64,000 nt of DNA, taken from positions 1 through 64,000 of the forward strand of contig NZ_WWDL01000024.1 in assembly GCF_009848505.1 (NCBI RefSeq), written 5' to 3'. The notes below the pieces were generated by a model. It was given only the letters and a program-made list of their open reading frames with translations. It made no database searches and was not told the origin of the DNA. Of this stretch, positions 1 through 64,000 are shown piece after piece. Position 1 is the stretch's first letter. Each line of letters begins with the position of its first letter. Position numbers and translations under genes: made by a program. The stretch comes from Muricoccus harenae. GTDB taxonomy: Bacteria; Pseudomonadota; Alphaproteobacteria; Acetobacterales; Acetobacteraceae.

Positions 1-114
1 GCCAACGACGAATGGCAGCTGCAGCACCGCTACATGGGCGTCGAGGCCATGGGCGAGATGCTCAACCCGGCACCCACCAACGAAACCCTGCAACTTCCAC
101 CCAGAGCCGCCTGA
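1..114 (+). pseudogene. IS256-family transposase, C-terminal end (partial at window edge)
   Basis: The frame is open from base 1 to a TGA at 112-114 and gives 37 residues. The stretch NDEWQLQHRYM followed by a short tail resembles the extreme C-terminus of IS256/Mutator-type DDE transposases, which commonly end with an EWQ..RRYM-like motif. The catalytic part lies outside the window, so activity cannot be judged. The inverted-repeat-like sequence just downstream (about 141-169) and the abrupt break of an IS66 tnpC at that point support reading it as the 3' end of an inserted element. The family call rests on this short tail only. Confidence 0.6.
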
Positions 115-169
115 GCCGTGGCCACCTTAAACCCAAATGCAATTTCCACCACGTTGACGGACGCTATCC
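1..169 (+). mobile_element. 3' end of an IS256-like insertion sequence
   Basis: This contains the transposase tail (1-114) and about 55 noncoding bases ending in GACGCTATCC at about 160-169. At 169/170 the sequence changes to IS66 tnpC coding sequence read on the other strand, so this is taken as the element's right end. The other end and the target-site duplication are outside the window. The exact boundary could be off by a few G/C bases because of a run of C at 167-172. Confidence 0.55.
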
Positions 170-745
170 CCCGCCCTCGACCAGGCGGGGTGGCGCGGGC
201 GCCTGCAGCACGGTGCCGGGGCAGGCTCGGCAGGCGAGCTTCGGGCGGCGCGTGACGAGAACCCGGAACCTCGCCGGGGTCACGTCCAGCCGCTCAGACG
301 TGTCGATCCCGATCTCAACCAGCGCGCCGTCGCAGCAGGGGCAGGTCGTCGCCTCCGGCGCCAGCACCACCTCGACGCGGGGCAGGTGCGCGGGCAACCG
401 CCCGCGCCCGGCACGGCGGCGCCGGACTGTCCCCTCCCGCTGCTCCGGAGAGGTCTTGCCCGCCTCGGCCGCGGCCTCGGCGATGGAGGCCTCGAGCTCC
501 TCGAACGCGAGCTGGAGCTGATCCTCAGGCAGGCGCTCGGACCGCCTGCCGAACTGCATCCGTCGGAGCTTCTCCAGCAGATGGCGCAGCCGTTCGTTCC
601 GCTCCGCCAGCGCGTCCCGCTCGGCCGCGATGCCGTCCCGCTCCGCCTCCAGCGCATCGCACCGGGACAACGCCGCAGAGAGCAGCGCCCGCAGGGCTGC
701 GGGGTCGTCCGGGAGGTCCGCCGTCTCGGTGTCGGCCACGCGCAT
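164..745 (-). pseudogene. tnpC: IS66 transposase TnpC, N-terminal fragment
   Basis: This 193-residue frame starts at ATG 745, 12 bp after tnpB. It shows the IS66 TnpC N-terminal coiled coil (about residues 25-90), the RMQFGRRSER motif, and the zinc-finger region with CPCC and CRAC pairs (about residues 130-175). It then reads PPRLVEGG, where full-length TnpC (about 500 residues) would continue into the DDE domain. The stop at 164-166 lies in the foreign IS256-like end, so the DDE catalytic core is lost from this copy. Confidence 0.85.
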
Positions 746-757
746 TGCACGCCGAGT

Positions 758-1114
758 CTATGCAGCCGCAGTCGGCCTGGGAACCCGTTTCGGCGTCTGC
801 ATGCGCGACCAATCAAAGCCGTCGAACAGCGCTGCGAACTCGACCGGGCTGAGCCGCATCACGCCATCGACGATCGGCGGCCAGCGGAACACGTTGCCCT
901 CGAGCTGCTTCCAGACCAGCACAAGGCCGCTCGTATCCCAGACCAGGATCTTGATCCGGTCCGCACGGCGCGACCGGAACACCAGGACCACCCCCGAGAA
1001 CGGGTCCTCGCCCAGCATCTCGGCCGCCAGCGCCGCCAGGCCATGCGCCCCCTTCCTGAAGTCCACGGGCTGCGTGGCGAGGAGGATGCGCGCCCCCGCC
1101 GGGAGCGCGATCAC
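758..1114 (-). CDS. tnpB: IS66 family insertion sequence element accessory protein TnpB
   Basis: The product is 118 residues, the usual size of IS66 Orf2/TnpB. It carries the family signature ATQPVDFRKG near the start, VFRSRRADRIKILVWD in the middle and DGVMRLSPVEF towards the end. I chose the GTG at 1112-1114, which overlaps the TGA of tnpA in a GTGA arrangement typical of translational coupling in IS66. Longer starts inside tnpA would add an unrelated low-complexity leader. TnpB is needed for IS66 transposition, but its biochemical role is not well defined. Confidence 0.85.
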   Translation of the reverse strand: MIALPAGARILLATQPVDFRKGAHGLAALAAEMLGEDPFSGVVLVFRSRRADRIKILVWDTSGLVLVWKQLEGNVFRWPPIVDGVMRLSPVEFAALFDGFDWSRMQTPKRVPRPTAAA

Positions 1115-1557
1115 GCCTCCAGCGCCGCGGCCAGCCGGGCCAGCACCGCCACCTCCGCCTCGCCGCCAACCCGCAGCACGCGGCCGTTCCGCAACACAAC
1201 CTCGATCGCCGCCCCGACCGTCTCCCGGACAGGCGGCGCGACGACCTCCTCTACCGCGGCCGGAACACCTGGCCCGACCACCAGCGGCACCAGCCGCGGC
1301 GGGCGCGGGGCCGCCCTGCGCTTCACCGGCCTGCCCTCGGCCTCGCGCCGCCAACGGTGGATCAGGCTCGGCGAAATGCCGTGCCGCTGCGCCACCTCAA
1401 GCACCCGTGCCCCCGGCTCGGAAGCCTCTGCCAGGAAGGCCGCCTTCTCCTCGGCCGTGTAATCCCGCCGCGCACCGCGGGTGACGATCTCCACCCGCTC
1501 CATCGCCCCAGTGCTAGCACCAGTGCTGGCACTCGTACTCGCCACCCATCGCGCCAT
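1111..1557 (-). CDS. tnpA: IS66 family transposase accessory protein TnpA (HTH)
   Basis: This is a 148-residue protein, or 130 residues if it starts at the internal ATG at 1503 (MERVEIV), which fits other IS66 TnpA starts. The N-terminal half has the Tnp_8-like helix-turn-helix with YTAEEKAAFLAEA and HGISPSLIHRWR. The C-terminal half has the VVLRNGRVLRV strand pair. It lies just inside the left inverted repeat and is coupled to tnpB by the overlapping stop and start codons. It probably binds DNA as part of the IS66 transposition complex. Confidence 0.85.
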   Translation of the reverse strand: MARWVASTSASTGASTGAMERVEIVTRGARRDYTAEEKAAFLAEASEPGARVLEVAQRHGISPSLIHRWRREAEGRPVKRRAAPRPPRLVPLVVGPGVPAAVEEVVAPPVRETVGAAIEVVLRNGRVLRVGGEAEVAVLARLAAALEA

Positions 1558-1605
1558 CGCAACACCTCCGCGACGGCCTACCTCGCGAGGTCAACGACAC
1601 TGCGC

Positions 1606-1631
1606 AAGAAGGGCAACTACGCCGCGCTTAC
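1606..1631 (-). repeat. IS66 left terminal inverted repeat
   Basis: Read on the minus strand from 1631, the sequence begins GTAAGCGCGGCG, which matches the conserved GTAAGCG start of IS66 ends. The interrupted glycosyltransferase frame stops five codons into this repeat. The partner right repeat is not in the window. Confidence 0.7.
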
Positions 1632-2525
1632 GGAGAAGTTCGGCGTCGAGTTGATTAACCAGCGGCAGTTGGCGAAGAACGGATCCAGCTCGGACGCCCT
1701 GAAAGCGGGCCGGAAGACAGCGCGCGCTCCTTCCGCCTCGGGCGACAGGTGTTCCCAACCGCCACCGTGAATCTCGACCGGCAGGGGAAGCAAAGCCTGG
1801 GCAATCCTCGTCGCGCGGACGGCACGGATGTACAGGTCGAGCTCGTGGAGCATCCCGAACAGCATTGGCCGTCTCTCCTCAATGTGGAGGCCGAAGGCGC
1901 GGAATGTCGCGACGGCGATGTTGACCAGGTCGCCAGTGGGCTGGTCGACCAGGATAGCTGCAGCCTCGCGTAGAGCCCTGCTCACACGCGCCGGTAGGTG
2001 CTCCCAGGATGCAGACCGCTTTCGCGGGTCGCTCCCAGTTTTGACGTAAGCCATCGCGACGGGGCGACGCTCCCAGGGAATCGAATGCCGGTCGGGGTTA
2101 GGCAGCACGCCCATAGGAAGCAGGCTCGAGATCTGAGACGCCTGAATGTATCTTTTCTGGAAGTTCAGCCAGTCGCCATAGACATAACCATTCACGACCC
2201 ACTCCGAGGGTACGTTGTGATTGCGGGCCAGCCAGAACGGAGGATCTGCCAGAACCGAGACGAACGGGACCTTGGTGGACGTCCAGAGGTTCTGATCACC
2301 GCTTCCCATCCGGGCGCCAACACCGGCATAACCCCAGGCGAAGGCAATGCCGTCCACCAGGAGTTCTGTAAGCTGCTGGCTGATGTCCGGCGACCGGAGG
2401 TCGAGCACGTGTCCCGCATATCCGACCGGGCGCAGCACCTCCATGAAGCGGAAGCTCTGAACCGCCAGGATGTCGTTTAGGATGCTTCCAACGAAGGCGA
2501 CCACGTTCCGTGGCTTTGGCGTCAT
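1617..2525 (-). pseudogene. CgeB/DUF3880-like glycosyltransferase, 3' end removed by IS66
   Basis: The ATG at 2525 opens a frame of 302 residues, of which the last four come from the IS66 terminal repeat. The N-terminal part has a Rossmann-like alternation and VPFVSVLADPPFWLARN. The end reads FFANCRWLINSTPNFS, resembling the point in CgeB-type (Glyco_trans_1_2) glycosyltransferases just before the conserved HERVLEAMA helix. The C-terminal nucleotide-sugar-binding segment is therefore missing. The assignment is by motif resemblance only. A different sugar-related or hypothetical family is possible. The gene lies outside the att-bounded island. Confidence 0.5.
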
Positions 2526-3006
2526 GGATGATCGCCTTTGCGGACGCCACGGCGGCCCGGAACCACCCGTTTCGTGTCATTCGCTGAAGCAGCGACCCAA
2601 CCATAACCTTTGGCAGAGCCACTGCGACGCGCGCACGCCGAGGGGCGACTGGGCGGCCCGGACCGCGAGCGCTGGCGCGGCGGCCCAGCTGCTCGCCTCC
2701 GCCTGAAACCAGAGCTGGGAGGCTCCGGTAGGGTGTTCCTTCCACGACGTGACTCCTTTTTGGGGTCGCGGGGAGCACTCTAGGGGCGGAACGTTAACAA
2801 GAACTGGAGAGGGGGAAGGGATGGCTCGTACCCCGAGGCGATGGGACGGCGCCCGCCGTCAGCCGCACCAGCAGTCCTCGCTCCGTGACCCTCTAACCAG
2901 CCATCGTCATCTACCAGCGAGGGCGGAGCCTAGCGTGCCGGCCTTGGCCCCGCGCCCGCGAATTCTGTGCGGATCATACAAGGATTCCTGGGATCATCAT
3001 TGGCGG
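2526..3006. other. Intergenic region left of the island
   Basis: About 480 bp between the truncated glycosyltransferase gene and the island's left attachment core. The short frames on both strands are Arg/Pro/Gly-rich, lack recognisable motifs and look like GC-driven shadows. It should contain the promoter of the glycosyltransferase gene near 2526-2620, but I see no convincing element. Confidence 0.4.
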
Positions 3007-3021
3007 GTGGCGGATGGGGTG
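3007..3021 (+). other. Distal island attachment core (copy of the tRNA-Ser 3' end)
   Basis: The sequence GTGGCGGATGGGGTG is identical to 25880-25894, which covers the CCA end and acceptor/T-arm side of tRNA-Ser. Identity stops at 3022 (T versus G), so the rest of the tRNA is absent here. This is the expected product of integration into a tRNA 3' end. Confidence 0.7.
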
Positions 3022-3140
3022 TCCGCCAAACCCTTGTCACAGGCGGTTCCTAGAAGTGCCACTTCGGTACTAGAAGCAGTGGTGAACCAGGGATTTTAGC
3101 TTCCCGCCTGTCCCTGCGCGCTCCATACTGCTCCTGACCA

Positions 3141-3173
3141 GTCCACAAGACACTTGTGGACGATCTTGTGGAC
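3141..3173. repeat. Candidate integrase arm-type sites / operator (left end)
   Basis: CTTGTGGAC occurs at 3153-3161 and 3165-3173, and in inverted form (GTCCACAAG) at 3141-3149, forming a perfect palindrome with a 3-bp centre. The two direct copies are 12 bp apart. They lie just upstream of the chosen integrase ATG (3186), so they could be integrase arm sites, an autorepression operator, or both. Two similar 12-bp-spaced repeats near the other island end support the arm-site reading. Confidence 0.5.
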
Positions 3174-3185
3174 CGAGGCACGGGA

Positions 3186-4430
3186 ATGGCCAACCTCACG
3201 GCGACAGCGGTCAAGGCTCTGGTTGCCAAAGGGAAGCCGGGCGCTCATGCGGACGGAGGCAACCTCTACCTGCGCATTGCTGGCCCGGGTGCGGGCAAGT
3301 GGACGCTCCGCTTCATGCGGTCTGGGCGTGCGCGCGAGATGGGCCTCGGTGCATTCCATGCCGACGGTAAGGCAGGACTGACGCTGGCCCAGGCCCGCGA
3401 CGCCGCAGAAGCTGCTCGAGTTCTTCTGCGTAAGGGCCTCGACCCGCTGGAGCATCGCAAGGCGCTCTCCAGGTCAGAGGCTCAGGCTAAGGCGGAAGCA
3501 GAGGCAGAGGCCCGCACCTTCCGCCAAGTGGCGGAGCATCACCTGTCCGCTCATGAGGCCGGCTGGCGGAACGCCAAGCACCGAGCCCAATGGCGCTCAA
3601 CCCTGGAAACCTATGCCTACCCGTTCTTCGGGGACCGCTCGGTCGGCGAGATCAGGACGGATGATGTCCTGCGGGCACTGCAGCCGATCTGGACCGAGAA
3701 ACCCGAGACCGCTTCCCGCGTGCGGGGCCGGATCGAGGCGGTCCTCTCCCATGCGGCGGCCCGCGGCTGGCGGCAGGGCGATAATCCTGCTCAGTGGCGT
3801 GGCCATCTCTCGAACCTGCTGCCTCGTCGCAGCAAGGTCGCCATGGTCCAGCACCACGCGGCCCTGCCCTGGCAGGAGATGGCGGCCTTCATGGTGCAGC
3901 TACGGAGCATTCGGGCGACTGCGGCCCGAGCGCTGGAGTTCGCCATCCTAACCGCGGCTCGCTCGGGCGAGGTCTTCGGGGCCCAATGGTCCGAGGTGGA
4001 TCTGGAGGCCGCCACCTGGACCGTGCCGGCCGGCCGAATGAAGGCGAGGCGCGAGCATCGAGTGCCACTTTCCTCGGCCGCCTTGGCCGTTCTGGAGGCC
4101 ATGCTCCTGCCGGGGCAGGCCAAGGGCGAGGGCTACGTGTTCCCCGGCCAGCGCAGCGGTAAGCCGCTCTCCTCCATGGCAATCTTGATGCTTTTACGCC
4201 GGATGAAGCGGGGCGACCTGACGGCCCATGGTTTCCGATCCACCTTCCGCGACTGGTGCGAGGAGGCCACCAGCACGCCGCATGCGGTGTCGGAGGCGGC
4301 ACTGGCCCATACCATCAACGACAAGGTCGAAGCGGCCTATCGGCGTGGCGACCTGTTCGCCAAACGGCGTGTGCTCATGCAGGAATGGGCTAACTACTGC
4401 TCGATCGAACAGGTAATCGCCCGGGCCTGA
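3186..4430 (+). CDS. Tyrosine-type site-specific integrase (P4/DUF4102 family)
   Basis: This is a 414-residue phage-type integrase that would catalyse island integration and excision at the tRNA-Ser site. The N-terminal DUF4102 arm-binding region is at about 1-95 (ALVAKGKPGAHADGGNLYLR), the SAM-like core-binding domain at about 110-205, and the catalytic domain at about 225-395. The visible catalytic residues are Arg259 (TAARSGE), His348 and Arg351 (HGFRS), His375 (LAH) and the nucleophile Tyr385 (AAYRRGDL). I preferred the ATG at 3186 because the family starts just before the LTATAVKAL segment. The ATG at 3156 would run through the TTGTGGAC repeats. The gene points into the island and appears intact. 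Confidence 0.93.
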   Translation: MANLTATAVKALVAKGKPGAHADGGNLYLRIAGPGAGKWTLRFMRSGRAREMGLGAFHADGKAGLTLAQARDAAEAARVLLRKGLDPLEHRKALSRSEAQAKAEAEAEARTFRQVAEHHLSAHEAGWRNAKHRAQWRSTLETYAYPFFGDRSVGEIRTDDVLRALQPIWTEKPETASRVRGRIEAVLSHAAARGWRQGDNPAQWRGHLSNLLPRRSKVAMVQHHAALPWQEMAAFMVQLRSIRATAARALEFAILTAARSGEVFGAQWSEVDLEAATWTVPAGRMKARREHRVPLSSAALAVLEAMLLPGQAKGEGYVFPGQRSGKPLSSMAILMLLRRMKRGDLTAHGFRSTFRDWCEEATSTPHAVSEAALAHTINDKVEAAYRRGDLFAKRRVLMQEWANYCSIEQVIARA

Positions 4431-4624
4431 GTCTGCCCGTCAACGAAGAGCTTACAGAAGGCAGCGCTTCGGCATCGGCATCGGCAGCGCCAGACTCGCC
4501 ACATACGCCTAGTAAAGAACAGACCATGTGCCGTGAGGCGCGCACCAGAAGAGCGCCACTGCCCGCAGGGTATAGTGCCCACGCGTCCCCGGGGGCTTCT
4601 GGGGATGTGACAGACAGGACACCG

Positions 4625-4849
4625 ATGCATACGACCAACAAGACGGCCCCTGAGGCCGTCCCGCTGCCGCGGATGCGCGAGCATTTCGGCATCTCGCGCA
4701 GCACCGTCTACCGCCTTGCTGCTGCCGGCCAAATCCGCCTCATCAAGTTGGGTCGGACCACGCTTGTGGACGCCACCAGCGTGCGTGCCTTCCTCGCCGC
4801 TCAGCCCACAGCGGTAATCGGCGCCGGACGCGGCGAAGCCAAGCAATAG
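4625..4849 (+). CDS. AlpA-like excisionase/transcriptional regulator (MerR-type HTH)
   Basis: A 74-residue protein with a single winged-HTH of the excisionase/AlpA type: REHFGISRSTVYRLAAAGQIRLIKLG, then TTLVDATSVRAFLA (described in two parts). Such proteins commonly sit next to P4-type integrases and either help excision as Xis or activate the integrase. The ATG at 4625 gives the family-standard N-terminus. A longer frame reaching back to 4526 would add an Arg-rich stretch with no motif. About 195 bp separate it from the integrase, so it probably has its own promoter there. Confidence 0.8.
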   Translation: MHTTNKTAPEAVPLPRMREHFGISRSTVYRLAAAGQIRLIKLGRTTLVDATSVRAFLAAQPTAVIGAGRGEAKQ

Positions 4850-4853
4850 ACAA

Positions 4854-4876
4854 CCCCGCGCGGCGGACCGGCGGGG
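4854..4876 (+). terminator. Possible hairpin downstream of the AlpA-like gene
   Basis: CCCCGC at 4854-4859 pairs with GCGGGG at 4871-4876 around an 11-base G/C-rich loop, directly after the AlpA-like stop codon. There is no U-run, so intrinsic termination is uncertain. Confidence 0.3.
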
Positions 4877-5118
4877 CTGCGGAAGGCGTAGTGATGTGCG
4901 GCACCTCACATACGCCATCGCCGCCCGCGGTTCTAGAGCTGCGCAGCCTAGAAGGCTGACATGATGCTACGAGTGCATGATGACCGCGCCATCACCGTTG
5001 ATGGCGCGGAAGCGCGGATGTTTGTGGGCCCTATTGCAACTTGCTCGATCGGGCACGCGCGGATTTCGCGCCGGCAGGCAAGTACGATCGCGGAATTCTT
5101 TGCAGAGGGACCCCGCGC

Positions 5119-6105
5119 ATGAAGGCGCACCCAGACATCCAGGCCGTGAATGCCCGTCTCGGCGAGCGCATGGCCGACTTGGTTCGCACGCTTCTGGGGG
5201 AATCCACGAGCCGCAGTCGCGGCGAACTGCGCTTCCGCCGGAAGGGATCACTGAGCGTGGTGGTCTCAGGCGCGAAGCGCGGAAGCTGGCATGACCATGA
5301 GGCAGGTTGTGGCGGTGACCCACTAGGCTTGATCGCGCACGTCCACCGTGTGTCGATGCGTGACGCCTACATGTGGACGCTGGAGTGGTTGGGCGAGCGG
5401 CAATGTGTTGGATCCAGTTCTTCGATCACGCGGCGACCGGCGCCAACGCGCGAGCTGTACAACCCGTGTGAAGGCCCTGCTGCCTGCAACAGCTGGAGTG
5501 TTGATAAGGCTCGTGAGCTATGGCGTGAGGCAGTGGACCCTGCCGGCACCGTCGTGGAGGCCTATCTCGCTACACGCGGACTGTCGCTACGCGCCGGTGC
5601 ACCAGTTCGATTTCACCCACGCGCATGGCGCAATAGCACCTTCGGCCCGCACGGACCTGCGCAGATCGCCCTCATGACCGATGCAGGCACAGGCGAGCCC
5701 TGTGGAGCGCATGTTACCTACCTTCGGCCGGATGGAGGCGGCAAAGCGGACGGTGAGCGCAGCAAGGTCATGCTGGGTGCAGCCGGCGTGATCCGCCTTG
5801 TATCCGACTGTAGGATCGCCAGGGGGTTAGGCTTGGCGGAGGGCATCGAGACCGCGCTTGCCGTGATGCAGCGGGCAGCATGGGCGCCGGTCTGGGCTGC
5901 CAGCAGCGCTGGCGCGATCAGCAGCTTCCCGGTTCTGCAGGGCATCGGCTCCCTGACTGTCTTTGCGGACGCAGACGAAGCCGGGATGAAAGCGGCGCGC
6001 GAATGCTGCCGCCGATGGAGCGCAGCAGGTCGAAGGGCCCGCCTGCTCGCGCCCCCTGCTGGTGATTGGGACGATGCACTGCCCGAGCAGAAGGAGGCCG
6101 CATGA
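5119..6105 (+). CDS. Toprim-domain primase-like protein (island replication)
   Basis: A 328-residue protein with an N-terminal region resembling the zinc-binding/CHC2-related part of phage and plasmid primases (KGSLSVVVSGAKRGSWHDHE, AGCGGDPLGLI). The C-terminal Toprim fold has the Glu in LAEGIETALA and the acidic pair in VFADADEAG. It probably primes replication of the excised element together with the overlapping ATPase gene. I chose the ATG at 5119, preceded by AGAGGGA eight bases upstream. An upstream start at 5041 is possible but lacks support. The stop overlaps the next start codon (ATGA), so the two are translationally coupled. Confidence 0.8.
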   Translation: MKAHPDIQAVNARLGERMADLVRTLLGESTSRSRGELRFRRKGSLSVVVSGAKRGSWHDHEAGCGGDPLGLIAHVHRVSMRDAYMWTLEWLGERQCVGSSSSITRRPAPTRELYNPCEGPAACNSWSVDKARELWREAVDPAGTVVEAYLATRGLSLRAGAPVRFHPRAWRNSTFGPHGPAQIALMTDAGTGEPCGAHVTYLRPDGGGKADGERSKVMLGAAGVIRLVSDCRIARGLGLAEGIETALAVMQRAAWAPVWAASSAGAISSFPVLQGIGSLTVFADADEAGMKAARECCRRWSAAGRRARLLAPPAGDWDDALPEQKEAA

Positions 6106-7244
6106 TGGGCGGCGTATACAACCCCGAAGCTGCGTTGCTCAAAGCCGGGGCCCGCGAGGAGCGGTTCACGCCTTCCACGCCTGCGCGGGGAAAGCCCTAT
6201 GGTCGCCTGTACCTGCTCGGACTTGATGACGCAGCACACGCGCCGCCGCGTAACTATCTGCTTCGCGGCCTCATCGCGCCTGGCGAGCTATCCCTGTGGT
6301 GGGGTGCGCCAAAGTGCGGAAAGTCGTTCCTTCTCCTGCTTATTGCTTATCGGCTTGCGCTGGGGATGCCCGTCTGGGGCAAGAAGGCCCGACCATGTCG
6401 AGTTCTGTACGTGGCAGCAGAAGGCGAAGGTGGCTTCGCGGGGCGGCTATTGGTCTTGCGGGATCTTCTTGGGGATGCAAGCGATGCATTCCGCTATATT
6501 GCGCAGCGCGCCACGATCGGCCCGCCATCCGACGATCTGGAGGACGTGATCTCGGCAGCCCGCGATATGCGGGCCGACCTTATCGTGCTTGATACTCTGG
6601 CCCGTACCTTCGGTGATGGTGACGAGAATGCAGCGCGTGACATGAGTGGCTTCGTCGCCAGCGTAGACCGGTTGCGAAGCGAGAGCGGTTCCCATGTTGC
6701 CGTCATCCACCATGGAACCAAGGAAGGTGGCTCGCTGCGGGGCTCCAGCGCACTACTGGGTGCGGCCGACCTGAGCGTGAAGGTGACCAAGGGAGAGCCA
6801 AGTATCGCGAAGGTGGAAGCTGCAAAGGACGATGCGGATGGAGAGATTCTTCCGTTCCGGCTCCGTTCCGTGGAGCTTGCGTCTAACGAGGATGGCGAGC
6901 CGCGCTACACCTGCATCGCAGAAGAGGCCGAGGACACTGGCCCCCCACCGCCGTCCCTTGCGCCGAATGCACGGAAGGCGCTGCTTTTCCTGTGTGACAT
7001 CATCAACACGGAAAGCACGCCACTCCCAGTGGGAGTGCTCTTCCCGACCGGCCTGAAGGGCGTTTCAAAAGAGCGGTGGCGGCTGGAGTGCGAAAGCCGC
7101 GACCTGTCCCATGCGGGTGACCGGAAAAGCCGAGATCGCGTATTCCGGGCCGCGGTAAGCACCCTCGTCAATGCCGGTGAAATCGCCACTCGCGACGGCT
7201 GGGTCTGGCTGGTTAAGGCTGAAGGTGTACGCGCTTGGAACTGA
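6102..7244 (+). CDS. RepA-like AAA-family ATPase/helicase (AAA_25)
   Basis: A 380-residue protein with a RecA/KaiC-type ATPase core. Walker A is GAPKCGKS (about residue 70), Walker B is LIVLDTLAR (about residue 165), followed by VAVIHHGTKEGGSLRGSSAL, the sensor and loop region seen in RepA hexameric helicases of RSF1010-like plasmids. The C-terminal about 100 residues are a variable tail, probably a winged-helix. It overlaps the Toprim gene by 4 bp. This primase-plus-helicase pair suggests the island can replicate after excision, an inference not proven by sequence. It could alternatively regulate partition or mobilisation. Confidence 0.8.
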   Translation: MMGGVYNPEAALLKAGAREERFTPSTPARGKPYGRLYLLGLDDAAHAPPRNYLLRGLIAPGELSLWWGAPKCGKSFLLLLIAYRLALGMPVWGKKARPCRVLYVAAEGEGGFAGRLLVLRDLLGDASDAFRYIAQRATIGPPSDDLEDVISAARDMRADLIVLDTLARTFGDGDENAARDMSGFVASVDRLRSESGSHVAVIHHGTKEGGSLRGSSALLGAADLSVKVTKGEPSIAKVEAAKDDADGEILPFRLRSVELASNEDGEPRYTCIAEEAEDTGPPPPSLAPNARKALLFLCDIINTESTPLPVGVLFPTGLKGVSKERWRLECESRDLSHAGDRKSRDRVFRAAVSTLVNAGEIATRDGWVWLVKAEGVRAWN

Positions 7245-7990
7245 CCTGACATCGCGGACGATCGGTGCGTCGAGGTGCGGATGGCGGCGGACGAAAGCGG
7301 ATCAGTCGAAGATGATCCGAGTGGCGTATGCGGATCGGATCACCCCCCCTTGGGGGTGATCCGCGATCCGCGATCCCTACATCCCCATCGCGGGAAGAAG
7401 CGGGCACGTGAAGTGGACTTTGCGACAGCGGGTTCTGAGCTTCGGGGATGAATTATTTCACTGATCGGAACTGTGAAATCTCTCCGTGAGACCTCCGTGC
7501 GGTACGGAGTTCCCGGCACGTTGTACTTTGACAACCCCTGGCCCCCCGATGATTCCGTCCGCCACCGTCGGCGAATGGAGGCGCAGTCTTGGTAGAGTAC
7601 GGACGGTCCGCTTCAGGGCGTGCACATAGGCAGGAGAGGCCGCGCCGCTCTCGGGTCTTCCGCGATGGCGCCGGCAGAAGGCGCCGCGTGCTTGGAAGCG
7701 TTGAGGGACTCCGCTACGCCGAGCATGATTGTGACGCGGCCCGCACAATTCTTCAGGGCGGCGGCAAAGCGCGGCCCCGCTCGCCGGCCCACCACCGCGG
7801 TATCGGATGCCTCAGCCGAAGCGAAAAAGGTGCCCGACCCGCCTCAGGTCAGGCGAGCGTCGCCGCCCATACTGCGCCCGCTGGACCTCATGCTGAACAA
7901 TAGGCACCGGTGTCCCTCACGAACTCGTCTTCGGTTGCTGAGACGCGATGTTCCTTGGGGCGCGTGGGTCCTTGAAGGGGTAGTGGCCGA
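7245..7990. other. 746-bp region without a convincing gene
   Basis: The region lies between the AAA ATPase gene and the 3' end of the STAND gene. Short frames exist on both strands (for example 7620-8111 on plus), but they lack motifs and have Arg/Pro/Ala-biased composition. The notable content is the GATC-rich hairpin at 7331-7376. A replication origin or transfer site for the element is conceivable given its position after the replication genes, but no iterons or nick-site motif could be named. Confidence 0.4.
7331..7376. repeat. GATC-rich long hairpin
   Basis: GGATCACCCCC (about 7337-7347) pairs with GGGGGTGATCC (7352-7362) around a 4-base loop, and the arms extend with GCGGATC and repeated CGCGATCC units. 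It lies 90 bp after the AAA ATPase stop codon. It may act as a terminator or an origin-like structure. There is no U-tract. GGATCACC is also the unit of a short tandem repeat at 12701-12731, on the other side of the STAND gene. Confidence 0.55.
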
Positions 7991-10327
7991 TCACGTGTTC
8001 CCGGCGGCAGGGTTCCAGGGCTCTCTCTCAGCCGCGTCCGATTTCTCTCCGAGGAAGGCCACCCTCTGGCCCTCGGACGGCATCAGTTTCTCGGAATGCA
8101 GGGTGCCCTGAAGCCTCCCTCGTTCGTGACGGTAGACCCCGGTGTGCAGGCGGCTGCCGCCGAAATTGAAATCGCCCACGCTGCACCCGCTGCGGCCGTA
8201 GGCGTTCTTCTCGCCCGCAACGATCCAGACAGCAGCCAGCCCGTCACGTTCGAGCATCCTCAGGAAGGCCTCGCGATCAACGAGGGCGGCCGAGGGCCCC
8301 TCCTCAGCGATCGAGGGATCGAGGAAAACGATCCGGCCGTCGGGGCCGAGATACGTCGGCCGACTCCCGTTCGCGAGGCGAGCATCGAGAGCCTGCAGGA
8401 GCCACGCGTTCGGAAGTCTGAAACGCATAGTGTCATCAAACGAGTAATCGTAGCCCCCGCGCTCGGCGACGTACTCGATCGAGGGGCGCCGAATCCGTAT
8501 GGACTTCGGATCGAACTTACGCGGTAGATCCATCCAGTCTTCGATGTGGGACCAAGCGGGGTGCCAGGGATGCTCGCCCAGGAATTGTCCGTAAGCACTG
8601 TCGTGTCCTGGGAGGGAATGCGGGTCGGTCAGGGAGTGGCCGCCTAAGGCTCGAGCAAGGCGGGCGGTGTCCGACTTCCTGCAGACGATGCACCTCACCC
8701 GGTACCACGTCTCCTGCTGGGTGTGACGTCGACCCCCGACTCTCGGCGCACGCCGGTACTCCGTAAAGGTGTCGAGCACGAGCCAGCGGCGGCCAGATGG
8801 GTCCGCGACCTCAATCAGGGAGGGGTCGTTCAGCAGGCCGCCGTCGTGCTCAATCCACGCCATGCGCTCCGTAGGCGACAGGTACGGGAGCGGCGGGCGG
8901 GGCGCCGCCCACCAGCACTTCGGGTTCGTGTGCATTGCATGGGTAGCCCTCAGGACAAGCGAGGGGTCGATATCCCTTGCTCCGACTTGCCAGGGGCCGA
9001 CGTAGCGGCTTCCCTTGTCTGCCCATGCGTCATCGATGAACGCGACGTTGTCCGAAAGGCGAGCGAGCAGTTCGTGAAGCGCGATCCACTGGTATTTCTT
9101 ACCTAGGCGCTCGATGCGATGGTCCATGCGGCCCTGGTGGGGAGCGAAGTGTTGCTCAAATGCCGAGAAGCGTTCCGGCGTCCAGCCAAGTTCATGCGCG
9201 CGCCAGCAGATCCAGCGTGATGCCCATGTGAGGTCGAAGGTCGCAGCGGTCGAGCGGGGTCTACCTGGAACTCCGCACTCCATCGCCGTGGGGCCGCCAT
9301 GCTCCCGAAAGGTGTCGCGATCCTCAGCCTTCAACGTCTCATGAAGGGCGGCAGCCTTCCCTTTGAGCTCTTCCTTCATAGGTCCGCCCTGATCCATGGC
9401 GACAATTAGAATGTGGAGGTATTCACCCAACGCCTTCATCTGCTCGCCTGTCGCTCGCGTTGCAAACTCCTCAAGCCATTCGTGAAAGAGCTCGGGATGC
9501 GTCGGCGCATGGCCGTCGGCGCGTGCGGGCGCGACCCCGAAGCTCCCGACACGGTAGCTGACGATGTACCGACCGAAGTCACCGAACTCACCCGTCGATT
9601 GGACGATGCTGTCCCGATAGACTCCGGTCTTTCCCTCCTCAACGTATCCCTCGATCACCTCCTTCGAATGCCGCTCTAGCGGCCAGCGGCTGCCGTATGG
9701 GGGGGCAGCATCGTCGGCGTGCACCCCGAAAGGCAGCGCACCCCGGTAAGCCGCGAGCGCGACGATGCCTCGGGCGTAATCCCGCGACAGGAGGTGGGTC
9801 GGGCACGACGGAGGCTTGAGGAGGTTCAGAGCCGTTCCGGCAAGCCGCTCCAAGCCGTCGGATCGTGGTGCGAGCATGCCCGCTCCATAAGCGGCACAGA
9901 GTACGCGTTCGACGACGTAAGGGTCGCCCAGTTCGCGGAAGTGTTCCACGAGCTCAGCCGCGAGGGAGAGCCGGGGTGCGAGGAAGGCGGAAAGCGCCTT
10001 CGTCGCCCGGTCTCGGAGTTGCCGATGCGAGGTACTAAACGTCCAGGCGAGGGCGATCGCAGTGAGGCGGGCGCGATCGGCTTCGATCTCCTCGCCCGCC
10101 GCGTCGGTCGCCCATTCGAGGAGAACGTGGAGCGGATCGTCGGGGCCTCCCCACTCGAAACGTCGTGAGAGGCCCACGGACCAGACGGCGTCACGATCCG
10201 GCATCGTGAGACCGCGAAGCCAACCGTCGAGGTGCATTGCGTTGAAGCGGTTCTCCGGCTCCGAGGCAATTAGGAGGCGCGTCTGGAGGTAGAAGTCGCC
10301 ATCGTCTGTTCGCGACGCCTGCCGCAC
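7991..10327 (-). CDS. C-terminal part of a split Avs/STAND-type protein (sensor half)
   Basis: This 778-residue frame begins at a GTG but is in phase with the upstream 10361-12469 frame. Only the TGA at 10361-10363 and twelve sense codons separate them, and those codons (QESFSARTLELV) read as natural protein. It is thus the downstream half of one protein of about 1500 residues. The N-terminal third has helical-repeat character (RLLIASEPENRFNAMHLDG), as expected of STAND sensor domains. The distal part (IVFLDPSIAEEGPSAALVDREAF and GRSGCSVGDFNFGG) is not recognised. By family logic this half would recognise the trigger. As a separate protein, it may or may not be made. Confidence 0.75.
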   Translation of the reverse strand: MRQASRTDDGDFYLQTRLLIASEPENRFNAMHLDGWLRGLTMPDRDAVWSVGLSRRFEWGGPDDPLHVLLEWATDAAGEEIEADRARLTAIALAWTFSTSHRQLRDRATKALSAFLAPRLSLAAELVEHFRELGDPYVVERVLCAAYGAGMLAPRSDGLERLAGTALNLLKPPSCPTHLLSRDYARGIVALAAYRGALPFGVHADDAAPPYGSRWPLERHSKEVIEGYVEEGKTGVYRDSIVQSTGEFGDFGRYIVSYRVGSFGVAPARADGHAPTHPELFHEWLEEFATRATGEQMKALGEYLHILIVAMDQGGPMKEELKGKAAALHETLKAEDRDTFREHGGPTAMECGVPGRPRSTAATFDLTWASRWICWRAHELGWTPERFSAFEQHFAPHQGRMDHRIERLGKKYQWIALHELLARLSDNVAFIDDAWADKGSRYVGPWQVGARDIDPSLVLRATHAMHTNPKCWWAAPRPPLPYLSPTERMAWIEHDGGLLNDPSLIEVADPSGRRWLVLDTFTEYRRAPRVGGRRHTQQETWYRVRCIVCRKSDTARLARALGGHSLTDPHSLPGHDSAYGQFLGEHPWHPAWSHIEDWMDLPRKFDPKSIRIRRPSIEYVAERGGYDYSFDDTMRFRLPNAWLLQALDARLANGSRPTYLGPDGRIVFLDPSIAEEGPSAALVDREAFLRMLERDGLAAVWIVAGEKNAYGRSGCSVGDFNFGGSRLHTGVYRHERGRLQGTLHSEKLMPSEGQRVAFLGEKSDAAEREPWNPAAGNT

Positions 10328-10360
10328 GAGCTCGAGCGTCCTCGCGCTGAAGGATTCCTG

Positions 10361-12469
10361 TCATCGCCAGAGCAGGCTGCGCCTGAAGCCGCGCCAGCAA
10401 GGGTGACCGAGAGGGAGGCCTTCGACGAGGTCGGGTAACTCGCGACCGGCCTGCTCGGGAACCTGGACAGCCAAAGCCTCGATGAGGCCGCTCAGGGCAA
10501 AGGCATCGTCTCCGCGGATGATCGAACCGAGCGGCGTATTCGGAGCGAAGCTCGCAGCAGGATCCTCGGTAAGGTGTTCGTCAAGGAGCCGCCTAGCGCC
10601 TAGGTGGTCGGTCAAACGCTCGAAGGTGAATCGGACGTGGTCGGATGCGTCCTCATCGGGGCCGGATGGCTCAACGGTAATCAAGCCCTCGTTCTCGAAC
10701 AGCGTCAGGAGATCCTCGTCGGCCCTTCCGTTCGACGATCTTACTCCTTCTGTGATCGCGTGCGCGTCCACAAATGGGACAGAGTTATTGCCGCGCGCGA
10801 CGACCTCTAGCGTCAGGGCCTCAAGCGCCTTCCGGGGCAGCTTCAGCCTCGGTGAAAGGTCCAGCCGGCGTTCGATCGAGGCAGTCACGGCCCTGAGGTA
10901 GAAATCGAGCACCTGGGTGATACCGCGCAGGCCACGTGGCATCACCTTGCTGCCCTCCCGGTCGAGCAGGTCACAACAGGACTTCAGGAAGAGGGGATTG
11001 TTGAACTCGGGGGAAAAGTAGGGGGCGCCTGGCCTAACGATCCCACGTCCTGCGAGGTATGCGGCCGCTGCCTGTCCATCGGTCCCCGCGAACCCGACAT
11101 GCTCCACCCGGGGTATTCTGTCCTCGGGAAGGGACTCCTCGAAGTACGGCAGGTAGGTCGTCCGGCATGATAGGACGATCCCGATGTGCTGGTAGGAGCG
11201 AGCCGTCTGGAGAAAGCCGGCGACCGTATCGCGCCAGTGCGTCAGGCCCGGGCGCTCGTTGATACCGTCCACGAGGATGAGTGCGCGACGCCCCGTGGCC
11301 TCGGCCGCCGCGTCCAAGGCGCCGAGAACCGTATCGCGGGCGAGGTGGCCAAGGCCAAGTCGCTGTTGGAGCCACGTCCAGGGCTCGTCTCCTGAAAAGC
11401 GGTTCCCTAGGAGGAGGAGGGCAGGGCTCCCGGAGCGGAGTTGATCCGCGACCATGTCGGCCAGGAGATGGGACTTCCCTGCACCTGCTTCGCCGCAGAG
11501 AACGACCGAGGCCGTGTTGGTCAGCCGCATAAGAGGACCATCCGCGACCTCTTTCAAATCGTCGACGGCATCCGAGATCCGGAAGAGCTCGGAGCGAGCC
11601 GAACTCGCCGGGTCCGATATCGAACCCTTCTTCACGCCAGGAGCGACCCTACTGATCCAGTCGTGGAGAGTTCGGATCGCCGCGGCCATGGCGGCTGCAC
11701 CCCTGGAGACATCCTGCCACGGCAAAGGGTCGGCTGGGCGGGCACCGACGATCCGCTCCAGGTCGGCGAGGATCGGCCGAGCGAGCGCGAGGATATCGAC
11801 GGGGACGGCCGATTCTGTCACACACCCGAGGCGGGTCATCGCATTGGCTGCTGCCTGCCCCTTCTCGTCCAGGCGGTCAGCGAGCGCCGCGGCTTCGCGG
11901 GCGACCAGCGGGTCGCGGGCGAAGGCGAGGAGTTTGCTGCGGATGGGAAGGTTGACGTCCGTTTCCGGGGAGTATCGCGCTCCCAGGTCGGCCGCCGCGC
12001 GGGCGAATTGCCGTCCGAACCAATCCGGGGAGAGGACAGTCTCGTCGAACCAGTAGAGCCGGCGTCCGGCGTGGTGTGGATCGTCGCGTGTTAGGCGGTC
12101 GGTCAGCTGGGACGCTCCCCAGAGCTCGATCAGGAGCGGCTTCTTTCCACCACCTCGGGCGGTCGACCACTTCTGCACCCACTCCTGCCAGCGTTTAAGC
12201 TGCGTCTGGGACTTGCCGACGCGGCTATCGCTCAGGTCGACCGGAAGGCAGACGACGTACCTCTTTAGGCGCTGGTGGCGCTCCAAGGCGTTAGTGATTG
12301 ACTTGTCCAGCTGCTGGATCTGCGACGTACTGAACTCGTCGAAGAACTTGGCCTGCCAGCCTACCTCCGTGCCGTCGGGCTCGGCCCGGTAGCACTCCAC
12401 CCCAGCATCCCCGCCCGGCCCCTTGCGGAAGAACCGCGAGCCATCCGGGCTCTTCTCCAAGGCAGCCAA
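10361..12469 (-). CDS. N-terminal part of a split Avs/STAND NTPase with Mrr-like nuclease
   Basis: This half has 702 residues from the TTG at 12469. The N-terminal PD-(D/E)xK nuclease-like motif is FRKGPGGDAGVECY followed by GWQAKFF, as in the Mrr-type effectors of Avs antiphage STANDs. The linker ARYSPETDVNLPI precedes the NTPase, with Walker A GEAGAGKS at about 326-333 and Walker B LILVDGINE at about 397-405. The frame ends at an in-frame TGA and continues as 7991-10327. In-frame sequence upstream of the TTG (FAFEELCCQLA) still looks coding, so the true N-terminus is longer. No ATG/GTG is in phase before the stop at 12533-12535. Confidence 0.8.
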   Translation of the reverse strand: MAALEKSPDGSRFFRKGPGGDAGVECYRAEPDGTEVGWQAKFFDEFSTSQIQQLDKSITNALERHQRLKRYVVCLPVDLSDSRVGKSQTQLKRWQEWVQKWSTARGGGKKPLLIELWGASQLTDRLTRDDPHHAGRRLYWFDETVLSPDWFGRQFARAAADLGARYSPETDVNLPIRSKLLAFARDPLVAREAAALADRLDEKGQAAANAMTRLGCVTESAVPVDILALARPILADLERIVGARPADPLPWQDVSRGAAAMAAAIRTLHDWISRVAPGVKKGSISDPASSARSELFRISDAVDDLKEVADGPLMRLTNTASVVLCGEAGAGKSHLLADMVADQLRSGSPALLLLGNRFSGDEPWTWLQQRLGLGHLARDTVLGALDAAAEATGRRALILVDGINERPGLTHWRDTVAGFLQTARSYQHIGIVLSCRTTYLPYFEESLPEDRIPRVEHVGFAGTDGQAAAAYLAGRGIVRPGAPYFSPEFNNPLFLKSCCDLLDREGSKVMPRGLRGITQVLDFYLRAVTASIERRLDLSPRLKLPRKALEALTLEVVARGNNSVPFVDAHAITEGVRSSNGRADEDLLTLFENEGLITVEPSGPDEDASDHVRFTFERLTDHLGARRLLDEHLTEDPAASFAPNTPLGSIIRGDDAFALSGLIEALAVQVPEQAGRELPDLVEGLPLGHPCWRGFRRSLLWR

Positions 12470-12504
12470 CTGGCAGCAGAGCTCCTCGAAAGCGAAGCGG
12501 CGAT

Positions 12505-12511
12505 CCCCCCC
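12505..12511 (-). other. G7 homopolymer at the likely start of the STAND gene
   Basis: On the minus strand ATG (513-511) begins in a run of seven G. With one more G, this ATG would be in frame with the GDRRFAFEELCC coding stretch of the STAND protein. As written it is out of frame by one. This is either a frameshift that silences the gene, a length-variable tract, or a sequencing error. Confidence 0.45.
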
Positions 12512-12535
12512 ATGTGGGCGAGTTTTCAGCAGTTA

Positions 12536-13083
12536 ATGCCGGCCATCAGCGACGCTCGCCTTCCGAGGACGATTCACTTGGGTACGCCCAAGTGCGAGCC
12601 GCCCGAGGCACGTTCAAACGTCGAGACGCCCCTCTCATCCCGGGACCGGCCTCCTTGGCCTGACCACATCGGCTTCACGTCGTGCCGTTGCCAGAGCACG
12701 GGATCACCGGATCACCGGATCACCGGATCACTCAGGGCTACGTAGCTCGTGACTTCAATAAGTATCCGCATCCGGGAAGGGAAGCCCGACGTTGCTGGAG
12801 TTGTTGTTCGCGAGGGCTACCGCGAGGAGGCAATGGATGCTGTCGAGGGTAACGGCAATGACGCAACGTATACCGTCGCGGGTGATCGAGCTCTCAGCGA
12901 GCGAAGCCTCCGCGGCGCGGATGCCGACGGGCGGCTGGCGCAGGTGCGAGGCGTGGACGTCGTGGAATTTCGCAATGATCTGATCGCCTCGTTGGCTCGG
13001 TCAAGATCACGCGTACCGCCACGAGGCGGCAAATAGTGAACAGCAACGGCGCTTTCTGCATCCAGGCGCGCTACACCTGCTGA
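12536..13083. other. 548-bp intergenic region between STAND gene and nuclease gene
   Basis: The divergent upstream regions of the STAND gene (minus) and thermonuclease gene (plus) lie here. A plus-strand frame at 12749-13036 (95 codons) has a fairly normal composition but no motif I recognise. I leave it uncalled. An 8-bp tandem repeat lies at 12701-12731. Confidence 0.4.
12701..12731 (+). repeat. Tandem GGATCACC repeat (3.9 copies)
   Basis: Three perfect copies and one 7-base copy of GGATCACC lie at 12701, 12709, 12717 and 12725. They fall in the region upstream of the STAND gene. The same octamer occurs in the hairpin at 7337. Confidence 0.85.
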
Positions 13084-13554
13084 ATGCTCCTCCGTACCTT
13101 GCTGCTCGTCTTCGCTCTCACGTCTTCAGCCCTCGCGGAGGAGCTGCGCGGCCGGGTCGTGGGCATCACAGATGGCGATACGCTGACGTTGCTCACGCCT
13201 GAGCGGCAAGAGGTCAAGATCCGCCTGGCCGAGATCGACACGCCCGAGAGCCGCCAGCCTTACGGCACACGTGCCCGGCAGGCGCTGTCCGACCTCGCCT
13301 TCCAACGCGACGTGCTTATCAATATTATTGATACCGACCGCTACGGGCGGAGGGTGGGACGCATTTACGCGGACCGGGTGGATGTGAATGCCGAAATGGT
13401 CCGCCGTGGTGCAGCGTGGGTCTATCGGCGTTACAGCCGAGACCCGTCGCTGCTGGCGCTAGAGGAAGAGGCCCGACAGGCACGGCGCGGCGTCTGGGCT
13501 CTGTCGGAAAGCGAGCGTACGCCACCTTGGGAGTGGCGGCGGGAGCGACGGTAG
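13084..13554 (+). CDS. Secreted thermonuclease (staphylococcal nuclease homologue)
   Basis: A 156-residue protein with a clear Sec signal peptide (LLRTLLLVFALTSSALA, cleavage near residue 18) and one SNase domain. The calcium/catalytic residues are visible: Asp in GITDGDTL, Arg and Asp/Glu in IRLAEIDTPE, and Arg in DRYGRRVGRI. It would cleave DNA or RNA in the periplasm or outside the cell. It is a stand-alone gene between two defence-like loci and converges with the end of the motor operon. A role in degrading incoming DNA is inference; such nucleases also occur as scattered accessory genes. Confidence 0.9.
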   Translation: MLLRTLLLVFALTSSALAEELRGRVVGITDGDTLTLLTPERQEVKIRLAEIDTPESRQPYGTRARQALSDLAFQRDVLINIIDTDRYGRRVGRIYADRVDVNAEMVRRGAAWVYRRYSRDPSLLALEEEARQARRGVWALSESERTPPWEWRRERR

Positions 13555-13626
13555 TCCAGAAGCGCTGGCGCCTCCCTCTTATGTTTCGGGTGCCCTGTGG
13601 GCCAATCGAGTATTTGTGGATTTTGC

Positions 13627-13644
13627 CACGCCGCCACCGGCGTG
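13627..13644. terminator. Hairpin between convergent genes
   Basis: CACGCCG (13627-13633), loop CCAC, CGGCGTG (13638-13644), a perfect 7-bp stem. It lies between the thermonuclease stop (13554) and the end of the minus-strand motor operon (13660). It could serve both strands. No strong U-run is present. Confidence 0.4.
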
Positions 13645-13659
13645 CGGCCCCGCTGAGGT

Positions 13660-14649
13660 CTAGCGCGCGCCTCCGGCCTCAGAGGAACCGTTGGAGAACT
13701 GCCTTACCCTCTCGCGGAGGACGTCAAGGTCCGGGGCACCGGGTGCCGCGAGGAGGAAGCGCACTTCGATACGCCGATTAGCAGCGAGGTCCTCCTCCCG
13801 GTCACTGACTCGTCCCGGTACCGGTCTGTCGGGCCCATAACCCGAGACACCCATCAGCGGCACGCCCGCTGCGTTCCTGAGTTCCCAGAGTTCCGGTCGC
13901 ACCGCCTGGAGCGCGGCGTAGGTGTTGAGCGCACGGTTAGCTGACAACTCGTAGTTCCCGTCGCGCTCCCCCGTGCCAAGCCGCCGTCGGTCAGTGTGCC
14001 CCTCGATGAAGACTGCGTCGATCACCGGGGCACCGACGCCGACGCAATCCGCACGCGCCTCGGCGCTGGCTGCGAAGCACGGGAGGATGGTTGCTAGGGC
14101 GTCGGCAAGCGCACGGACCGCCTCGCGCGCCGGACCGCCGGCTGGGAGATCGGAGCGTCCCGACGCGTACAGGATGCGGTCTGAGAGGCGGAGGACGCCC
14201 GTGCGGGCGTCGAGGGTTACAGGGACGCCTCGACGCTCCAGCGCGTCCTGCAGGGAGGATAGGAGGGCCGTCCGGAGAGCTCGCGCCCTGCCGAGTGCCT
14301 CATCCAGACGACGGACCTCTACTCCCAAGCCCTCGCTCACCTCGGCGCGCAACGCTGCTACCTCCACTTGGGCGGCGCGCCTCATCGCCTCAAGCTCCGC
14401 CTCGACCTGCACCCGCCGCGCCTCTAGCGCCTCGGCCGTACGCCGCACCATATCCAGCTCTGCCTCCCGCGCGACGCGGTGCTCTTCCGCCTCGGCCCGC
14501 TGGCGCTCCGCCTCGCCCGTAGCCGTCGCAAGATGCAGGGCAAATGCAAACAACGCGACGATGAAGACAAACAGCAATCCAGCCATGAGGTCCGAAACGG
14601 AGACGAGGTATCCCTCCGGCTCCTCCTCAATGTTAGCCTTACCCCGCAT
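13660..14649 (-). CDS. MotB/ZorB-like stator with OmpA peptidoglycan-binding domain
   Basis: A 329-residue inner-membrane protein. A short cytoplasmic N-terminus leads into one TM helix (LMAGLLFVFIVALFAFAL, about 20-40) with an Asp just at its start (VSVSDLM), the position of the ion-carrying Asp in MotB/ZorB/TolR-type proteins. A coiled coil (about 45-120) follows, then an OmpA-like domain (about 150-310) with IEGHTDRRR, NYELSANRALNTY and NRRIEVRF. It should bind peptidoglycan and pair with the MotA-like protein encoded 3 bp upstream. It is the last gene of the operon. Flagellar MotB is unlikely because the partner and neighbours are not flagellar. Confidence 0.88.
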   Translation of the reverse strand: MRGKANIEEEPEGYLVSVSDLMAGLLFVFIVALFAFALHLATATGEAERQRAEAEEHRVAREAELDMVRRTAEALEARRVQVEAELEAMRRAAQVEVAALRAEVSEGLGVEVRRLDEALGRARALRTALLSSLQDALERRGVPVTLDARTGVLRLSDRILYASGRSDLPAGGPAREAVRALADALATILPCFAASAEARADCVGVGAPVIDAVFIEGHTDRRRLGTGERDGNYELSANRALNTYAALQAVRPELWELRNAAGVPLMGVSGYGPDRPVPGRVSDREEDLAANRRIEVRFLLAAPGAPDLDVLRERVRQFSNGSSEAGGAR

Positions 14650-14652
14650 TCG

Positions 14653-17058
14653 TCAGCCCCCAGCTGCGAGGAGCTTTGTGCCCGACAGCGCATCGCCCCC
14701 CACTGCAGCGCCCATCGCATCGGACCGCACATCATCCGCCATTCCCGTGCGGAGCGCCGAGAGACGCTCGGAGACAGACCGGAGCTCTTCGACAACATCC
14801 AAGGTGGCGGGCGCGTCAGCCATCCTCCCAGCTGCCGCATCTAGAACGGAGGCCGCGCGCCCGACGAGGGACGCCGCGTCGCCGGTGGCAATGCGCCAGT
14901 CGTGAAGCGACACGGCGAGAGTACCGGCCGCCCCCTCAGCGGCAACCACCGATGCCTTAAGGAGATCCGCCGCCCCCGAAACTGCTCCGGCCGCCTCGAC
15001 GAGCAGTCGTGAAGACGCTGCGCCCGAGGTCGTCAGCGCCGATCCGGCAGCCGTTCCGGCCGTTCCGACGGCGACGCCCGCTTCACGGATCTCGCGCCCG
15101 GCATCCGTGGCAGCGCGTACGAGCTGCTCCTCGACCTTCCGGCCCCCCTCTTCAAGGCGCCCGCTAGCGCGTTCGAGCACCTTGCTGAAACCCTCCGCGC
15201 CGAGTTCGACGCTTGACCGCAGAGCACTCGTGCCTTCCAGCAGTCCGTCGCGGAGGGTCGTCCCCGCCACGCCGGCGGCGATGCCCGCTTCACGGATCTC
15301 GCGCCCGGCATCCGTGGCAGCGCGTACGAGCTGCTCCTCGACCTTCCGGCCCCCCTCTTCAAGGCGCCCGCTAGCGCGTTCGAGCACCTTGCTGAAACCC
15401 TCCGCGCCGAGTTCGACGCTCGACCGCAGAGCACTCGTGCCTTCCAGCAGTCCGTCGCGGAGGGTCGTCCCCGCCACGCCGGCGGCGACGCCCGCTTCAC
15501 GGATCTCGCGCCCGGCATCCGTGGCAGCGCGTACGAGCTGCTCCTCGACCTTCCGGCCCCCCTCTTCAAGGCGCCCGCTAGCGCGTTCGAGCACCTTGCT
15601 GAAACCCTCCGCGCCGAGTTCGACGCTCGACCGCAGAGCACTCGTGCCTTCCAGCAGTCCGTCGCGGAGGGTCGTCCCCGCCACGCCGGCGGCGACGCCC
15701 GCTTCACGGATCTCGTGCCCGGCATCCGTGGCAGCGCGTACGAGCTGTACCTCGGCCTTCCGGGCCCCCTCTTCGAAGCGCAGGCCGGCGCGTTGGATCA
15801 CCTCACTCAGGCGCTCCCCACCCAGTTCAAGATTGGCCCGCAGGGCACTCGTGCTTTCCAGCAGCCCATCACGGAAGAGCGTCCCGGCCCGGGCGGAGGA
15901 CCGCTCCCACTCGGGTCCGGCTGCGGTGAGCGCCGTGCGCGCGACCTCCGCCGCGTCAGCAATTTGCCGGGCTGCGTCCGACGCCGCTTGCGCCAAATCA
16001 CGTGCGGCGTCTGCGCCCGCTCCAGCGAGCCCCTCGCGCACCGTGGCGAGCGTCTCGGCAAGGGCGCGCACGTGGCCGCCAACCCGCTCCATCGCGATGG
16101 TCGCCTCCCGAATCTGCGTGCCCGCCGCGGACTCCAGTCGCTCGTGGAAGCGATCCGCCATCTGTTCCAGGGCACGGCGATTGCCCTCCGAGACCGAACC
16201 AGTCATGCGTGTGATTGCAACGGTAAGCGGCTGTACTGCGTCGCTCAGCCGCCGCGACAGAGCCTCGTCGAACTTTGCAGCGACCGCAGCCGCCAGGTGG
16301 TCCGTCTCATGACGACGCGTGCCGGAATCGCCGCGGAGCAGCGCCTGTGTCTCGGAAGCGACCTCCTGAGGTGTAAGGGGCGGCAGCCGTCGGTCGAGCA
16401 CGGCAAGAAACGCTGCGATGGCCCGCTCCGCCCTAAGGGTCTCACGCCGGAGCCAACTCGCAAACGTAAGGGAGAGAAACAGGGCTGCCACCGAGAAAGC
16501 AAACTTTGTGGCCGCTGTGCCGAGCAGTCTGCCAAGGCCGTCTTGTACTTGGCCGAGATCCGAGGCGCCGAGTGTTCCACCAACGGCCTTTAGAGCGAGG
16601 ACGAGGCCGAAAAACGTAAGGAGCAGACCTACCCCGACGAGGGTATTCGAATGCGCCCGCGCGGCGCGCAGGTCGGCGCCTGCGGCGCCGAGCAGTTGAA
16701 GCCCGAAGAACTCTGTCGCCGGAATTGTCTGGCGGTAGGCGCCACCGGACAGCCCAGGACGAAGTAGGCTGCGGTCCATTGCGGCCCATGCGTCACCGAC
16801 TGCTGAGGCGGTGCGGAAGCGTTCGTTGAGGGTAGGATAGTCATCGGCAACCTCTTCAGCCTCCCCAGCCCGAACAAGTGCCTCGCGCATTCCATCAAGT
16901 GCCTTGCGTACGGTGCGCCCGGCCACGGCGACCGGGCGCGCGGCCCTGAATGTCCATGCGGCGAGGACGAGGAAAACGACGCCAACGGTGAAAGGGGACG
17001 AGTAGAGATCGTTTGCAGCTAACCAGATGCCGCCGGAGGTGAGATTTATGTCAGTCAT
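14653..17058 (-). CDS. MotA/ExbB/ZorA-like proton channel with long repetitive tail
   Basis: An 801-residue protein. It has three hydrophobic segments at about 22-40, 143-165 and 197-215. The second contains NTLVGVGLLLTFFGL, matching the GLLGTFxG signature of MotA/TolQ/ZorA channels. The remaining about 580 residues are Ala/Glu/Arg-rich, predicted as a long helical cytoplasmic tail, as in ZorA of the Zorya antiphage system. Within it, three near-identical 69-residue repeats and a fourth divergent copy occur (about 388-663). With the OmpA-domain protein it would form an ion-driven stator. No ZorC, ZorD or ZorE is visible, so this is Zorya-like rather than a known Zorya type. Confidence 0.85.
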   Translation of the reverse strand: MTDINLTSGGIWLAANDLYSSPFTVGVVFLVLAAWTFRAARPVAVAGRTVRKALDGMREALVRAGEAEEVADDYPTLNERFRTASAVGDAWAAMDRSLLRPGLSGGAYRQTIPATEFFGLQLLGAAGADLRAARAHSNTLVGVGLLLTFFGLVLALKAVGGTLGASDLGQVQDGLGRLLGTAATKFAFSVAALFLSLTFASWLRRETLRAERAIAAFLAVLDRRLPPLTPQEVASETQALLRGDSGTRRHETDHLAAAVAAKFDEALSRRLSDAVQPLTVAITRMTGSVSEGNRRALEQMADRFHERLESAAGTQIREATIAMERVGGHVRALAETLATVREGLAGAGADAARDLAQAASDAARQIADAAEVARTALTAAGPEWERSSARAGTLFRDGLLESTSALRANLELGGERLSEVIQRAGLRFEEGARKAEVQLVRAATDAGHEIREAGVAAGVAGTTLRDGLLEGTSALRSSVELGAEGFSKVLERASGRLEEGGRKVEEQLVRAATDAGREIREAGVAAGVAGTTLRDGLLEGTSALRSSVELGAEGFSKVLERASGRLEEGGRKVEEQLVRAATDAGREIREAGIAAGVAGTTLRDGLLEGTSALRSSVELGAEGFSKVLERASGRLEEGGRKVEEQLVRAATDAGREIREAGVAVGTAGTAAGSALTTSGAASSRLLVEAAGAVSGAADLLKASVVAAEGAAGTLAVSLHDWRIATGDAASLVGRAASVLDAAAGRMADAPATLDVVEELRSVSERLSALRTGMADDVRSDAMGAAVGGDALSGTKLLAAGG
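15071..15898 (-). repeat. Tandem 207-bp coding repeats in the MotA/ZorA-like gene
   Basis: Units start at 15071, 15278, 15485 and 15692, each exactly 207 bp (69 codons). The first three are nearly identical at the DNA level, differing at only a few bases. The fourth has diverged. Such recent duplication suggests the tail length can change by unequal recombination while staying in frame. Confidence 0.9.
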
Positions 17059-17080
17059 GGGTTGCGTTCCGGGCCGCTTG

Positions 17081-17791
17081 TCACAGCGGGAGGCTCAGGC
17101 GGCCCTTGCGCCGAACGGCCCAGCCTTCCTGCTCGATAATAGCAGGCTGGATCGCCCGCAGGTCCGGTCCTGGCACGATGTCAAACAGCCATCCTAGGCG
17201 AGCCTCGGCTGCCCGCCCGGCGTCGCTCGTCAGAAGGCCTTGTCCTCGGCGGAGGTTGAAGGCCGGGAACACCGCCCGCGCGTCGCCGACTACGAGGACA
17301 TAGATGTCAGCTCGGTCAGCCGAACCGCTTACCGGTGTGGGAGCCGTGCCACCAGCATCTAGGGCGTAACCGCGCCCAATGCGGTACCGCTCCGCGAATG
17401 ACACGAAGGCTGATGCCGACTCAAGCGCGCGGCCAGCATCGTCGCAGAAGCTCTCCCAGGTAGGCCGCGCAGGCAAGGGTGCTGCCGACTGTTGGAGCAT
17501 TTCGCGTTCGGGGAGACACGCCGATTTTTGAGCAACAGGTCTGTCGGGGCGCGCAGTCGCGGAACGCTGACAAGCCTCCAAATCGGAGGCTTTCGGGGTT
17601 GTCGCTGAGTTGAAGGCCGCCGCCTCAAGCGCCTTTAGCCGTCGCTCGACGCGCTGTAGTTCGGTAGCCGTCTGACGTACGAGCTGGTCGTTCCGTCTTA
17701 CCGACGCCCGAGCGACAACCCATATAGCTACTGCCAGCGTTGTTGCGGCGACAAGGCTGGCCCCGAGGACCGCAATCTGTATCCAGTTCAC
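17081..17791 (-). CDS. Membrane-anchored coiled-coil protein of the motor operon (unknown)
   Basis: A 236-residue protein. It has one N-terminal TM helix (IAVLGASLVAATTLAVAIWVVA, about 5-26) and then a short coiled coil (LVRQTATELQRVERRLKALE, about 37-56). A linker with two Cys follows, and a C-terminal globular region (about 110-236) with DIYVLVVGDARAVFPAFN and WLFDIVPGPDLRAIQPAIIE. I recognise no family. The start codon overlaps the stop of the actin-like gene (ATGA), and the MotA-like gene follows 22 bp later. It could link the actin-like ATPase to the membrane motor, an inference from gene order. Confidence 0.75.
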   Translation of the reverse strand: MNWIQIAVLGASLVAATTLAVAIWVVARASVRRNDQLVRQTATELQRVERRLKALEAAAFNSATTPKASDLEACQRSATARPDRPVAQKSACLPEREMLQQSAAPLPARPTWESFCDDAGRALESASAFVSFAERYRIGRGYALDAGGTAPTPVSGSADRADIYVLVVGDARAVFPAFNLRRGQGLLTSDAGRAAEARLGWLFDIVPGPDLRAIQPAIIEQEGWAVRRKGRLSLPL

Positions 17792-20700
17792 GGTAGCCTC
17801 AGAGGCATTTCGTCCACCGCAAGCCTCCGCACGAAGCGGCGAAGCAGCACGACAAAGGGTGGTTCGATAGGGGACGTGTCTTCGACAGGCCCTTCGGCTG
17901 TCACATCGGCAAGCGCCGCTGTCTGGGCGCGTTGGATCTCGGCGTTAGCTTCGCCGATGAGGTTACCGATGACGGGCTCTGGCGTGAGAGCCCGAATTCC
18001 CAGGGAGGGGAGTTTGTTCAGGAACCTGCGGAATTCAGGCGCATCCTCGATCCGGCAGGGCTCGCTAACCGCAAGATCCGCGACTCTCGCCGAGGGCCTA
18101 ATCGGGTTTGCCCCCGATACCACGGCCTCCCCGAGGAGCGGGTCGGCTGCCACACGGCCGAGGAGAGACGCGTCGTCGCGTACTAGGCCATATGCAACCT
18201 CTTCCTTAGGCTCAGTCGAGAAGACGAGGTTGGCCCGTGGCATAGCCTCCCCTGTCGCGTCGGTGAAAAAGCGAAGGACCCTATCTGTCTCCTCGGGTGA
18301 CCGAAGCAGCGCGCGGAATAGAAGGGAGGCGCGGCCGCCCAGGCAAAGGGAGACGTTCGTGCCTCTGCGCGCCTCAATACGGCCCGCCTCGACAAGTGAA
18401 CGTACCACCCGTCCAGTGTAATCGAGGAGTCCCGCGAGCCCTGTTAGCGCGACGGCCTTCAGACGCTCTGCTTCCGGTGACCCAGCGAGAACGGGGAGGT
18501 ACCGATCCAGCGCTGTGGCGAAGGGCTCGCTATTCACGACGAGCTCGGTGGCGAGAATGCCCTTCATATCGTCGAGCGTGAGCTTCTCTCCAAGCGTGTC
18601 GACGAGTGCCTTAAGCTCGGGTTGATAGCCCGCAAGCTTCCGAAGGATGGCGGGATGCTTGCGCAGGTGATCGATAAGCAACGCGCGTCCCGCGAGTTCG
18701 AAGGAGCCCCGCCACGCAAGCGGCTCAGCACCCAACGTGCGCTGCTGGACAACGGCAACGTCGGTCGTCCCACCTCCGATATCGAAGCTGACCAAGCCCT
18801 CCGGCGGAGGCACGTTCCGACGATGGATAAAGTACAAGGCGGTGCTCACCGACTCGGTCCGGAACTCGACGGGCGGGTCCGTTCTGGTGCGCTCACCCGT
18901 GACTGTTTCCACCGCGAGGCGGACGGCGTTCCGGGCCGCCTGCTGGAAGCCGGTGAGTTGCCACGGGCGGAACGCCTCGGGGAATGAGAATCGAAAGGCG
19001 ACTGCGCCCGGCTGCACACCGCGCGCGCCAGCCTCGGCAAGAGCGAGCAGCGCTACCTCCGTGAGAAATAGCTCAATGCGCTTCGGCGCATCGACTTCCC
19101 TCGACCACTTGAGGTTGAAGTCGAGCCCTTCGGCGGTACCGCCGAAGTGCGCGATGGCCGACTGGCGGCGCTGTGCGAAGTAGATAAGCGCGTCTCGGAA
19201 GATCCGCTCCCCGTCGACTCTGCCCAAGCCGCGCCTCACGCGGAGGATCGTCTGGAACGGAATGCCAACGTCGGTCGCCGGCAGGAACTCACGGTCAAGC
19301 AGATCGCGCCCCTGGTCTGCATCGCTGTAGGCTGCGACGTGCCTCGCCGCAATGCGGAGCGGTGCAGTCTCACCCCCAGGAAGCTGCAGGTAAACCGAGG
19401 TGTTTGTCGTGCCGAAATCGATGCCGACCGTCGCGCGGCCGCTCGCTGCGGACGGAGCAGGCTCTGGCAAGGGCAGCAGGAGGAGACCCGCCACTTGGCG
19501 CTCGTCGGATCGGCGGTATTCCAGGACCGCGGCTTCCGCGGGACCCGGCAGCTGGTGGATGCCCTGCGCCTCCGAGCGATCGTCGCGAAGCCAAGTGGTC
19601 TCGCCCGCCGCTGTAACGTCGCCGGCGAGCAGCGCGCGCGCAGCCGCCACTGCGCTGAAGCCATCGTTCGCCTCAAAGCGCCGGCGAATCCCATCCTTCG
19701 ACAGAAGGCCCGTCGGCGTGAACTGAATAGACACTGAAGCGCTCGTGAAGCCGAGGTGGAGACGCCACCAGGAAGCGCGGAAGTTCGGCCACACCGAAAG
19801 CACAAGCGGGGGTTCCAAAGACTCCTCGTCCGGGTAGAGGCGCGAGAGTGTCACCGTTCCGCCGGACTCGAGCGTCAGGGCAAGATGCAGCGTCGTTCCC
19901 TCGCCGCCGGCGATAAGGCGACATGCACGCCCTAGAGCCGGACCGTCCAAAAGCGCAAGCAGGAACGGGGAAAGCGGGAGGAGGTGCTCCCGGGCTCCTG
20001 CTGGGTGCTGGTCAAATCCGCGCTCTCCACCGATGCCGTCCACGCGGTGGAGCCGCGGCAGGAATAGCTCGCCTGTGCTGACGATCAGGTATCCTTTGGA
20101 CTGCGCGTCCGACCTGATGCCGTCTAGGAGCGCAGGATTTGCCCTCAACATCGCGAGGGAGACCGTGCCCCAGACGCGCAAGTTCCCAGCCGATACGCCG
20201 AGAAGCCGGTCCATCTCGTCGTCCACTAGGACGACCCCGTTGAGGTGCGACCCGAGACCCTCGCGCAGCCGGAGGAGGCAGTCGGACGCGGCCTTTCCGG
20301 TCAGCGCGACGTGCTCTCGTCTGTTCATTGCGCGGAACACGGGCAGGGACGGGAGGCGCGTGACGGCGGGCTCTTCCTCAAACGCGGGTTCCGTTCCGCT
20401 AGGTTTCGCGTCCGCCATATATGCTCGGATGAGTCCGAGGAGAGCGGCGACATCTGGCGAGGTCGCTAGGGGCCTCATTGCCTCGTCAACCCTGGACAGG
20501 AAGCGCGCCAGAACCCACCGGTCGCTAGTCCCAAGGGAGGCGATCTTGAGCGGGTCGCGGAAACGCCCATCAACTACCCAGGGAACCGGCGGCCGTTCTC
20601 CGGGGTCCCCGAGCGAGCGACTTGGAGAAAGTAGGGTCAGCGGCTGGGCGAGGGCGATTACGCGGCCGTCGACCCGTACAATCGCTACCTCGTCGATCGT

Positions 20701-21105
20701 TCCCCCTTGCAGCAATGCAGCTCGTGGCGGAAGGCGCCGCACGATGTCCGCCCAGGGGCCAACCGCAAGGTCCGACAGCCTCATCTCCGTGGAGGTGAGG
20801 CCGGGCACATAGGCTGAGGCGAGCGCGAAAGTCGCAAGAAGCCCGCGCCATTCTTCTACGGCTCGCGAGTGAAATGGGTGCTGCTCACCAGTTAACGCGT
20901 CGTGGAACACCGTAACCGCCGCCCAGACGTCCGGAACGGAGACGATCTCATTCCCCGCCGCTAGGCTCTCCGTCGTTTTAAGGCCGCGCGCAATCGCAGT
21001 CAGCTGGTCGGCGGAGCCGAGGGAGTGCCACACTCCCGCCGCCGGGATCGGGGGCACGCGGTGGTCGGCGCGTAGAGGAGGCAGCAAGGGAGACTTCACC
21101 GTCAC
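17788..21105 (-). CDS. Actin/Hsp70-like ATPase with large N-terminal domain
   Basis: A 1105-residue protein. Residues 1 to about 550 are an unrecognised region. From about 560 there is an actin-fold ATPase with phosphate-1 VGIDFGTTNTSVY (560-572), connect-1-like ESVSTALYF (about 751), phosphate-2 SFDIGGGTTDVAV (about 773-785) and adenosine motif LCLGGRASLL (about 920-929). Key Asp and Gly residues are intact, so ATP binding is expected. I chose the GTG at 21105, two bases after the tubulin-like stop, because AAGGAG lies 7 bases upstream. A longer frame to 21138 is less likely. SrfB-like virulence ATPases have a related layout, but I cannot claim membership. Confidence 0.85.
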   Translation of the reverse strand: MTVKSPLLPPLRADHRVPPIPAAGVWHSLGSADQLTAIARGLKTTESLAAGNEIVSVPDVWAAVTVFHDALTGEQHPFHSRAVEEWRGLLATFALASAYVPGLTSTEMRLSDLAVGPWADIVRRLPPRAALLQGGTIDEVAIVRVDGRVIALAQPLTLLSPSRSLGDPGERPPVPWVVDGRFRDPLKIASLGTSDRWVLARFLSRVDEAMRPLATSPDVAALLGLIRAYMADAKPSGTEPAFEEEPAVTRLPSLPVFRAMNRREHVALTGKAASDCLLRLREGLGSHLNGVVLVDDEMDRLLGVSAGNLRVWGTVSLAMLRANPALLDGIRSDAQSKGYLIVSTGELFLPRLHRVDGIGGERGFDQHPAGAREHLLPLSPFLLALLDGPALGRACRLIAGGEGTTLHLALTLESGGTVTLSRLYPDEESLEPPLVLSVWPNFRASWWRLHLGFTSASVSIQFTPTGLLSKDGIRRRFEANDGFSAVAAARALLAGDVTAAGETTWLRDDRSEAQGIHQLPGPAEAAVLEYRRSDERQVAGLLLLPLPEPAPSAASGRATVGIDFGTTNTSVYLQLPGGETAPLRIAARHVAAYSDADQGRDLLDREFLPATDVGIPFQTILRVRRGLGRVDGERIFRDALIYFAQRRQSAIAHFGGTAEGLDFNLKWSREVDAPKRIELFLTEVALLALAEAGARGVQPGAVAFRFSFPEAFRPWQLTGFQQAARNAVRLAVETVTGERTRTDPPVEFRTESVSTALYFIHRRNVPPPEGLVSFDIGGGTTDVAVVQQRTLGAEPLAWRGSFELAGRALLIDHLRKHPAILRKLAGYQPELKALVDTLGEKLTLDDMKGILATELVVNSEPFATALDRYLPVLAGSPEAERLKAVALTGLAGLLDYTGRVVRSLVEAGRIEARRGTNVSLCLGGRASLLFRALLRSPEETDRVLRFFTDATGEAMPRANLVFSTEPKEEVAYGLVRDDASLLGRVAADPLLGEAVVSGANPIRPSARVADLAVSEPCRIEDAPEFRRFLNKLPSLGIRALTPEPVIGNLIGEANAEIQRAQTAALADVTAEGPVEDTSPIEPPFVVLLRRFVRRLAVDEMPLRLP

Positions 21106-21107
21106 GT

Positions 21108-22628
21108 TCAGGCTCCTTCGCGCTGGTGGCCGAGGCACGCCGCATGCAGCGCCGCGACGAGGCGGGCTGGCCCGGCGGCACCGGCGATAGGGGCGTCGTA
21201 CGTCAAGGCAGAGAAGACGTCAGAAAGGCCCGGCCCCGCGACGGGCGGGACGAGGTGCCGGAACCCGGCTTCTCCCACAGCCGCAGAGAGCTGCATCCGC
21301 GCGACGTCGGCGGAGTCCCAGGCGCGGGCGAGGAGGTCGTCGGCAACGAGTGCGAGGCGCTGGCCCGCCCCAGCGCTTCCGCGGTTTAGAGCGACGAACC
21401 ACCGCAAAAAGTCGTCGGATGCTTCGGTGAGCTTCGATATCGCCCGCTGAGATGCTTCAGCGGCCACCGAGTTGCCGACTGCGGGCGCGAGGTGAGCCTG
21501 GAACCACGCCTCGCGGTCGTGCCGCCTCCAGGCGTCACCGGTCAGCGCCGGGACGTACTGCTCTCGCCAAGCTACTGCGGTCCGGACCGCCGCCGCGACG
21601 TACTCGCGCACCTTGCCCCGCGTACCGACGTCGGGCAGGTCATCCCAGCCGACTACGTCACCTCCGCCTGTGCGGGTGGCAAGCACTCCCCTCGCTGGAT
21701 CGCTGCGAGCCGCTAGAAAATCTAGAGCGGCGAGGGCAGCAACGAGTTCGGGCAGGAGAGGGGGGTTCGCCTGCAGCGAACCGCCGTCTGAATAGGTTCC
21801 TAGCGGGACGAGGGGGTCGCTGCCGAGTAGGTATAGATTGTCAAACACTGTCTCCTCTCGGAACAGGCCTGCATAGTGCTCGAGGGCCCCGCGGGCTTGC
21901 ATGAGGAATGCTGAGGAGTCTGGGCGGATCGCTGGACCTGACCCGGGCGGTGGCGCTGGGAAGGCGAAATACGGGAGCATGAGCACGCCGCCGAGCTTCA
22001 CGCGCTCGCCTAGCCCACGCTCCTCGATTGCCTTCCGGAGAAGGCGAGCGACGGTTGGAAAGCCTGCGGCCCCGGTACCACCGAATACAGAGGCCACGAG
22101 GAGGATGCGTACCTCCTCGCCCTGTCCAGCGGCTTGCAGCGCGCCTAAGAGGTCATGCCAAACGTCGGAGCTTGGTGTAACGCCCTGGAGTGTCAACGCA
22201 GCCCCGAGGGCGGGCCGCTGCCGGAAGCCTTCGTCAAGTTGCAGCCGCCGCTCATCGCTTGAGAATAGGATTTCGGCAAGCGCCGCCTCGCTAGCCGGCA
22301 GACCGCCGAACCCGATGGAGGTTGCAAGGCTCACGGACGACCTCTCGTCTGGCGCCCAGGCCCAGCCAGCCTTGGGCCTTTCGATGGCAGTGCGCAGGAG
22401 CGGACACGGCCCAAGGTCATTCGCGCCCGCTGCGCGAAAGGCGGTGCGGAGATTGCTCGCCTCCGCGAGGACGCGTATCGCGCGTGCAGCATTGCCGTTG
22501 GAGCGATCCTGGTCGAGCAAGCCGATCCAGGTGGAGTCGGGCCCAAGGCCGCAGAAAGCAAGGCGGACGAATGCTTCGACGCATTTTGCGCCGGTGCCTC
22601 CGATGCCAAGGAGGAAGTTCGCGCTCAT
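21108..22628 (-). CDS. Tubulin/FtsZ-like GTPase (Tubulin_2-like)
   Basis: A 506-residue protein. It opens with NFLLGIGGTGAKCVEAF, a first glycine-rich loop, and has the tubulin-type G-box at about 160-175 (VASVFGGTGAAGFPT), followed by an FtsZ-like helix (VARLLRKAIEE) and an 'LLGSDPL' strand. These features match prokaryotic Tubulin_2-like proteins rather than the cell-division FtsZ. It probably binds GTP and may polymerise. The start at 22628 overlaps the stop of the 4-TM gene (ATGA), and the next gene starts 2 bp after its stop, so expression is tightly coupled. Polymer formation is not shown by sequence. Confidence 0.8.
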   Translation of the reverse strand: MSANFLLGIGGTGAKCVEAFVRLAFCGLGPDSTWIGLLDQDRSNGNAARAIRVLAEASNLRTAFRAAGANDLGPCPLLRTAIERPKAGWAWAPDERSSVSLATSIGFGGLPASEAALAEILFSSDERRLQLDEGFRQRPALGAALTLQGVTPSSDVWHDLLGALQAAGQGEEVRILLVASVFGGTGAAGFPTVARLLRKAIEERGLGERVKLGGVLMLPYFAFPAPPPGSGPAIRPDSSAFLMQARGALEHYAGLFREETVFDNLYLLGSDPLVPLGTYSDGGSLQANPPLLPELVAALAALDFLAARSDPARGVLATRTGGGDVVGWDDLPDVGTRGKVREYVAAAVRTAVAWREQYVPALTGDAWRRHDREAWFQAHLAPAVGNSVAAEASQRAISKLTEASDDFLRWFVALNRGSAGAGQRLALVADDLLARAWDSADVARMQLSAAVGEAGFRHLVPPVAGPGLSDVFSALTYDAPIAGAAGPARLVAALHAACLGHQREGA

Positions 22629-23143
22629 AGGGAGTTCAGACGGCTTGCGAAGGGCACGGCCGGGCGCATCATCCGCTCCGTTCCGACGAAGGAAAGAAGC
22701 CAGTACGCGAGCGCGGCAGCAAGGCAGACATAGAGGGCGCACTGGGTCGCAGCTGCCTCGTCAACGGTCGTAAGCCAGAAGCTGAGGAACAAGTAGGTCG
22801 CCCCTAGCGCGCCGATAACGACGACCAGCAGCAGCAGAACCCAAACGCCACGCCGCCAGCCGCTGCCAGCCAGCCCCGGCCCGATCGGACGTGCGACGAG
22901 GTTCATGAGCGAGAGAACGACGAAGGCGAAAAAGACGGCCGCAGCGGCAAGGGAGAAAGCGCGCTGCATTCCGGCGGTCACCTCCGGCACGAAGCGCGCG
23001 ACTAGTTCCTCCATCCTGTAGGCAGGCTGAAGCATTCCCTCTGCGATGGAGGAAGGCAGGAAAGCAGGAAGAAACCAAGCCATGGCGATGAGAGCGAGGC
23101 CCACGATCGTCCCGAGCATGAAAGGTCTGAGCCAGTGACGCAT
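22625..23143 (-). CDS. Four-TM membrane protein of the motor operon
   Basis: A 172-residue protein with four hydrophobic segments at about 10-35 (MLGTIVGLALIAMAWFLPAF), 60-85, 99-125 and 131-152. Short basic loops suggest an inner-membrane protein. I recognise no family. The start at ATG 23143 lies 7 bp after the stop of the vWA gene. An upstream in-frame ATG at 23215 would overlap that gene by 65 bp and adds a basic, motif-free leader. It overlaps the tubulin-like gene by 4 bp. It may anchor the cytoskeletal proteins or the vWA protein to the membrane. Confidence 0.75.
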   Translation of the reverse strand: MRHWLRPFMLGTIVGLALIAMAWFLPAFLPSSIAEGMLQPAYRMEELVARFVPEVTAGMQRAFSLAAAAVFFAFVVLSLMNLVARPIGPGLAGSGWRRGVWVLLLLVVVIGALGATYLFLSFWLTTVDEAAATQCALYVCLAAALAYWLLSFVGTERMMRPAVPFASRLNSL

Positions 23144-23150
23144 GCGCACC

Positions 23151-24587
23151 TCAGCGTCTTGGGATCTGGAAGGCCAGGAGCGCCTCCGCGATCGGTTGGG
23201 GTTGGAGTTCTTCACGCACGAGCGTCTCCAGCATGGTTGCCACCTCCCGCAAATGCAGGGTGCGGAACAAGCTCGGCCGAGTCGCCGTGAAAGCCTCTGC
23301 GTCGCGGGCTTCGAGGTTCCAAGCTCGAGTCCACGCAGTTGCGGCGGGCGCCTCGGACAGGCCGCTGGCGGTCACCCTCGCTTGGACCAGGAACGGCACG
23401 CCTGGCGGCACGCGCGACAGCGCAGAACCGCCGACCGTCAGCACCGGTGCACCGTCCCGCAACGAAACGGACGCGAGCGGCCCAGGAAGGCTCCGGATCC
23501 TCAGCCATCGGTCCGCACAAGCCGCGCGCGGTGCCGACTCTGCCCAAACCGCCTCCTCGACCTGGAAGATGTCGGGGAGGAGGATGGGAGCTGCCGCGCG
23601 TTCCTGGAGCGGTATCCGGGCCGAGGCTAGACCGCCGGCGTTCGGGAATGCGATCTGGCGTACATCGGGCCCAAGTGCGGGCGCCAGCGACGAGGCCGTC
23701 AAGGCGGGCGCCACCGGAGTCAGGTCAACCGCGATGGGGGCTTCCTCTAGCGGCCTGCGCGAGAAGATAGTTACTTGCGAGCGGGGCGCCCCGTCCGGCG
23801 TAGGGGGAAGCGAGGCAAGGATTTCCACCTCTATGCGGTGCAGCAACCTTGTAACCGCAGGAAGCGAGCCCGTCGCTACGACGTAGAACGGGCGCTCGGA
23901 TGCGCCGTCATACGTTCGGACGCCAGGGATGTCGAATATTGTCCCTGAGAAGCCTGATCGAATGCCCATAAGACCGACGCTGCGGCCGTCGCTGAGGATC
24001 CGTCCAAGCGGCGCACGGATCGCGGATGCCCCACCGAATATCTCGTCACCGGTGAGGAAAAGGTCTGTGACGAGCAGGCCGAGCTCGTCGGCAGGCATCG
24101 TCTCCATGCGATTGAGGGCGTCGCCAATGCGGCTTTCTGCATCCCGAAAGAAGTCGGGCCGGCTCGCGCGCGGCAACTCAGCGAGCGGCACAGGCCTGAT
24201 TGTCCGGCCGAAGGCGAACGTCGTGACACTATCAGCGACGTGCGACACGATCTGCGGGAGGCTCAGGACGAGGTCGCGGAAAGTGCGAGGCTCGGGCACC
24301 TCAGCCGCCCGGCGGGCGCGCGCGCCCGCAGGAACCGCCGACCTGGGTGTCGCGACGTAACCCGCCATACTGGCCGAGGCGTCGATCAGGACGGTAGCGG
24401 CTCGAGGGCGCGTGCCTAGGCCTGCAGTGGTGCGCGGCTGCCTTGCCGGGATGGTAATGCCCAGTGGCAGGCACGCGGCGGCTGGCCGCTGCATGAACGG
24501 CAACAGCAGTGCGCCAGATGCCGCAAGGGTTATTGCCCGACGCCCGGGGCACGCGGGAGGATCTTGTTTAGCGAGTGACACAACCAT
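23151..24587 (-). CDS. Exported von Willebrand factor A-like protein
   Basis: A 478-residue protein from ATG 24587; an upstream start at 24641 is possible. The N-terminus has a twin-Arg plus hydrophobic stretch (GRRAITLAASGALLLPF) ending near AAAC, so it is probably exported and perhaps lipid-anchored. A vWA fold follows, with MIDAS residues DASASMAGY (about residue 75) and a conserved Asp in LLVTDLFLTGDE (about 178). The C-terminal half is beta-rich and unassigned. It is the first gene of the seven-gene operon. A metal-dependent adhesion or ligand-sensing role in the periplasm fits a motor that spans the envelope, but this is inference. Confidence 0.78.
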   Translation of the reverse strand: MVVSLAKQDPPACPGRRAITLAASGALLLPFMQRPAAACLPLGITIPARQPRTTAGLGTRPRAATVLIDASASMAGYVATPRSAVPAGARARRAAEVPEPRTFRDLVLSLPQIVSHVADSVTTFAFGRTIRPVPLAELPRASRPDFFRDAESRIGDALNRMETMPADELGLLVTDLFLTGDEIFGGASAIRAPLGRILSDGRSVGLMGIRSGFSGTIFDIPGVRTYDGASERPFYVVATGSLPAVTRLLHRIEVEILASLPPTPDGAPRSQVTIFSRRPLEEAPIAVDLTPVAPALTASSLAPALGPDVRQIAFPNAGGLASARIPLQERAAAPILLPDIFQVEEAVWAESAPRAACADRWLRIRSLPGPLASVSLRDGAPVLTVGGSALSRVPPGVPFLVQARVTASGLSEAPAATAWTRAWNLEARDAEAFTATRPSLFRTLHLREVATMLETLVREELQPQPIAEALLAFQIPRR

Positions 24588-24679
24588 AACGGTAGCTGTC
24601 AATCGGTACACCTCCAAGACGGAGTTTTCATATTTCGTCACGTGTTACATGATTTGGGAGGTAGTGTGGATTTAGGCGC
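24588..24679. promoter_or_regulatory. Divergent promoter region of the motor operon and GYF-like gene
   Basis: A 92-bp, comparatively AT-rich gap separates the divergent starts at 24587 and 24680. It contains an imperfect palindrome at 24638-24652 (TCACGTGTTACATGA), which may be an operator. The sequence GGGAGGT (24656-24662) is a plausible ribosome-binding element but is 17 bases from the plus-strand ATG. No regulator gene for it is evident in the island besides the AlpA-like protein. Confidence 0.4.
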
Positions 24680-25426
24680 ATGTACGAGTTCAAAAATTTA
24701 GACGGCGAGCTGGTGACGGTTAGGAGCCTCCGGACGCTCGAACGTCTTATCGCGGATGCCGCAATCCGGAGCGACACACCCTTCCGCGGTAGTGGCGAGA
24801 CGACCTTTTTACCCGCCGCCGCGCACCCACTGGTCGGCCGCATCGCAGCGGAAACAGGCGTTCCGCTACGGGCGTCGTCAGCAAACCATCCCGCGGAAGA
24901 GAGAACTCGCCGCGTTGCCAGCAAAGCGCCGAGTCCCGAACTCACGCCGCAACCCGTGGCCTCACCGCTGGCCGCCGAGGTCGACCCTGCTTGGACAGCG
25001 CGTCAGCTTGCCCGCGAACCCGACGCAACTTCGCGCTGGCGCCTACCCGTGCAGGCACCGCCAGCCAAGCTGCGGGCCCCTTCTCGTATGCTTCACTCCT
25101 CCAGAAAGGCATTCCTTGTGGCGCTTGCATGGCAGGGCGCGGCGTTGCTGGCCGGGTTGCTCGCCTATGGACTTGGCAGCTCGTCGCTGAACGCAGTGGT
25201 CAATGGTTTAATCTCGCTGGTTGCCGTCGGCATCGCAGCCAGGGCTGGGGGACACCGTCTGCGGCGGGAGCACCCCACTTCCAGTGCCGCTCCTGTCTGG
25301 GCGGCAACGGCAACCTTCGTCTGCCTGCTCGCGCTCGCCGGCGGCGCAGGAGGCTTCTTCTTCGCGATGATCGCTGCTGCGGGGCTCGCCCTTGGCTGGC
25401 GAAAGAGCGCGAATGGGCGCGCGTGA
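24680..25426 (+). CDS. GYF/DUF4339-like domain protein with C-terminal membrane segments
   Basis: A 248-residue protein. The N-terminal 55 residues (YEFKNLDGELVTVRSLRTLE, then IRSDTPFRGSGETTFLPAA) resemble the GYF_2/DUF4339 fold, a small peptide-binding module often fused to membrane segments. A Pro/Ala-rich linker (about 65-130) leads to three or four TM helices (about 140-245). It is transcribed divergently from the seven-gene operon across a 92-bp gap. It is the only other gene before the island's end, so it is likely to belong to the same system. The domain assignment is by pattern only. Confidence 0.65.
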   Translation: MYEFKNLDGELVTVRSLRTLERLIADAAIRSDTPFRGSGETTFLPAAAHPLVGRIAAETGVPLRASSANHPAEERTRRVASKAPSPELTPQPVASPLAAEVDPAWTARQLAREPDATSRWRLPVQAPPAKLRAPSRMLHSSRKAFLVALAWQGAALLAGLLAYGLGSSSLNAVVNGLISLVAVGIAARAGGHRLRREHPTSSAAPVWAATATFVCLLALAGGAGGFFFAMIAAAGLALGWRKSANGRA

Positions 25427-25879
25427 CGGTCAGCGGAGAAGCACATAGGAGGCCGCAGTAGCCCGGGCGTGAAGTTTCTGCAGAATTCCGCGCTCGCCGC
25501 TGGGCAGCACAGCGCCAGCATCGTCCTTGGTTCAGAGGGGGCGCTAAGGGAAGTTAGCTCGCCACGCCTCCGAACAGTCGTTCGGCCTCAATCTTCCCTT
25601 TGAAGAACCGCGCGAGCACAGCACGCGAGCACAGCATTAGCCCGCGATGCAACGGTGATTCTCCAGGGAGGAGATCAAGCTGTGCGCGCCCGGAAGGCGG
25701 GGGAGGCCGCGGGAACCGGTACTGCAGTGCTTCGCCGGTCGCCTGCTGCACAGCTTCGCCGATCGCGTCGACCGGTACGCTCCTCCAAGTCCCTGGTTTC
25801 TCGGAGTTTGTGGACCTATTTGTGGACTCGCTACGAATCTCAGCTGCAGCTCTTGAAAAACTTGGGACAAATGGCAGGA
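25427..25879. other. Island right end without a confirmed gene
   Basis: About 450 bp between the GYF-like gene and the tRNA-Ser end. A minus-strand frame (25554 upwards) encodes a plausible-looking tail, AERLFGGVAS preceded by SRAVLARFFKGKIE. Upstream it runs through the attachment region and tRNA, so it can only be a gene remnant at best. The TTTGTGGAC repeats at 25807-25827 fall here. Confidence 0.4.
25807..25827 (+). repeat. Candidate integrase arm-type sites (right end)
   Basis: TTTGTGGAC occurs at 25807-25815 and 25819-25827, again 12 bp apart, 53 bp before the attachment core. The left end has CTTGTGGAC repeats with the same 12-bp spacing. Matching motif and spacing at both ends suggests binding sites for the integrase N-terminal domain. 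Confidence 0.5.
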
Positions 25880-25894
25880 GTGGCGGATGGGGTG
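25880..25894 (+). other. Island attachment core within the tRNA-Ser 3' end
   Basis: These 15 bases are identical to 3007-3021. They cover the CCA end, discriminator, acceptor 3' strand and the first bases of the T arm of the minus-strand tRNA-Ser gene, which remains complete after integration. Confidence 0.7.
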
Positions 25895-25970
25895 GGATTC
25901 GAACCCACGGTGAGGTCACCCCCACGGCGGTTTTCAAGACCGCTGCCATAGACCACTCGGCCACCCATCC
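25881..25970 (-). tRNA. tRNA-Ser (anticodon UGA)
   Basis: The minus-strand sequence folds as a 90-nt class II tRNA. The acceptor stem is GGATGGG/CCCATCC, followed by a D arm starting GCCGAGTGG. The anticodon loop has CTTGAAA with anticodon TGA, followed by a long variable arm. The T arm is GTGGG-TTCGAAT-CCCAC. Discriminator G and encoded CCA complete it. It reads UCN serine codons. It is the integration site of the island on its 3' side. Confidence 0.96.
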
Positions 25971-26236
25971 CGTGGCTGTGTTATCCTCTAAGGATCAACA
26001 TTTTAGCTGGCAAGTCACAGTCTGGTCCGCCGCACCGGTACACTTCCAGCCGCGCCAGGACCTTGGCCGGGCGGTCTTCGCGGCGTCAGGGCGGTCCGTG
26101 GCGCGACATTGTCCTCGACCAAATGGCCGTCTGCGGGCCCTCACGCGGCCCGGCGTCGAGCATATCGCCAGCTGCCGATGAGACACGCGAAAAGGCTCCG
26201 TTGCCCCCGCGCGCAGGAAGTGGCACCTGTCGGCCC

Positions 26237-27211
26237 ATGATCCGCCTCGGCCGACGGTCCGCCCTCTCCATCCCCGCCCTTCTGCTGGCTCGCCCGAGCC
26301 TGGCGCAGCAGGGAAGCTTCGATGCATTCATCGACGGCGTGCGGGCCGATGCCCGCCGGGCCGGCGTGTCCAATGCCACGCTGCAGCGGGCCTTCGCCGG
26401 CGTCCGGCCGGTCGACCGGGTGATCGAGCTGGACCGCCGCCAGGCCGAGACCACCCTGACCTGGGACCAGTACCGAGACCGTATCGTCAGCCAGGCCCGC
26501 ATCGACAACGGGCGCCGCGCCTACGCCGACAACCGCGCCCTGCTGCAATCCCTGGAGGGCCGCTTCCGCGTGCCTGGCCGCTTCATGGTGGCCATTTGGG
26601 GGATGGAAACGAATTACGGCACCAACACCGGCGGATTCGGCGTGATCGAGGCGCTCGCGACCCTGGCCTGGGAGGGTCGGCGCGCAAGCTTCTTCCGCAA
26701 CGAGCTGATGGCGGCGCTGCGCATCCTGGATGCCGGCCATGTGTCGCCCGAACGGATGCGCGGCTCCTGGGCCGGGGCCATGGGGCATCCGCAGTTCATG
26801 CCGTCCAGCTTTGAGCGCCTGGCGGTGGATGCCGATGGCGACGGGCGCAAGGACATCTGGGACGACAAGGCCGACGCGCTCGGCTCCATTGCCAATTACC
26901 TTGCCCGTTCCGGCTGGCGCGAAGATGAGCGCTGGGGAAGGGAGGTTTACCTCCCGTCCGGCTTCGATCCGTCCCAGGCCACGCGCGACAATGTCCGCCC
27001 GCTCCGCGAATGGGCCCGGCTGGGGATCACTTTTGCCGACGGGACGGCGGTGCCGTCTCTCGACATGACGGGCGCGGTTCTGGTGCCCGGGGCGTCCTCG
27101 GGCAGCACCCAGGCCTTCCTCGTCTATTCGAACTTCAACGTGATCCGGCGCTACAACCCGTCGAACTTCTACGCGCTGGCGGTTGGGCTGCTGTCCGACC
27201 GGGTGGCGTGA
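26237..27211 (+). CDS. Lytic murein transglycosylase (MltB/SLT_2 family)
   Basis: A 324-residue periplasmic protein with a signal sequence (RRSALSIPALLLARPSLAQ). The family core reads FMVAIWGMETNYG, where the Glu is the expected catalytic acid, followed by GAMGHPQFMPSSF and VDADGDGRKDIWD. It cleaves the MurNAc-GlcNAc bond of peptidoglycan with 1,6-anhydro formation. There is no C-terminal peptidoglycan-binding domain. I chose the ATG at 26237 because it gives the signal peptide; the open frame begins at 26063. The stop overlaps the GTG of the RlpA-like gene, so the pair is probably one transcript. Confidence 0.92.
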   Translation: MIRLGRRSALSIPALLLARPSLAQQGSFDAFIDGVRADARRAGVSNATLQRAFAGVRPVDRVIELDRRQAETTLTWDQYRDRIVSQARIDNGRRAYADNRALLQSLEGRFRVPGRFMVAIWGMETNYGTNTGGFGVIEALATLAWEGRRASFFRNELMAALRILDAGHVSPERMRGSWAGAMGHPQFMPSSFERLAVDADGDGRKDIWDDKADALGSIANYLARSGWREDERWGREVYLPSGFDPSQATRDNVRPLREWARLGITFADGTAVPSLDMTGAVLVPGASSGSTQAFLVYSNFNVIRRYNPSNFYALAVGLLSDRVA

Positions 27212-28101
27212 TCCGTCCCGCTGCCCTCCTGGCGCTGCTCCTGCTCGCTGGGTGCTGGAAGCCGGAGCCGCCCCCTGCCGTCGAGGCACGCTATAGGGTG
27301 GGCGAGCCCTACCGCTTGGGGAATCTCTGGTTCTATCCGCGCGAGGACTTCTCCCTCATTGAGACGGGGCTGGCCGGGGTCGCGGCCGGTGCGCATGCCG
27401 GCCGCCGGACGCCAAATGGCGAGATCCACGATCCCGCCGCCCTGATGGCGGCCCATCGCACCCTTCAGCTGCCTTCCGTGGTGACGGTGACCAATCTCGA
27501 GAACGGGCGCTCCCTGGCGGTGCGGGTGAATGACCGCGGGCCGGCCGATCCGGGGCGGGTGATCGAACTGTCCCGTCGGGCGGCGGATTTGCTCGGCATT
27601 GCGGCAAACCGGCCGACGCAAGTGCGGGTGGCGGTGGAGGGGAACCTGTCCCGCAGCCTCGCCTCCACCCTCCCTGTGCCGGAGGGAAGCCGCCCGGCCA
27701 TCGAGGCGGCGCCGACGGTGGCGGTGGAGCGGGAGACGCTCGCCCCGATCGCGGGTACACGCCAGGCGGAGCGCGTCCGCGAGGGGCGGGGCCCCGTCGT
27801 GCAGGCCGCCGCGGCCGGGCCGGGCCGGACGGCGCCCCCGCTGGTGCTGCCGGAGCGGGTGACACAAGGGCCGGCCATGCCGGGAATGCTGTATGTGCAG
27901 GGCAGCAGCTTCACCAGCCGGGCCGCGGCGGAACGCCAGGCCAGGCGGCTGGGCGGCGCCCGGGTCGAATCCTTCGGCCCGGCACGCCTTCCGGAGTACC
28001 GGGTGAGGCTGGGGCCGTTCCGCCTGCCCGCCGAGGCGGATAGGGCGCTCGACGGCGCCCTGCGAGCGGGCGTATCGGAAGCACGGATCATCGTGGACTA
28101 G
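27208..28101 (+). CDS. rlpA: RlpA-like septal lipoprotein (DPBB and SPOR domains)
   Basis: A 297-residue lipoprotein. The lipobox is LLAGC within the first 20 residues. The double-psi beta-barrel (about 28-140) has GLAGVAAGAHAGRRTPNGE and VRVNDRGPADPGRVIELSRRAA. A Pro/Ala linker and C-terminal SPOR domain (about 222-297, LYVQGSSFTSRAAAERQARR) follow. RlpA proteins bind denuded glycan strands at the division site, and in some species cleave them. The GTG start at 27208 overlaps the transglycosylase TGA. Confidence 0.92.
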   Translation: MIRPAALLALLLLAGCWKPEPPPAVEARYRVGEPYRLGNLWFYPREDFSLIETGLAGVAAGAHAGRRTPNGEIHDPAALMAAHRTLQLPSVVTVTNLENGRSLAVRVNDRGPADPGRVIELSRRAADLLGIAANRPTQVRVAVEGNLSRSLASTLPVPEGSRPAIEAAPTVAVERETLAPIAGTRQAERVREGRGPVVQAAAAGPGRTAPPLVLPERVTQGPAMPGMLYVQGSSFTSRAAAERQARRLGGARVESFGPARLPEYRVRLGPFRLPAEADRALDGALRAGVSEARIIVD

Positions 28102-28151
28102 CGTCGCGCCTTTGTGCCTGGATGGGCCTGCGCGACTGGAAATTGGGGGGC

Positions 28152-29375
28152 ATGGGGATGCCGAAGCGTCGGAACATGATCGGGGCCGTGGCCGCGATCG
28201 GGATTTCGGGTGGGTTGCTGAGCGGCGAGGCACGGGCGCAGGCGCGCAACGCGCAGCGGGCCCCACGCGCGCCCGCCGCACCACCGGGCACGCCCGCCAG
28301 CACGCCGCTGGGGCCGGTGGACACCATCGCGCGCCAGGCACTGATCGTCGACGCCGATACCGGCGCGGTGCTGCTCGAGAAGAGCGCCGACGAGCGGATG
28401 CCGCCTTCCTCCATGTCGAAGCTGATGACGATGTATGTCGTCTTTGACCTGCTGAAGCAGGGCCGGCTGCGGATGGATCAGGAGCTGCCCGTCAGTGAGC
28501 GCGCCTGGCGCATGGGCGGCAGCAAAATGTTCGTTGGCATCGGCAATTCGGTGAAGGTCGAGGACCTGATCCGCGGAGTCATCGTCCAATCGGGCAACGA
28601 TGCCTGCATTGTGCTGGCCGAGGGCATCTCTGGCAGCGAGACGCAGTTCGCCGAGCTGATGAACGACTATGGGCGGCGCCTGGGTCTGACGGACAGCACC
28701 TTCCGCAACGCGACCGGCTGGCCCGACCCCGAGCACCGGATGACTTGCCGCGACCTCGCGCTGCTCGCGCGGCACATCATCAACGACCATCCGGAGCACT
28801 ACCGGATCTATGCCGAGCGCAGCTTCCGCTGGAACGACATCAACCAGGAGAACCGCAACCCGCTCCTCGGTCGCGTGGCCGGGGCCGACGGGCTCAAGAC
28901 TGGCCACACCGAGGAGGCGGGCTATGGCCTCACCGGCAGCGCGAAGCGGGGCGACCGCCGGCTGATCCTGGTGGTGAACGGCCTGCCCAGCATGGCCGCC
29001 CGCCGCGAGGAGACCGAGCGCCTCATGGAGTGGGGCTTCCGGGAATTCGAGAACGTCGCCCTTTTCCGCGCCTCCGACACGATCGAGGAGGCGCCGGTCT
29101 ATCTTGGCGAGCAGCTGAAGGTGCCGCTGGTGGGCGGGCGCGACGTGGTGCTTACCCTGCCGCGCCAGTGGCGCCGCAACCTGCAGGTGAAGCTCCGCTA
29201 TGACAGTCCCATCCCGGCGCCGGTGGCCAAGGGCCAGGAGCTGGGGCGGCTGGAAGTGTCCGGTGCCGGCGTGCCGCCGATGACCGTGCCGCTCCTCGCC
29301 GGGGCGGATGTAGGACGGCTGGGGCTGATCCCGCGCATTCCGGCGGTGATCGGGCGCATGGTCAGTGGGGCCTGA
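28152..29375 (+). CDS. D-alanyl-D-alanine carboxypeptidase (PBP5/6 family)
   Basis: A protein of about 407 residues. It has a signal peptide (MIGAVAAIGISGGLLSGEARA) and a class C low-molecular-weight PBP domain: SxxK as SSMSKL, SxN as SGNDA and KTG as KTGHTEEAGY. A C-terminal PBP5_C beta domain (about 300-390) follows. It trims the terminal D-Ala of peptidoglycan pentapeptides. I prefer the ATG at 28152, preceded by a GGGGGG stretch; 28122 and 28158 are alternatives. The RlpA-like gene lies just upstream, making a cell-wall gene run. The end overlaps the tmk start. Confidence 0.92.
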   Translation: MGMPKRRNMIGAVAAIGISGGLLSGEARAQARNAQRAPRAPAAPPGTPASTPLGPVDTIARQALIVDADTGAVLLEKSADERMPPSSMSKLMTMYVVFDLLKQGRLRMDQELPVSERAWRMGGSKMFVGIGNSVKVEDLIRGVIVQSGNDACIVLAEGISGSETQFAELMNDYGRRLGLTDSTFRNATGWPDPEHRMTCRDLALLARHIINDHPEHYRIYAERSFRWNDINQENRNPLLGRVAGADGLKTGHTEEAGYGLTGSAKRGDRRLILVVNGLPSMAARREETERLMEWGFREFENVALFRASDTIEEAPVYLGEQLKVPLVGGRDVVLTLPRQWRRNLQVKLRYDSPIPAPVAKGQELGRLEVSGAGVPPMTVPLLAGADVGRLGLIPRIPAVIGRMVSGA

Positions 29376-29999
29376 GCCGGGCCGCGGCCGGTTCATCACG
29401 CTCGAGGGCGGGGAAGGGGCAGGAAAGACCACCCTGTCACGGGCCCTGGCTGGCGCCCTGGCTGCCAGCGGGTTACCGGTGCTGCGGACCCGCGAGCCGG
29501 GCGGGGCGCCCGGGGCGGAGGCTGTGCGGGCCCTGATCCTTGGCGGCGGGTCCTGGGATCCAGTGGCCGAGGCGATGCTGCATTTTGCCGCGAGGCGGGA
29601 ACATGTCGCGCGGACCATCGGGCCTGCGCTTGATGCCGGCATCTGGGTGGTCTGCGACCGTTTCGCCGATAGTACCCTGGCTTATCAGGGAGCGGGGCAG
29701 GGGCTGTCCCGCGACGTGTGGGAGTGCCTCTGCGGGCTGACACTCGGAGCGCTGCGGCCCGATTTGACCCTGTTGCTGGACCTGCCGCCGGAGCGTGGCA
29801 TGGGGCGCGCGCTCTCTCGGGGCGACGCTAACCGCTACGAGCGGCAGAGTGATGCCTTCCATGCTCGAGTGCGCGACGGATTCCTCGCCATCGCGGCGCA
29901 GGAGCCCGAACGCTGCGTGGTGCTGGACGCCTCCCGCAGCCCTGGCGAGGTGCTCGACCTCTCCCTCGCCGCGATCCGGAACCGGCTGGGAGTGGCCGC

Positions 30000-30003
<4 letters not shown>
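29365..30003 (+). CDS. tmk: Thymidylate kinase
   Basis: A 212-residue enzyme converting dTMP to dTDP. P-loop LEGGEGAGKTT is near residue 13, then TREPGG for dTMP binding, DRFADSTLAYQG as the DR(Y/F)xxS motif, and a lid with Arg residues in RGDANRYERQ. The start is GTG 29365, overlapping the carboxypeptidase end by 11 bp. The stop overlaps the GTG of holB. The tmk-holB-metG-tatD-MBL order is conserved in alphaproteobacteria. Confidence 0.95.
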
Positions 30004-31016
<1,013 letters not shown>

Positions 31017-31043
31017 CGGGAGCTCCTGTCGCGCCGGCGGGAC

Positions 31044-32618
31044 ATGGCGCGGGATCAGACGATGAGCGAGGCCAAGGCGGTGCAGGGTGGGAAGCGCTTC
31101 TTCCTGACGACGCCGATCTATTACCTGAACGGCCAGCCACATATCGGCCATGCCTATACTTCCATCGCCGCCGATGTGCTGGCGCGGTGGAAGCGGCTGG
31201 CGGGGAACGAGGTGTTCTTCCTCACCGGCACGGATGAGCATGGGCAGAAGGTCGAGCGTGCCGCGCTCGATGCCGGCCTGTCGCCGCAGGACTTCACGGA
31301 CCAGCTTGCCGCCGACTTCCGGGGCATGGCCGAGAAGATTGGCATTTCCTTCGACGACTTCATCCGTACGACCGAGGAGCGCCACAAGCGTTCCTGCCAG
31401 GCGCTCTGGGAGAAGCTGGCGGCGGGTGGCCACATCTATCTCGGCCATTACGAGGGCTGGTACGCGGTGCGGGACGAGGCCTTCTATGGGCCGGACGAGA
31501 TCGAGGATCGCAACGGGGTGAAGGTGGCCATCGCCTCCGGCGCCCCGGTGGAGTGGACGCGCGAGCCCTCTTACTTCTTCCGCCTCTCGGACTGGACCGG
31601 GAAGTTGCTGGAATTCTACGAGGCCCATCCAGAATTCATGGCCCCGGCGAGCACGAAGCGGGAGGTGACCGCCTTCGTGAAGGCCGGGCTCCAGGACCTG
31701 TCGATCTCCCGCACCTCCTTCAAATGGGGCGTGCCGGTGCCGGGGGACGAGGCGCATGTGATGTATGTCTGGCTGGATGCGCTGACGAACTACATCACCG
31801 CCCTTGGCTATCCGGACCCCGGGTCGGAGCGCTGGGGCTTCTGGCCAGCCGATTTGCATATGGTCGGCAAGGAGATCACGCGCTTCCACTGCGTCTACTG
31901 GCCCGCCTTCCTGATGGCTGCGGGGCTGGAGCCTCCGAAGCGCGTCTATGCCAATGGCTGGCTGACCATTGAGGGGCAGAAGATGTCGAAGTCCCTCGGC
32001 AACGGGCTGGACCCGCTGCTGCTGGCCGAGGAATTCGGGCTGGACCCGCTGCGCTACTACCTGCTGCGCGAGGTGCCCTTCGGCAATGACGGCGACTTCT
32101 CCCGCCGTGCGGTAATCGGCCGCCTCAACAGCGAACTGGCGAATGACCTGGGCAACCTGGCGCAGCGCACCCTGTCGCTGATCCAGCGGAACTGCGAAGG
32201 CCGGCTGCCTGCTCTGGTGCCTCCGACGGATGCTGACCGCGAGCTTCTCGGCCCGGTGGAGGCACTCCCCGCCGCCGTGGACGACGCCATCTCGCGCCAA
32301 GCCTTCGGCGAGGCGCTGGAGCGGATTTGGACGGTCGTGCGGCTCGGGAATTCCTGGATCGACTCCCAGAAGCCCTGGTCCCTGAAGAAGACCGATCCGG
32401 TGCGGATGGAAGCGGTGCTGCGTAACCTTCACACCGCCATGCGGACACTCGCGACGGTGCTGCAGCCCTTCATGCCCGGCACGATGGCGTCGATGCTGGA
32501 CCAGCTCGGGGTCGGGGAGGGGAGTCGCGCCCTTTCGGACCTCGCCACGCCGCTTCCGGACGGCACGGCGCTGCCACCGCCTTCACCGCTTTTCCGCAAG
32601 ATCGACGAGGCGGCCTGA
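31044..32618 (+). CDS. metG: Methionyl-tRNA synthetase
   Basis: A 524-residue class I synthetase of the short type. The HIGH motif is PHIGHAY at about 32-38, and KMSKS lies at 313-317. It has no C-terminal EMAP/tRNA-binding domain and no four-Cys zinc knuckle in the CP domain, as in many alphaproteobacterial enzymes. It charges tRNA-Met. Start at ATG 31044; an internal ATG seven codons in is also possible. Its stop overlaps the tatD-like start by one base. Confidence 0.95.
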   Translation: MARDQTMSEAKAVQGGKRFFLTTPIYYLNGQPHIGHAYTSIAADVLARWKRLAGNEVFFLTGTDEHGQKVERAALDAGLSPQDFTDQLAADFRGMAEKIGISFDDFIRTTEERHKRSCQALWEKLAAGGHIYLGHYEGWYAVRDEAFYGPDEIEDRNGVKVAIASGAPVEWTREPSYFFRLSDWTGKLLEFYEAHPEFMAPASTKREVTAFVKAGLQDLSISRTSFKWGVPVPGDEAHVMYVWLDALTNYITALGYPDPGSERWGFWPADLHMVGKEITRFHCVYWPAFLMAAGLEPPKRVYANGWLTIEGQKMSKSLGNGLDPLLLAEEFGLDPLRYYLLREVPFGNDGDFSRRAVIGRLNSELANDLGNLAQRTLSLIQRNCEGRLPALVPPTDADRELLGPVEALPAAVDDAISRQAFGEALERIWTVVRLGNSWIDSQKPWSLKKTDPVRMEAVLRNLHTAMRTLATVLQPFMPGTMASMLDQLGVGEGSRALSDLATPLPDGTALPPPSPLFRKIDEAA

Positions 32619-33391
32619 TGCTCGTCGATAGCCATTGCCACCTCGACTACTACACCGAGGAGGAGATTGAGGCCGTGATCGGCCGCGCTCTGGAAGCCGG
32701 GGTCGAGCGGATGGTGACGATCGGCGTGCGGGTCGAACAGGCGGCCCAGGTGAAAGCCTTGGCCGATCGCTTCCCGCAGGTTTGGGGCACGGTAGGCGTG
32801 CACCCGCAGAATGTGGGCGAGGCGCCGATCCCGACCGTGGAGGCGCTGGTGGCGCTGACCGAGCATCCGCGGGTGATCGGGATTGGTGAGTCGGGCCTTG
32901 ACTACTTTTACGATAAGGCACCGCGTGAGGTGCAGCAGGAGAGCTTCCGCCGGCACATCCGGGCCAGCCAGCGCACCGGCCTGCCTCTGGTGATCCACGC
33001 CCGGGACGCGGATGACGACATCGCCGCCATCCTGGCCGAGGAGCGTGCGGCAGGCGGGCCCTTCCCGGCGCTGCTGCATTGCTTCTCTTCGACCCGCGCC
33101 CTGGCGGAGGCGGTGGTGGCGGAGGGTGGCTATGTCTCGCTCTCTGGCATCCTGACCTTTCCGAAGAGCGAGGAGTTGCGGGCCATCGCGGCAGACCTGC
33201 CGGAGGACCGGCTGCTGGTGGAGACCGACAGTCCCTACCTCGCCCCCGCCCCACTGCGCGGGAAACGCAACGAACCTGCGCTTGTAGCCCATACGGCTGC
33301 AGTGCTGGCGCGGGTGAGAGGATGGGACACCGCCAAGGTAGGCGAAGTGACCACCCAAAACTTCCATCGGCTTTTCAGCCAGTGCGTCTAG
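32618..33391 (+). CDS. TatD family metal-dependent hydrolase (YcfH-like)
   Basis: A 257-residue TIM-barrel hydrolase. It has the N-terminal metal site DSHCHLD (residues 4-10), GIGESGLDYFY for the Glu ligand, a His in LVIHARDAD and LLVETDSPYLAP for the Asp. TatD proteins act as 3'-5' DNA exonucleases or deacylate D-aminoacyl-tRNA; which applies to this copy is not evident. It is translationally coupled to metG (ATGA-type overlap). Confidence 0.93.
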   Translation: MLVDSHCHLDYYTEEEIEAVIGRALEAGVERMVTIGVRVEQAAQVKALADRFPQVWGTVGVHPQNVGEAPIPTVEALVALTEHPRVIGIGESGLDYFYDKAPREVQQESFRRHIRASQRTGLPLVIHARDADDDIAAILAEERAAGGPFPALLHCFSSTRALAEAVVAEGGYVSLSGILTFPKSEELRAIAADLPEDRLLVETDSPYLAPAPLRGKRNEPALVAHTAAVLARVRGWDTAKVGEVTTQNFHRLFSQCV

Positions 33392-33401
33392 GCCACGGTT
33401 T

Positions 33402-34190
33402 TTGTTGAAAGTTACTGTTCTTGGCTGCGGCGGATCGAGCGGCGTGCCGCTGTTAGGCGGGCCGGATGGCCACGGCAATTGGGGTGCCTGCGATCCGGCA
33501 GAGCCGCGGAACCGGCGAAGTCGCTCGAGCATCGCCATCCAGGCTCCTGATGGTACAACACTTCTCGTCGATGCAGGGCCGGATCTGCGGGCACAACTCC
33601 TGGCCAGCGGGATCAGCCGCGTGGATGCGGTGGTACTGACGCATTCCCATGCGGATCATGTGGTCGGTCTGGACGAGCTGCGGATGATCAACCGGCTCAT
33701 GGGCCGTGCGCTGCCGCTCTACGCCACGGCGGCAACGCTGGCCGAGGTGACGCGGCGCTTCGACTACGCCTTCAGGCCGGTCACGCCAGGCTTCTTCCGG
33801 CCAGCCCTGGAGCCTCAGGTCGTGGAGCCGGGCCAAGTGGTGCCGATGGCCGGCTTCGATGTCCGGCTCTTCGCCCAGGACCACAAGGTGATGGAGACGC
33901 TGGGGCTGCGCATCGGCGGCTTCGGCTATTCGACCGATGTGGTGGAGCTGCCGGAAGAGGCCTTCGCGGCGCTTGAGGGCGTGCATGGCTGGGTGGTCGG
34001 CTGCTTCCAGCGCAAGCCGCATCCGGTCCATGCCCATGTGGCCAAGGTGATCGATTGGGCGCAGCGCATCGGTGCCGCGCAGACGGTGCTGACCCATATG
34101 GGGCCCGATCTCGATTGGGGCTGGATGCAATCGGCGCTGCCGGCCGGGATCGAGCCGAGCTTCGACGGGATGATAGTGGAGGTGCCCTGA
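33402..34190 (+). CDS. MBL-fold metallohydrolase (PhnP-like)
   Basis: A 262-residue metallo-beta-lactamase-fold protein. The metal motif HSHADH is in VLTHSHADHVVGLDELR, and further ligands appear in FAQDHKVMETLGLRIG and TVLTHMGPDLDW. It resembles PhnP cyclic phosphodiesterases, but no phn genes are nearby, so the substrate is unknown. The start is TTG (33402 or 33405), 10 bases after tatD; no ATG fits the conserved N-terminus KVTVLGCGGSSGVP. Confidence 0.88.
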   Translation: MLKVTVLGCGGSSGVPLLGGPDGHGNWGACDPAEPRNRRSRSSIAIQAPDGTTLLVDAGPDLRAQLLASGISRVDAVVLTHSHADHVVGLDELRMINRLMGRALPLYATAATLAEVTRRFDYAFRPVTPGFFRPALEPQVVEPGQVVPMAGFDVRLFAQDHKVMETLGLRIGGFGYSTDVVELPEEAFAALEGVHGWVVGCFQRKPHPVHAHVAKVIDWAQRIGAAQTVLTHMGPDLDWGWMQSALPAGIEPSFDGMIVEVP

Positions 34191-34244
34191 CATGCCGTCT
34201 TATTTTTACATAATCTACATTACGCGACTTGAAGGGCTACCGGA

Positions 34245-35042
34245 ATGAGCGCCGCTCGCGCCTCCTCCGAGCTCTCGCGGCTACTGACCATCATGGCGCG
34301 CCTGCGGGCGCCCGATGGGTGCCCTTGGGACCGCGTCCAGGACTTCGCCTCTATCGCGCCCTATACAGTTGAAGAAGGCCATGAGGTTGCGGATGCGATC
34401 GAGCGGCAGGATTGGTCCGGGCTGCAGGACGAGTTAGGGGATCTGCTGCTGCAGGTCGTCTACCACGCGCGGATGGCGGAAGAAGCCGGGTGTTTCGCCT
34501 TCGCCGACGTAGCAAAATCCATCAACGACAAGATGATCCGCCGCCATCCTCATGTCTTTGGTGAAGATGCAGCGCGCGATGCCTTCGCCCAGACAGAGGC
34601 CTGGGAGGCACAGAAATCCATGGAACGGGCCGAGCGCGCAGAGACGGGCACGCTGGCAGGCGTCGCGTCCAACCTCCCTGCCCTCACCCGCGCCGCCAAG
34701 CTGACACGGCGGGCCGCCCGCGTCGGCTTTGACTGGCCGGACGCCAGCCAAGTTCTGGACAAGCTCGAGGAGGAAGCCGCCGAGCTTCGTGCAGAGCTTC
34801 CCAAGGCGGATCCCGCGCGCTTGGCCGACGAGGTGGGCGACCTGCTCTTTGTGCTCGCCAATCTGGCCCGAAAGCTGGACCTGGACCCGGAGTCCTGCTT
34901 GCGCGGCGCCAACGCAAAGTTCGAACGCCGCTTCAGGGCAATCGAGACCGGCTTGGCCACGGAAGGCCGGGCGCCGGCGGAAGCCTCGCTCGAGCAGATG
35001 GAGGCGCTCTGGCAAGCCGCGAAGGTTGCCGAGCGGCGCTAA
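34245..35042 (+). CDS. mazG: Nucleoside triphosphate pyrophosphohydrolase MazG
   Basis: A 265-residue protein with two MazG domains. The first (about 15-110) has CPWDRVQD, EEGHEVADAIE and DELGDLLLQVVYHARMAEE. The second (about 165-250) has KLEEEAAELRAEL and DEVGDLLFVLANLARKL. Acidic metal-binding ExxE and ExxD pairs are present in both. It hydrolyses NTPs and dNTPs to monophosphates. The 3' end overlaps the convergent phosphatase gene by 4 bp, with no room for a terminator. Confidence 0.94.
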   Translation: MSAARASSELSRLLTIMARLRAPDGCPWDRVQDFASIAPYTVEEGHEVADAIERQDWSGLQDELGDLLLQVVYHARMAEEAGCFAFADVAKSINDKMIRRHPHVFGEDAARDAFAQTEAWEAQKSMERAERAETGTLAGVASNLPALTRAAKLTRRAARVGFDWPDASQVLDKLEEEAAELRAELPKADPARLADEVGDLLFVLANLARKLDLDPESCLRGANAKFERRFRAIETGLATEGRAPAEASLEQMEALWQAAKVAERR

Positions 35043-35932
35043 GCCGCTCCCACCCGTGCAGCGGGCTGGCTCCGCCCGGCTTCGGCAGTCAGGCCCTCGT
35101 CCTCAAGCAACGCGGAGCGCGCGACCTCCCAGCTTGCCTCATCGGGAGCGCAGATCAATCCACCGGCGCGCGCCGTCGCAGGGTGATAGGCGCTCCCGTC
35201 GAAATGCGCCGCGTAGCCGCCGGCTTCGGCATGGATCAGCGAACCCGGCGCATGGTCCCAGGGCATCAGGCGGTTGTAGAGGGAAAGATGCGTGTGCCCC
35301 ACGGCGAGCAGCCGGTATTCATGGGCTGCGCAACCGAGCTGCCAGGTCTTTGCCAAGCGCGGCAGGCGGGCTGCCACGCGGCTCTTCAGTGGCTCGGTGA
35401 GATAGCCGTAGGAAATACAGCCAACCATGGCGCCCATGGGCGCCGGATCCGCCACCCGGAGAAGCGGGCCGCGCGTGCCGTCGGCGGCCGCCAGCCAGGC
35501 GCCCTCCCCGCGCGCGGCGGTCAGCGTGTCATCGCCCAGCGGATCGTGGATCCAGGCGGCCACGACCTCGCCCTTCTCGAAGGCCGCGGCCATACAGCCG
35601 AAGAGCGGCATGCCGGCAGCAAAATTGGCGGTCCCGTCCACAGGGTCCACCACGAAAGCGAGATCCGCCGTTGCCAGCCGGTCGGCCAGCCCGGGATCGG
35701 CGGAGCAGCCTTCCTCTCCCACCACGACACAGCCGGGGAACATCTCCGTCAGCGCCGCGGCAATCACACGCTCGGCGCCTTCATCGGCATCCGTCACCAT
35801 GTCCAGCGGACCGGACTTGGTTCGGATGTCGGCGGTGCCGAGCCGGCGGAAACGGGGCATGATCTCGGCCCGCGCCGCGGCGCGGAGGATGCCGTCCACC
35901 TCCCGCAGCGTGGCGGCGTCGAAGCGGCTCAC
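35039..35932 (-). CDS. Inositol monophosphatase family protein
   Basis: A 297-residue Mg-dependent phosphatase. The motifs are DMVTDADEGAE, VVGEEG, DPVDGTANF (metal ligands) and WDHAPGSLIHAEAGG. The substrate could be inositol-1-phosphate, histidinol phosphate or PAP; the sequence does not decide. It overlaps hflX by 4 bp and is the last gene of the hfq-hflX run. Confidence 0.9.
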   Translation of the reverse strand: MSRFDAATLREVDGILRAAARAEIMPRFRRLGTADIRTKSGPLDMVTDADEGAERVIAAALTEMFPGCVVVGEEGCSADPGLADRLATADLAFVVDPVDGTANFAAGMPLFGCMAAAFEKGEVVAAWIHDPLGDDTLTAARGEGAWLAAADGTRGPLLRVADPAPMGAMVGCISYGYLTEPLKSRVAARLPRLAKTWQLGCAAHEYRLLAVGHTHLSLYNRLMPWDHAPGSLIHAEAGGYAAHFDGSAYHPATARAGGLICAPDEASWEVARSALLEDEGLTAEAGRSQPAARVGAA

Positions 35933-37191
35933 GCCGTGCCGCGCTGGGCAAAGCGGGCCAGATCGGCCGGGGCGAGCCGCACCGATAGGTGAATGGCGTC
36001 GTCCACATCCCGGCGCTCCAGCACCTCGCCATGCTCGTAGAGCCAGGCGATTCCGGCGCCGTCATCGGGGTTGAGGGTGAAGCTCTCGGTGACGAGACCG
36101 GCCGCCAGGCGCTCGTCCAGCGTGTTGCGCAGCGCATCCAGACCGTCCCCCGTGAGAGCGGAGACGGGGATGGCGGCGGCCGTAACGGCCGGCGGCTCCT
36201 GCAGAAGGTCGGTCTTGTTCAGCACCTCGATGAGCCGCGACTCCCAGGCCTCGTCCAGCGCCGCGTCAGGGCCTTCGGCAAGGCCGGTCAACACGCCCAG
36301 CACATCGGCACGCTGCGCGGTGCTGTCCGGATGAGCGACGTCGCGCACATGGAGGATGATATCGGCGGCCGCCACCTCCTCCAGCGTGGCGCGGAACGCT
36401 TCCACCAACTGGGTCGGCAGTTCGGAGATGAAGCCGACCGTGTCGGAAAGGATGACCGTGCGGCCCGAGGGCAGGCGGATGGCGCGCATGGTCGGGTCCA
36501 GCGTCGCGAAGAGCTGGTCCTGGGCATAGACCCCGGCGCCGGTCAGCGCGTTGAACAGGGTGGATTTGCCCGCATTGGTGTAGCCGACCAGCGCGACCAC
36601 CGGGAAAGGCACTTTCGTGCGCGCCGTGCGGTGCAGCCCCCGCGTGCGGCGCACCTGCTCCAGCTCCTTCTTCAACTTCACGATTCGCTCGCCGATCAGG
36701 CGACGGTCGATCTCGATCTGCGACTCACCGGGGCCACCGAGGAAGCCAAAGCCGCCTCGCTGCCGCTCAAGATGGGTCCAGGACCGGACGAGGCGGGTGC
36801 GCTGGTATTCGAGATGCGCCAGTTCGACCTGAAGCGAGCCCTCCCGCGTTCGGGCGCGCTCGCCGAAGATCTCCAGGATCAACCCGGTGCGGTCGATGAC
36901 CTTGCAGCCCCAGGCACGCTCGAGATTGCGCTGCTGGACAGGGCTGAGCGCGGCATCGACCACGGCCACCTGCACCCCCTGCTCCGCCATGGCGGCACGT
37001 GCTGCCTCCACCTGCCCCTCGCCCAGCAGGGTGCTGGGTCGGCGGGCTCGGAGGGGATGGATACCGGTGTGGACGATGGCCACGCCAATGGAGGCCGTCA
37101 GCCCGACCGCCTCGGCCAACCTGGCCTCGGCGGCGCGGGCGGCGCCTCGTCCGTCCGGGATGCCGTGGGGTCGTTCCCACGGCAGGATCAC
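35929..37191 (-). CDS. hflX: GTPase HflX
   Basis: A 420-residue ribosome-associated GTPase. The N-terminal HflX domain has STLLGEGQVE. The Gly-rich linker is GGFGFLGGPGESQIEIDRR, and the G domain has GYTNAGKSTLFN (G1), TLDPTMRAI (G2), DTVGFI (G3) and NKTDLL (G4). HflX splits or rescues stalled ribosomes under stress. The start at GTG 37191 may be too short, because the frame stays open upstream towards hfq. The gene order hfq-hflX is conserved across proteobacteria. Confidence 0.94.
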   Translation of the reverse strand: MILPWERPHGIPDGRGAARAAEARLAEAVGLTASIGVAIVHTGIHPLRARRPSTLLGEGQVEAARAAMAEQGVQVAVVDAALSPVQQRNLERAWGCKVIDRTGLILEIFGERARTREGSLQVELAHLEYQRTRLVRSWTHLERQRGGFGFLGGPGESQIEIDRRLIGERIVKLKKELEQVRRTRGLHRTARTKVPFPVVALVGYTNAGKSTLFNALTGAGVYAQDQLFATLDPTMRAIRLPSGRTVILSDTVGFISELPTQLVEAFRATLEEVAAADIILHVRDVAHPDSTAQRADVLGVLTGLAEGPDAALDEAWESRLIEVLNKTDLLQEPPAVTAAAIPVSALTGDGLDALRNTLDERLAAGLVTESFTLNPDDGAGIAWLYEHGEVLERRDVDDAIHLSVRLAPADLARFAQRGTA

Positions 37192-37222
37192 GGCGGCGGG
37201 GGTGGGGCCCCCGGCCCCCGGA

Positions 37223-37558
37223 TCAGCCTTCGCTTCCGACAGGGCTCGGCTCTCGCGGCGTGAGTGTCATCGTGGTCTCGCGGATGGGGGCGCCTGCCTG
37301 GGACGGCTGGGCCTGGGCGCCGGCGGAAGCGGCATCGAACAGCATGATCGGAGCGCCCGGCATCACGGTGCTGATCGCATGCTTGTAAACGAGCTGGGTG
37401 TGTCCGTCACGGCGCAGAAGCACCGAGAAGTTGTCGAACCAGGTTATGATGCCCTGGAGCTTGACACCGTTCACCAAAAAGACGGTGACGGGAGTTTTGC
37501 TTTTGCGAACATGATTCAGGAACACGTCCTGCACGTTCTGGGACTTGTCGGCAGCCAT
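37223..37558 (-). CDS. hfq: RNA chaperone Hfq
   Basis: A 111-residue protein. The Sm1 motif is [23 protein letters not shown], described here in outline, and the Sm2 motif is YKHAIST. The C-terminal tail (about 75-111) is Ala/Gln/Pro-rich and probably disordered, longer than in Rhizobium Hfq. It mediates sRNA-mRNA pairing. It lies upstream of hflX and downstream of the HAD gene, separated from the latter by 132 bp. Confidence 0.97.
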
Positions 37559-37607
37559 TGGCTGATGTCCTTCTTCTTACTCTCCGCCCGGCTTTGCCGC
37601 GGCGGAA

Positions 37608-37639
37608 CAAGGGCGGTTGTTCTTCGTGGCCCGCCCTTG
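37608..37639 (-). terminator. Hairpin upstream of hfq, downstream of HAD gene
   Basis: CAAGGGCGG (37608-37616) pairs perfectly with CCGCCCTTG (37631-37639) around a 14-base loop. It lies between the HAD phosphatase stop (37691) and hfq start (37558). It may end the ntr transcript or act as a partial terminator. The flank on the minus strand (TTCCGCC) is not a good U-run. Confidence 0.45.
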
Positions 37640-37690
37640 CGACGCACCGCGTTCCCGGAGCGCGCACCCTCGCCCGCGGGGGCACCAAAA

Positions 37691-38353
37691 TCACCCCGGG
37701 AGGGGCACCTTGGCAAGCGCTGATAACGCAGCTGTCATTTGCGCAGACGTGGGAAAGTGAAGGGCTGCATTGGCCCGCTCCGGCCCGCCGTCATGGGCCG
37801 CATCGCCCAGCAGAACAGGCACGCAGCCGGCGCGGCGGGCAGCATCCATGTCCAGGGCGTTGTCGCCGACATACCAGACGGCACCACCAGCCGTCACGCC
37901 GCAGGCGGCGCAGGCCACGCGCATCGGGCGTGGGTCCGGCTTGTCGGCCGCGCAGTCGCCGGCCCCCACCAGAGCTCGAAAATGCGTCTGCCAGCCCAGA
38001 TGGGCTGCCTCCGCCCTCAGCAAGGGTCCGGCCTTGTTGGACAACACCGCCAGGGGCGCCAGGGCGGCTGCCTGGCGGATCAGCGCCGCCACCTCCGGCA
38101 TCGGCTGCAGCACGGCCAGGTGGGTGGCACGGACGGCGGCGTAGAAGATGTCGCGCGCATGCTCCCAGCGGGAGCCGAAAAGCTGGGGGAAGCTATCGCG
38201 CAGCGAGTGGCGGACGCGTTCGCGCACCTCCTCCAGGCTCCACTCCGGCAGGCCCGCATCACGGAAGGCCGCGTTCAGCCCGGCTCGGATGGCGGGCCAG
38301 CCATCCACCAGCGTGTTGTCCCAGTCCCAGACGATGGCGAGGGGCCGCTGCAT
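37691..38353 (-). CDS. HAD family hydrolase (phosphoglycolate phosphatase-like)
   Basis: A 220-residue protein with HAD motif I DWDNTLVD, motif II LAVLSNKAG, motif III Lys in ADKPDP and motif IV VGDNALDMDAA. A helical cap lies at about 20-85. The substrate is a small phosphorylated metabolite; phosphoglycolate is the closest guess. It overlaps the aminotransferase gene by one base (start and stop share 38353). Confidence 0.9.
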   Translation of the reverse strand: MQRPLAIVWDWDNTLVDGWPAIRAGLNAAFRDAGLPEWSLEEVRERVRHSLRDSFPQLFGSRWEHARDIFYAAVRATHLAVLQPMPEVAALIRQAAALAPLAVLSNKAGPLLRAEAAHLGWQTHFRALVGAGDCAADKPDPRPMRVACAACGVTAGGAVWYVGDNALDMDAARRAGCVPVLLGDAAHDGGPERANAALHFPTSAQMTAALSALAKVPLPG

Positions 38354-39225
38354 CAGGCGGCGTTGCGCGGGGCGCCCTTCACATGGCGGGCGAAGATATC
38401 AAAGAGATGGCGTGCCACGGGGCCCGGCTTGCCATCCCCCACCGGCTTGCCGTCCACGGCGAGCACCGGCTTCACGAAGGAGGTGGCGGAGGTGATGAAG
38501 GCCTCCCGCGCCTGTGCCAGTTCGTCGAGGGAAAAGGCGCGCTCCTCCGCGCGCAGCCCGTGCTCCGCCATCTCCGCCAGCAGGGCGGCGCGGGTGCAGC
38601 CGGGCAGGATCGTCGGGCCCAGGGGCGGAATGCGAATCGCACCCTCCGCGTCCACGATCCAGAAGCTGGTCGCAGCCCCCTCGGTCACCATGCGGGTGGC
38701 CGGGTCAAAGAGGATGGCCTCCCCTGCCCCCGCTTCCCGCGCCGCCTGGCGGGCGAGCACGTTCGGCAGCAGGTTCACGCTCTTGATGTCGCGCCGGGCC
38801 CAGCGGAGGTCGGGCTGGGTGATCGCCGCCATGCTCCAGCCGTCGAGGCTGCTGGGGTAGGGCGGGATCCGCCGCACCGTGACGACGAGGCTCACCGGCA
38901 CCGGCGTTCTCGGAAAGGCGTGGTCGCGCCGGGCGACGCCGCGGCCCACCTGCATGTAGAGCAGGCCTTCGGTCACCCGGTTCCGACGCGCGACCTCGGC
39001 CAGCACCAGCTTCAGCGAGGCCAGGGGCATGGGCATGCCCAGCCGGATCTCCTTCACCGAGCGTTCCAGCCGGGCGAGATGGAAATCCGCATCCACGAAG
39101 CGGCCTTCATAGAGGTGGACCACCTCATAGATGCCGTCGCCGAACTGGTAGCCGCGGTCCTCGATGTTCACGCAGGCGTCGCGTTGCGCGACGTAGCGCC
39201 CGTTCACATAGGCGATTCTGGACAT
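38353..39225 (-). CDS. dat: D-amino-acid aminotransferase (class IV PLP enzyme)
   Basis: A 290-residue fold-type IV aminotransferase. The N-terminal motif is YVNGRYV, the conserved Arg/Tyr region is EDRGYQFGDGIYEV, the PLP Lys is in RRDIKSVNLLPNVLA, and the phosphate-binding segment is EGAATSFW. A dat gene follows ntrX in many alphaproteobacteria. D-alanine transaminase activity is likely; branched-chain specificity is less likely given the neighbourhood. It shares one base with ntrX at 39225. Confidence 0.9.
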   Translation of the reverse strand: MSRIAYVNGRYVAQRDACVNIEDRGYQFGDGIYEVVHLYEGRFVDADFHLARLERSVKEIRLGMPMPLASLKLVLAEVARRNRVTEGLLYMQVGRGVARRDHAFPRTPVPVSLVVTVRRIPPYPSSLDGWSMAAITQPDLRWARRDIKSVNLLPNVLARQAAREAGAGEAILFDPATRMVTEGAATSFWIVDAEGAIRIPPLGPTILPGCTRAALLAEMAEHGLRAEERAFSLDELAQAREAFITSATSFVKPVLAVDGKPVGDGKPGPVARHLFDIFARHVKGAPRNAA

Positions 39226-40622
39226 CAGACGCTCGCGCGATCCTCGGCCTGCACGCCCAGGAACTTCAGCTTCCGGTGCAGGGCGGAGCGTTCCATGCCG
39301 ACGAAATTGGCTGTGCGGCTGATATTTCCGCCGAAACGCAGCAGCTGCGCCTCCAGATACTGCCGCTCGAACAGCTCGCGCGCATCCCGCAGCGGCAGGG
39401 TCATGATCTCACTGGAGCGGTCCAGCTTCAACATGGCCGGGGCGGCGGAGCCAACCTCGGGGGGCAGCATCTCCGGCCGGATCGGATCGGCAGGGCCGCC
39501 GGGGGCCATGATCAGCAGCCAGTCCACCAGGTTCCGCAGCTGGCGCACATTGCCCGGCCAGTCATAGGCCTGCATCGCCGCCATCGCGTCCTCGCTGATC
39601 TCCCGAGGCGGAACGCCCGAGTTCTCGGCCGACTTGGCCATGAAGTGGCGGGCGAGGGCCGGCACGTCCTCCCGCCGCTCGCGGAGCGACGGCATGCGGA
39701 TGGGCACCACGGCGAGGCGGTAGAACAGGTCCTCCCGGAAGCGCCCCGCGGCGATCTCGGCGGCAAGATCACGGTTGGTGGTGGCGGTGACCCGTACATC
39801 CACCTTCACGCGGGTCGCGCCGCCGATACGCTCGAAGCCCTGCTCCTGCAGTGCGCGGACGATCTTGCCCTGGGTCTCCAGCGGCATGTCCGCCACCTCG
39901 TCCAGCAGCAGCGTGCCGCCATGGGCGCGCTCCAGCACGCCCTGACGGCGCGGATGGGTCACGGGGTCGGGACCGCCCTCCACCCCGAACAGCTCCTCCT
40001 CGAAGCGCGCGGGATTCAGGGTGGCGCAGTTCAGCGCCACGAAGGGCTCGTCGGCGCGGCGAGAACGGGCGTGGATCATCCGTGCCGCCACCTCCTTGCC
40101 CGAGCCGGCCGGGCCGGTGAGCAGGACCCGCGAGCCGGTGGGCGCCACCTTCTCGATCGCACTGCGGATGCCCGCGATGAGGGAGGAGGTGCCGACCAGC
40201 TCGGTCTCGGCGCTGCCGCGCAGGCGCAACTCGCTGTTCTCGCGCTTGAGGCGGGCAGCCTCCAGCGCACGGGCTGCGATCAGCAGCAGCCGGTCCGACT
40301 TGAAGGGCTTCTCGATGAAGTCATAGGCGCCCTGCTGGATCGCCTGCACCGCCGTCTCGATGGTCCCGTGGCCGGAGATCATCACCACCGGCACCCGCGG
40401 CTCCTCGCGATGCAGGGCCTCCAGGATGCCCAGCCCGTCCAGCCGGGAATTCTGCAGCCAGATATCCAGGATCACGAGGTTGGGGCGCTTCTGGCGGAAC
40501 GCGGCCAGGGCCTGGTCGCTGTTGCCCGCCTGCCGGACCTCGTAGCCCTCATCCGCCAGGATGCCGTCGAGCAGGGCGCGGATGTCCGGCTCGTCATCGA
40601 CGATCAGGATGTCATGCGCCAT
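39225..40622 (-). CDS. ntrX: Nitrogen regulation response regulator NtrX
   Basis: A 465-residue sigma-54-type activator. It has a receiver domain (about 1-120; DILIVDDEPDIRALL, phospho-Asp in VILDIWLQNS), a AAA+ domain (about 150-380; GPAGSGKEVAAR, GGTLLLDEVADMP) and a Fis-like HTH at the C-terminus (RTANFVGMERSALHRKLKFL). The GAFTGA loop that contacts sigma-54 is replaced (FGVEGGPDPVTHPRRQG), as known for NtrX of some alphaproteobacteria, so sigma-54 activation is doubtful. It overlaps ntrY by 11 bp. Confidence 0.95.
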   Translation of the reverse strand: MAHDILIVDDEPDIRALLDGILADEGYEVRQAGNSDQALAAFRQKRPNLVILDIWLQNSRLDGLGILEALHREEPRVPVVMISGHGTIETAVQAIQQGAYDFIEKPFKSDRLLLIAARALEAARLKRENSELRLRGSAETELVGTSSLIAGIRSAIEKVAPTGSRVLLTGPAGSGKEVAARMIHARSRRADEPFVALNCATLNPARFEEELFGVEGGPDPVTHPRRQGVLERAHGGTLLLDEVADMPLETQGKIVRALQEQGFERIGGATRVKVDVRVTATTNRDLAAEIAAGRFREDLFYRLAVVPIRMPSLRERREDVPALARHFMAKSAENSGVPPREISEDAMAAMQAYDWPGNVRQLRNLVDWLLIMAPGGPADPIRPEMLPPEVGSAAPAMLKLDRSSEIMTLPLRDARELFERQYLEAQLLRFGGNISRTANFVGMERSALHRKLKFLGVQAEDRASV

Positions 40623-42876
40623 GGCGCAGCATCTCTCCTCTTTCCTGCAACCCGTCTTGCTCCGATTTGCCAGGCTGGCCCGTCACGTCCGGGGGAAAGA
40701 TGAGGGTGGCCCGTGCCCCGCCATCCGACCCGTCCGCGAGCGTCAGCCCACCGCCATGGTCCTCCATGATCTTCTTCACGATGGCAAGCCCGAGGCCTGT
40801 CCCCTTCGCCTTGTGGGTCACATACGGTTCCGTGAGGCGGTCGCGCTCCCCATCGCCCGGAAGGCCGATGCCGTTGTCCTCCACGCTGATGGAAACCCGC
40901 TCCGGACCGGCGGCCACCTCCACGATGACGCGCCCACCAGTCTCGCCGTCCGGGCGCATGGCGATGGCATCGGCGGCGTTCTGCAGCAGATTGGTCAGCG
41001 CTTGGTTGATCAGCCGGCGGTCGCAGCGGATCGAGAGCGGACCCTCCGGCACGCGCAGCTCATAGGTGATGGCCGGATGCGCGTCCCGCTGCAGCACCAG
41101 CGCCTCCCGCACCAGCTGGACCGTATTCTCCGGCCGGATCACCGGCTGAGGCATCCGCGCGAAGGCGGAGAATTCGTCCACCATGCGGCCGATGTCACCC
41201 ACCTGCCGGACGATGGTGTCGGTGCAGGCACGAAATGTGTCAGGGTCGTCGGTGATCTGCTTCAGGTAGCGGCGCTTCAGCCGCTCGGCCGAAAGCTGGA
41301 TCGGGGTGAGCGGATTTTTAATCTCATGGGCGATGCGGCGCGCCACATCGGCCCAGGCGGCCATCCGCTGGGCGGACAGCAGGGCCGTGATATCATCGAA
41401 GGTCAGGACATAGCCCGAGAGCCCGCCGGCATCGAACTCGGCGCCGATCCGCGCCAGCAGAGTGCGGCGCCCGGAGGGGCCAGGAACCGGGATCTCCTCC
41501 GTCCGTGCCTTCTCGGGCGTGAGGGCGGCGGCGGCGAGGAAGGCGCGGAACTCGGGCACCACCTCAGCCAGAGGGCGGCCGACGGCAGCTTCCAGGTCCT
41601 GCCCCAGCAATTCACTGGCCGGGCGGTTGGGCAGGTTGATCCGCCCCTCCGCATCCAGCCCGATCACTCCGGCGGAAACGCCCCCCAGCACGCTCTCGGT
41701 GAAGCGCCGCCGGTCATCGAGTTGCCGATAGGCCTCCAGCAGCTCGCTCCGCTGGGCGGCAAGCTGGTTCGTCATGCGGTTGAAGGCGCGGGACAGGCTG
41801 CCGACCTCGTCATCCGCCCGCCCTTCATCCACCCGGACGGAGAGGTCGCCCCCCCTCACCCGCTCCGCCGCATTGATCAGCCGCGAGATGGGGCGCGCGA
41901 TCTGGTTCGCCATCACCAGCCCGATCAGCACCGCTGCCAGCAACACCAGCAGAGTCGCGATCGCGAAGATCATCACGAAGGTGATCTGCAAGCCGGAGCG
42001 GTTGCGATCGAGCTGGTCGTATTCCTGAAAGGCCAGCTCGGTGCGCTGCATGTGCTCGATGATCGAGGGATCGAGCGGGCGGCCGATCATCAGCATCAGC
42101 CCGGGCTCGATATCCAGGGCCACAAGGCCACGGACCCGGCCCTCCTCCCCCTCATCCGAGAGCACGGCCACCTCACCTTGGCGCACCGTCTCCATCGCCC
42201 AGGCGGGAGGCGCGTCCACCACGATGGCGGAGCCGAGTCCAGCATTGGCGATCACCCGGCCGAGCACCGGCTCAAAGACCGTCGCCTCGGTCAGCCCGCG
42301 CAGGGAGGTGAAGGTGGTAAGCACCTGGCTGAAGCCCACCGTGTTGTCCGGTAGGAGCGTTCCGGCACGGTTCAGGTCCGCGGCCATGGCCAGAGCATCG
42401 GCGCGGATGGCGTTGCGATTCTCGTCCAAATAGGCACGGGAGGCGACGAGGCTGGCCTCCAGCGTGCTGCGCACCTTGTCGCTGAACCAAGCCTGGATGC
42501 CGAGTTGGAAGAAGACGGCGGCAAACACCGCTACTAGCAGGGCGGGCACCACCGCCACCCCGCCGAGCAGCAACACCAGCCGCACATGCAGCCGTGATCC
42601 CGCGCTGCCCCTACGCCGCTCTGCCCAGACGCGCACCAGCCGCCCGGCCAGGCTGGCCATGAGCAGGAGGACAAAGGCGGCATTCACCAGGACCAGAGCC
42701 GCGGTCTGGGCCGGGCTTGTCGGCCCGAAGGGGCTGCTGCCGGAGAGCACGGCGAAGGAGGCGATGCCCACCAGCAGCGCGCCGAGGGCCATGGCAAGGG
42801 TCATCACCCGCCCGAGCAGCATGTCCGCCGCACGGCGGGTGAGGCTCCGCGGAGGGGCCTGGGGATCGCGCCTCAC
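40612..42876 (-). CDS. ntrY: Sensor histidine kinase NtrY
   Basis: A 754-residue membrane kinase. Four N-terminal TM helices (about 20-160 and 300-320) frame a periplasmic domain. Then come HAMP (about 320-375, ANQIARPISRLINAAERV), PAS (about 380-500), HisKA with the phospho-His517 in IAHEIKNPLTP, and HATPase (DNGIGLPGDG; TKGKGLGLA-like AKGTGLGLAIV). It pairs with NtrX for nitrogen and redox sensing. The preceding ntrC gene ends 10 bp upstream. Confidence 0.95.
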   Translation of the reverse strand: MRRDPQAPPRSLTRRAADMLLGRVMTLAMALGALLVGIASFAVLSGSSPFGPTSPAQTAALVLVNAAFVLLLMASLAGRLVRVWAERRRGSAGSRLHVRLVLLLGGVAVVPALLVAVFAAVFFQLGIQAWFSDKVRSTLEASLVASRAYLDENRNAIRADALAMAADLNRAGTLLPDNTVGFSQVLTTFTSLRGLTEATVFEPVLGRVIANAGLGSAIVVDAPPAWAMETVRQGEVAVLSDEGEEGRVRGLVALDIEPGLMLMIGRPLDPSIIEHMQRTELAFQEYDQLDRNRSGLQITFVMIFAIATLLVLLAAVLIGLVMANQIARPISRLINAAERVRGGDLSVRVDEGRADDEVGSLSRAFNRMTNQLAAQRSELLEAYRQLDDRRRFTESVLGGVSAGVIGLDAEGRINLPNRPASELLGQDLEAAVGRPLAEVVPEFRAFLAAAALTPEKARTEEIPVPGPSGRRTLLARIGAEFDAGGLSGYVLTFDDITALLSAQRMAAWADVARRIAHEIKNPLTPIQLSAERLKRRYLKQITDDPDTFRACTDTIVRQVGDIGRMVDEFSAFARMPQPVIRPENTVQLVREALVLQRDAHPAITYELRVPEGPLSIRCDRRLINQALTNLLQNAADAIAMRPDGETGGRVIVEVAAGPERVSISVEDNGIGLPGDGERDRLTEPYVTHKAKGTGLGLAIVKKIMEDHGGGLTLADGSDGGARATLIFPPDVTGQPGKSEQDGLQERGEMLRHGA

Positions 42877-42886
42877 GCCGGCGCCG

Positions 42887-44332
42887 TCACGACAACCCGC
42901 GGACCACCGGCAGCTCCAGCTCCCGGATCTTCTTCCGCAGGGTGTTGCGGTTCAGGCCGAGCATGGCGGCAGCCTTGATCTGGTTGCCCCTGGTATTCGC
43001 CAAAGCGAGCCGCAGCAGCGGCCGCTCCACCTCCGCCAGCACGCGCTCATACAGGTCGCGGACCGGAAGGCCGTCCCGCTGCGCGCTCATGAAGGTGGCG
43101 AGGTGACGTTCCACCGCCTGCTCCAACGTCTCCGGCACCGAGGGGACGGAAAGGGGGCCGGGGGAAGGCTCAGCCTCCGCCAGCTCCGCCGCCACCGCAT
43201 CCTCGCCGATCACCTCCTGGGGATAGAGGGCGGCAAGTCGGCGCATCAGGTTCTCCAGCTCGCGGGCATTGCCCGGCCAGGGATGCGACTTCAGGCGCTC
43301 CACCGCCTCGTTGTCCAGCGACTTCGCAGGCAAGCCGGAAGCCTTCGCACGATCGAGGAAGTGACGGGCAAGCAACGGGATGTCCTCCGCCCGCTCGCGC
43401 AGCGGCGGGAGGCGAATCGGGACGACGTTCAGGCGGTAGAACAAGTCCTCGCGGAACAGGCCCTGGCGAATGGCCTGGCGCAGGTCCCGGTGGGTGGCGG
43501 CAACGATGCGGACATTCGCCTTGATGGGCGTGCGGCCGCCGACGGTGGTGAACTCGCCCTCCTGCAACACGCGCAGCAGGCGGGTCTGGGCCTCGGGCGG
43601 CATGTCGCCGATCTCGTCGAGGAAGAGCGTGCCGCCGGCCGCCTGCTCGAAACGGCCGACGCCACGCGCCATTGCGCCGGTGAAGGCGCCCCGCTCATGG
43701 CCGAACAACTCCGCCTCGATTAGGTCGCGCGGGATGGCCGCCATGTTGACGGCCACGAAATTGCCGGTGCGCCGGCGGGAATAGTCGTGCAGGGCGCGGG
43801 CGACCAACTCCTTGCCCGTGCCGCTCTCGCCCGTGATCATCACGGTCAGGTCGGTCGTCGTAAGCCGGGCGACGGTGCGGTAGATCTCCTGCATGGCGGC
43901 GGAGCGGCCGACCAGGGGCAGGCGCTCCTCCTCCGGCTCCTCCGCATTCGGCTCCGGCGCCACGGCCGGCGCCGCCAGCGCGCGCTGGACCAGGGAGAGA
44001 AGATCCTTCAAATCGAAGGGCTTCGGAAGGTAATCGAAGGCGCCGCGTTGCGCTGCCTTGAGCGCCGTCGCGAAGGTCGACTGTGCGCTCATCACCACCA
44101 CACGCAGCTCCGGGCGCACCCGTCGGATGCGGGGAACGAGGTCCAGCCCGTTCTCGTCCGGCATGATCACGTCCGTGATCACCAGATCGCCCTCCCCATC
44201 CTCCACCCAGCGCCAGAGCGTGGCCGCGGAGGAGGTGGCGCGCACGTTATAGCCCACCCGGCCGAGCGCCTGGGCGAGAACGGTGCGGATGGCGCGGTCG
44301 TCATCCGCGATGAGGATGGTGCGTTCGGTCAT
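42887..44332 (-). CDS. ntrC: Nitrogen regulation protein NR(I), NtrC
   Basis: A 481-residue sigma-54 activator. It has a receiver domain (about 1-120; [25 protein letters not shown]), a AAA+ domain (about 145-380; [12 protein letters not shown]) with an intact GAFTGA loop ([13 protein letters not shown]), [13 protein letters not shown], and a C-terminal Fis HTH ([18 protein letters not shown]). I chose ATG 44332 ([12 protein letters not shown]). The longer frame to 44494 adds sequence that is not NtrC-like. NtrB phosphorylates it under nitrogen limitation. Confidence 0.96.
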
Positions 44333-44388
44333 TCTTTTTCTGGTGAAGAGAGGCGGTCGGGCGGCGGATTGCGCGACGGATCCGGCCA

Positions 44389-45528
44389 TCAGGCCGTCTG
44401 CCGCATCCGCGCACGCGGCAGGGGCTGCGCCACGCCGGCGGGTGGCTTGGGCAGGGAGAGGCGGAAGACGGTACGGCCGGGACGGCTGTCGCATTCGATG
44501 AGGGCGCCATGATCGGCGACCAGCTTTGCCACGAGCGCGAGGCCGAGCCCCTGCCCGCCCCGCTTCGTGGTGATGAAGGGCTCGAACAGGCTGGCGCGCA
44601 CCTCCTCGTGAATGCCGCGACCGTTATCGCGGACCGTGACCTCCAGCGGCAGGTGCACCCTTTCCCGCGAACCCGGGATCGCGAGCCGCACGCCGTGGCG
44701 ATAGGCCGTGGTCAGGACGATCTCGCCCTCCCGCGGTTCCACGGCTTCGGCCGCATTCTTCACGAGGTTCAGCAGGATCTGCACAAGCTGGTCGCGGTTG
44801 CCCCAGACCGGCGGGAGTGAAGGATCGTATTCTCGCATGATCCGCAGATGGGCTGCGAAGCCGGTGCCGGCGATGCGGAGGACGTGGTCCAGCACCTCGT
44901 GGATGTTCACCGCTTCCCGCTCCAGCGGCCGCTCGGAGAACATGTCCATCCGCTCGACCAGGTCGCGGATGCGATCCACCTCGTCCTGGATCAGCGTGCA
45001 AAGCTCGCGATCTCCCTCCGAGGCCGCCTGCTCAAGGAGCTGCGCCGCGCCGCGGATGCCGGAGAGCGGGTTCTTCACTTCATGCGCCAACATGGCTGCC
45101 ATGGCGCTGGCTCCCCGAGCCGCACCGCGGAAATTCAGCTGACGATCCAGCTTCTGGGCTGTGGAACCGTCCTGCAGCGTGAGGATCACCGCGCCCGGCA
45201 TCTCCGGCATGGGGGCGCCATGGGCGGCCACGCCATCGCGATGCAGTCGGGGAGAGTGAAGCGTCAGGTCATGGTCGGAGATCGGGGCATCGGCTGCCCG
45301 GACATGGCGGACGAGGGCGGCAAGCCGCGAATCCTCGGGCAGAAGGTCCGTCAAGCGCAACTGCGACAGGCTGGCTGAGGAGATGCCGAGGAACAGTTCG
45401 GCTGCCGGGTTGGCGAAGCGGAAGCGGCCCTCGGAGTCCAACAGAACCACCGGCACCGGAAGCGCTGAGAGAAGCTGGGTGCCGTCCGGAAGATCCGTCC
45501 TCGCGACGGGGCCGATTCTGCTGGGCAT
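44389..45528 (-). CDS. ntrB: Nitrogen regulation sensor kinase NR(II), NtrB
   Basis: A 379-residue soluble kinase. It has a PAS domain (about 15-120), HisKA with His149 in [20 protein letters not shown], and HATPase ([20 protein letters not shown]). It phosphorylates NtrC and is controlled by PII proteins. It begins 8 bp after dusB, and ntrC follows after 56 bp, the standard alphaproteobacterial operon. Confidence 0.95.
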
Positions 45529-45536
45529 GATACCTC

Positions 45537-46664
45537 TCAGGCGGCCAGGGGCGTGTCGGCGTCGTCTTGCGGCGCGCCGTCGCGGCCCGCGTCACGGAAC
45601 ATGTCGCGCACGCCCTCGATGCCGGCATCAAGCAGCGGACGGTAGAAGGACTCGATGGCGGCAAGCGCCTCCTCCACCGTATCCGCGCCATTGATGCGGA
45701 CGCGGAACTCGGCGCTGCCCGGAAGCCCGCGCGAGTACCAGGCGACATGCTTGCGGGCGAGGCGGAGGCCCGGATTGCTGCCGTGGTGCGACAGCATGTC
45801 CGCATAGTGCTCAAGCAACATAGCGTGCTGCTCCTCGAGCGAGGGCAGAGCAGGCATCCGGCCAGTGGCGAGGTATTCGGCGACCAGCCCCGGCAGCCAG
45901 GGCCGGCCATAGGCGCCGCGGCCGATCATCACGCCATCGGCACCCGAGCGGCGCATCGCCTCGGCCGCATCTTCAGGACCCAGGATGTCGCCATTCACGA
46001 TGACGGGGATGCCGACCGCCGCCTTCACCTTCGCCACGAAGTCCCAGTCAGCCGTACCGGTGTAGAGCATCTGCCGGGTGCGCCCGTGCACCGTCACCAG
46101 GCGGATCCCGCAGGCCTCGGCGATGCGGCCCAGGTTCGGCGCGTTAAGGCTGGAATGGTCCCAGCCCATCCGCATCTTCAGCGTGACGGGCACGCTCACG
46201 GCCTTCACCGTGGCCTCAAGGATGCGGGCGGCCTTGATTTCGTCGCGCATAAGGGCGCTGCCGGCTTGCTGGCCAACGGCAACCTTCTTCACCGGACAGC
46301 CGAAGTTGATGTCCACCAGGGCTGCGCCGCGATCGACCGCGAGCTTCGCGGCCTCGGCCATCACCTCGGGATCGCAGCCGGCCAGCTGCACACTGGCGGG
46401 GCCGCCGAAGCCGTCCACTTCCGCCATCTTCAGCGTCTGCCGGTTCTCGCGGACCATCGCCTGGCTCGCGATCATCTCGCTGACCACCATGGGGGTGCCG
46501 CGACCGCGCGCGAGGCGGCGGAACGGCAGATCGGTCACGCCCGACATCGGGGCCAGGATCACGGGCCGTTCGATCCGGACGTTTCCAACCATGATGGGGC
46601 GCAGATGCGGACTGCCCTCCGGATGGGCAGCCTCTCCAATGCGTGAGCTTGTCGGCATAGGCAT
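45537..46664 (-). CDS. dusB: tRNA-dihydrouridine synthase (DusB/NifR3)
   Basis: A 375-residue FMN enzyme. The visible motifs are VILAPMSGVTDLPFR, DINFGCPVKKV (with the catalytic Cys), LKMRMGWD, VTVHGRTR, VIVNGDI and IGRGAYGRPW. It reduces specific uridines in the tRNA D loop. The first 25-30 residues before IMVGNVRIERPV are not conserved, so a start closer to 46590 is possible. It heads the ntrBC operon and is divergent from ispDF across about 108 bp. Confidence 0.94.
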   Translation of the reverse strand: MPMPTSSRIGEAAHPEGSPHLRPIMVGNVRIERPVILAPMSGVTDLPFRRLARGRGTPMVVSEMIASQAMVRENRQTLKMAEVDGFGGPASVQLAGCDPEVMAEAAKLAVDRGAALVDINFGCPVKKVAVGQQAGSALMRDEIKAARILEATVKAVSVPVTLKMRMGWDHSSLNAPNLGRIAEACGIRLVTVHGRTRQMLYTGTADWDFVAKVKAAVGIPVIVNGDILGPEDAAEAMRRSGADGVMIGRGAYGRPWLPGLVAEYLATGRMPALPSLEEQHAMLLEHYADMLSHHGSNPGLRLARKHVAWYSRGLPGSAEFRVRINGADTVEEALAAIESFYRPLLDAGIEGVRDMFRDAGRDGAPQDDADTPLAA

Positions 46665-46771
46665 GTGCCTATCAAGCGGGCAGGTGCATGGTCAAGCGGG
46701 ATCGCAGACCAGGGCTGGGGAGCGCTCTGGGCGGGCGGCCCCAGCGCGGCTAGGTTCCGCACCGTGGCGAT
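46665..46771. promoter_or_regulatory. Divergent promoter region dusB-ntr / ispDF
   Basis: This 107-bp gap separates the divergent dusB and ispDF starts and must hold at least one promoter for each. I could not assign -35/-10 or sigma-54 elements with confidence. Confidence 0.35.
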
Positions 46772-47929
46772 ATGGGGGTCCTGATGCAGGTTGTGGCGTT
46801 GCTGATGGCGGCGGGGCGCGGGGAGCGGCTGGGCGGCAGCGAGCCGAAGCAGTTCCTGCCCTTGCTGGGCCGCCCGGTGCTGCGCCATGCCGCCGAGGCC
46901 CTGCTGCGCGATGGGCTGGTGGAGGCCATCCAGCCGGTCTGCGCCGAGGGCGAGCGGGAGCGGGTGGACACCGTCCTGGCGGGCCTGCCGGCGCTGCCCG
47001 CGGTCGCCGGCGGCGCCACGCGCCAGGCAAGCGTGCGGGCCGGGCTGGAGGCTCTTGAGAAGCAGTCTCCCACCGTCGTGCTGGTGCATGACGCCGCCCG
47101 GCCGGTGGTGCCCGCCGGCACGGTGGCCGCGGTGCTTGCGGCGCTGGAGACAGCCAGGGGTGCGATCCCGGCCCAGCCTGTGGCGGATACGTTGAAGGCG
47201 GCCGAGGGAGCGACGATCCTCCGCACGGTCCCGCGCGCTGGCCTGCACCGCGCCCAGACCCCACAGGGCTTCCATTTTCCCCTGCTGCTGTCCCTGCACA
47301 GGATGGCGCCGGATGGCGCCACGGATGATGCCGCGCTGCTGGAAGCCGGAGGCCATGCCGTACGGCTGGTTCCCGGATCGGAGGAGAATGTGAAGATCAC
47401 TTACCCCGGCGACCTAGAACGGGTGGAGGCGGCCATGCTGCCGCGCCTGCTGCCGCGCGTCGGCACCGGCTTCGACGTGCACCGCCTGGTGGAGGGGCGG
47501 CCGCTTATCCTCTGCGGGGTGCAGGTGCCGCATTCCCTCGGCCTCGACGGGCATTCGGACGCTGATGTGGGGCTGCATGCCCTCTGTGACGCCATCTATG
47601 GCGCCTTGGCCGAAGGCGACATCGGCCGCCACTTTCCACCCAGCCAGATGCAGTGGAAGGACGCCGACAGCGCCGCCTTTCTGAGCCACGCCGCCGGCCG
47701 CATCGCGGCCCGGGGTGGGGTGCTGGCGAATGCCGACGTGACGCTGATCTGTGAGCAGCCGAAGATCACCCCGCATGCCCCGGCGATGATCGCGCGCGTC
47801 GCCTCGCTGCTGGCCGTGCCGGAAGACCGGGTTTCGGTGAAGGCGACCACCACGGAGCGGCTGGGCTTCCCGGGCCGCGGTGAAGGAATCGCGGCTCAGG
47901 CCGCTGTCAGTCTGCTGGTACCGGCATAG
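46772..47929 (+). CDS. ispDF: Bifunctional IspD/IspF (MEP isoprenoid pathway)
   Basis: A 385-residue fusion. The N-terminal IspD (about 1-222) has [20 protein letters not shown] and VLVHDAARP, and makes CDP-methylerythritol. The C-terminal IspF (about 228-385) has [28 protein letters not shown] and [21 protein letters not shown], and forms the cyclodiphosphate. The fusion is typical of many alphaproteobacteria. It may start at the second Met ([11 protein letters not shown]). The 3' end overlaps the convergent deacetylase gene by 23 bp. Confidence 0.96.
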
Positions 47930-49049
47930 CGGGCTCCGGCAGCCCCTCCAGCGTTGCGTCGCAGGCCGCGACCACCTCGGCCCGCAGCGGGCCGGGGCGT
48001 GGTGTGTCGAGCAGCGTGGTGAACCAGTGCTCCGGCGGGTTGCGGCCGGCGGCGCGCTGCCATTCCAACGCCCGCAGTACGGCCTCGGCCGCTGGCGGCA
48101 GACGCTCCGGCACTTGCCGGCCGTCCAGCACGCCCCAGACCAGCGCCCAGCAGCGGGCGACAGTCCAGGGATTGTAGCCCCCGCCGCCGGTGACGATCAG
48201 GCGCGGCGACTCCGCCAGGAGCGCGCGGACCACGGCCCGATGAGCATCGTTGGAAAGGGAGAGCCGAGCGAGCGGATCCTCCTCCAGTGCGTCGGCGCCG
48301 CATTGGAGCATGACGGCCTGGGGCCGGAGATGCCGCAGGATGGGCAGGATGGCCGTCTGGAGCACATGCTCCATCTCGGTGTCGTTGAAGCCCTGGGGCA
48401 CCGGGATGTTGCGGGCACGCCCACCAGCGCGATCCTCGATGCGGCCGGTGAAGGGCCAGCGCCCCGCTTCATGGACGGAGAGGGTGAAGACGCGCGGATC
48501 GTCGCGGAAGGCATATTCCACGCCGTCTCCATGATGCGCGTCGATATCGACGTAGAGGATGTTCGTCAGGCCGAGGTCGAGCCATTCCAGCAGGCCCAAC
48601 ACCGGATCGTTGATGTAGCAGAAGCCGCTGGCCCGGTCCGGCATGGCGTGGTGCGTGCCCGCGCCGGGGACATGAACGATCCCGCCGCCCCGCGTCAGCC
48701 GTGCCGCCAGGATGGCCCCTCCGGCGCTAGTGGCGGGGCGGCGGTACACCTCCCCGTAGATCGGATTGTCATGGGCGCCGATGTGATGGCGCTCGCGGAT
48801 CTCGGCCGAAGCCGCCTGCTCCGCCTCGGCCCGCTGCAGGGCGGCAACGTATTCGGGCGTATGGTAGCGGGCGAGCTGGGCCGGGGTGGCGCGGGGGCTG
48901 TCGAGGTAACGGGCGGGGTCCAGCCAGCCGAGGGCGCGGATCAGGTCCAGCGTTGCTGGCACGCGCGGGATCGCAAGCGGGTGCTTCGGCCCATAGCTAG
49001 AGCCCCGGTAGATCTCAGAGCCGATGAGAAGGGGGCGGCCTGCTGTCAG
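47907..49049 (-). CDS. Histone deacetylase family protein (acetylpolyamine amidohydrolase-like)
   Basis: A Zn-dependent deacetylase of about 380 residues. The active-site motifs are [17 protein letters not shown] (paired His) and [15 protein letters not shown] (Asp/His ligands), with [10 protein letters not shown] near the end. The substrate may be acetoin-related, an acetylpolyamine or acetyl-lysine. The N-terminus begins at about LIGSEIYRG, but no ATG, GTG or TTG lies in frame nearby. I mark a CTG at 49049 that overlaps the thiolase end. The frame is open to 49355, where an ATG exists in sequence shadowing the thiolase gene. Confidence 0.85.
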
Positions 49050-50248
49050 CGCAGCCGCTCCAGGATGGAGACATAATTCGCCACGGCAGCCCCGCCCATG
49101 TTGAAGACGCCGCCGAGCGTGGCCCCCGGCACCTGCATGCCACCGGCCTCGCCCGCGAGCTGCATTGCGGAGAGCACATGCATGGAGACGCCGGTCGCAC
49201 CGATTGGGTGGCCCTTGGATTTGAGCCCGCCCGAGGGGTTCACCGGCAGGCGCCCCCCTTTTGCAACCAGGCCGTCCAGCACCGCACGGGCGCCCTGCCC
49301 TTCCGGTGCCAAGCCCATCGCCTCGTAGTCGATCAGCTCCGCGATGGTGAAGCAATCATGCACCTCGGTGAAGGACAGGTCCGCAACGCCCACGCCCGCC
49401 ATGTCATAGGCACGGCGCCAAGCCACGCGCGCGCCCTCGAAGCGGGTGATGTCCCGCGCAGAAATGGGCATCAGGTCGTTCACCTGGACGGCGGCGCGGA
49501 AGCGGATAGCCTTGCCCAGAGTCGCGGCAGTCTCGGCATCCGTCAGCACCAAGGCCGCGGCACCATCTGAGACAAGGCTGCAATCGGTGCGCTTCAGCGG
49601 GCCCGCCACGATGGGATTCCGCTCGCTCTCTGTGCGGCAGAACTCATAGCCGAGATCCTTCCGCATCTGGGCATAAGGATTGTCCACCCCGTTGCGGTGG
49701 TTCTTGGCGGCGATCGCAGCCAAGGCGTCCGACTGGTCCCCGTGACGCTGGAAATAGGATTCCGCGATCCGTGCAAACACACCAGCGAAGCCAGCCGGGA
49801 TATCACCTTCCTCCCGCCGGTAGGCGCAGCCGAGCAGCACGTCGCCCACTTGTGAGCCGGGAATTGCCGTCATCTTCTCGACGCCCACCACCAGGGTGAA
49901 GCGGCCGCGGCCAGCGGCGAGGAAATCCATCGCCCCGTGGATCGCGGCGGAACCGGTGGCGCAGGCATTCTCCAACCGCGTCGCTGGCTTGAAGCGCAGC
50001 TCCGGCAGGGACTGCATGACGAGGGAGGACGGAAAGTCCTGCTTCTGGAACCCGCCGTTGAAATGACCGACATAGATCGCATCGACATCGGCCGGATCGA
50101 TCCCGGCATCTTCAATGGCACCCCGCGCGACGCGGCCGATCAGGCCTTCCGCGTCTGGGGCGTCCTCCAGCTTGCCGAAGGGCGTGTGCGCCCAGCCAAC
50201 GATGCAGGCCCCGCCGGTCCCGTTCCCGACCATCTGACCATCCTCCAC
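49046..50248 (-). CDS. Thiolase family acetyl-CoA acetyltransferase (SCP2-type)
   Basis: A 400-residue thiolase. The nucleophilic Cys is in ENACATGSAA (about residue 95), the His in GGLKSKGHPIGATG (about 345), and the C-terminal motif is VFNMGGAAVANYVSILE. The SCP2/sterol-carrier subgroup often has such GAAVA endings and may lack classical thiolysis. It probably acts in acyl-CoA degradation. Its 3' end overlaps the deacetylase gene. Confidence 0.9.
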   Translation of the reverse strand: MEDGQMVGNGTGGACIVGWAHTPFGKLEDAPDAEGLIGRVARGAIEDAGIDPADVDAIYVGHFNGGFQKQDFPSSLVMQSLPELRFKPATRLENACATGSAAIHGAMDFLAAGRGRFTLVVGVEKMTAIPGSQVGDVLLGCAYRREEGDIPAGFAGVFARIAESYFQRHGDQSDALAAIAAKNHRNGVDNPYAQMRKDLGYEFCRTESERNPIVAGPLKRTDCSLVSDGAAALVLTDAETAATLGKAIRFRAAVQVNDLMPISARDITRFEGARVAWRRAYDMAGVGVADLSFTEVHDCFTIAELIDYEAMGLAPEGQGARAVLDGLVAKGGRLPVNPSGGLKSKGHPIGATGVSMHVLSAMQLAGEAGGMQVPGATLGGVFNMGGAAVANYVSILERLR

Positions 50249-50309
50249 CTTTCCCTGAACATAGGGTGGCGCTCAGGGTCCTGAAATGGCCGGGTGGCCT
50301 CCTCCCGCC

Positions 50310-51146
50310 TCAGCCGCGGAAGAGGCTGAGCAGGCTCTGGGGCGACTGGTTCGCGATACCCAGCGCCTGGGTACCGAGCTGCTGCCGGATCTGCAGCGCC
50401 TGGAGCTTGGCGCTCTCCTTGGCAAGGTCGGCGTCGATCAGCGAACCGAGGCCGGTCTCGAGCGCGTCGAGCTTCTCCTTGTTGTAACTCATCTGGGCGT
50501 CGAGATAGGTCGAGTTCGAGCCGAAGGTGTTGAGCGCGGTGTTCACCGCGGTCATCTTCGTCGCGAAGTCGCCGCTGGACGCGAGCGCCGAGGCAGCGGC
50601 GGCCGCATCGGTCGGGGCCGCGGCCACCAGCAGCGACGTCGCACCCTCGACCGCCACAAGATTGTACACCGTCGCCTGCTCGTTGCGGGTGGTGGCGATG
50701 TCGCCGCCGCCGGCACCTGCGGAGGTCGTGAGCAGCGTGCGGCCGTTATAGGTCGCGTCGGTGATGAAGTTCTGCACCTGGGTGCGCAGGGAGTCGTATT
50801 GCGACTGGTATTGCGTGCGCTGCGAACCGGAGAGCGTGCCATCGGCGAGCTTCACGAGCACGCCGCGGATCTCCGTCATGGTGTCGGAGACCTTGTTCAG
50901 GCCGGCGAGTGTCGTATCCAGAATGCCTTGGACGCTGCCCATCTGCTCATTGGCAGAGGTGAGGCCGGCGATATCCGCCCGCACGGACTGGGCCACGGCG
51001 AAGGCCGCACCGTCATCCTTCGCATCCGCTACCCGGTAGCCGGTGGAGACGCGCTTCTGCGTCACCGCCAAGGCTTCGTTCGTACGGTTGAGCGATTGCA
51101 GCGCGACTTGCGCGCCGATGTTCGTATTGACGGAGTTGGTCGCCAT
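50310..51146 (-). CDS. Flagellin
   Basis: A 278-residue protein, short for a flagellin. The N-terminal D0/D1 helices read SVNTNIGAQVALQSLNRTNE and TGYRVADAKDDGAAFAVAQ. The C-terminal D0 helix ends AIANQSPQSLLSLFRG-like (LGIANQSPQSLLSLF). The variable centre is small, as in alphaproteobacterial flagellins. I chose the ATG at 51146 with GAAGGGAAG upstream. It is a single gene with no other flagellar genes within the window, so it must be co-regulated from elsewhere. It is followed by the thiolase gene 61 bp downstream. Confidence 0.93.
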   Translation of the reverse strand: MATNSVNTNIGAQVALQSLNRTNEALAVTQKRVSTGYRVADAKDDGAAFAVAQSVRADIAGLTSANEQMGSVQGILDTTLAGLNKVSDTMTEIRGVLVKLADGTLSGSQRTQYQSQYDSLRTQVQNFITDATYNGRTLLTTSAGAGGGDIATTRNEQATVYNLVAVEGATSLLVAAAPTDAAAAASALASSGDFATKMTAVNTALNTFGSNSTYLDAQMSYNKEKLDALETGLGSLIDADLAKESAKLQALQIRQQLGTQALGIANQSPQSLLSLFRG

Positions 51147-51285
51147 CGGGGTCTTCCCTTCGCGTCGGCGGGTCACCCGCCCTGGGGAAGACACTGCACG
51201 CGGAGCGTGAAGAAACGGCTAACGCCAGCGCGTTCCGTGACGATCCTGGAATCAAGGACGAAAAATTATGCGGGCGCTGGAATCA
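51147..51285 (-). promoter_or_regulatory. Presumed flagellin promoter region
   Basis: About 140 bp between the flagellin ATG and the terminator-like hairpin of the cold-shock gene. It contains an A/T-rich patch (AATTTTTCG on minus at about 51260-51268), but no clear sigma-28 or sigma-54 consensus was found by eye. Confidence 0.35.
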
Positions 51286-51314
51286 GAAGGCCCCGGCACG
51301 GGGCCAGGGCCTTC
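51286..51314 (-). terminator. Hairpin downstream of the cold-shock-domain gene
   Basis: GAAGGCCC (51286-51293) pairs with GGGCCTTC (51307-51314) around a G/C-rich loop. It lies 24 bp after the cold-shock gene stop codon on the minus strand. It looks like an intrinsic terminator separating it from the flagellin gene, though the U-tract is weak. Confidence 0.55.
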
Positions 51315-51337
51315 CATCATCCGGCAAGATGCGGCGA

Positions 51338-52132
51338 TCAGCCGCCCTTGTACTGCACGGCCTGGCGGCCGCGCTGGCCGTCGCGCACGTCCAGATTCAC
51401 CTTCTGGCCCTGCTGCACATCGGTCACGCCGGCGCGCTGCAGAACGGAGGAGTGCAGGAACACGTCCTGGCCACCGTCATCCGGGGTCACGAAGCCGAAG
51501 CCACGCACCTGGTCGAACCACTTCACCGTCCCATTGACGGCATAGGTCGGGCCACCCTCGTCGCGACCAAAATCGCGGCGCGGCGGACGATCGCCACCAC
51601 CGCCGCCGCCGAAGTCACGGCGCGGCGCGCCGAAGCCACCGCCCGGCGGGCCACCAAAGCCACCACCCGGGGGGCCACCGAAGTCGCGGCGCGGCGGACG
51701 ATCACCAAAGCCACCGCCACCACCACCGAAGTCACGGCGCGGCGGACGATCCCCGAAACCACCACCACCACCACCGAAGTCACGGCGCGGCGGACGATCC
51801 CCGAAACCACCACCACCGCCGCCGAAATCACGGCGCGGCGGACGATCACCAAAGCCACCGCCACCACCACCGGCGCCGCCGCCCGGGCCGGGCTTCAGCT
51901 CAACGATGCGCGTGACGAGCCGGCGACCCTGGCGGTCGGTGCCGATCTCGCAGACGAGCTTATCACCCGTATCGGCCGACTGGATGCCAGCCTCGGCCAT
52001 GGCAGATGCGTGGAAAAACACATCCTGTCCGTCGGGCCCGAGCACGAAGCCGAAACCCTTACGGCCGTTGTACCACTTCACCTCGGCCTCGACGGGCCCG
52101 GTGCCGCCCTGCGATTCATTCTCGGGAAACAC
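51338..52132 (-). CDS. Double cold-shock-domain protein with Arg/Gly-rich repeat linker
   Basis: A 264-residue nucleic-acid-binding protein. It has CSD1 at about 14-78 (VKWYNGRKGFGFVLGPDGQDVFFH, described in outline) and CSD2 at about 198-262 (VKWFDQVRGFGFVTPDDGGQDVFLH). Both keep the RNP1 KGFGFV/RGFGFV and RNP2 VFFH/VFLH motifs. The linker contains four copies of a 16- to 17-residue unit, GGFGDRPPRRDF with Gly-runs, then GGPPGGGFG units. It resembles eukaryotic RGG-box RNA chaperones. The start is GTG 52132. The protein may undergo RNA-driven condensation, but that is inference. Confidence 0.9.
   Translation of the reverse strand: MFPENESQGGTGPVEAEVKWYNGRKGFGFVLGPDGQDVFFHASAMAEAGIQSADTGDKLVCEIGTDRQGRRLVTRIVELKPGPGGGAGGGGGGFGDRPPRRDFGGGGGGFGDRPPRRDFGGGGGGFGDRPPRRDFGGGGGGFGDRPPRRDFGGPPGGGFGGPPGGGFGAPRRDFGGGGGGDRPPRRDFGRDEGGPTYAVNGTVKWFDQVRGFGFVTPDDGGQDVFLHSSVLQRAGVTDVQQGQKVNLDVRDGQRGRQAVQYKGG
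51570..51880 (-). repeat. Coding tandem repeats in the cold-shock gene linker
   Basis: Repeated units of about 48-51 bp, including CGGCGCGGCGGACGATC, encode the GGFGDRPPRRDF units. Individual copies are almost identical, so copy number could vary between strains. These are protein-coding repeats, not a CRISPR array. Confidence 0.85.
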
Positions 52133-52214
52133 TGTATCTTAATTTCCGCAAACATGTCGGCCCGACGGGATGCAGGACCGGTATCCTCATGCTGGCACGG
52201 TGCCGCAAGGAATG

Positions 52215-53507
52215 CTAGGTGAATCGACGCGGATCATACGGCCCCAGATCAATCCCCGGCGAGGTCCCAGCCGCCAGGGCCGCCGCCGCCTGCCCACTCC
52301 GCGGCCCGCCGACCAGCCCCACATGCCCGTGGCCGAAAGCCAGGATCACATCCGGTGTGGCGGCCGACGGCCCGATGCAGGGTAGTCCGTCCGGCATGGA
52401 AGGGCGATGGCCCATCCAGAACTTTACCTTCTCCGCCGGCAGATCCCTCGGCAGGCCGGGGAAGGAGCGGAGGAGGTGGTCCCGGAGGATTTCCGAGCGC
52501 TTCCAGTTCGGCGCCGCCTCCAGCCCGGCAATCTCGACCTGACCGGAGACACGCAGCCCCGCCCGGGTCGGCGTGATGGCCATCTTGCCATCCGAGGGCA
52601 TGATCGGGATTCGCGGTCCCGCTTCCGCTCCCAGCAGCACGGCGTGATAGCCCCGCTCCGTCTCCAGCGGCACGCGGGTGCCCGCGGTCGCGGCCAAGGC
52701 CTTGGATCGGGCGCCGGCGGCGATCACCGCGCGGTCGGCCGTGATCTCCCCTTCCCCTGTCAGCACGGCCTTCAGCCGGCCGCCCTCGATGCGGAAGCCA
52801 GTGGCGGCAGCCCGGCGCAGCGCCGCGCCCTCGGCGACGGCTTGCTCTACCAGGGCGGAGACATAGGCGCCGGGATCGGTGCAGTGGCCGGCCTCCTCGA
52901 AGAGCGCGCCGAAGCCGTAGCGGCGGTCGAGCTCCGGCTGGAGTTGCCGCATCTCCTCCGGCCCGATCTCCTTCCAGGAGAGACCGACGGCCTTGCGGAT
53001 CCGCCAGCCGATCGCCTCCTTCTCGTAATCCTGGCGGGAGGGGTAGACATACATCAGCCCCTCGCGCCGGATCAGCTCAGGCACCCCTGCCCGCTCAGCG
53101 AGCACCTTGTGAAGGTCAGGACCGTCGGCGAGCAGGCTACGCAGCGCCTGGGCGGTCTTCAGCACCCGACCCTCGGTCCAGCCGGACCGCAGATAGGCCC
53201 AGAGCCAGGGCAGGACGCGGGGCAAATAGGACCAGCGGATTGCCAGCGGGCCCAACGGGTCCCGCAGGAAGCCAGGCACCTGCTTCCACAGCCCAGGCAT
53301 GGCCGGCGGCAGCACCGACATATAGGAGAGCCAGCAGCCATTGCCGTAGGAGGCTGCCTGCTCTCCGCCCGGCGGAGCCGGATCGAGGATCGTGACCCGC
53401 AGCCCCCGGTCGATGGCCGCCAGCGCCGTGCAGGCGCCGACGATGCCGGCGCCGATGACGACGAGATGCGTCCCCTGGCTATCCTCTTGCGGGACTTCAG
53501 CCCGCAT
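52215..53507 (-). CDS. FAD-dependent oxidoreductase (D-amino-acid dehydrogenase-like)
   Basis: A 430-residue DAO-family flavoprotein. The N-terminal dinucleotide motif is VVIGAGIVGACTALAAIDRG, with the FAD region DPAPPGGEQAASYGNGCW. The C-terminal motif is GHGHVGLVGGPRSGQAAA. The closest family is DadA, which oxidises D-amino acids and feeds electrons to quinone. Its start overlaps the CoxM-like gene by 11 bp, so it is co-transcribed with the hydroxylase subunits. A proline or hydroxyproline substrate is another possibility. Confidence 0.85.
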   Translation of the reverse strand: MRAEVPQEDSQGTHLVVIGAGIVGACTALAAIDRGLRVTILDPAPPGGEQAASYGNGCWLSYMSVLPPAMPGLWKQVPGFLRDPLGPLAIRWSYLPRVLPWLWAYLRSGWTEGRVLKTAQALRSLLADGPDLHKVLAERAGVPELIRREGLMYVYPSRQDYEKEAIGWRIRKAVGLSWKEIGPEEMRQLQPELDRRYGFGALFEEAGHCTDPGAYVSALVEQAVAEGAALRRAAATGFRIEGGRLKAVLTGEGEITADRAVIAAGARSKALAATAGTRVPLETERGYHAVLLGAEAGPRIPIMPSDGKMAITPTRAGLRVSGQVEIAGLEAAPNWKRSEILRDHLLRSFPGLPRDLPAEKVKFWMGHRPSMPDGLPCIGPSAATPDVILAFGHGHVGLVGGPRSGQAAAALAAGTSPGIDLGPYDPRRFT

Positions 53508-54288
53508 CGAGGATGGCGCGCTTCGCCATCACGCCGACCAGATGGGCGCGGTATTCGGCGCTGCCATGGATGTCGCCATTCAGCCCGTCCGGCGACTGGC
53601 GGATGCCGGCCACGGCATCGGGCGACCAGTTAGCGGCAAGTGCCGCCTCCATCTCCGCTTGACGGAACACGCCCGGCCCGGCCCCGTTTACGGCAACCCG
53701 CACGCCCTTCGGCCCCTTCGCAACGAAGACGCCCGTCATCACGTAGCGGGAGGCCGGATTCCGCATCTTGGCATAACCGGCCTTCTCCGGGATCGGGAAC
53801 TCGATCGCGGTCAGCAGCTCGCCGGGTTCGAGCGCCGTGGTGAACATACCTTGGAAGTACTCGTCCGCCTCGATCCGGCGGCGGTTGGTGACGAAGGTGA
53901 CGCCGAGCCCCAGGGCTGCTGCCGGGTAGTCCGCGGCCGGATCATTGTTCGCGAGCGAACCGCCCATGGTGCCGCGGTTGCGGACCTGGGTGTCGCCGAG
54001 GTTACCGGCCATGTGCGCCAGGGCTGGGATGGCCTCCTTCACCGCCGGGTCCCGGCTAATCTCAGCATGGCGGGACATGGCGCCGATCATCAGCTTCTCC
54101 CCGTCCCGCCGGATGCCGCGAAGCTCCGCGATGCCGGAAAGGTCCACCAGGGCGGAAGGGCGGTCGAGACGGTGCTTCAGCGCCGGCAGGATGGTCTGGC
54201 CACCAGAGATCGGGCGGGCATCGGGATCGGCGAGCAGCCCCACCGCCTCGGCGATCGTGGAGGGCTTGTGGAAGGCGAAGTCATACAT
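53497..54288 (-). CDS. CoxM-like FAD-binding subunit of a molybdenum hydroxylase
   Basis: A 263-residue protein. The FAD-binding motifs are AVGLLADPDARPISGGQTILP and TMGGSLANNDPAADYPAA. A CO-dehydrogenase C-terminal domain (about 170-260) follows. It would carry electrons from the 2Fe-2S subunit to an acceptor in a CoxMSL/xanthine-dehydrogenase-type enzyme. It begins 6 bp after the 2Fe-2S subunit gene. The molybdopterin large subunit is not encoded on either side in the window. Confidence 0.9.
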   Translation of the reverse strand: MYDFAFHKPSTIAEAVGLLADPDARPISGGQTILPALKHRLDRPSALVDLSGIAELRGIRRDGEKLMIGAMSRHAEISRDPAVKEAIPALAHMAGNLGDTQVRNRGTMGGSLANNDPAADYPAAALGLGVTFVTNRRRIEADEYFQGMFTTALEPGELLTAIEFPIPEKAGYAKMRNPASRYVMTGVFVAKGPKGVRVAVNGAGPGVFRQAEMEAALAANWSPDAVAGIRQSPDGLNGDIHGSAEYRAHLVGVMAKRAILDAG

Positions 54289-54294
54289 CGCGAT

Positions 54295-54798
54295 TCAAGC
54301 CTCCGCCGGGGCCAGCGCGGCGCGGCGGCCATGCATGACCTCCTGCGCCGCGGCAATGGCCTTTACGATGTTGTGGTAGCCGGTGCAGCGGCAGAGATTA
54401 CCCTCCAGCCCCTCCCGGATCTCGTGCTCGTCCATCCCCTCGGGATGCTTCTTCACCAAGTCGATGGCCGACATAACCATCCCCGGCGTGCAGAAGCCGC
54501 ACTGCAGCGCGTGATACTCGCGGAAGGCCTCCTGCATCGGATGCAGGGTGCCGTCGGCCGCGGCGAGTCCCTCGATGGTGGTGACGGAGCTGCCCTCGGC
54601 CTGCACCGCCAGCATGGTGCATGACTTCACGCTCTCGCCATCCACATGCACCACGCAGGCCCCACACTGGCTGGTGTCACAGCCGACATGGGTTCCCGTC
54701 AGGCGCAGCTTCTCGCGCAGCAGCTCCACCAGAAGGGTCCGGCCCTCCACCTCAACGCTATGGCGCTGGCCGTTCACAGTCAGATTCACGCTTGGCAT
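54295..54798 (-). CDS. CoxS-like 2Fe-2S subunit of a molybdenum hydroxylase
   Basis: A 167-residue iron-sulphur protein. The plant-type [2Fe-2S] motif is [16 protein letters not shown] with a further Cys in KSCTML, and the second cluster motif is CGFCTPGM followed by CRCTGYHN. It is complete. It is the first gene of the S-M-oxidase cluster. The substrate cannot be inferred without the large subunit. Confidence 0.93.
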
Positions 54799-54882
54799 GT
54801 TCGGCTCCCCGCGACGTCCGCTGGGCGGAACGTCGCGCGGCGCCTCGGAGGCGTCAAGCGACCCACCCCCGGGCTCGGCTTC

Positions 54883-55916
54883 TCAGTGGATCGGCGACAC
54901 GTTCCGGGACAGCGGATTCTGGTCCGCCGGCAGGTCGTGCAGGTGGCAGGCGGCGGTATGGCCCAGGCTCGTCGGCTTGAGCAGCGGCTCATCGACGCGG
55001 CAACGATCGAACACATAGGGACAGCGCGTGTGGAAGCGGCAGCCGCTGGGCGGGTTGATCGGGCTGGGCACGTCGCCCCGTAGGATGATCCGCTGCCGCG
55101 CCGAACCCGGCTTCGGAATCGGCACGGCCGAGAGGAGCGCCTCGGTATAGGGGTGCTTCGGCGCCGCGAAGAGGCTCCGGCGGGGTGCCACCTCGACGAT
55201 TTTGCCAAGATACATCACCGCCACGCGATGGGTCATGTGCTCGACGATCGCCAGGTCGTGGCTGATGAAGAGCATGGCGAGGCCAAGCTTGGCCTGCAGG
55301 TCCTGCAACAGGTTGACGATCTGCGCCTTCACCGAGACGTCAAGGGCCGAGACCGCCTCGTCGCAGATGATCAGATCGGGCTCCGCCGCCAGCGCGCGCG
55401 CAATGCCGATGCGCTGGCGCTGCCCGCCCGAGAACTCATGGGGCCAGCGGGTGATGGCGTCCCGCGGCAGGCGCACGGTGTCCATCAGCTCCGCGAGTCG
55501 CCGGTCGAGATCGGCGTTGTTCTTGGCCATGCCGAAGTTGCGGATCGGCTCGGCCAGGATGTCCTTCACGCGCATGCGCGGATTGAGGCTGCTGAACGGG
55601 TCCTGGAAGACCACCTGCACCCGCCGGCGGAGCGGCCGCAGCGCGGAGGCGGTCATGGTGTCGATCCGCTGTCCGTCGAGCACGACCTGGCCGGAAGTGA
55701 TGTCGAAGAGGCGCAGCACCGCCTTGCCGACGGTGGACTTGCCGCAGCCCGACTCGCCGACGAGCGAAAGGGTTTCGCCCTTGGCGATGTCGAAGGAGAT
55801 GCCGTCGACCGCATAGACATGGCCGGTGACACCGCCGAGCAGGCCCCCGCGTAACGGGAAGTGCTTCTTGAGGTCGTCGACGCGCAGCAGCGGCGCGGTG
55901 GTCGAAAGTGTGGCGC

Positions 55917-55920
<4 letters not shown>
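54883..55920 (-). CDS. Oligopeptide/dipeptide ABC transporter ATP-binding protein (DppF-like)
   Basis: A 345-residue ATPase. Walker A is GESGCGKST, signature [17 protein letters not shown], Walker [16 protein letters not shown]. The C-terminal oligo_HPY domain has [14 protein letters not shown] with Cys residues. I chose ATG 55920, overlapping the upstream ATPase gene by 4 bp. The longer frame to 56007 lies in that gene. It works with the second ATPase as a heterodimer. Confidence 0.93.
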
Positions 55921-56915
<995 letters not shown>

Positions 56916-56917
56916 GC

Positions 56918-57844
56918 TCAAACCTTCTTCGCCATGCGGGGGTCCAGCGAATCCCGCAGGCCATCGCCCAGCAGATTCACCGCCAGCACGGTGAGGGACA
57001 GGAAGATCGCCGGGAAGAAGACGATGTAGGGCTTCACCTGCCAGAGCGCCCGGCCCTCCGCCATGATGTTCCCCCAGGAGGGGATGATCGGCGGGGTGCC
57101 GGCGCCGATGAAGGAGAGGATGCTCTCCGCGATCATCGCACTGGCGCAGATATAGGTGGCCTGCACCGTCAGCGGCGCCAGGGTGTTCGGCAGGATGTGC
57201 CGGAAGATGATGCGGGGCGCGGAGGTACCGGAGGCCACGGCCGCATCGACATAGGGCTGCTCACGCAGGGACAGCACCACGCCGCGGACGAGACGCGAGA
57301 CGCGGGGGACCTCGGCGATGGTGATGGCCAGAATCACGTTCCCCACGCTGCCCCGCGTCAGCGCCATCAGCGCAATGGCCAGCAGGATGGACGGGATGGA
57401 CATCAGTCCGTCCATGATCCGCATGATGATGGCATCGGCCCAGCGCACGAAGCCGGAGATGAGCCCGATGGTCAGGCCAATCACGGAGGAGAAGAAGGCG
57501 ACGGAGAAGCCGACGATCAACGAGACCCGCGCGCCGTAGAGCACGCGCGAATAGACGTCCCGACCCAGCATGTCGGTACCAAACCAGTACATAGCCGAAG
57601 GCTCGCGGGTGCGGCGGGCCGGGGCGAGTGCCGTCGGGTCCACCGTCCACAGATAGGGCGCGAAGATCGCCATCAGCAGGATCAGGATCATCAGCAGGCC
57701 GCCGAGACCCATGACCGGGTTGCGGCGGAGATAGCCAATGAAGCCGCGCCGGGGCTTGACCGGGGGGAACACGTCCGGAAGGGGCGCGGCCGCCGCGACA
57801 TCCTCTGAGCGGAGGATGCCCGGCTCGATGGTTGAGGTGCTCAA
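56918..57844 (-). CDS. ABC transporter permease (DppC-like)
   Basis: A 308-residue inner-membrane protein with six predicted TM helices. The first is at about 40-60 ([21 protein letters not shown]). The BPD_transp_1 EAA loop lies near 210 ([20 protein letters not shown]). The start appears to be TTG 57844, overlapping the DppB-like stop (TTGA). No in-frame ATG precedes the first TM. Confidence 0.92.
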
Positions 57845-58782
57845 TACCGGATCCTCGGATCGAACAGAGTGTAAAGAAGGTCGATCACCAGGTTCACCAG
57901 AACATAGGTGAAGGAGAAGAGCAGGATTACGCCCTGGATGACCGGGTAGTCGCGACGGAGGATGGCGTCCACCGTCAGCCTGCCCAGGCCGGGAATGGCG
58001 AAGACGCTTTCCGTCACCACGGCGCCGCCGATCAGCAGCGCGACGCCGATGCCGATGACGGTGACGATGGGAACGGCGGCGTTCTTCAAAGCATGCAGGA
58101 AGAGGATGCCCCTCTGCCCGACGCCCTTAGCCCGGGCCGTGCGGATGTAATCCTGCTGCAGCACCTCCAGCATGGTCGCACGGGTGATCCGCGCGATCAG
58201 TGCGATATAGACGCCGCCGAGGGCGATGGCAGGCAGGATCAGGTTCTGGAACCAGGGCCAGATGCCGCGGGAGAAGGGCGTGTAGCCCTGCACCGGCAGC
58301 CAATCCAGCTCCAGCGCAAAGACATAGGCGAGCAAGTAGCCCACCACGAAGACCGGCACGGAGAAGCCCAGAACGGCGAAGCCCATTACCGCCCGGTCAA
58401 TCCAAGTGCCCTGCTTCCAGGCCGCGATGACGCCCATCGGGACGGCGATGCTGACCGCCAGGATGAGAGTGATGACCATCAGGGACAGCGTCGGCTCGAT
58501 CCGCTGCTGGATCATCGTGCTGACCGGCAGGTTGGTGAAGATCGAGACGCCGAGGTCACCCCGCGCGATGTGCCAGACCCATTCGCCGAAGCGGACGAGA
58601 TAGGGGCGGTCGAGGCCAAGGCTGGCCCGGATCCGCTCCACATCAGCCGGCGTGGCTTGGTCGCCCGCGATCACCGCCGCCGGGTCACCCGGAGAGATAT
58701 AGAGAAGACTGAAGACGAACAGTGCCACCACCGCCATGACGGGGATGGTGGCAACGATCCGGCGGAGCGCGTAGGCGAACAT
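57841..58782 (-). CDS. ABC transporter permease (DppB-like)
   Basis: A 313-residue permease. The N-terminal TM (RRIVATIPVMAVVALFVFSLLY) is followed by a characteristic periplasmic segment (ASLGLDRPYLVRFGEWV). The EAA loop is near 225 (YIRTARAKGVGQRGILFLHALKN). It forms the channel with the DppC-like protein. The nearest solute-binding gene ends 9 bp upstream. Confidence 0.93.
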   Translation of the reverse strand: MFAYALRRIVATIPVMAVVALFVFSLLYISPGDPAAVIAGDQATPADVERIRASLGLDRPYLVRFGEWVWHIARGDLGVSIFTNLPVSTMIQQRIEPTLSLMVITLILAVSIAVPMGVIAAWKQGTWIDRAVMGFAVLGFSVPVFVVGYLLAYVFALELDWLPVQGYTPFSRGIWPWFQNLILPAIALGGVYIALIARITRATMLEVLQQDYIRTARAKGVGQRGILFLHALKNAAVPIVTVIGIGVALLIGGAVVTESVFAIPGLGRLTVDAILRRDYPVIQGVILLFSFTYVLVNLVIDLLYTLFDPRIRY

Positions 58783-58791
58783 CCCGGTTCC

Positions 58792-60384
58792 TTAGCTCTT
58801 GGAGACGCCCCAGAAGAAGGGCAGCGGTCCCTTTTCGATGCCCGACACATTGCTGCGCCAAGCAGTGTAGAAGGAGAAGAAGCCTGTCGGGCAGAAGACC
58901 ACATGGTCCATGGCGGCCTTGTTCAGCTCTGCCATGGCAGCCTTCTCCTGGTCCAGCGTGGTGGCGGCAAACCAGGCGTCCCGCTTGGCCTCCACCTCGT
59001 CGCTCTTCGGCCAGCCGAACCAAGCCCCGTCGCCATTGGCGCGGATCCCCGTATAGGCGGACGGATTGATGCAGTCGGCGCCGGCATGCCAGGAGAAGAA
59101 GATGTTCCAGCCGCCCTGCGCCGGCGGCGTCTTCACCGCGCGGCGGCTCCCCACTGTACCCCAATCGGTCGCGACGTAGTCGATGTTCATGCCGATCTTC
59201 TTCAGCGCCTCGCTCGTCACGTCGCCCTGGGCCTTGGTGATCGGCTGGTCCTGCGCGACCAGCATCACCACCGGCTCGCCCTTGTAGCCGCTCTCCATCA
59301 GCAGCTTCCTGGCGGCGTCGTAGTTCCGCGGTCCCTTCAGCAGGTCACCGCCCGCCTCCGAGTAGAGCGGAGTGCCAGGGGTGAAGTAGCCTGGCAGGCG
59401 CTTCCACATGTTCTCGTCGTCGCCGGCGATGGCGCGCAGCACGTCCTCCTGGCTGATCGCCATGAGCACGGCGCGGCGGGCGCGCACGTCGTTGAAGGGC
59501 GGATGCAGGTGGTTCATCCGCAGCGTACCGATATTGCCCAGCGGATCGGCGACGTCAGTCTTGATGCTGCGGCTGCGTCGGAGCTGCGGAATGAGGTCGC
59601 TGATCGGGTTCTCCCACCAGTCCACCTCGCCGCTCTGTAACGCGGCGGCGGCGGTGGCGGCATCGGGCATCACCATCCATTCCACGCGATCGATCATCGC
59701 GCGCTTTCCACCGGCCAGCCAGGAAGCTGGCTCGCTGCGCGGCTGGTACTCCGCGAACTTCGTGAAGACTGCCTTGGCACCCGGCACCCATTCATCCCGG
59801 ACGAAGCGGAAGGGGCCCGAGCCGACATATTCGGTGATCTGCTGGAAGGGATCCGTCCTGGCGATGCGCTCCGGCATGACGAAGCTGCAGGGCGAGTTGT
59901 TCTTCGCCAGCGCCAGCAACATCTTCGGATAAGGCGACTTCAGCGACCAGCGGAAGGTGCGGTCATCCACCACCACCAACTCGTTCTGGATGGCGAGGAT
60001 CATCTGTCCCATCGGGTCACGCACGGCCCAGCGCTTCAGGCTGGCAACCGCGTCCTTTGCCAGGACCGGCTCCCCGTCATGGAATTTCAGGCCCGGCCGG
60101 AGCTTGAAGGTCCAGACGAGTCTGTCGGAGGAAACCTCCTCGTGCTCCACCATCTGCCGCTGCGGCTGGATCTGGGCGTCCACGCCATAGAGTGTGTCCC
60201 ACACCATCGCCGCGGCGTTGCGGACGACGTATTGCGTGCCCCAGATCGGGTCAAAATTGGCCAGGTTGGCCTGGGGCACGAAGCGCAGGGTGCGCGCCGC
60301 GGCCCCCTGCGACAGGGCTGGTGCGGCAATTCCGGCGGCGGCGAGCCCCGAGCCGACCTTCAGGAACGAGCGACGATCCATCAT
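58792..60384 (-). CDS. ABC transporter substrate-binding protein (SBP_bac_5), copy 1
   Basis: A 530-residue periplasmic protein with a Tat-type signal (MDRRSFLKVGSGLAAAGIAA). The SBP_bac_5 domain shows LRFVPQANLANFDPIWGTQYV, LRPGLKFHDGEPV and YDAARKLLMESGY. It would deliver a peptide or peptide-like ligand to the adjacent permeases. It is closest to the permease genes of the four paralogues. The ATG at 60384 precedes the twin-Arg motif; an alternative start at 60423 only lengthens the N-terminus. Confidence 0.92.
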   Translation of the reverse strand: MMDRRSFLKVGSGLAAAGIAAPALSQGAAARTLRFVPQANLANFDPIWGTQYVVRNAAAMVWDTLYGVDAQIQPQRQMVEHEEVSSDRLVWTFKLRPGLKFHDGEPVLAKDAVASLKRWAVRDPMGQMILAIQNELVVVDDRTFRWSLKSPYPKMLLALAKNNSPCSFVMPERIARTDPFQQITEYVGSGPFRFVRDEWVPGAKAVFTKFAEYQPRSEPASWLAGGKRAMIDRVEWMVMPDAATAAAALQSGEVDWWENPISDLIPQLRRSRSIKTDVADPLGNIGTLRMNHLHPPFNDVRARRAVLMAISQEDVLRAIAGDDENMWKRLPGYFTPGTPLYSEAGGDLLKGPRNYDAARKLLMESGYKGEPVVMLVAQDQPITKAQGDVTSEALKKIGMNIDYVATDWGTVGSRRAVKTPPAQGGWNIFFSWHAGADCINPSAYTGIRANGDGAWFGWPKSDEVEAKRDAWFAATTLDQEKAAMAELNKAAMDHVVFCPTGFFSFYTAWRSNVSGIEKGPLPFFWGVSKS

Positions 60385-60501
60385 CAAACCCCCATACGGC
60401 CGGCCTTCGCCGTGCCCATCCACCCGTAGGGCGCAGACTGCCGCAGAACGAACAGCCGCGCCACCTTATCAGCCCCGGGCCTAGCACGGAGCATGCCAGC
60501 C

Positions 60502-62100
60502 TCAGCTCTTGCCGATGTTCCAGAAGACCGTGGCAGGAGCGCGAAACACGCCCGCAACATTGCGTCGCCACACGCTGGGTTGCCAATAGAAGCCGAGCGG
60601 AATGTAGGGCAGTACCTCCATGGCCCGGGCATTCAGCGCGGCCGCGATGCGCTTGCTCTCGGTCTCGTCCGCCGCCTCCAGCCACTGCGCCCGCAGCGCC
60701 TCAATCCGATCGTCCTGCGGCCAGCCGAACCAGGCGTTCGGCCCGTTGGCGCGCAGGAAAAGATGGATGGTGGGCACGCCGAGGTCGCTGCCGGAGGAGG
60801 TGGTGTGCACCACGCTCCAGCCCCCCTTCTCCACCGGCTCGCGGCTCGCGCGGCGCTGCACAACGGTACCCCAGTCGGCTGAGACCACCTCGACGTTCAG
60901 CCCGATGCGCGTCATCAGATCGGCGGTCACGAGGGACAGCGCGTTGATCTGCGGGTAGTCGCTGGGCGCGATCAGCACCACCTTCTCATTGGCATAGCCC
61001 GATTCACGCAGCGCCGCGCGCGCGCGCTCGATGCTGTGGGTGCGGAGGATCTCGCTCCCCTGGTCGCTCCCCAGGTCGGTGCCGCAGGTGAATACGCCCT
61101 CGCAAACACCCCAGCCCTTCGGGTCATCCCCCGCCACGGCACGCAGGTAATCCCGCTGGTCCACTCCCATGGCCACGGCACGGCGCACGGCGAGGTTGTT
61201 GAAGGGTGGGTGCAGGTGGTTGAAGCGCAGCACGCCATAGGTGCCTTCCAGCAGGCGCTGCTCCACCACCAAGTCCCGCGAGCGGCGCAGCAGCGGCAGC
61301 AGATCGTGCAGCGGGTATTCCCAGTAGTCCTGCTCGCCATTCACCATGGCGGAGGAAGCGGTGGCAGGGTCGCTGATCACCGTCCACTCCACGCGGTCCA
61401 GCCGCGGGACACGCCCGCCGGCGAGCCCGTTCGGCTCCTCCTGCCGCGGCCGGTAGCCGTCGAACTTCTGCCAGACGGCGCGCTGGCCGGGGTTCCACTC
61501 ATTCGCCACGAATCGGAAGGGGCCGGAACCCGTCGCGTCGCGCACCTGCTGGAAAGGATCGGTCTTGGCGATCCGCTCGGGCATGACGAAGCACGGATTC
61601 TGGCTCTTCCCGATGGCTAGGGCGAGGAAGGGAAAGGGTCGCTTCAGCCGAAAGCGGAAGCGCCGGTCGTCCAGCGCCGAAAGTTCGTCCACCTGCGCAG
61701 CCAGTGCCTGGCCGAAGACGTCACGCACCATCCAGCGCCTGAGGCTCGCCACGCAGTCGGCGGAGCGTACCTGCTCGTTATCATGGAAGCGCAGGTTGGG
61801 GCGCAGGGTGAAGGTCCACTCCCTCCCGTCACTTCCGATCTCCCAACCCTCCGCCATCTGCGGGCGCGGGGTGTTGGTGGAATCCACGGCGCAGATCTGG
61901 TCATAGACGAGATAGGCGTGATTGCGCGTGACCACGGCGGTGGTCCAGACCGGATCCAGACTGGTCAGGTTGGCCTGGGGAATGACGCGCAGCGTGCGTG
62001 CCTCGGTGCCCTGCGCGATGGCCGGGGCATGCACGGCGGAGAGACCTGGGGCGGCAGCCGCCGCAACCAGTCCCTTGAAGGTGTCGCGGCGGCGGATCAT
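60502..62100 (-). CDS. ABC transporter substrate-binding protein (SBP_bac_5), copy 2
   Basis: A 532-residue paralogue of copy 1 with an N-terminal Arg-rich signal (MIRRRDTFKGLVAAAAAPGL). Conserved stretches are LRVIPQANLTSLDPVWTTAVV, LRPNLRFHDNEQV and IERARAALRESGYANEKV. The ending VFWNIGKS matches the sibling genes. About 117 bp separate it from copy 1, enough for a promoter or an RNA-processing site. The ligand is not inferable. Confidence 0.92.
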   Translation of the reverse strand: MIRRRDTFKGLVAAAAAPGLSAVHAPAIAQGTEARTLRVIPQANLTSLDPVWTTAVVTRNHAYLVYDQICAVDSTNTPRPQMAEGWEIGSDGREWTFTLRPNLRFHDNEQVRSADCVASLRRWMVRDVFGQALAAQVDELSALDDRRFRFRLKRPFPFLALAIGKSQNPCFVMPERIAKTDPFQQVRDATGSGPFRFVANEWNPGQRAVWQKFDGYRPRQEEPNGLAGGRVPRLDRVEWTVISDPATASSAMVNGEQDYWEYPLHDLLPLLRRSRDLVVEQRLLEGTYGVLRFNHLHPPFNNLAVRRAVAMGVDQRDYLRAVAGDDPKGWGVCEGVFTCGTDLGSDQGSEILRTHSIERARAALRESGYANEKVVLIAPSDYPQINALSLVTADLMTRIGLNVEVVSADWGTVVQRRASREPVEKGGWSVVHTTSSGSDLGVPTIHLFLRANGPNAWFGWPQDDRIEALRAQWLEAADETESKRIAAALNARAMEVLPYIPLGFYWQPSVWRRNVAGVFRAPATVFWNIGKS

Positions 62101-62111
62101 CAGGATCTTCC

Positions 62112-63698
62112 TCAGCTACGCTTGATGTTCCAGAAGATGGCGAAGCCCGGCACACGGTCCTTCAGGTCGCGCTTGATGCTGGTGAGCGACTTGTAGGCAC
62201 CCACCGGGACATAGGGCAGCTCGTCCATGGCCACGCGCTGCATCTGCTGCGCGATGCGCTTCTGCTCATCGAGGTTCGGCGCAACGAACCACTCGTCGCG
62301 AAGCGTCTCCAGCTGCGGGATGTCGGGCCAGCCTGGCCAGGCGCTCGTGCCATTGCCACGCAGCGGGAAATGCGCTGAGGGATCGACGAAGTCGAAGGAG
62401 GAGAAGGAGGTGAGAATCATGCTCCACCCGCCCTTGTCGACCGGCTCGCGGCTCGTGCGGCGCTGCACCGTGGTGCCCCAGTCAGTCAGCACGATATCCG
62501 CGTTGAACCCCAGCCGCCGTACGAGATCGGCAGCCACCTGCGTCATGGCCGAAGGCGCGAGAATGTCGGTTGGGCCGACAAGGCGCATCGGCTGGTTGGT
62601 ATAGCCGGCCTCCTTCATCAGCGCCTTGGCGCGGTCCAGGCTGCGCGGCCCCTTCAGCGGCTCCATTCCCACATCGCTCGCCAGCGGCGTGCCGGGAGTG
62701 AAGACGCCGGCCGGCTCCCACAGTCCCGGTTCCGTGCCGACGATGGCCTGCATGAAGTCGGCCTGGTCGATGGCTGGCAGGAGCGCCTGGCGCATCTTCT
62801 TGTTGTTGAAGGGCGCATGCAGGTGGTTGAAGCGGAGGATGCCAATGAGCGGCAGCGGGTCGATCGGCTCGATGGACAGTGCGCGGCTGCGGCGGAGTAG
62901 CTGCTGGATCTCCGGCGGCGGCTGCTCGAACCAGTCGATCTCACCGGCCTGCAGCGCGGCGGCCGAGGTGGAGGCATCGGTGATGATCTGCCACTCGACA
63001 CGGTCGAAGAACACGTTCTTCGGGCCGGCCGTCAGGCTCGGCGTGCCCACGGGGGTGGGGCTGTAATCCGGGTTGCGCTCATAGACGACGAGGCTGCCCG
63101 AGTTGAACTCATCCGCCTTGAAGCGGAACGGGCCGCTGCCAACCGTCTCGCGGATCTGCTGAAAGGCGTCGGTCGCGGCGATGCGCTCCGGCATGATGAA
63201 GGCCGGGCTGTTACTCACCTGGGCGAGCGCCGAGAACAGGAAGGGGAAGGGCCGGTTCAGCCGGAACTGCAGGCGCCGGTCGTCCAGCGCCAAGAGGTCG
63301 TCCACGAATTCCGCAAGCTTCTGGCCCGAAGGCGAGCGCCGCATCCAGCGCTTGAGGCTCTGCGCGGCATCGGCGGCACGCACCGGCGTGCCGTCATGGA
63401 ACTTCGGCCCCTGGCGCAAGGTGATGATGACGCGCTTGCCGTCATCCTCCACCACATGGCCTTCTGCGAGCTGCGGCTGTGGCCGGAAGCTCTGATCCAT
63501 GCCGTAGAGGTTGTCATAGACCATATACCCGTGATTGCGGGTGATGTTTGCAGTGGTCCAGATCGGGTCCAGGCTCGTCAAGTTCGCCTGCGGCACCATC
63601 TTCATCACGCGCTGACCGGCAGGCTGGGCCAGCGACGGCATGGAGGGCGAGAACGCGGCGGCGCCCGCGGCCCCTAGAAGGTGGCGGCGTCGAATCAT
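62112..63698 (-). CDS. ABC transporter substrate-binding protein (SBP_bac_5), copy 3
   Basis: A 528-residue paralogue. The signal is MIRRRHLLGAAGAAAF, and the domain has MKMVPQANLTSLDPIWTTANI, LRQGPKFHDGTPV and LDRAKALMKEAGYTNQP. I chose ATG 63698; the frame extends to 63713. It ends 11 bp before copy 2 starts. It could bind a different ligand from the other copies. Confidence 0.92.
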   Translation of the reverse strand: MIRRRHLLGAAGAAAFSPSMPSLAQPAGQRVMKMVPQANLTSLDPIWTTANITRNHGYMVYDNLYGMDQSFRPQPQLAEGHVVEDDGKRVIITLRQGPKFHDGTPVRAADAAQSLKRWMRRSPSGQKLAEFVDDLLALDDRRLQFRLNRPFPFLFSALAQVSNSPAFIMPERIAATDAFQQIRETVGSGPFRFKADEFNSGSLVVYERNPDYSPTPVGTPSLTAGPKNVFFDRVEWQIITDASTSAAALQAGEIDWFEQPPPEIQQLLRRSRALSIEPIDPLPLIGILRFNHLHAPFNNKKMRQALLPAIDQADFMQAIVGTEPGLWEPAGVFTPGTPLASDVGMEPLKGPRSLDRAKALMKEAGYTNQPMRLVGPTDILAPSAMTQVAADLVRRLGFNADIVLTDWGTTVQRRTSREPVDKGGWSMILTSFSSFDFVDPSAHFPLRGNGTSAWPGWPDIPQLETLRDEWFVAPNLDEQKRIAQQMQRVAMDELPYVPVGAYKSLTSIKRDLKDRVPGFAIFWNIKRS

Positions 63699-63798
63699 TG
63701 ATCCTGCTCCCAATCGTCACGCCCATGTGAGCAGGCACTGGGGCACCGAGGCAAGCCCGGTTACACCCCCTGCCCGCCCCTCGTCTGATCTGGCCGGG

Positions 63799-64000
63799 TC
63801 AGGCCTTCTGAACGTTCCAGAACATCGGAAAGCCCTTCGGCACGCCCGAAATGCCGCGGCGATAGGCAGTGGCCTGGAAATACTGGCCCAGCGGCAGGTA
63901 AGGCACCTCCTGGAAGGCGACCTGCTGGATCTCCTGCGCAACCTTGCGCTGCGCCTCCAGGTCCGGTGCGTCGAGCCAGGCGTTCCGCAGCTCCTCGAGC
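63799..64000 (-). CDS. ABC transporter substrate-binding protein, copy 4 (C-terminal end, partial)
   Basis: The minus strand has a frame open from the window end to a TGA at 63799-63801. It gives about 66 residues ending EVPYLPLGQYFQATAYRRG and FPMFWNVQKA. These match the C-termini of the three downstream paralogues (for example DELPYVPVGAYKSLTS and FAIFWNIKRS). The rest lies beyond 64000. This shows the tandem array has at least four members. Confidence 0.9.
   Translation of the reverse strand, partial: LEELRNAWLDAPDLEAQRKVAQEIQQVAFQEVPYLPLGQYFQATAYRRGISGVPKGFPMFWNVQKA

What the first reader, a model, noticed from the sequence alone, without database searches (positions are those of the whole stretch)
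14653..17058. ZorA-like tail carries near-identical 207-bp repeats
Four 69-codon units start at exactly 207-bp intervals (15071, 15278, 15485, 15692). Three are almost identical at DNA level, implying very recent duplication. In ZorA the long tail is thought to set reach or signal transmission into the cytoplasm. Here the tail length could change by recombination without frameshift, tuning the motor between strains.
Basis: partly seen in the sequence, partly recalled or inferred. Interest (0 to 1): 0.6.

Follow-up and report, generated by a model that had tools for sequence, protein, structure and literature searches.

The report
Repeat-lengthened motor tail beside cytoskeleton-like genes
A bacterial membrane-motor protein of the kind used against viruses has had its long rod recently lengthened by near-identical in-frame DNA repeats, and its gene sits in an operon with relatives of tubulin and actin rather than with the usual defence nucleases.

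Summary
The repeats are real. A 207-bp (69-codon) unit occurs four times, in frame, in the tail of an 801-aa ZorA-like gene (minus strand, 14653-17058). Units 2-4 differ by 1-2 bases; unit 1 is 80% identical. The closest relative found, in Roseomonas rubea, has one 73-aa unit there; one 203-aa gap explains most of the length difference. Third codon positions are at chance level between the two species but not between units, so the copies most likely arose after the split, in at least two steps. Three units would add about 31 nm of helix.

This is not a standard Zorya system. ZorAB ends a seven-gene operon (vWA-like, membrane protein, tubulin-like, actin/Hsp70-fold, one-TM protein, ZorA, ZorB) on a tRNA-Ser island. 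ZorC/ZorD are not adjacent; genome-wide the ZorD profile found nothing (the ZorC search is uninformative). R. rubea keeps all seven genes in order. Of 17 related tubulin-like loci, 4 have a ZorAB pair (two with weak ZorA matches); the ZorA tree needs at least two changes of association. That tail length is tuned between strains is untested: no second strain was available and the contig is a draft.

The parts
15071..15277 (-). tail repeat unit 4 (69 codons)
15278..15484 (-). tail repeat unit 3
15485..15691 (-). tail repeat unit 2
15692..15898 (-). tail repeat unit 1 (older, 80% identical overall; its last 56 bases have one difference from u2)
14653..17058 (-). ZorA-like motor subunit, 801 aa, hydrophobic segments within the first 200 aa, then long tail
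   Evidence: PADLOC ZorA1 2.1e-38; NF033914 7.6e-43, 147 bits, under the 190-bit cut-off; PDB chain 8vvn_C 6.1e-12; hydropathy
13660..14649 (-). ZorB-like subunit, one N-terminal hydrophobic segment, Asp in SDLM motif, OmpA-like EGHTD motif
   Evidence: PADLOC ZorB1 9.8e-72; alignment A4
17081..17791 (-). 236-aa protein with one N-terminal hydrophobic segment, no family match in Pfam, NCBIfam or PADLOC at 0.01
   Evidence: relative in L037, 1.4e-29
17788..21138 (-). actin/Hsp70-fold protein, 1116 aa, ATPase domain about 566-995
   Evidence: AF2 mean pLDDT 74.8; Foldseek best E 5.5e-10; VIA-align Z 15.9-18.3 to DnaK, MreB, FtsA, MamK and others; motifs
21108..22742 (-). tubulin-like protein (mechanical start; true start may be near residue 39)
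   Evidence: PF13809 Tubulin_2 27.7 bits, cut-off 27; GGTGAAG loop; alignment A1
22625..23215 (-). 196-aa membrane protein, several hydrophobic segments
   Evidence: relative in L037, 7.7e-38
23151..24641 (-). vWA-like protein, DxSxS motif (DASAS)
   Evidence: motif; no Pfam hit at 0.01; the R. rubea relative gives VWA_CoxE at E 0.012, under its cut-off
3156..4430 (+). tyrosine integrase of the island
   Evidence: Pfam Phage_integrase 1.9e-16
3007..3021 (.). 15-bp direct repeat, candidate attachment site, integrase end
25880..25894 (.). 15-bp direct repeat at the 3' end of tRNA-Ser (25881-25970, minus strand), candidate attachment site

Best explanation
The array is a recent in-frame tandem expansion inside the cytoplasmic tail of the A subunit of a ZorAB-type ion-driven motor. 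Shown: one unit in the closest relative found and four here; an older copying (unit 1 to unit 2), then a much younger one (units 2-4); every step adds 69 residues without a frameshift. Inferred: units are gained or lost by unequal recombination between copies (longest perfect lag-207 match 226 bp); each unit adds about 10 nm to a five-helix rod, about 31 nm for three, and 69 residues is close to 19 turns at the tail's hydrophobic period, so the bundle may stay in register. Shown: the motor genes belong to a seven-gene operon with a tubulin-like, an actin/Hsp70-fold and a vWA-like protein, not with ZorC/ZorD. Inferred: ZorB anchors in the wall, ZorA converts ion flow into motion or rearrangement of the rod, and the rod passes it to the cytoplasmic tubulin-like/actin-like pair, which stand in for ZorC/ZorD as the working end. 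Whether the output is phage defence or membrane remodelling is open; the island setting beside an Avs2 relic favours defence.
For: Array. One unit versus four: (801 against 617 aa, one 203-aa gap in R. rubea plus a 4-aa insertion there). Timing: window/R. rubea ZorA core 58% aa identity with third-position identity 0.325, shuffled 0.24-0.37; u1/u2 first 50 codons 0.68; u2-u4 99.0-99.5%. ZorA/ZorB identity; ion-path Asp (D20) and EGHT motif invariant in the 6 ZorB aligned. Operon: 22 bp from the 236-aa gene to ZorA and 3 bp to ZorB, the other genes overlapping as mechanically called; all 7 genes on one strand in the same order in R. rubea. Recurrence: ZorAB pair in 4 of 17 tubulin-like loci. 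Actin/Hsp70 fold. Hydrophobic period 3.65-3.66 in R. rubea (no repeats) and 3.64 in the Azospirillum ZorA, 0 of 300 shuffles as strong, giving 18.85-18.96 turns per 69 residues. Tail essential in known Zorya I and II: PMC11890865 section 6.
Against: No phage or motor assay. AF2 of ZorA failed (mean pLDDT 44.8), so tail helicity here rests on homologues and periodicity. The phase argument is weak: within 0.15 turn of an integer happens about 3 times in 10 by chance, the window's own 3.63-3.64 is biased by its repeats, and one ZorA (L009) gave 3.52 (19.6 turns) with one residue set and 3.64 with the other. An old array kept alike by concerted evolution here and lost in R. rubea would give the same picture; only one close relative was found. 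13 of 17 tubulin-like loci show no ZorAB, though L043, L044, L046 and L050 are cut by contig ends. The L051/L052 ZorA matches are weak (PADLOC best 1.5e-10 and 1.4e-9, largely over the coiled-coil; Pfam MotA_ExbB 0.046 for L051), although the L051 ZorB is clear (6.7e-24; Pfam OmpA 1.3e-10). L034 has the module beside a beta-galactosidase gene, not an evident defence setting.
Confidence: 0.6

Rival explanations
1. Neutral growth of a repetitive coiled-coil: GC-rich, Ala/Glu-rich tail DNA slips or recombines, the rod tolerates extra in-frame helix, and the copy number has no function.
For: Other ZorA-like tails carry unrelated internal repeats: TRF period of 30 or more in 3 of 48 ORFs (L068, L070, L073); protein-level lags of 66 in L071 and about 118-130 in L072 and L080, the latter not whole numbers of turns at 3.64. 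u1/u2 first 50 codons: dN/dS 0.26/0.54 (NG86), 0.32/0.37 (YN00), 0.26/0.68 (LWL85), relaxed rather than tight constraint.
Against: Tail deletion and tail mutations abolish defence in tested Zorya I/II (PMC11890865, section 6), and sizes are said to be well conserved within each family, so length is probably not free. dN is below dS by all three methods, barely so by YN00.
Confidence: 0.35
2. Assembly artefact: the draft contig miscounts near-identical 207-bp copies.
For: Genome is a 126-contig draft; the longest perfect lag-207 match is 226 bp, longer than common assembly k-mers (recalled).
Against: The three young units carry three different two-site haplotypes, so they are not one unit repeated by the assembler, and the diverged unit 1 is independent of the question. 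The exact number could still be off.
Confidence: 0.1
3. Ordinary type I Zorya with its ZorC/ZorD lost or elsewhere, next to an unrelated tubulin/actin/vWA operon.
For: Window and R. rubea ZorA group with five ZorA rows (98/96), four of which lie in loci with ZorD (the fifth, L059, was not tested).
Against: ZorD profile 0 matches in the own genome while the control rang in 8 of 14 genomes; ZorC profile also 0, but its control rang nowhere, so that is uninformative. Same seven-gene order in R. rubea at 58% ZorA core identity, and a ZorAB pair beside the module in three further loci, two of them weak.
Confidence: 0.12
4. Membrane-remodelling or envelope machine of the FtsZ-like-1/vWA/OmpA kind, not a defence system.
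For: Makarova and Koonin 2010 (PMC2875224, parts 1-3 of 5 read) predicted this for FtsZl1/vWA/OmpA operons; 13 of 17 tubulin-like loci here show no ZorAB.
Against: Island location beside an Avs2 relic; patchy: own genome only among 381 searched; nearest ZorA rows are in Zorya loci.
Confidence: 0.4

Closest known systems
Zorya type I (ZorA, ZorB, ZorC, ZorD)
   Same: ZorA and ZorB homology, ion-path Asp, peptidoglycan-binding motif, long ZorA tail; four of the five nearest ZorA rows in the tree come from loci with ZorD
   Different: no ZorC or ZorD beside it, ZorD profile not matched in the genome; partners are tubulin-like, actin/Hsp70-fold and vWA-like proteins; tail has a recent 69-aa tandem array
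FtsZ-like-1 / vWA / OmpA operons (Makarova and Koonin 2010, PMC2875224)
   Same: tubulin-superfamily protein, vWA-like protein and OmpA-domain protein in one operon, with further membrane proteins
   Different: that paper's main text has no occurrence of MotA, ExbB or Hsp70, and none of its 6 passages with 'actin' names an actin-like operon partner (its additional files were not seen); here the OmpA-like protein is the ZorB of a ZorAB pair. That the window protein belongs to their FtsZl1 family was not tested
MotAB and TolQR/ExbBD ion-driven motors
   Same: MotA/ExbB-like A subunit next to a B subunit carrying the Asp (recalled for these families; Zorya comparison in PMC11890865 section 6)
   Different: hundreds of residues of cytoplasmic tail, as in ZorA

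Membership tests
Zorya type I | ZorA: MotA/ExbB-like core plus long cytoplasmic tail | tested here: met
   PADLOC ZorA1 2.1e-38; NF033914 147 bits, under its curated cut-off of 190
Zorya type I | ZorB with ion-path Asp and peptidoglycan-binding domain | tested here: met
   PADLOC ZorB1 9.8e-72; D20 and EGHT invariant in 6 aligned
Zorya type I | ZorC and ZorD in the operon | tested here: not met
   none among the 10 window proteins scanned; ZorD 0 matches genome-wide; ZorC 0 but control silent
Zorya type I | anti-phage activity | not testable with these tools
   needs plaque assays
FtsZ-like-1/vWA/OmpA system | tubulin-superfamily protein | tested here: met
   PF13809 Tubulin_2 27.7 bits against 27; relative in L034 45.4 bits. 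Equation of PF13809 with FtsZl1 is recalled, not tested
FtsZ-like-1/vWA/OmpA system | vWA protein with MIDAS motif | tested here: inconclusive
   DASAS motif but no Pfam hit at 0.01; R. rubea relative VWA_CoxE 0.012, below cut-off
FtsZ-like-1/vWA/OmpA system | OmpA-domain protein in the operon | tested here: met
   ZorB-like; Pfam OmpA only 0.0056, below cut-off, but 13 NCBIfam matches, mostly MotB/OmpA families, best 6.5e-9, each under its own cut-off, and PADLOC ZorB1 9.8e-72
FtsZ-like-1/vWA/OmpA system | coiled-coil plus helical C-terminal domain of the FtsZl1 protein | not tested
   -
actin/Hsp70 superfamily (1116-aa protein) | actin-like ATPase fold with phosphate and adenosine motifs | tested here: met
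   residues about 566-995

The most novel reading that the evidence does not exclude
A Zorya-like machine whose ion-driven ZorAB motor acts on, or is read by, a dedicated tubulin-like/actin-like pair in place of ZorC/ZorD, with a cytoplasmic rod whose length changes in 10-nm, 19-turn steps by repeat recombination, so that the reach of the motor evolves by copy number.
Probability: 0.2. Interest if true: 0.85.

Novelty: new variant of a known kind. Interest (0 to 1): 0.55.

Why it matters
It gives a natural length pair for the ZorA rod (one unit against four) in otherwise syntenic operons, so the question of what the tail length does can be asked directly. [quoted passage not shown] a ZorAB motor with its wall anchor outside and its rod inside is a concrete answer to test.

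Tried and rejected
AF2 of the full ZorA: mean pLDDT 44.8, not used. A claim that 69 residues was selected for helical phase: kept only as weak support, because the window's spectrum is biased by its own repeats, R. rubea gives 18.85-18.90 turns and L009 gives 19.60 or 18.96 by residue set. A degenerate 73-residue repeat in the Azospirillum ZorA (lags 73 and 146, z 3.2 and 3.1, best of the lags 20-160 tried) hints at an old unit of similar size but is too weak to assert. The lag-20 signal in L067 is masked sequence. Relatives by the actin-like protein: none in genome contigs, none in plasmids; apart from the own genome, 1 weak match in 15 genomes of the genus, 2 weak in 391 relatives, and in a 398-genome draw 1 full-length and 2 partial. 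ZorA or tubulin-like in viral contigs and ZorA in phages: none. Side attempts to find a well-sampled ZorA in plasmids and in E. coli for a within-species length survey gave no match and were given up. Chance origin of the array: rejected. L034 and L039 appear to be the same record (contig length 795461 in both) and are not counted twice. The genome-contig scan used two short peptide patterns, so the 17 loci are a lower bound and not an even sample. Literature: search listings showed no title or abstract start describing a ZorAB-tubulin-actin operon or ZorA tail repeats; only open-licence papers are held, and the Nature 2025 Zorya paper was not held. Of PMC12505986 I saw passages only; they do not mention tubulin.

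Full report
Observation. TRF reports 15065-15889, period 207, 4.0 copies, and the direct-repeat search gives spacings of 207, 207, 207. On the coding (minus) strand the units are u1 15692-15898, u2 15485-15691, u3 15278-15484, u4 15071-15277. u2/u3 and u2/u4 differ by 1 base, u3/u4 by 2; u1 differs from u2 at 41 of 207. u2/u3 differ by one nonsynonymous codon and u2/u4 by one synonymous codon. In a scan of lags 60-400 across the window nothing else comes near it (1.00 here, next best 0.705).

The gene. The 801-aa product matches ZorA by PADLOC (ZorA1, 2.1e-38), NCBIfam NF033914 (147 bits, below the curated 190) and the solved ZorA chain 8vvn_C (6.1e-12, residues 28-368). Hydropathy peaks lie at 22-45, 136-165 and 182-200; the rest is tail. 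The next gene matches ZorB1 (9.8e-72) and keeps the membrane Asp and the EGHT motif in the six sequences aligned.

How the tail changed. The closest relative found is in Roseomonas rubea (L037). Its ZorA is 617 aa and aligns to the window protein with one gap of 203 aa in the repeat region and a 4-aa insertion: it has a single unit, 73 aa by my reading of the sequence, and TRF finds no repeat in that gene. Between the two species the ZorA core is 58% identical in protein but third-position identity is 0.325 against 0.24-0.37 in shuffles, that is, at chance; u1 against u2 over the first 50 codons is 0.68 at third positions, and u2-u4 are 99.0-99.5% identical. So the extra units were most likely gained on the window's side, in at least two episodes, the last very recent. 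An old array homogenised here and lost in R. rubea cannot be excluded with one relative. The last 19 codons of u1 are 98% identical to u2, which points to conversion between copies or shared recent copying. Unequal recombination is inferred; the longest perfect lag-207 stretch is 226 bp.

What it would do to the rod. Hydrophobic periodicity of the tail is 3.65-3.66 in R. rubea, which has no repeats, 3.64 in an Azospirillum ZorA, 3.63-3.64 here, and in L009 3.64 with one residue set but 3.52 with the other; none of 300 shuffles was as strong in any of these eight tests. 69 residues then make 18.85-19.0 turns, except 19.6 for the L009 value of 3.52. The window's value is biased by its own repeats. 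At 1.5 A rise per residue (textbook value), one unit is about 10 nm and three about 31 nm. AF2 of ZorA was uninformative. Mariano and others (PMC11890865; passages and section 6) describe the ZorA tails as bundling into a five-helix rod (low-resolution density plus AlphaFold models), report that deleting or mutating them abolishes defence in types I and II, and say that component sizes are well conserved within each family.

How common tail repeats are. Among 48 distinct ZorA-like ORFs collected (own genome left out; several cut by locus ends, one gene counted as two pieces), TRF with period of 30 or more rings in 3, with 45-bp and 108-bp units of 73-80% match; older protein-level repeats of 66 and about 118-130 residues appear in L071, L072 and L080. 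By TRF none of the 48 has near-identical long units as here.

The operon. ZorA and ZorB are the last two of seven minus-strand genes: vWA-like (23151-24641), membrane protein (22625-23215), tubulin-like (21108-22742, Pfam Tubulin_2 27.7 bits), a 1116-aa protein (17788-21138), a one-TM 236-aa protein (17081-17791), ZorA, ZorB. As mechanically called, genes overlap or lie 3-22 bp apart. The 1116-aa protein has no Pfam hit at 0.01 and no PDB sequence match up to E 1, but its AF2 model (12 sequences, pLDDT 74.8, pTM 0.62) matches DnaK, MreB, FtsA and MamK over about 566-995 (Foldseek best 5.5e-10; VIA-align Z 15.9-18.3, rmsd 3.1-5.7 A in the 50 rows shown), and has the DFGTTN, DIGGGT and GGRAS motifs.

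Relatives of the operon. With the tubulin-like pair alignment, a two-pattern scan of 84,980 species genomes gave 17 loci, in Alphaproteobacteria, Cyanobacteria, Selenomonadales, Cloacimonadota and Caldisericota by record title. From, 13 of 17 have the actin-like protein (L052 at 2e-5, L044 cut), and 4 of 17 have a ZorAB pair: R. rubea (all seven genes in order on one strand), Sandarakinorhabdus rubra (divergent orientation), and, with weak ZorA matches, Syntrophosphaera and a Caldisericia bin. L043, L044, L046 and L050 are cut by contig ends. In a 39-row ZorA tree, window and R. rubea group together (100/100) and with five ZorA rows of the same class or from Azospirillum (98/96); the five tubulin-associated rows need three changes, at least two forced by well-supported branches. 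Of those five neighbours, four loci carry ZorD nearby (those of L007 and L010 also ZorC); the fifth, L059, was not tested. The own genome has no ZorD match (control rang in 8 of 14 genomes) and no ZorC match (control silent, so uninformative).

Setting. The operon lies between a tyrosine integrase (3156-4430) and a tRNA-Ser; a 15-bp direct repeat at 3007-3021 and 25880-25894 marks a likely 22.9-kb integrated island, which also holds a split Avs2 gene, a staphylococcal-nuclease-like gene and Toprim/AAA genes. With alignment A1 the tubulin-like protein was found only in the own genome among 381 searched. This patchiness is what a mobile accessory system shows. The class is inferred to be Alphaproteobacteria, since G976, given as same class, appears to be the Sphingomonadaceae record of L039.

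Mechanism. Most likely a ZorAB motor anchored in the wall by ZorB drives or rearranges a long ZorA rod, and the rod works with the tubulin-like and actin-like proteins in place of ZorC/ZorD. The architecture is shown; coupling, output and any role of tail length are inferred. [quoted passage not shown] a ZorAB motor would span that gap.

Verdict. Observation confirmed; interpretation partly supported. Recent in-frame lengthening is real and differs between two species; tuning between strains is untested. The operon context is the more surprising part.

Noticed in passing
window 7991-12469 (-): Avs2-like defence gene split into two ORFs (702 and 778 aa) that match positions 28-729 and 747-1499 of the same PADLOC Avs2 profile; looks inactivated or split.
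   Followed up: partly
window 3007-25894: Probable 22.9-kb integrated island: integrase, Toprim/AAA genes, split Avs2, nuclease, ZorAB-tubulin operon, bounded by a 15-bp direct repeat at a tRNA-Ser.
   Followed up: partly
L036 9200-14992 (-): A 1931-aa open frame matching both the actin-like (5.3e-8) and the tubulin-like (3.1e-4) protein of the operon, possibly a fusion of the two.
   Followed up: no
L034/L039, L038, L040-L042, L048: Tubulin/actin/vWA modules without a ZorAB match; several have an unassigned or SH3-domain protein of about 570 aa nearby.
   Followed up: no
L037 6484-7716 (-) and window 13084-13554 (+): A staphylococcal-nuclease-like gene lies near the operon in both R. rubea and the window.
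   Followed up: no
window 51675-51872: A second tandem array, period 48, 4.1 copies, 90% match.
   Followed up: no
   Followed up: no
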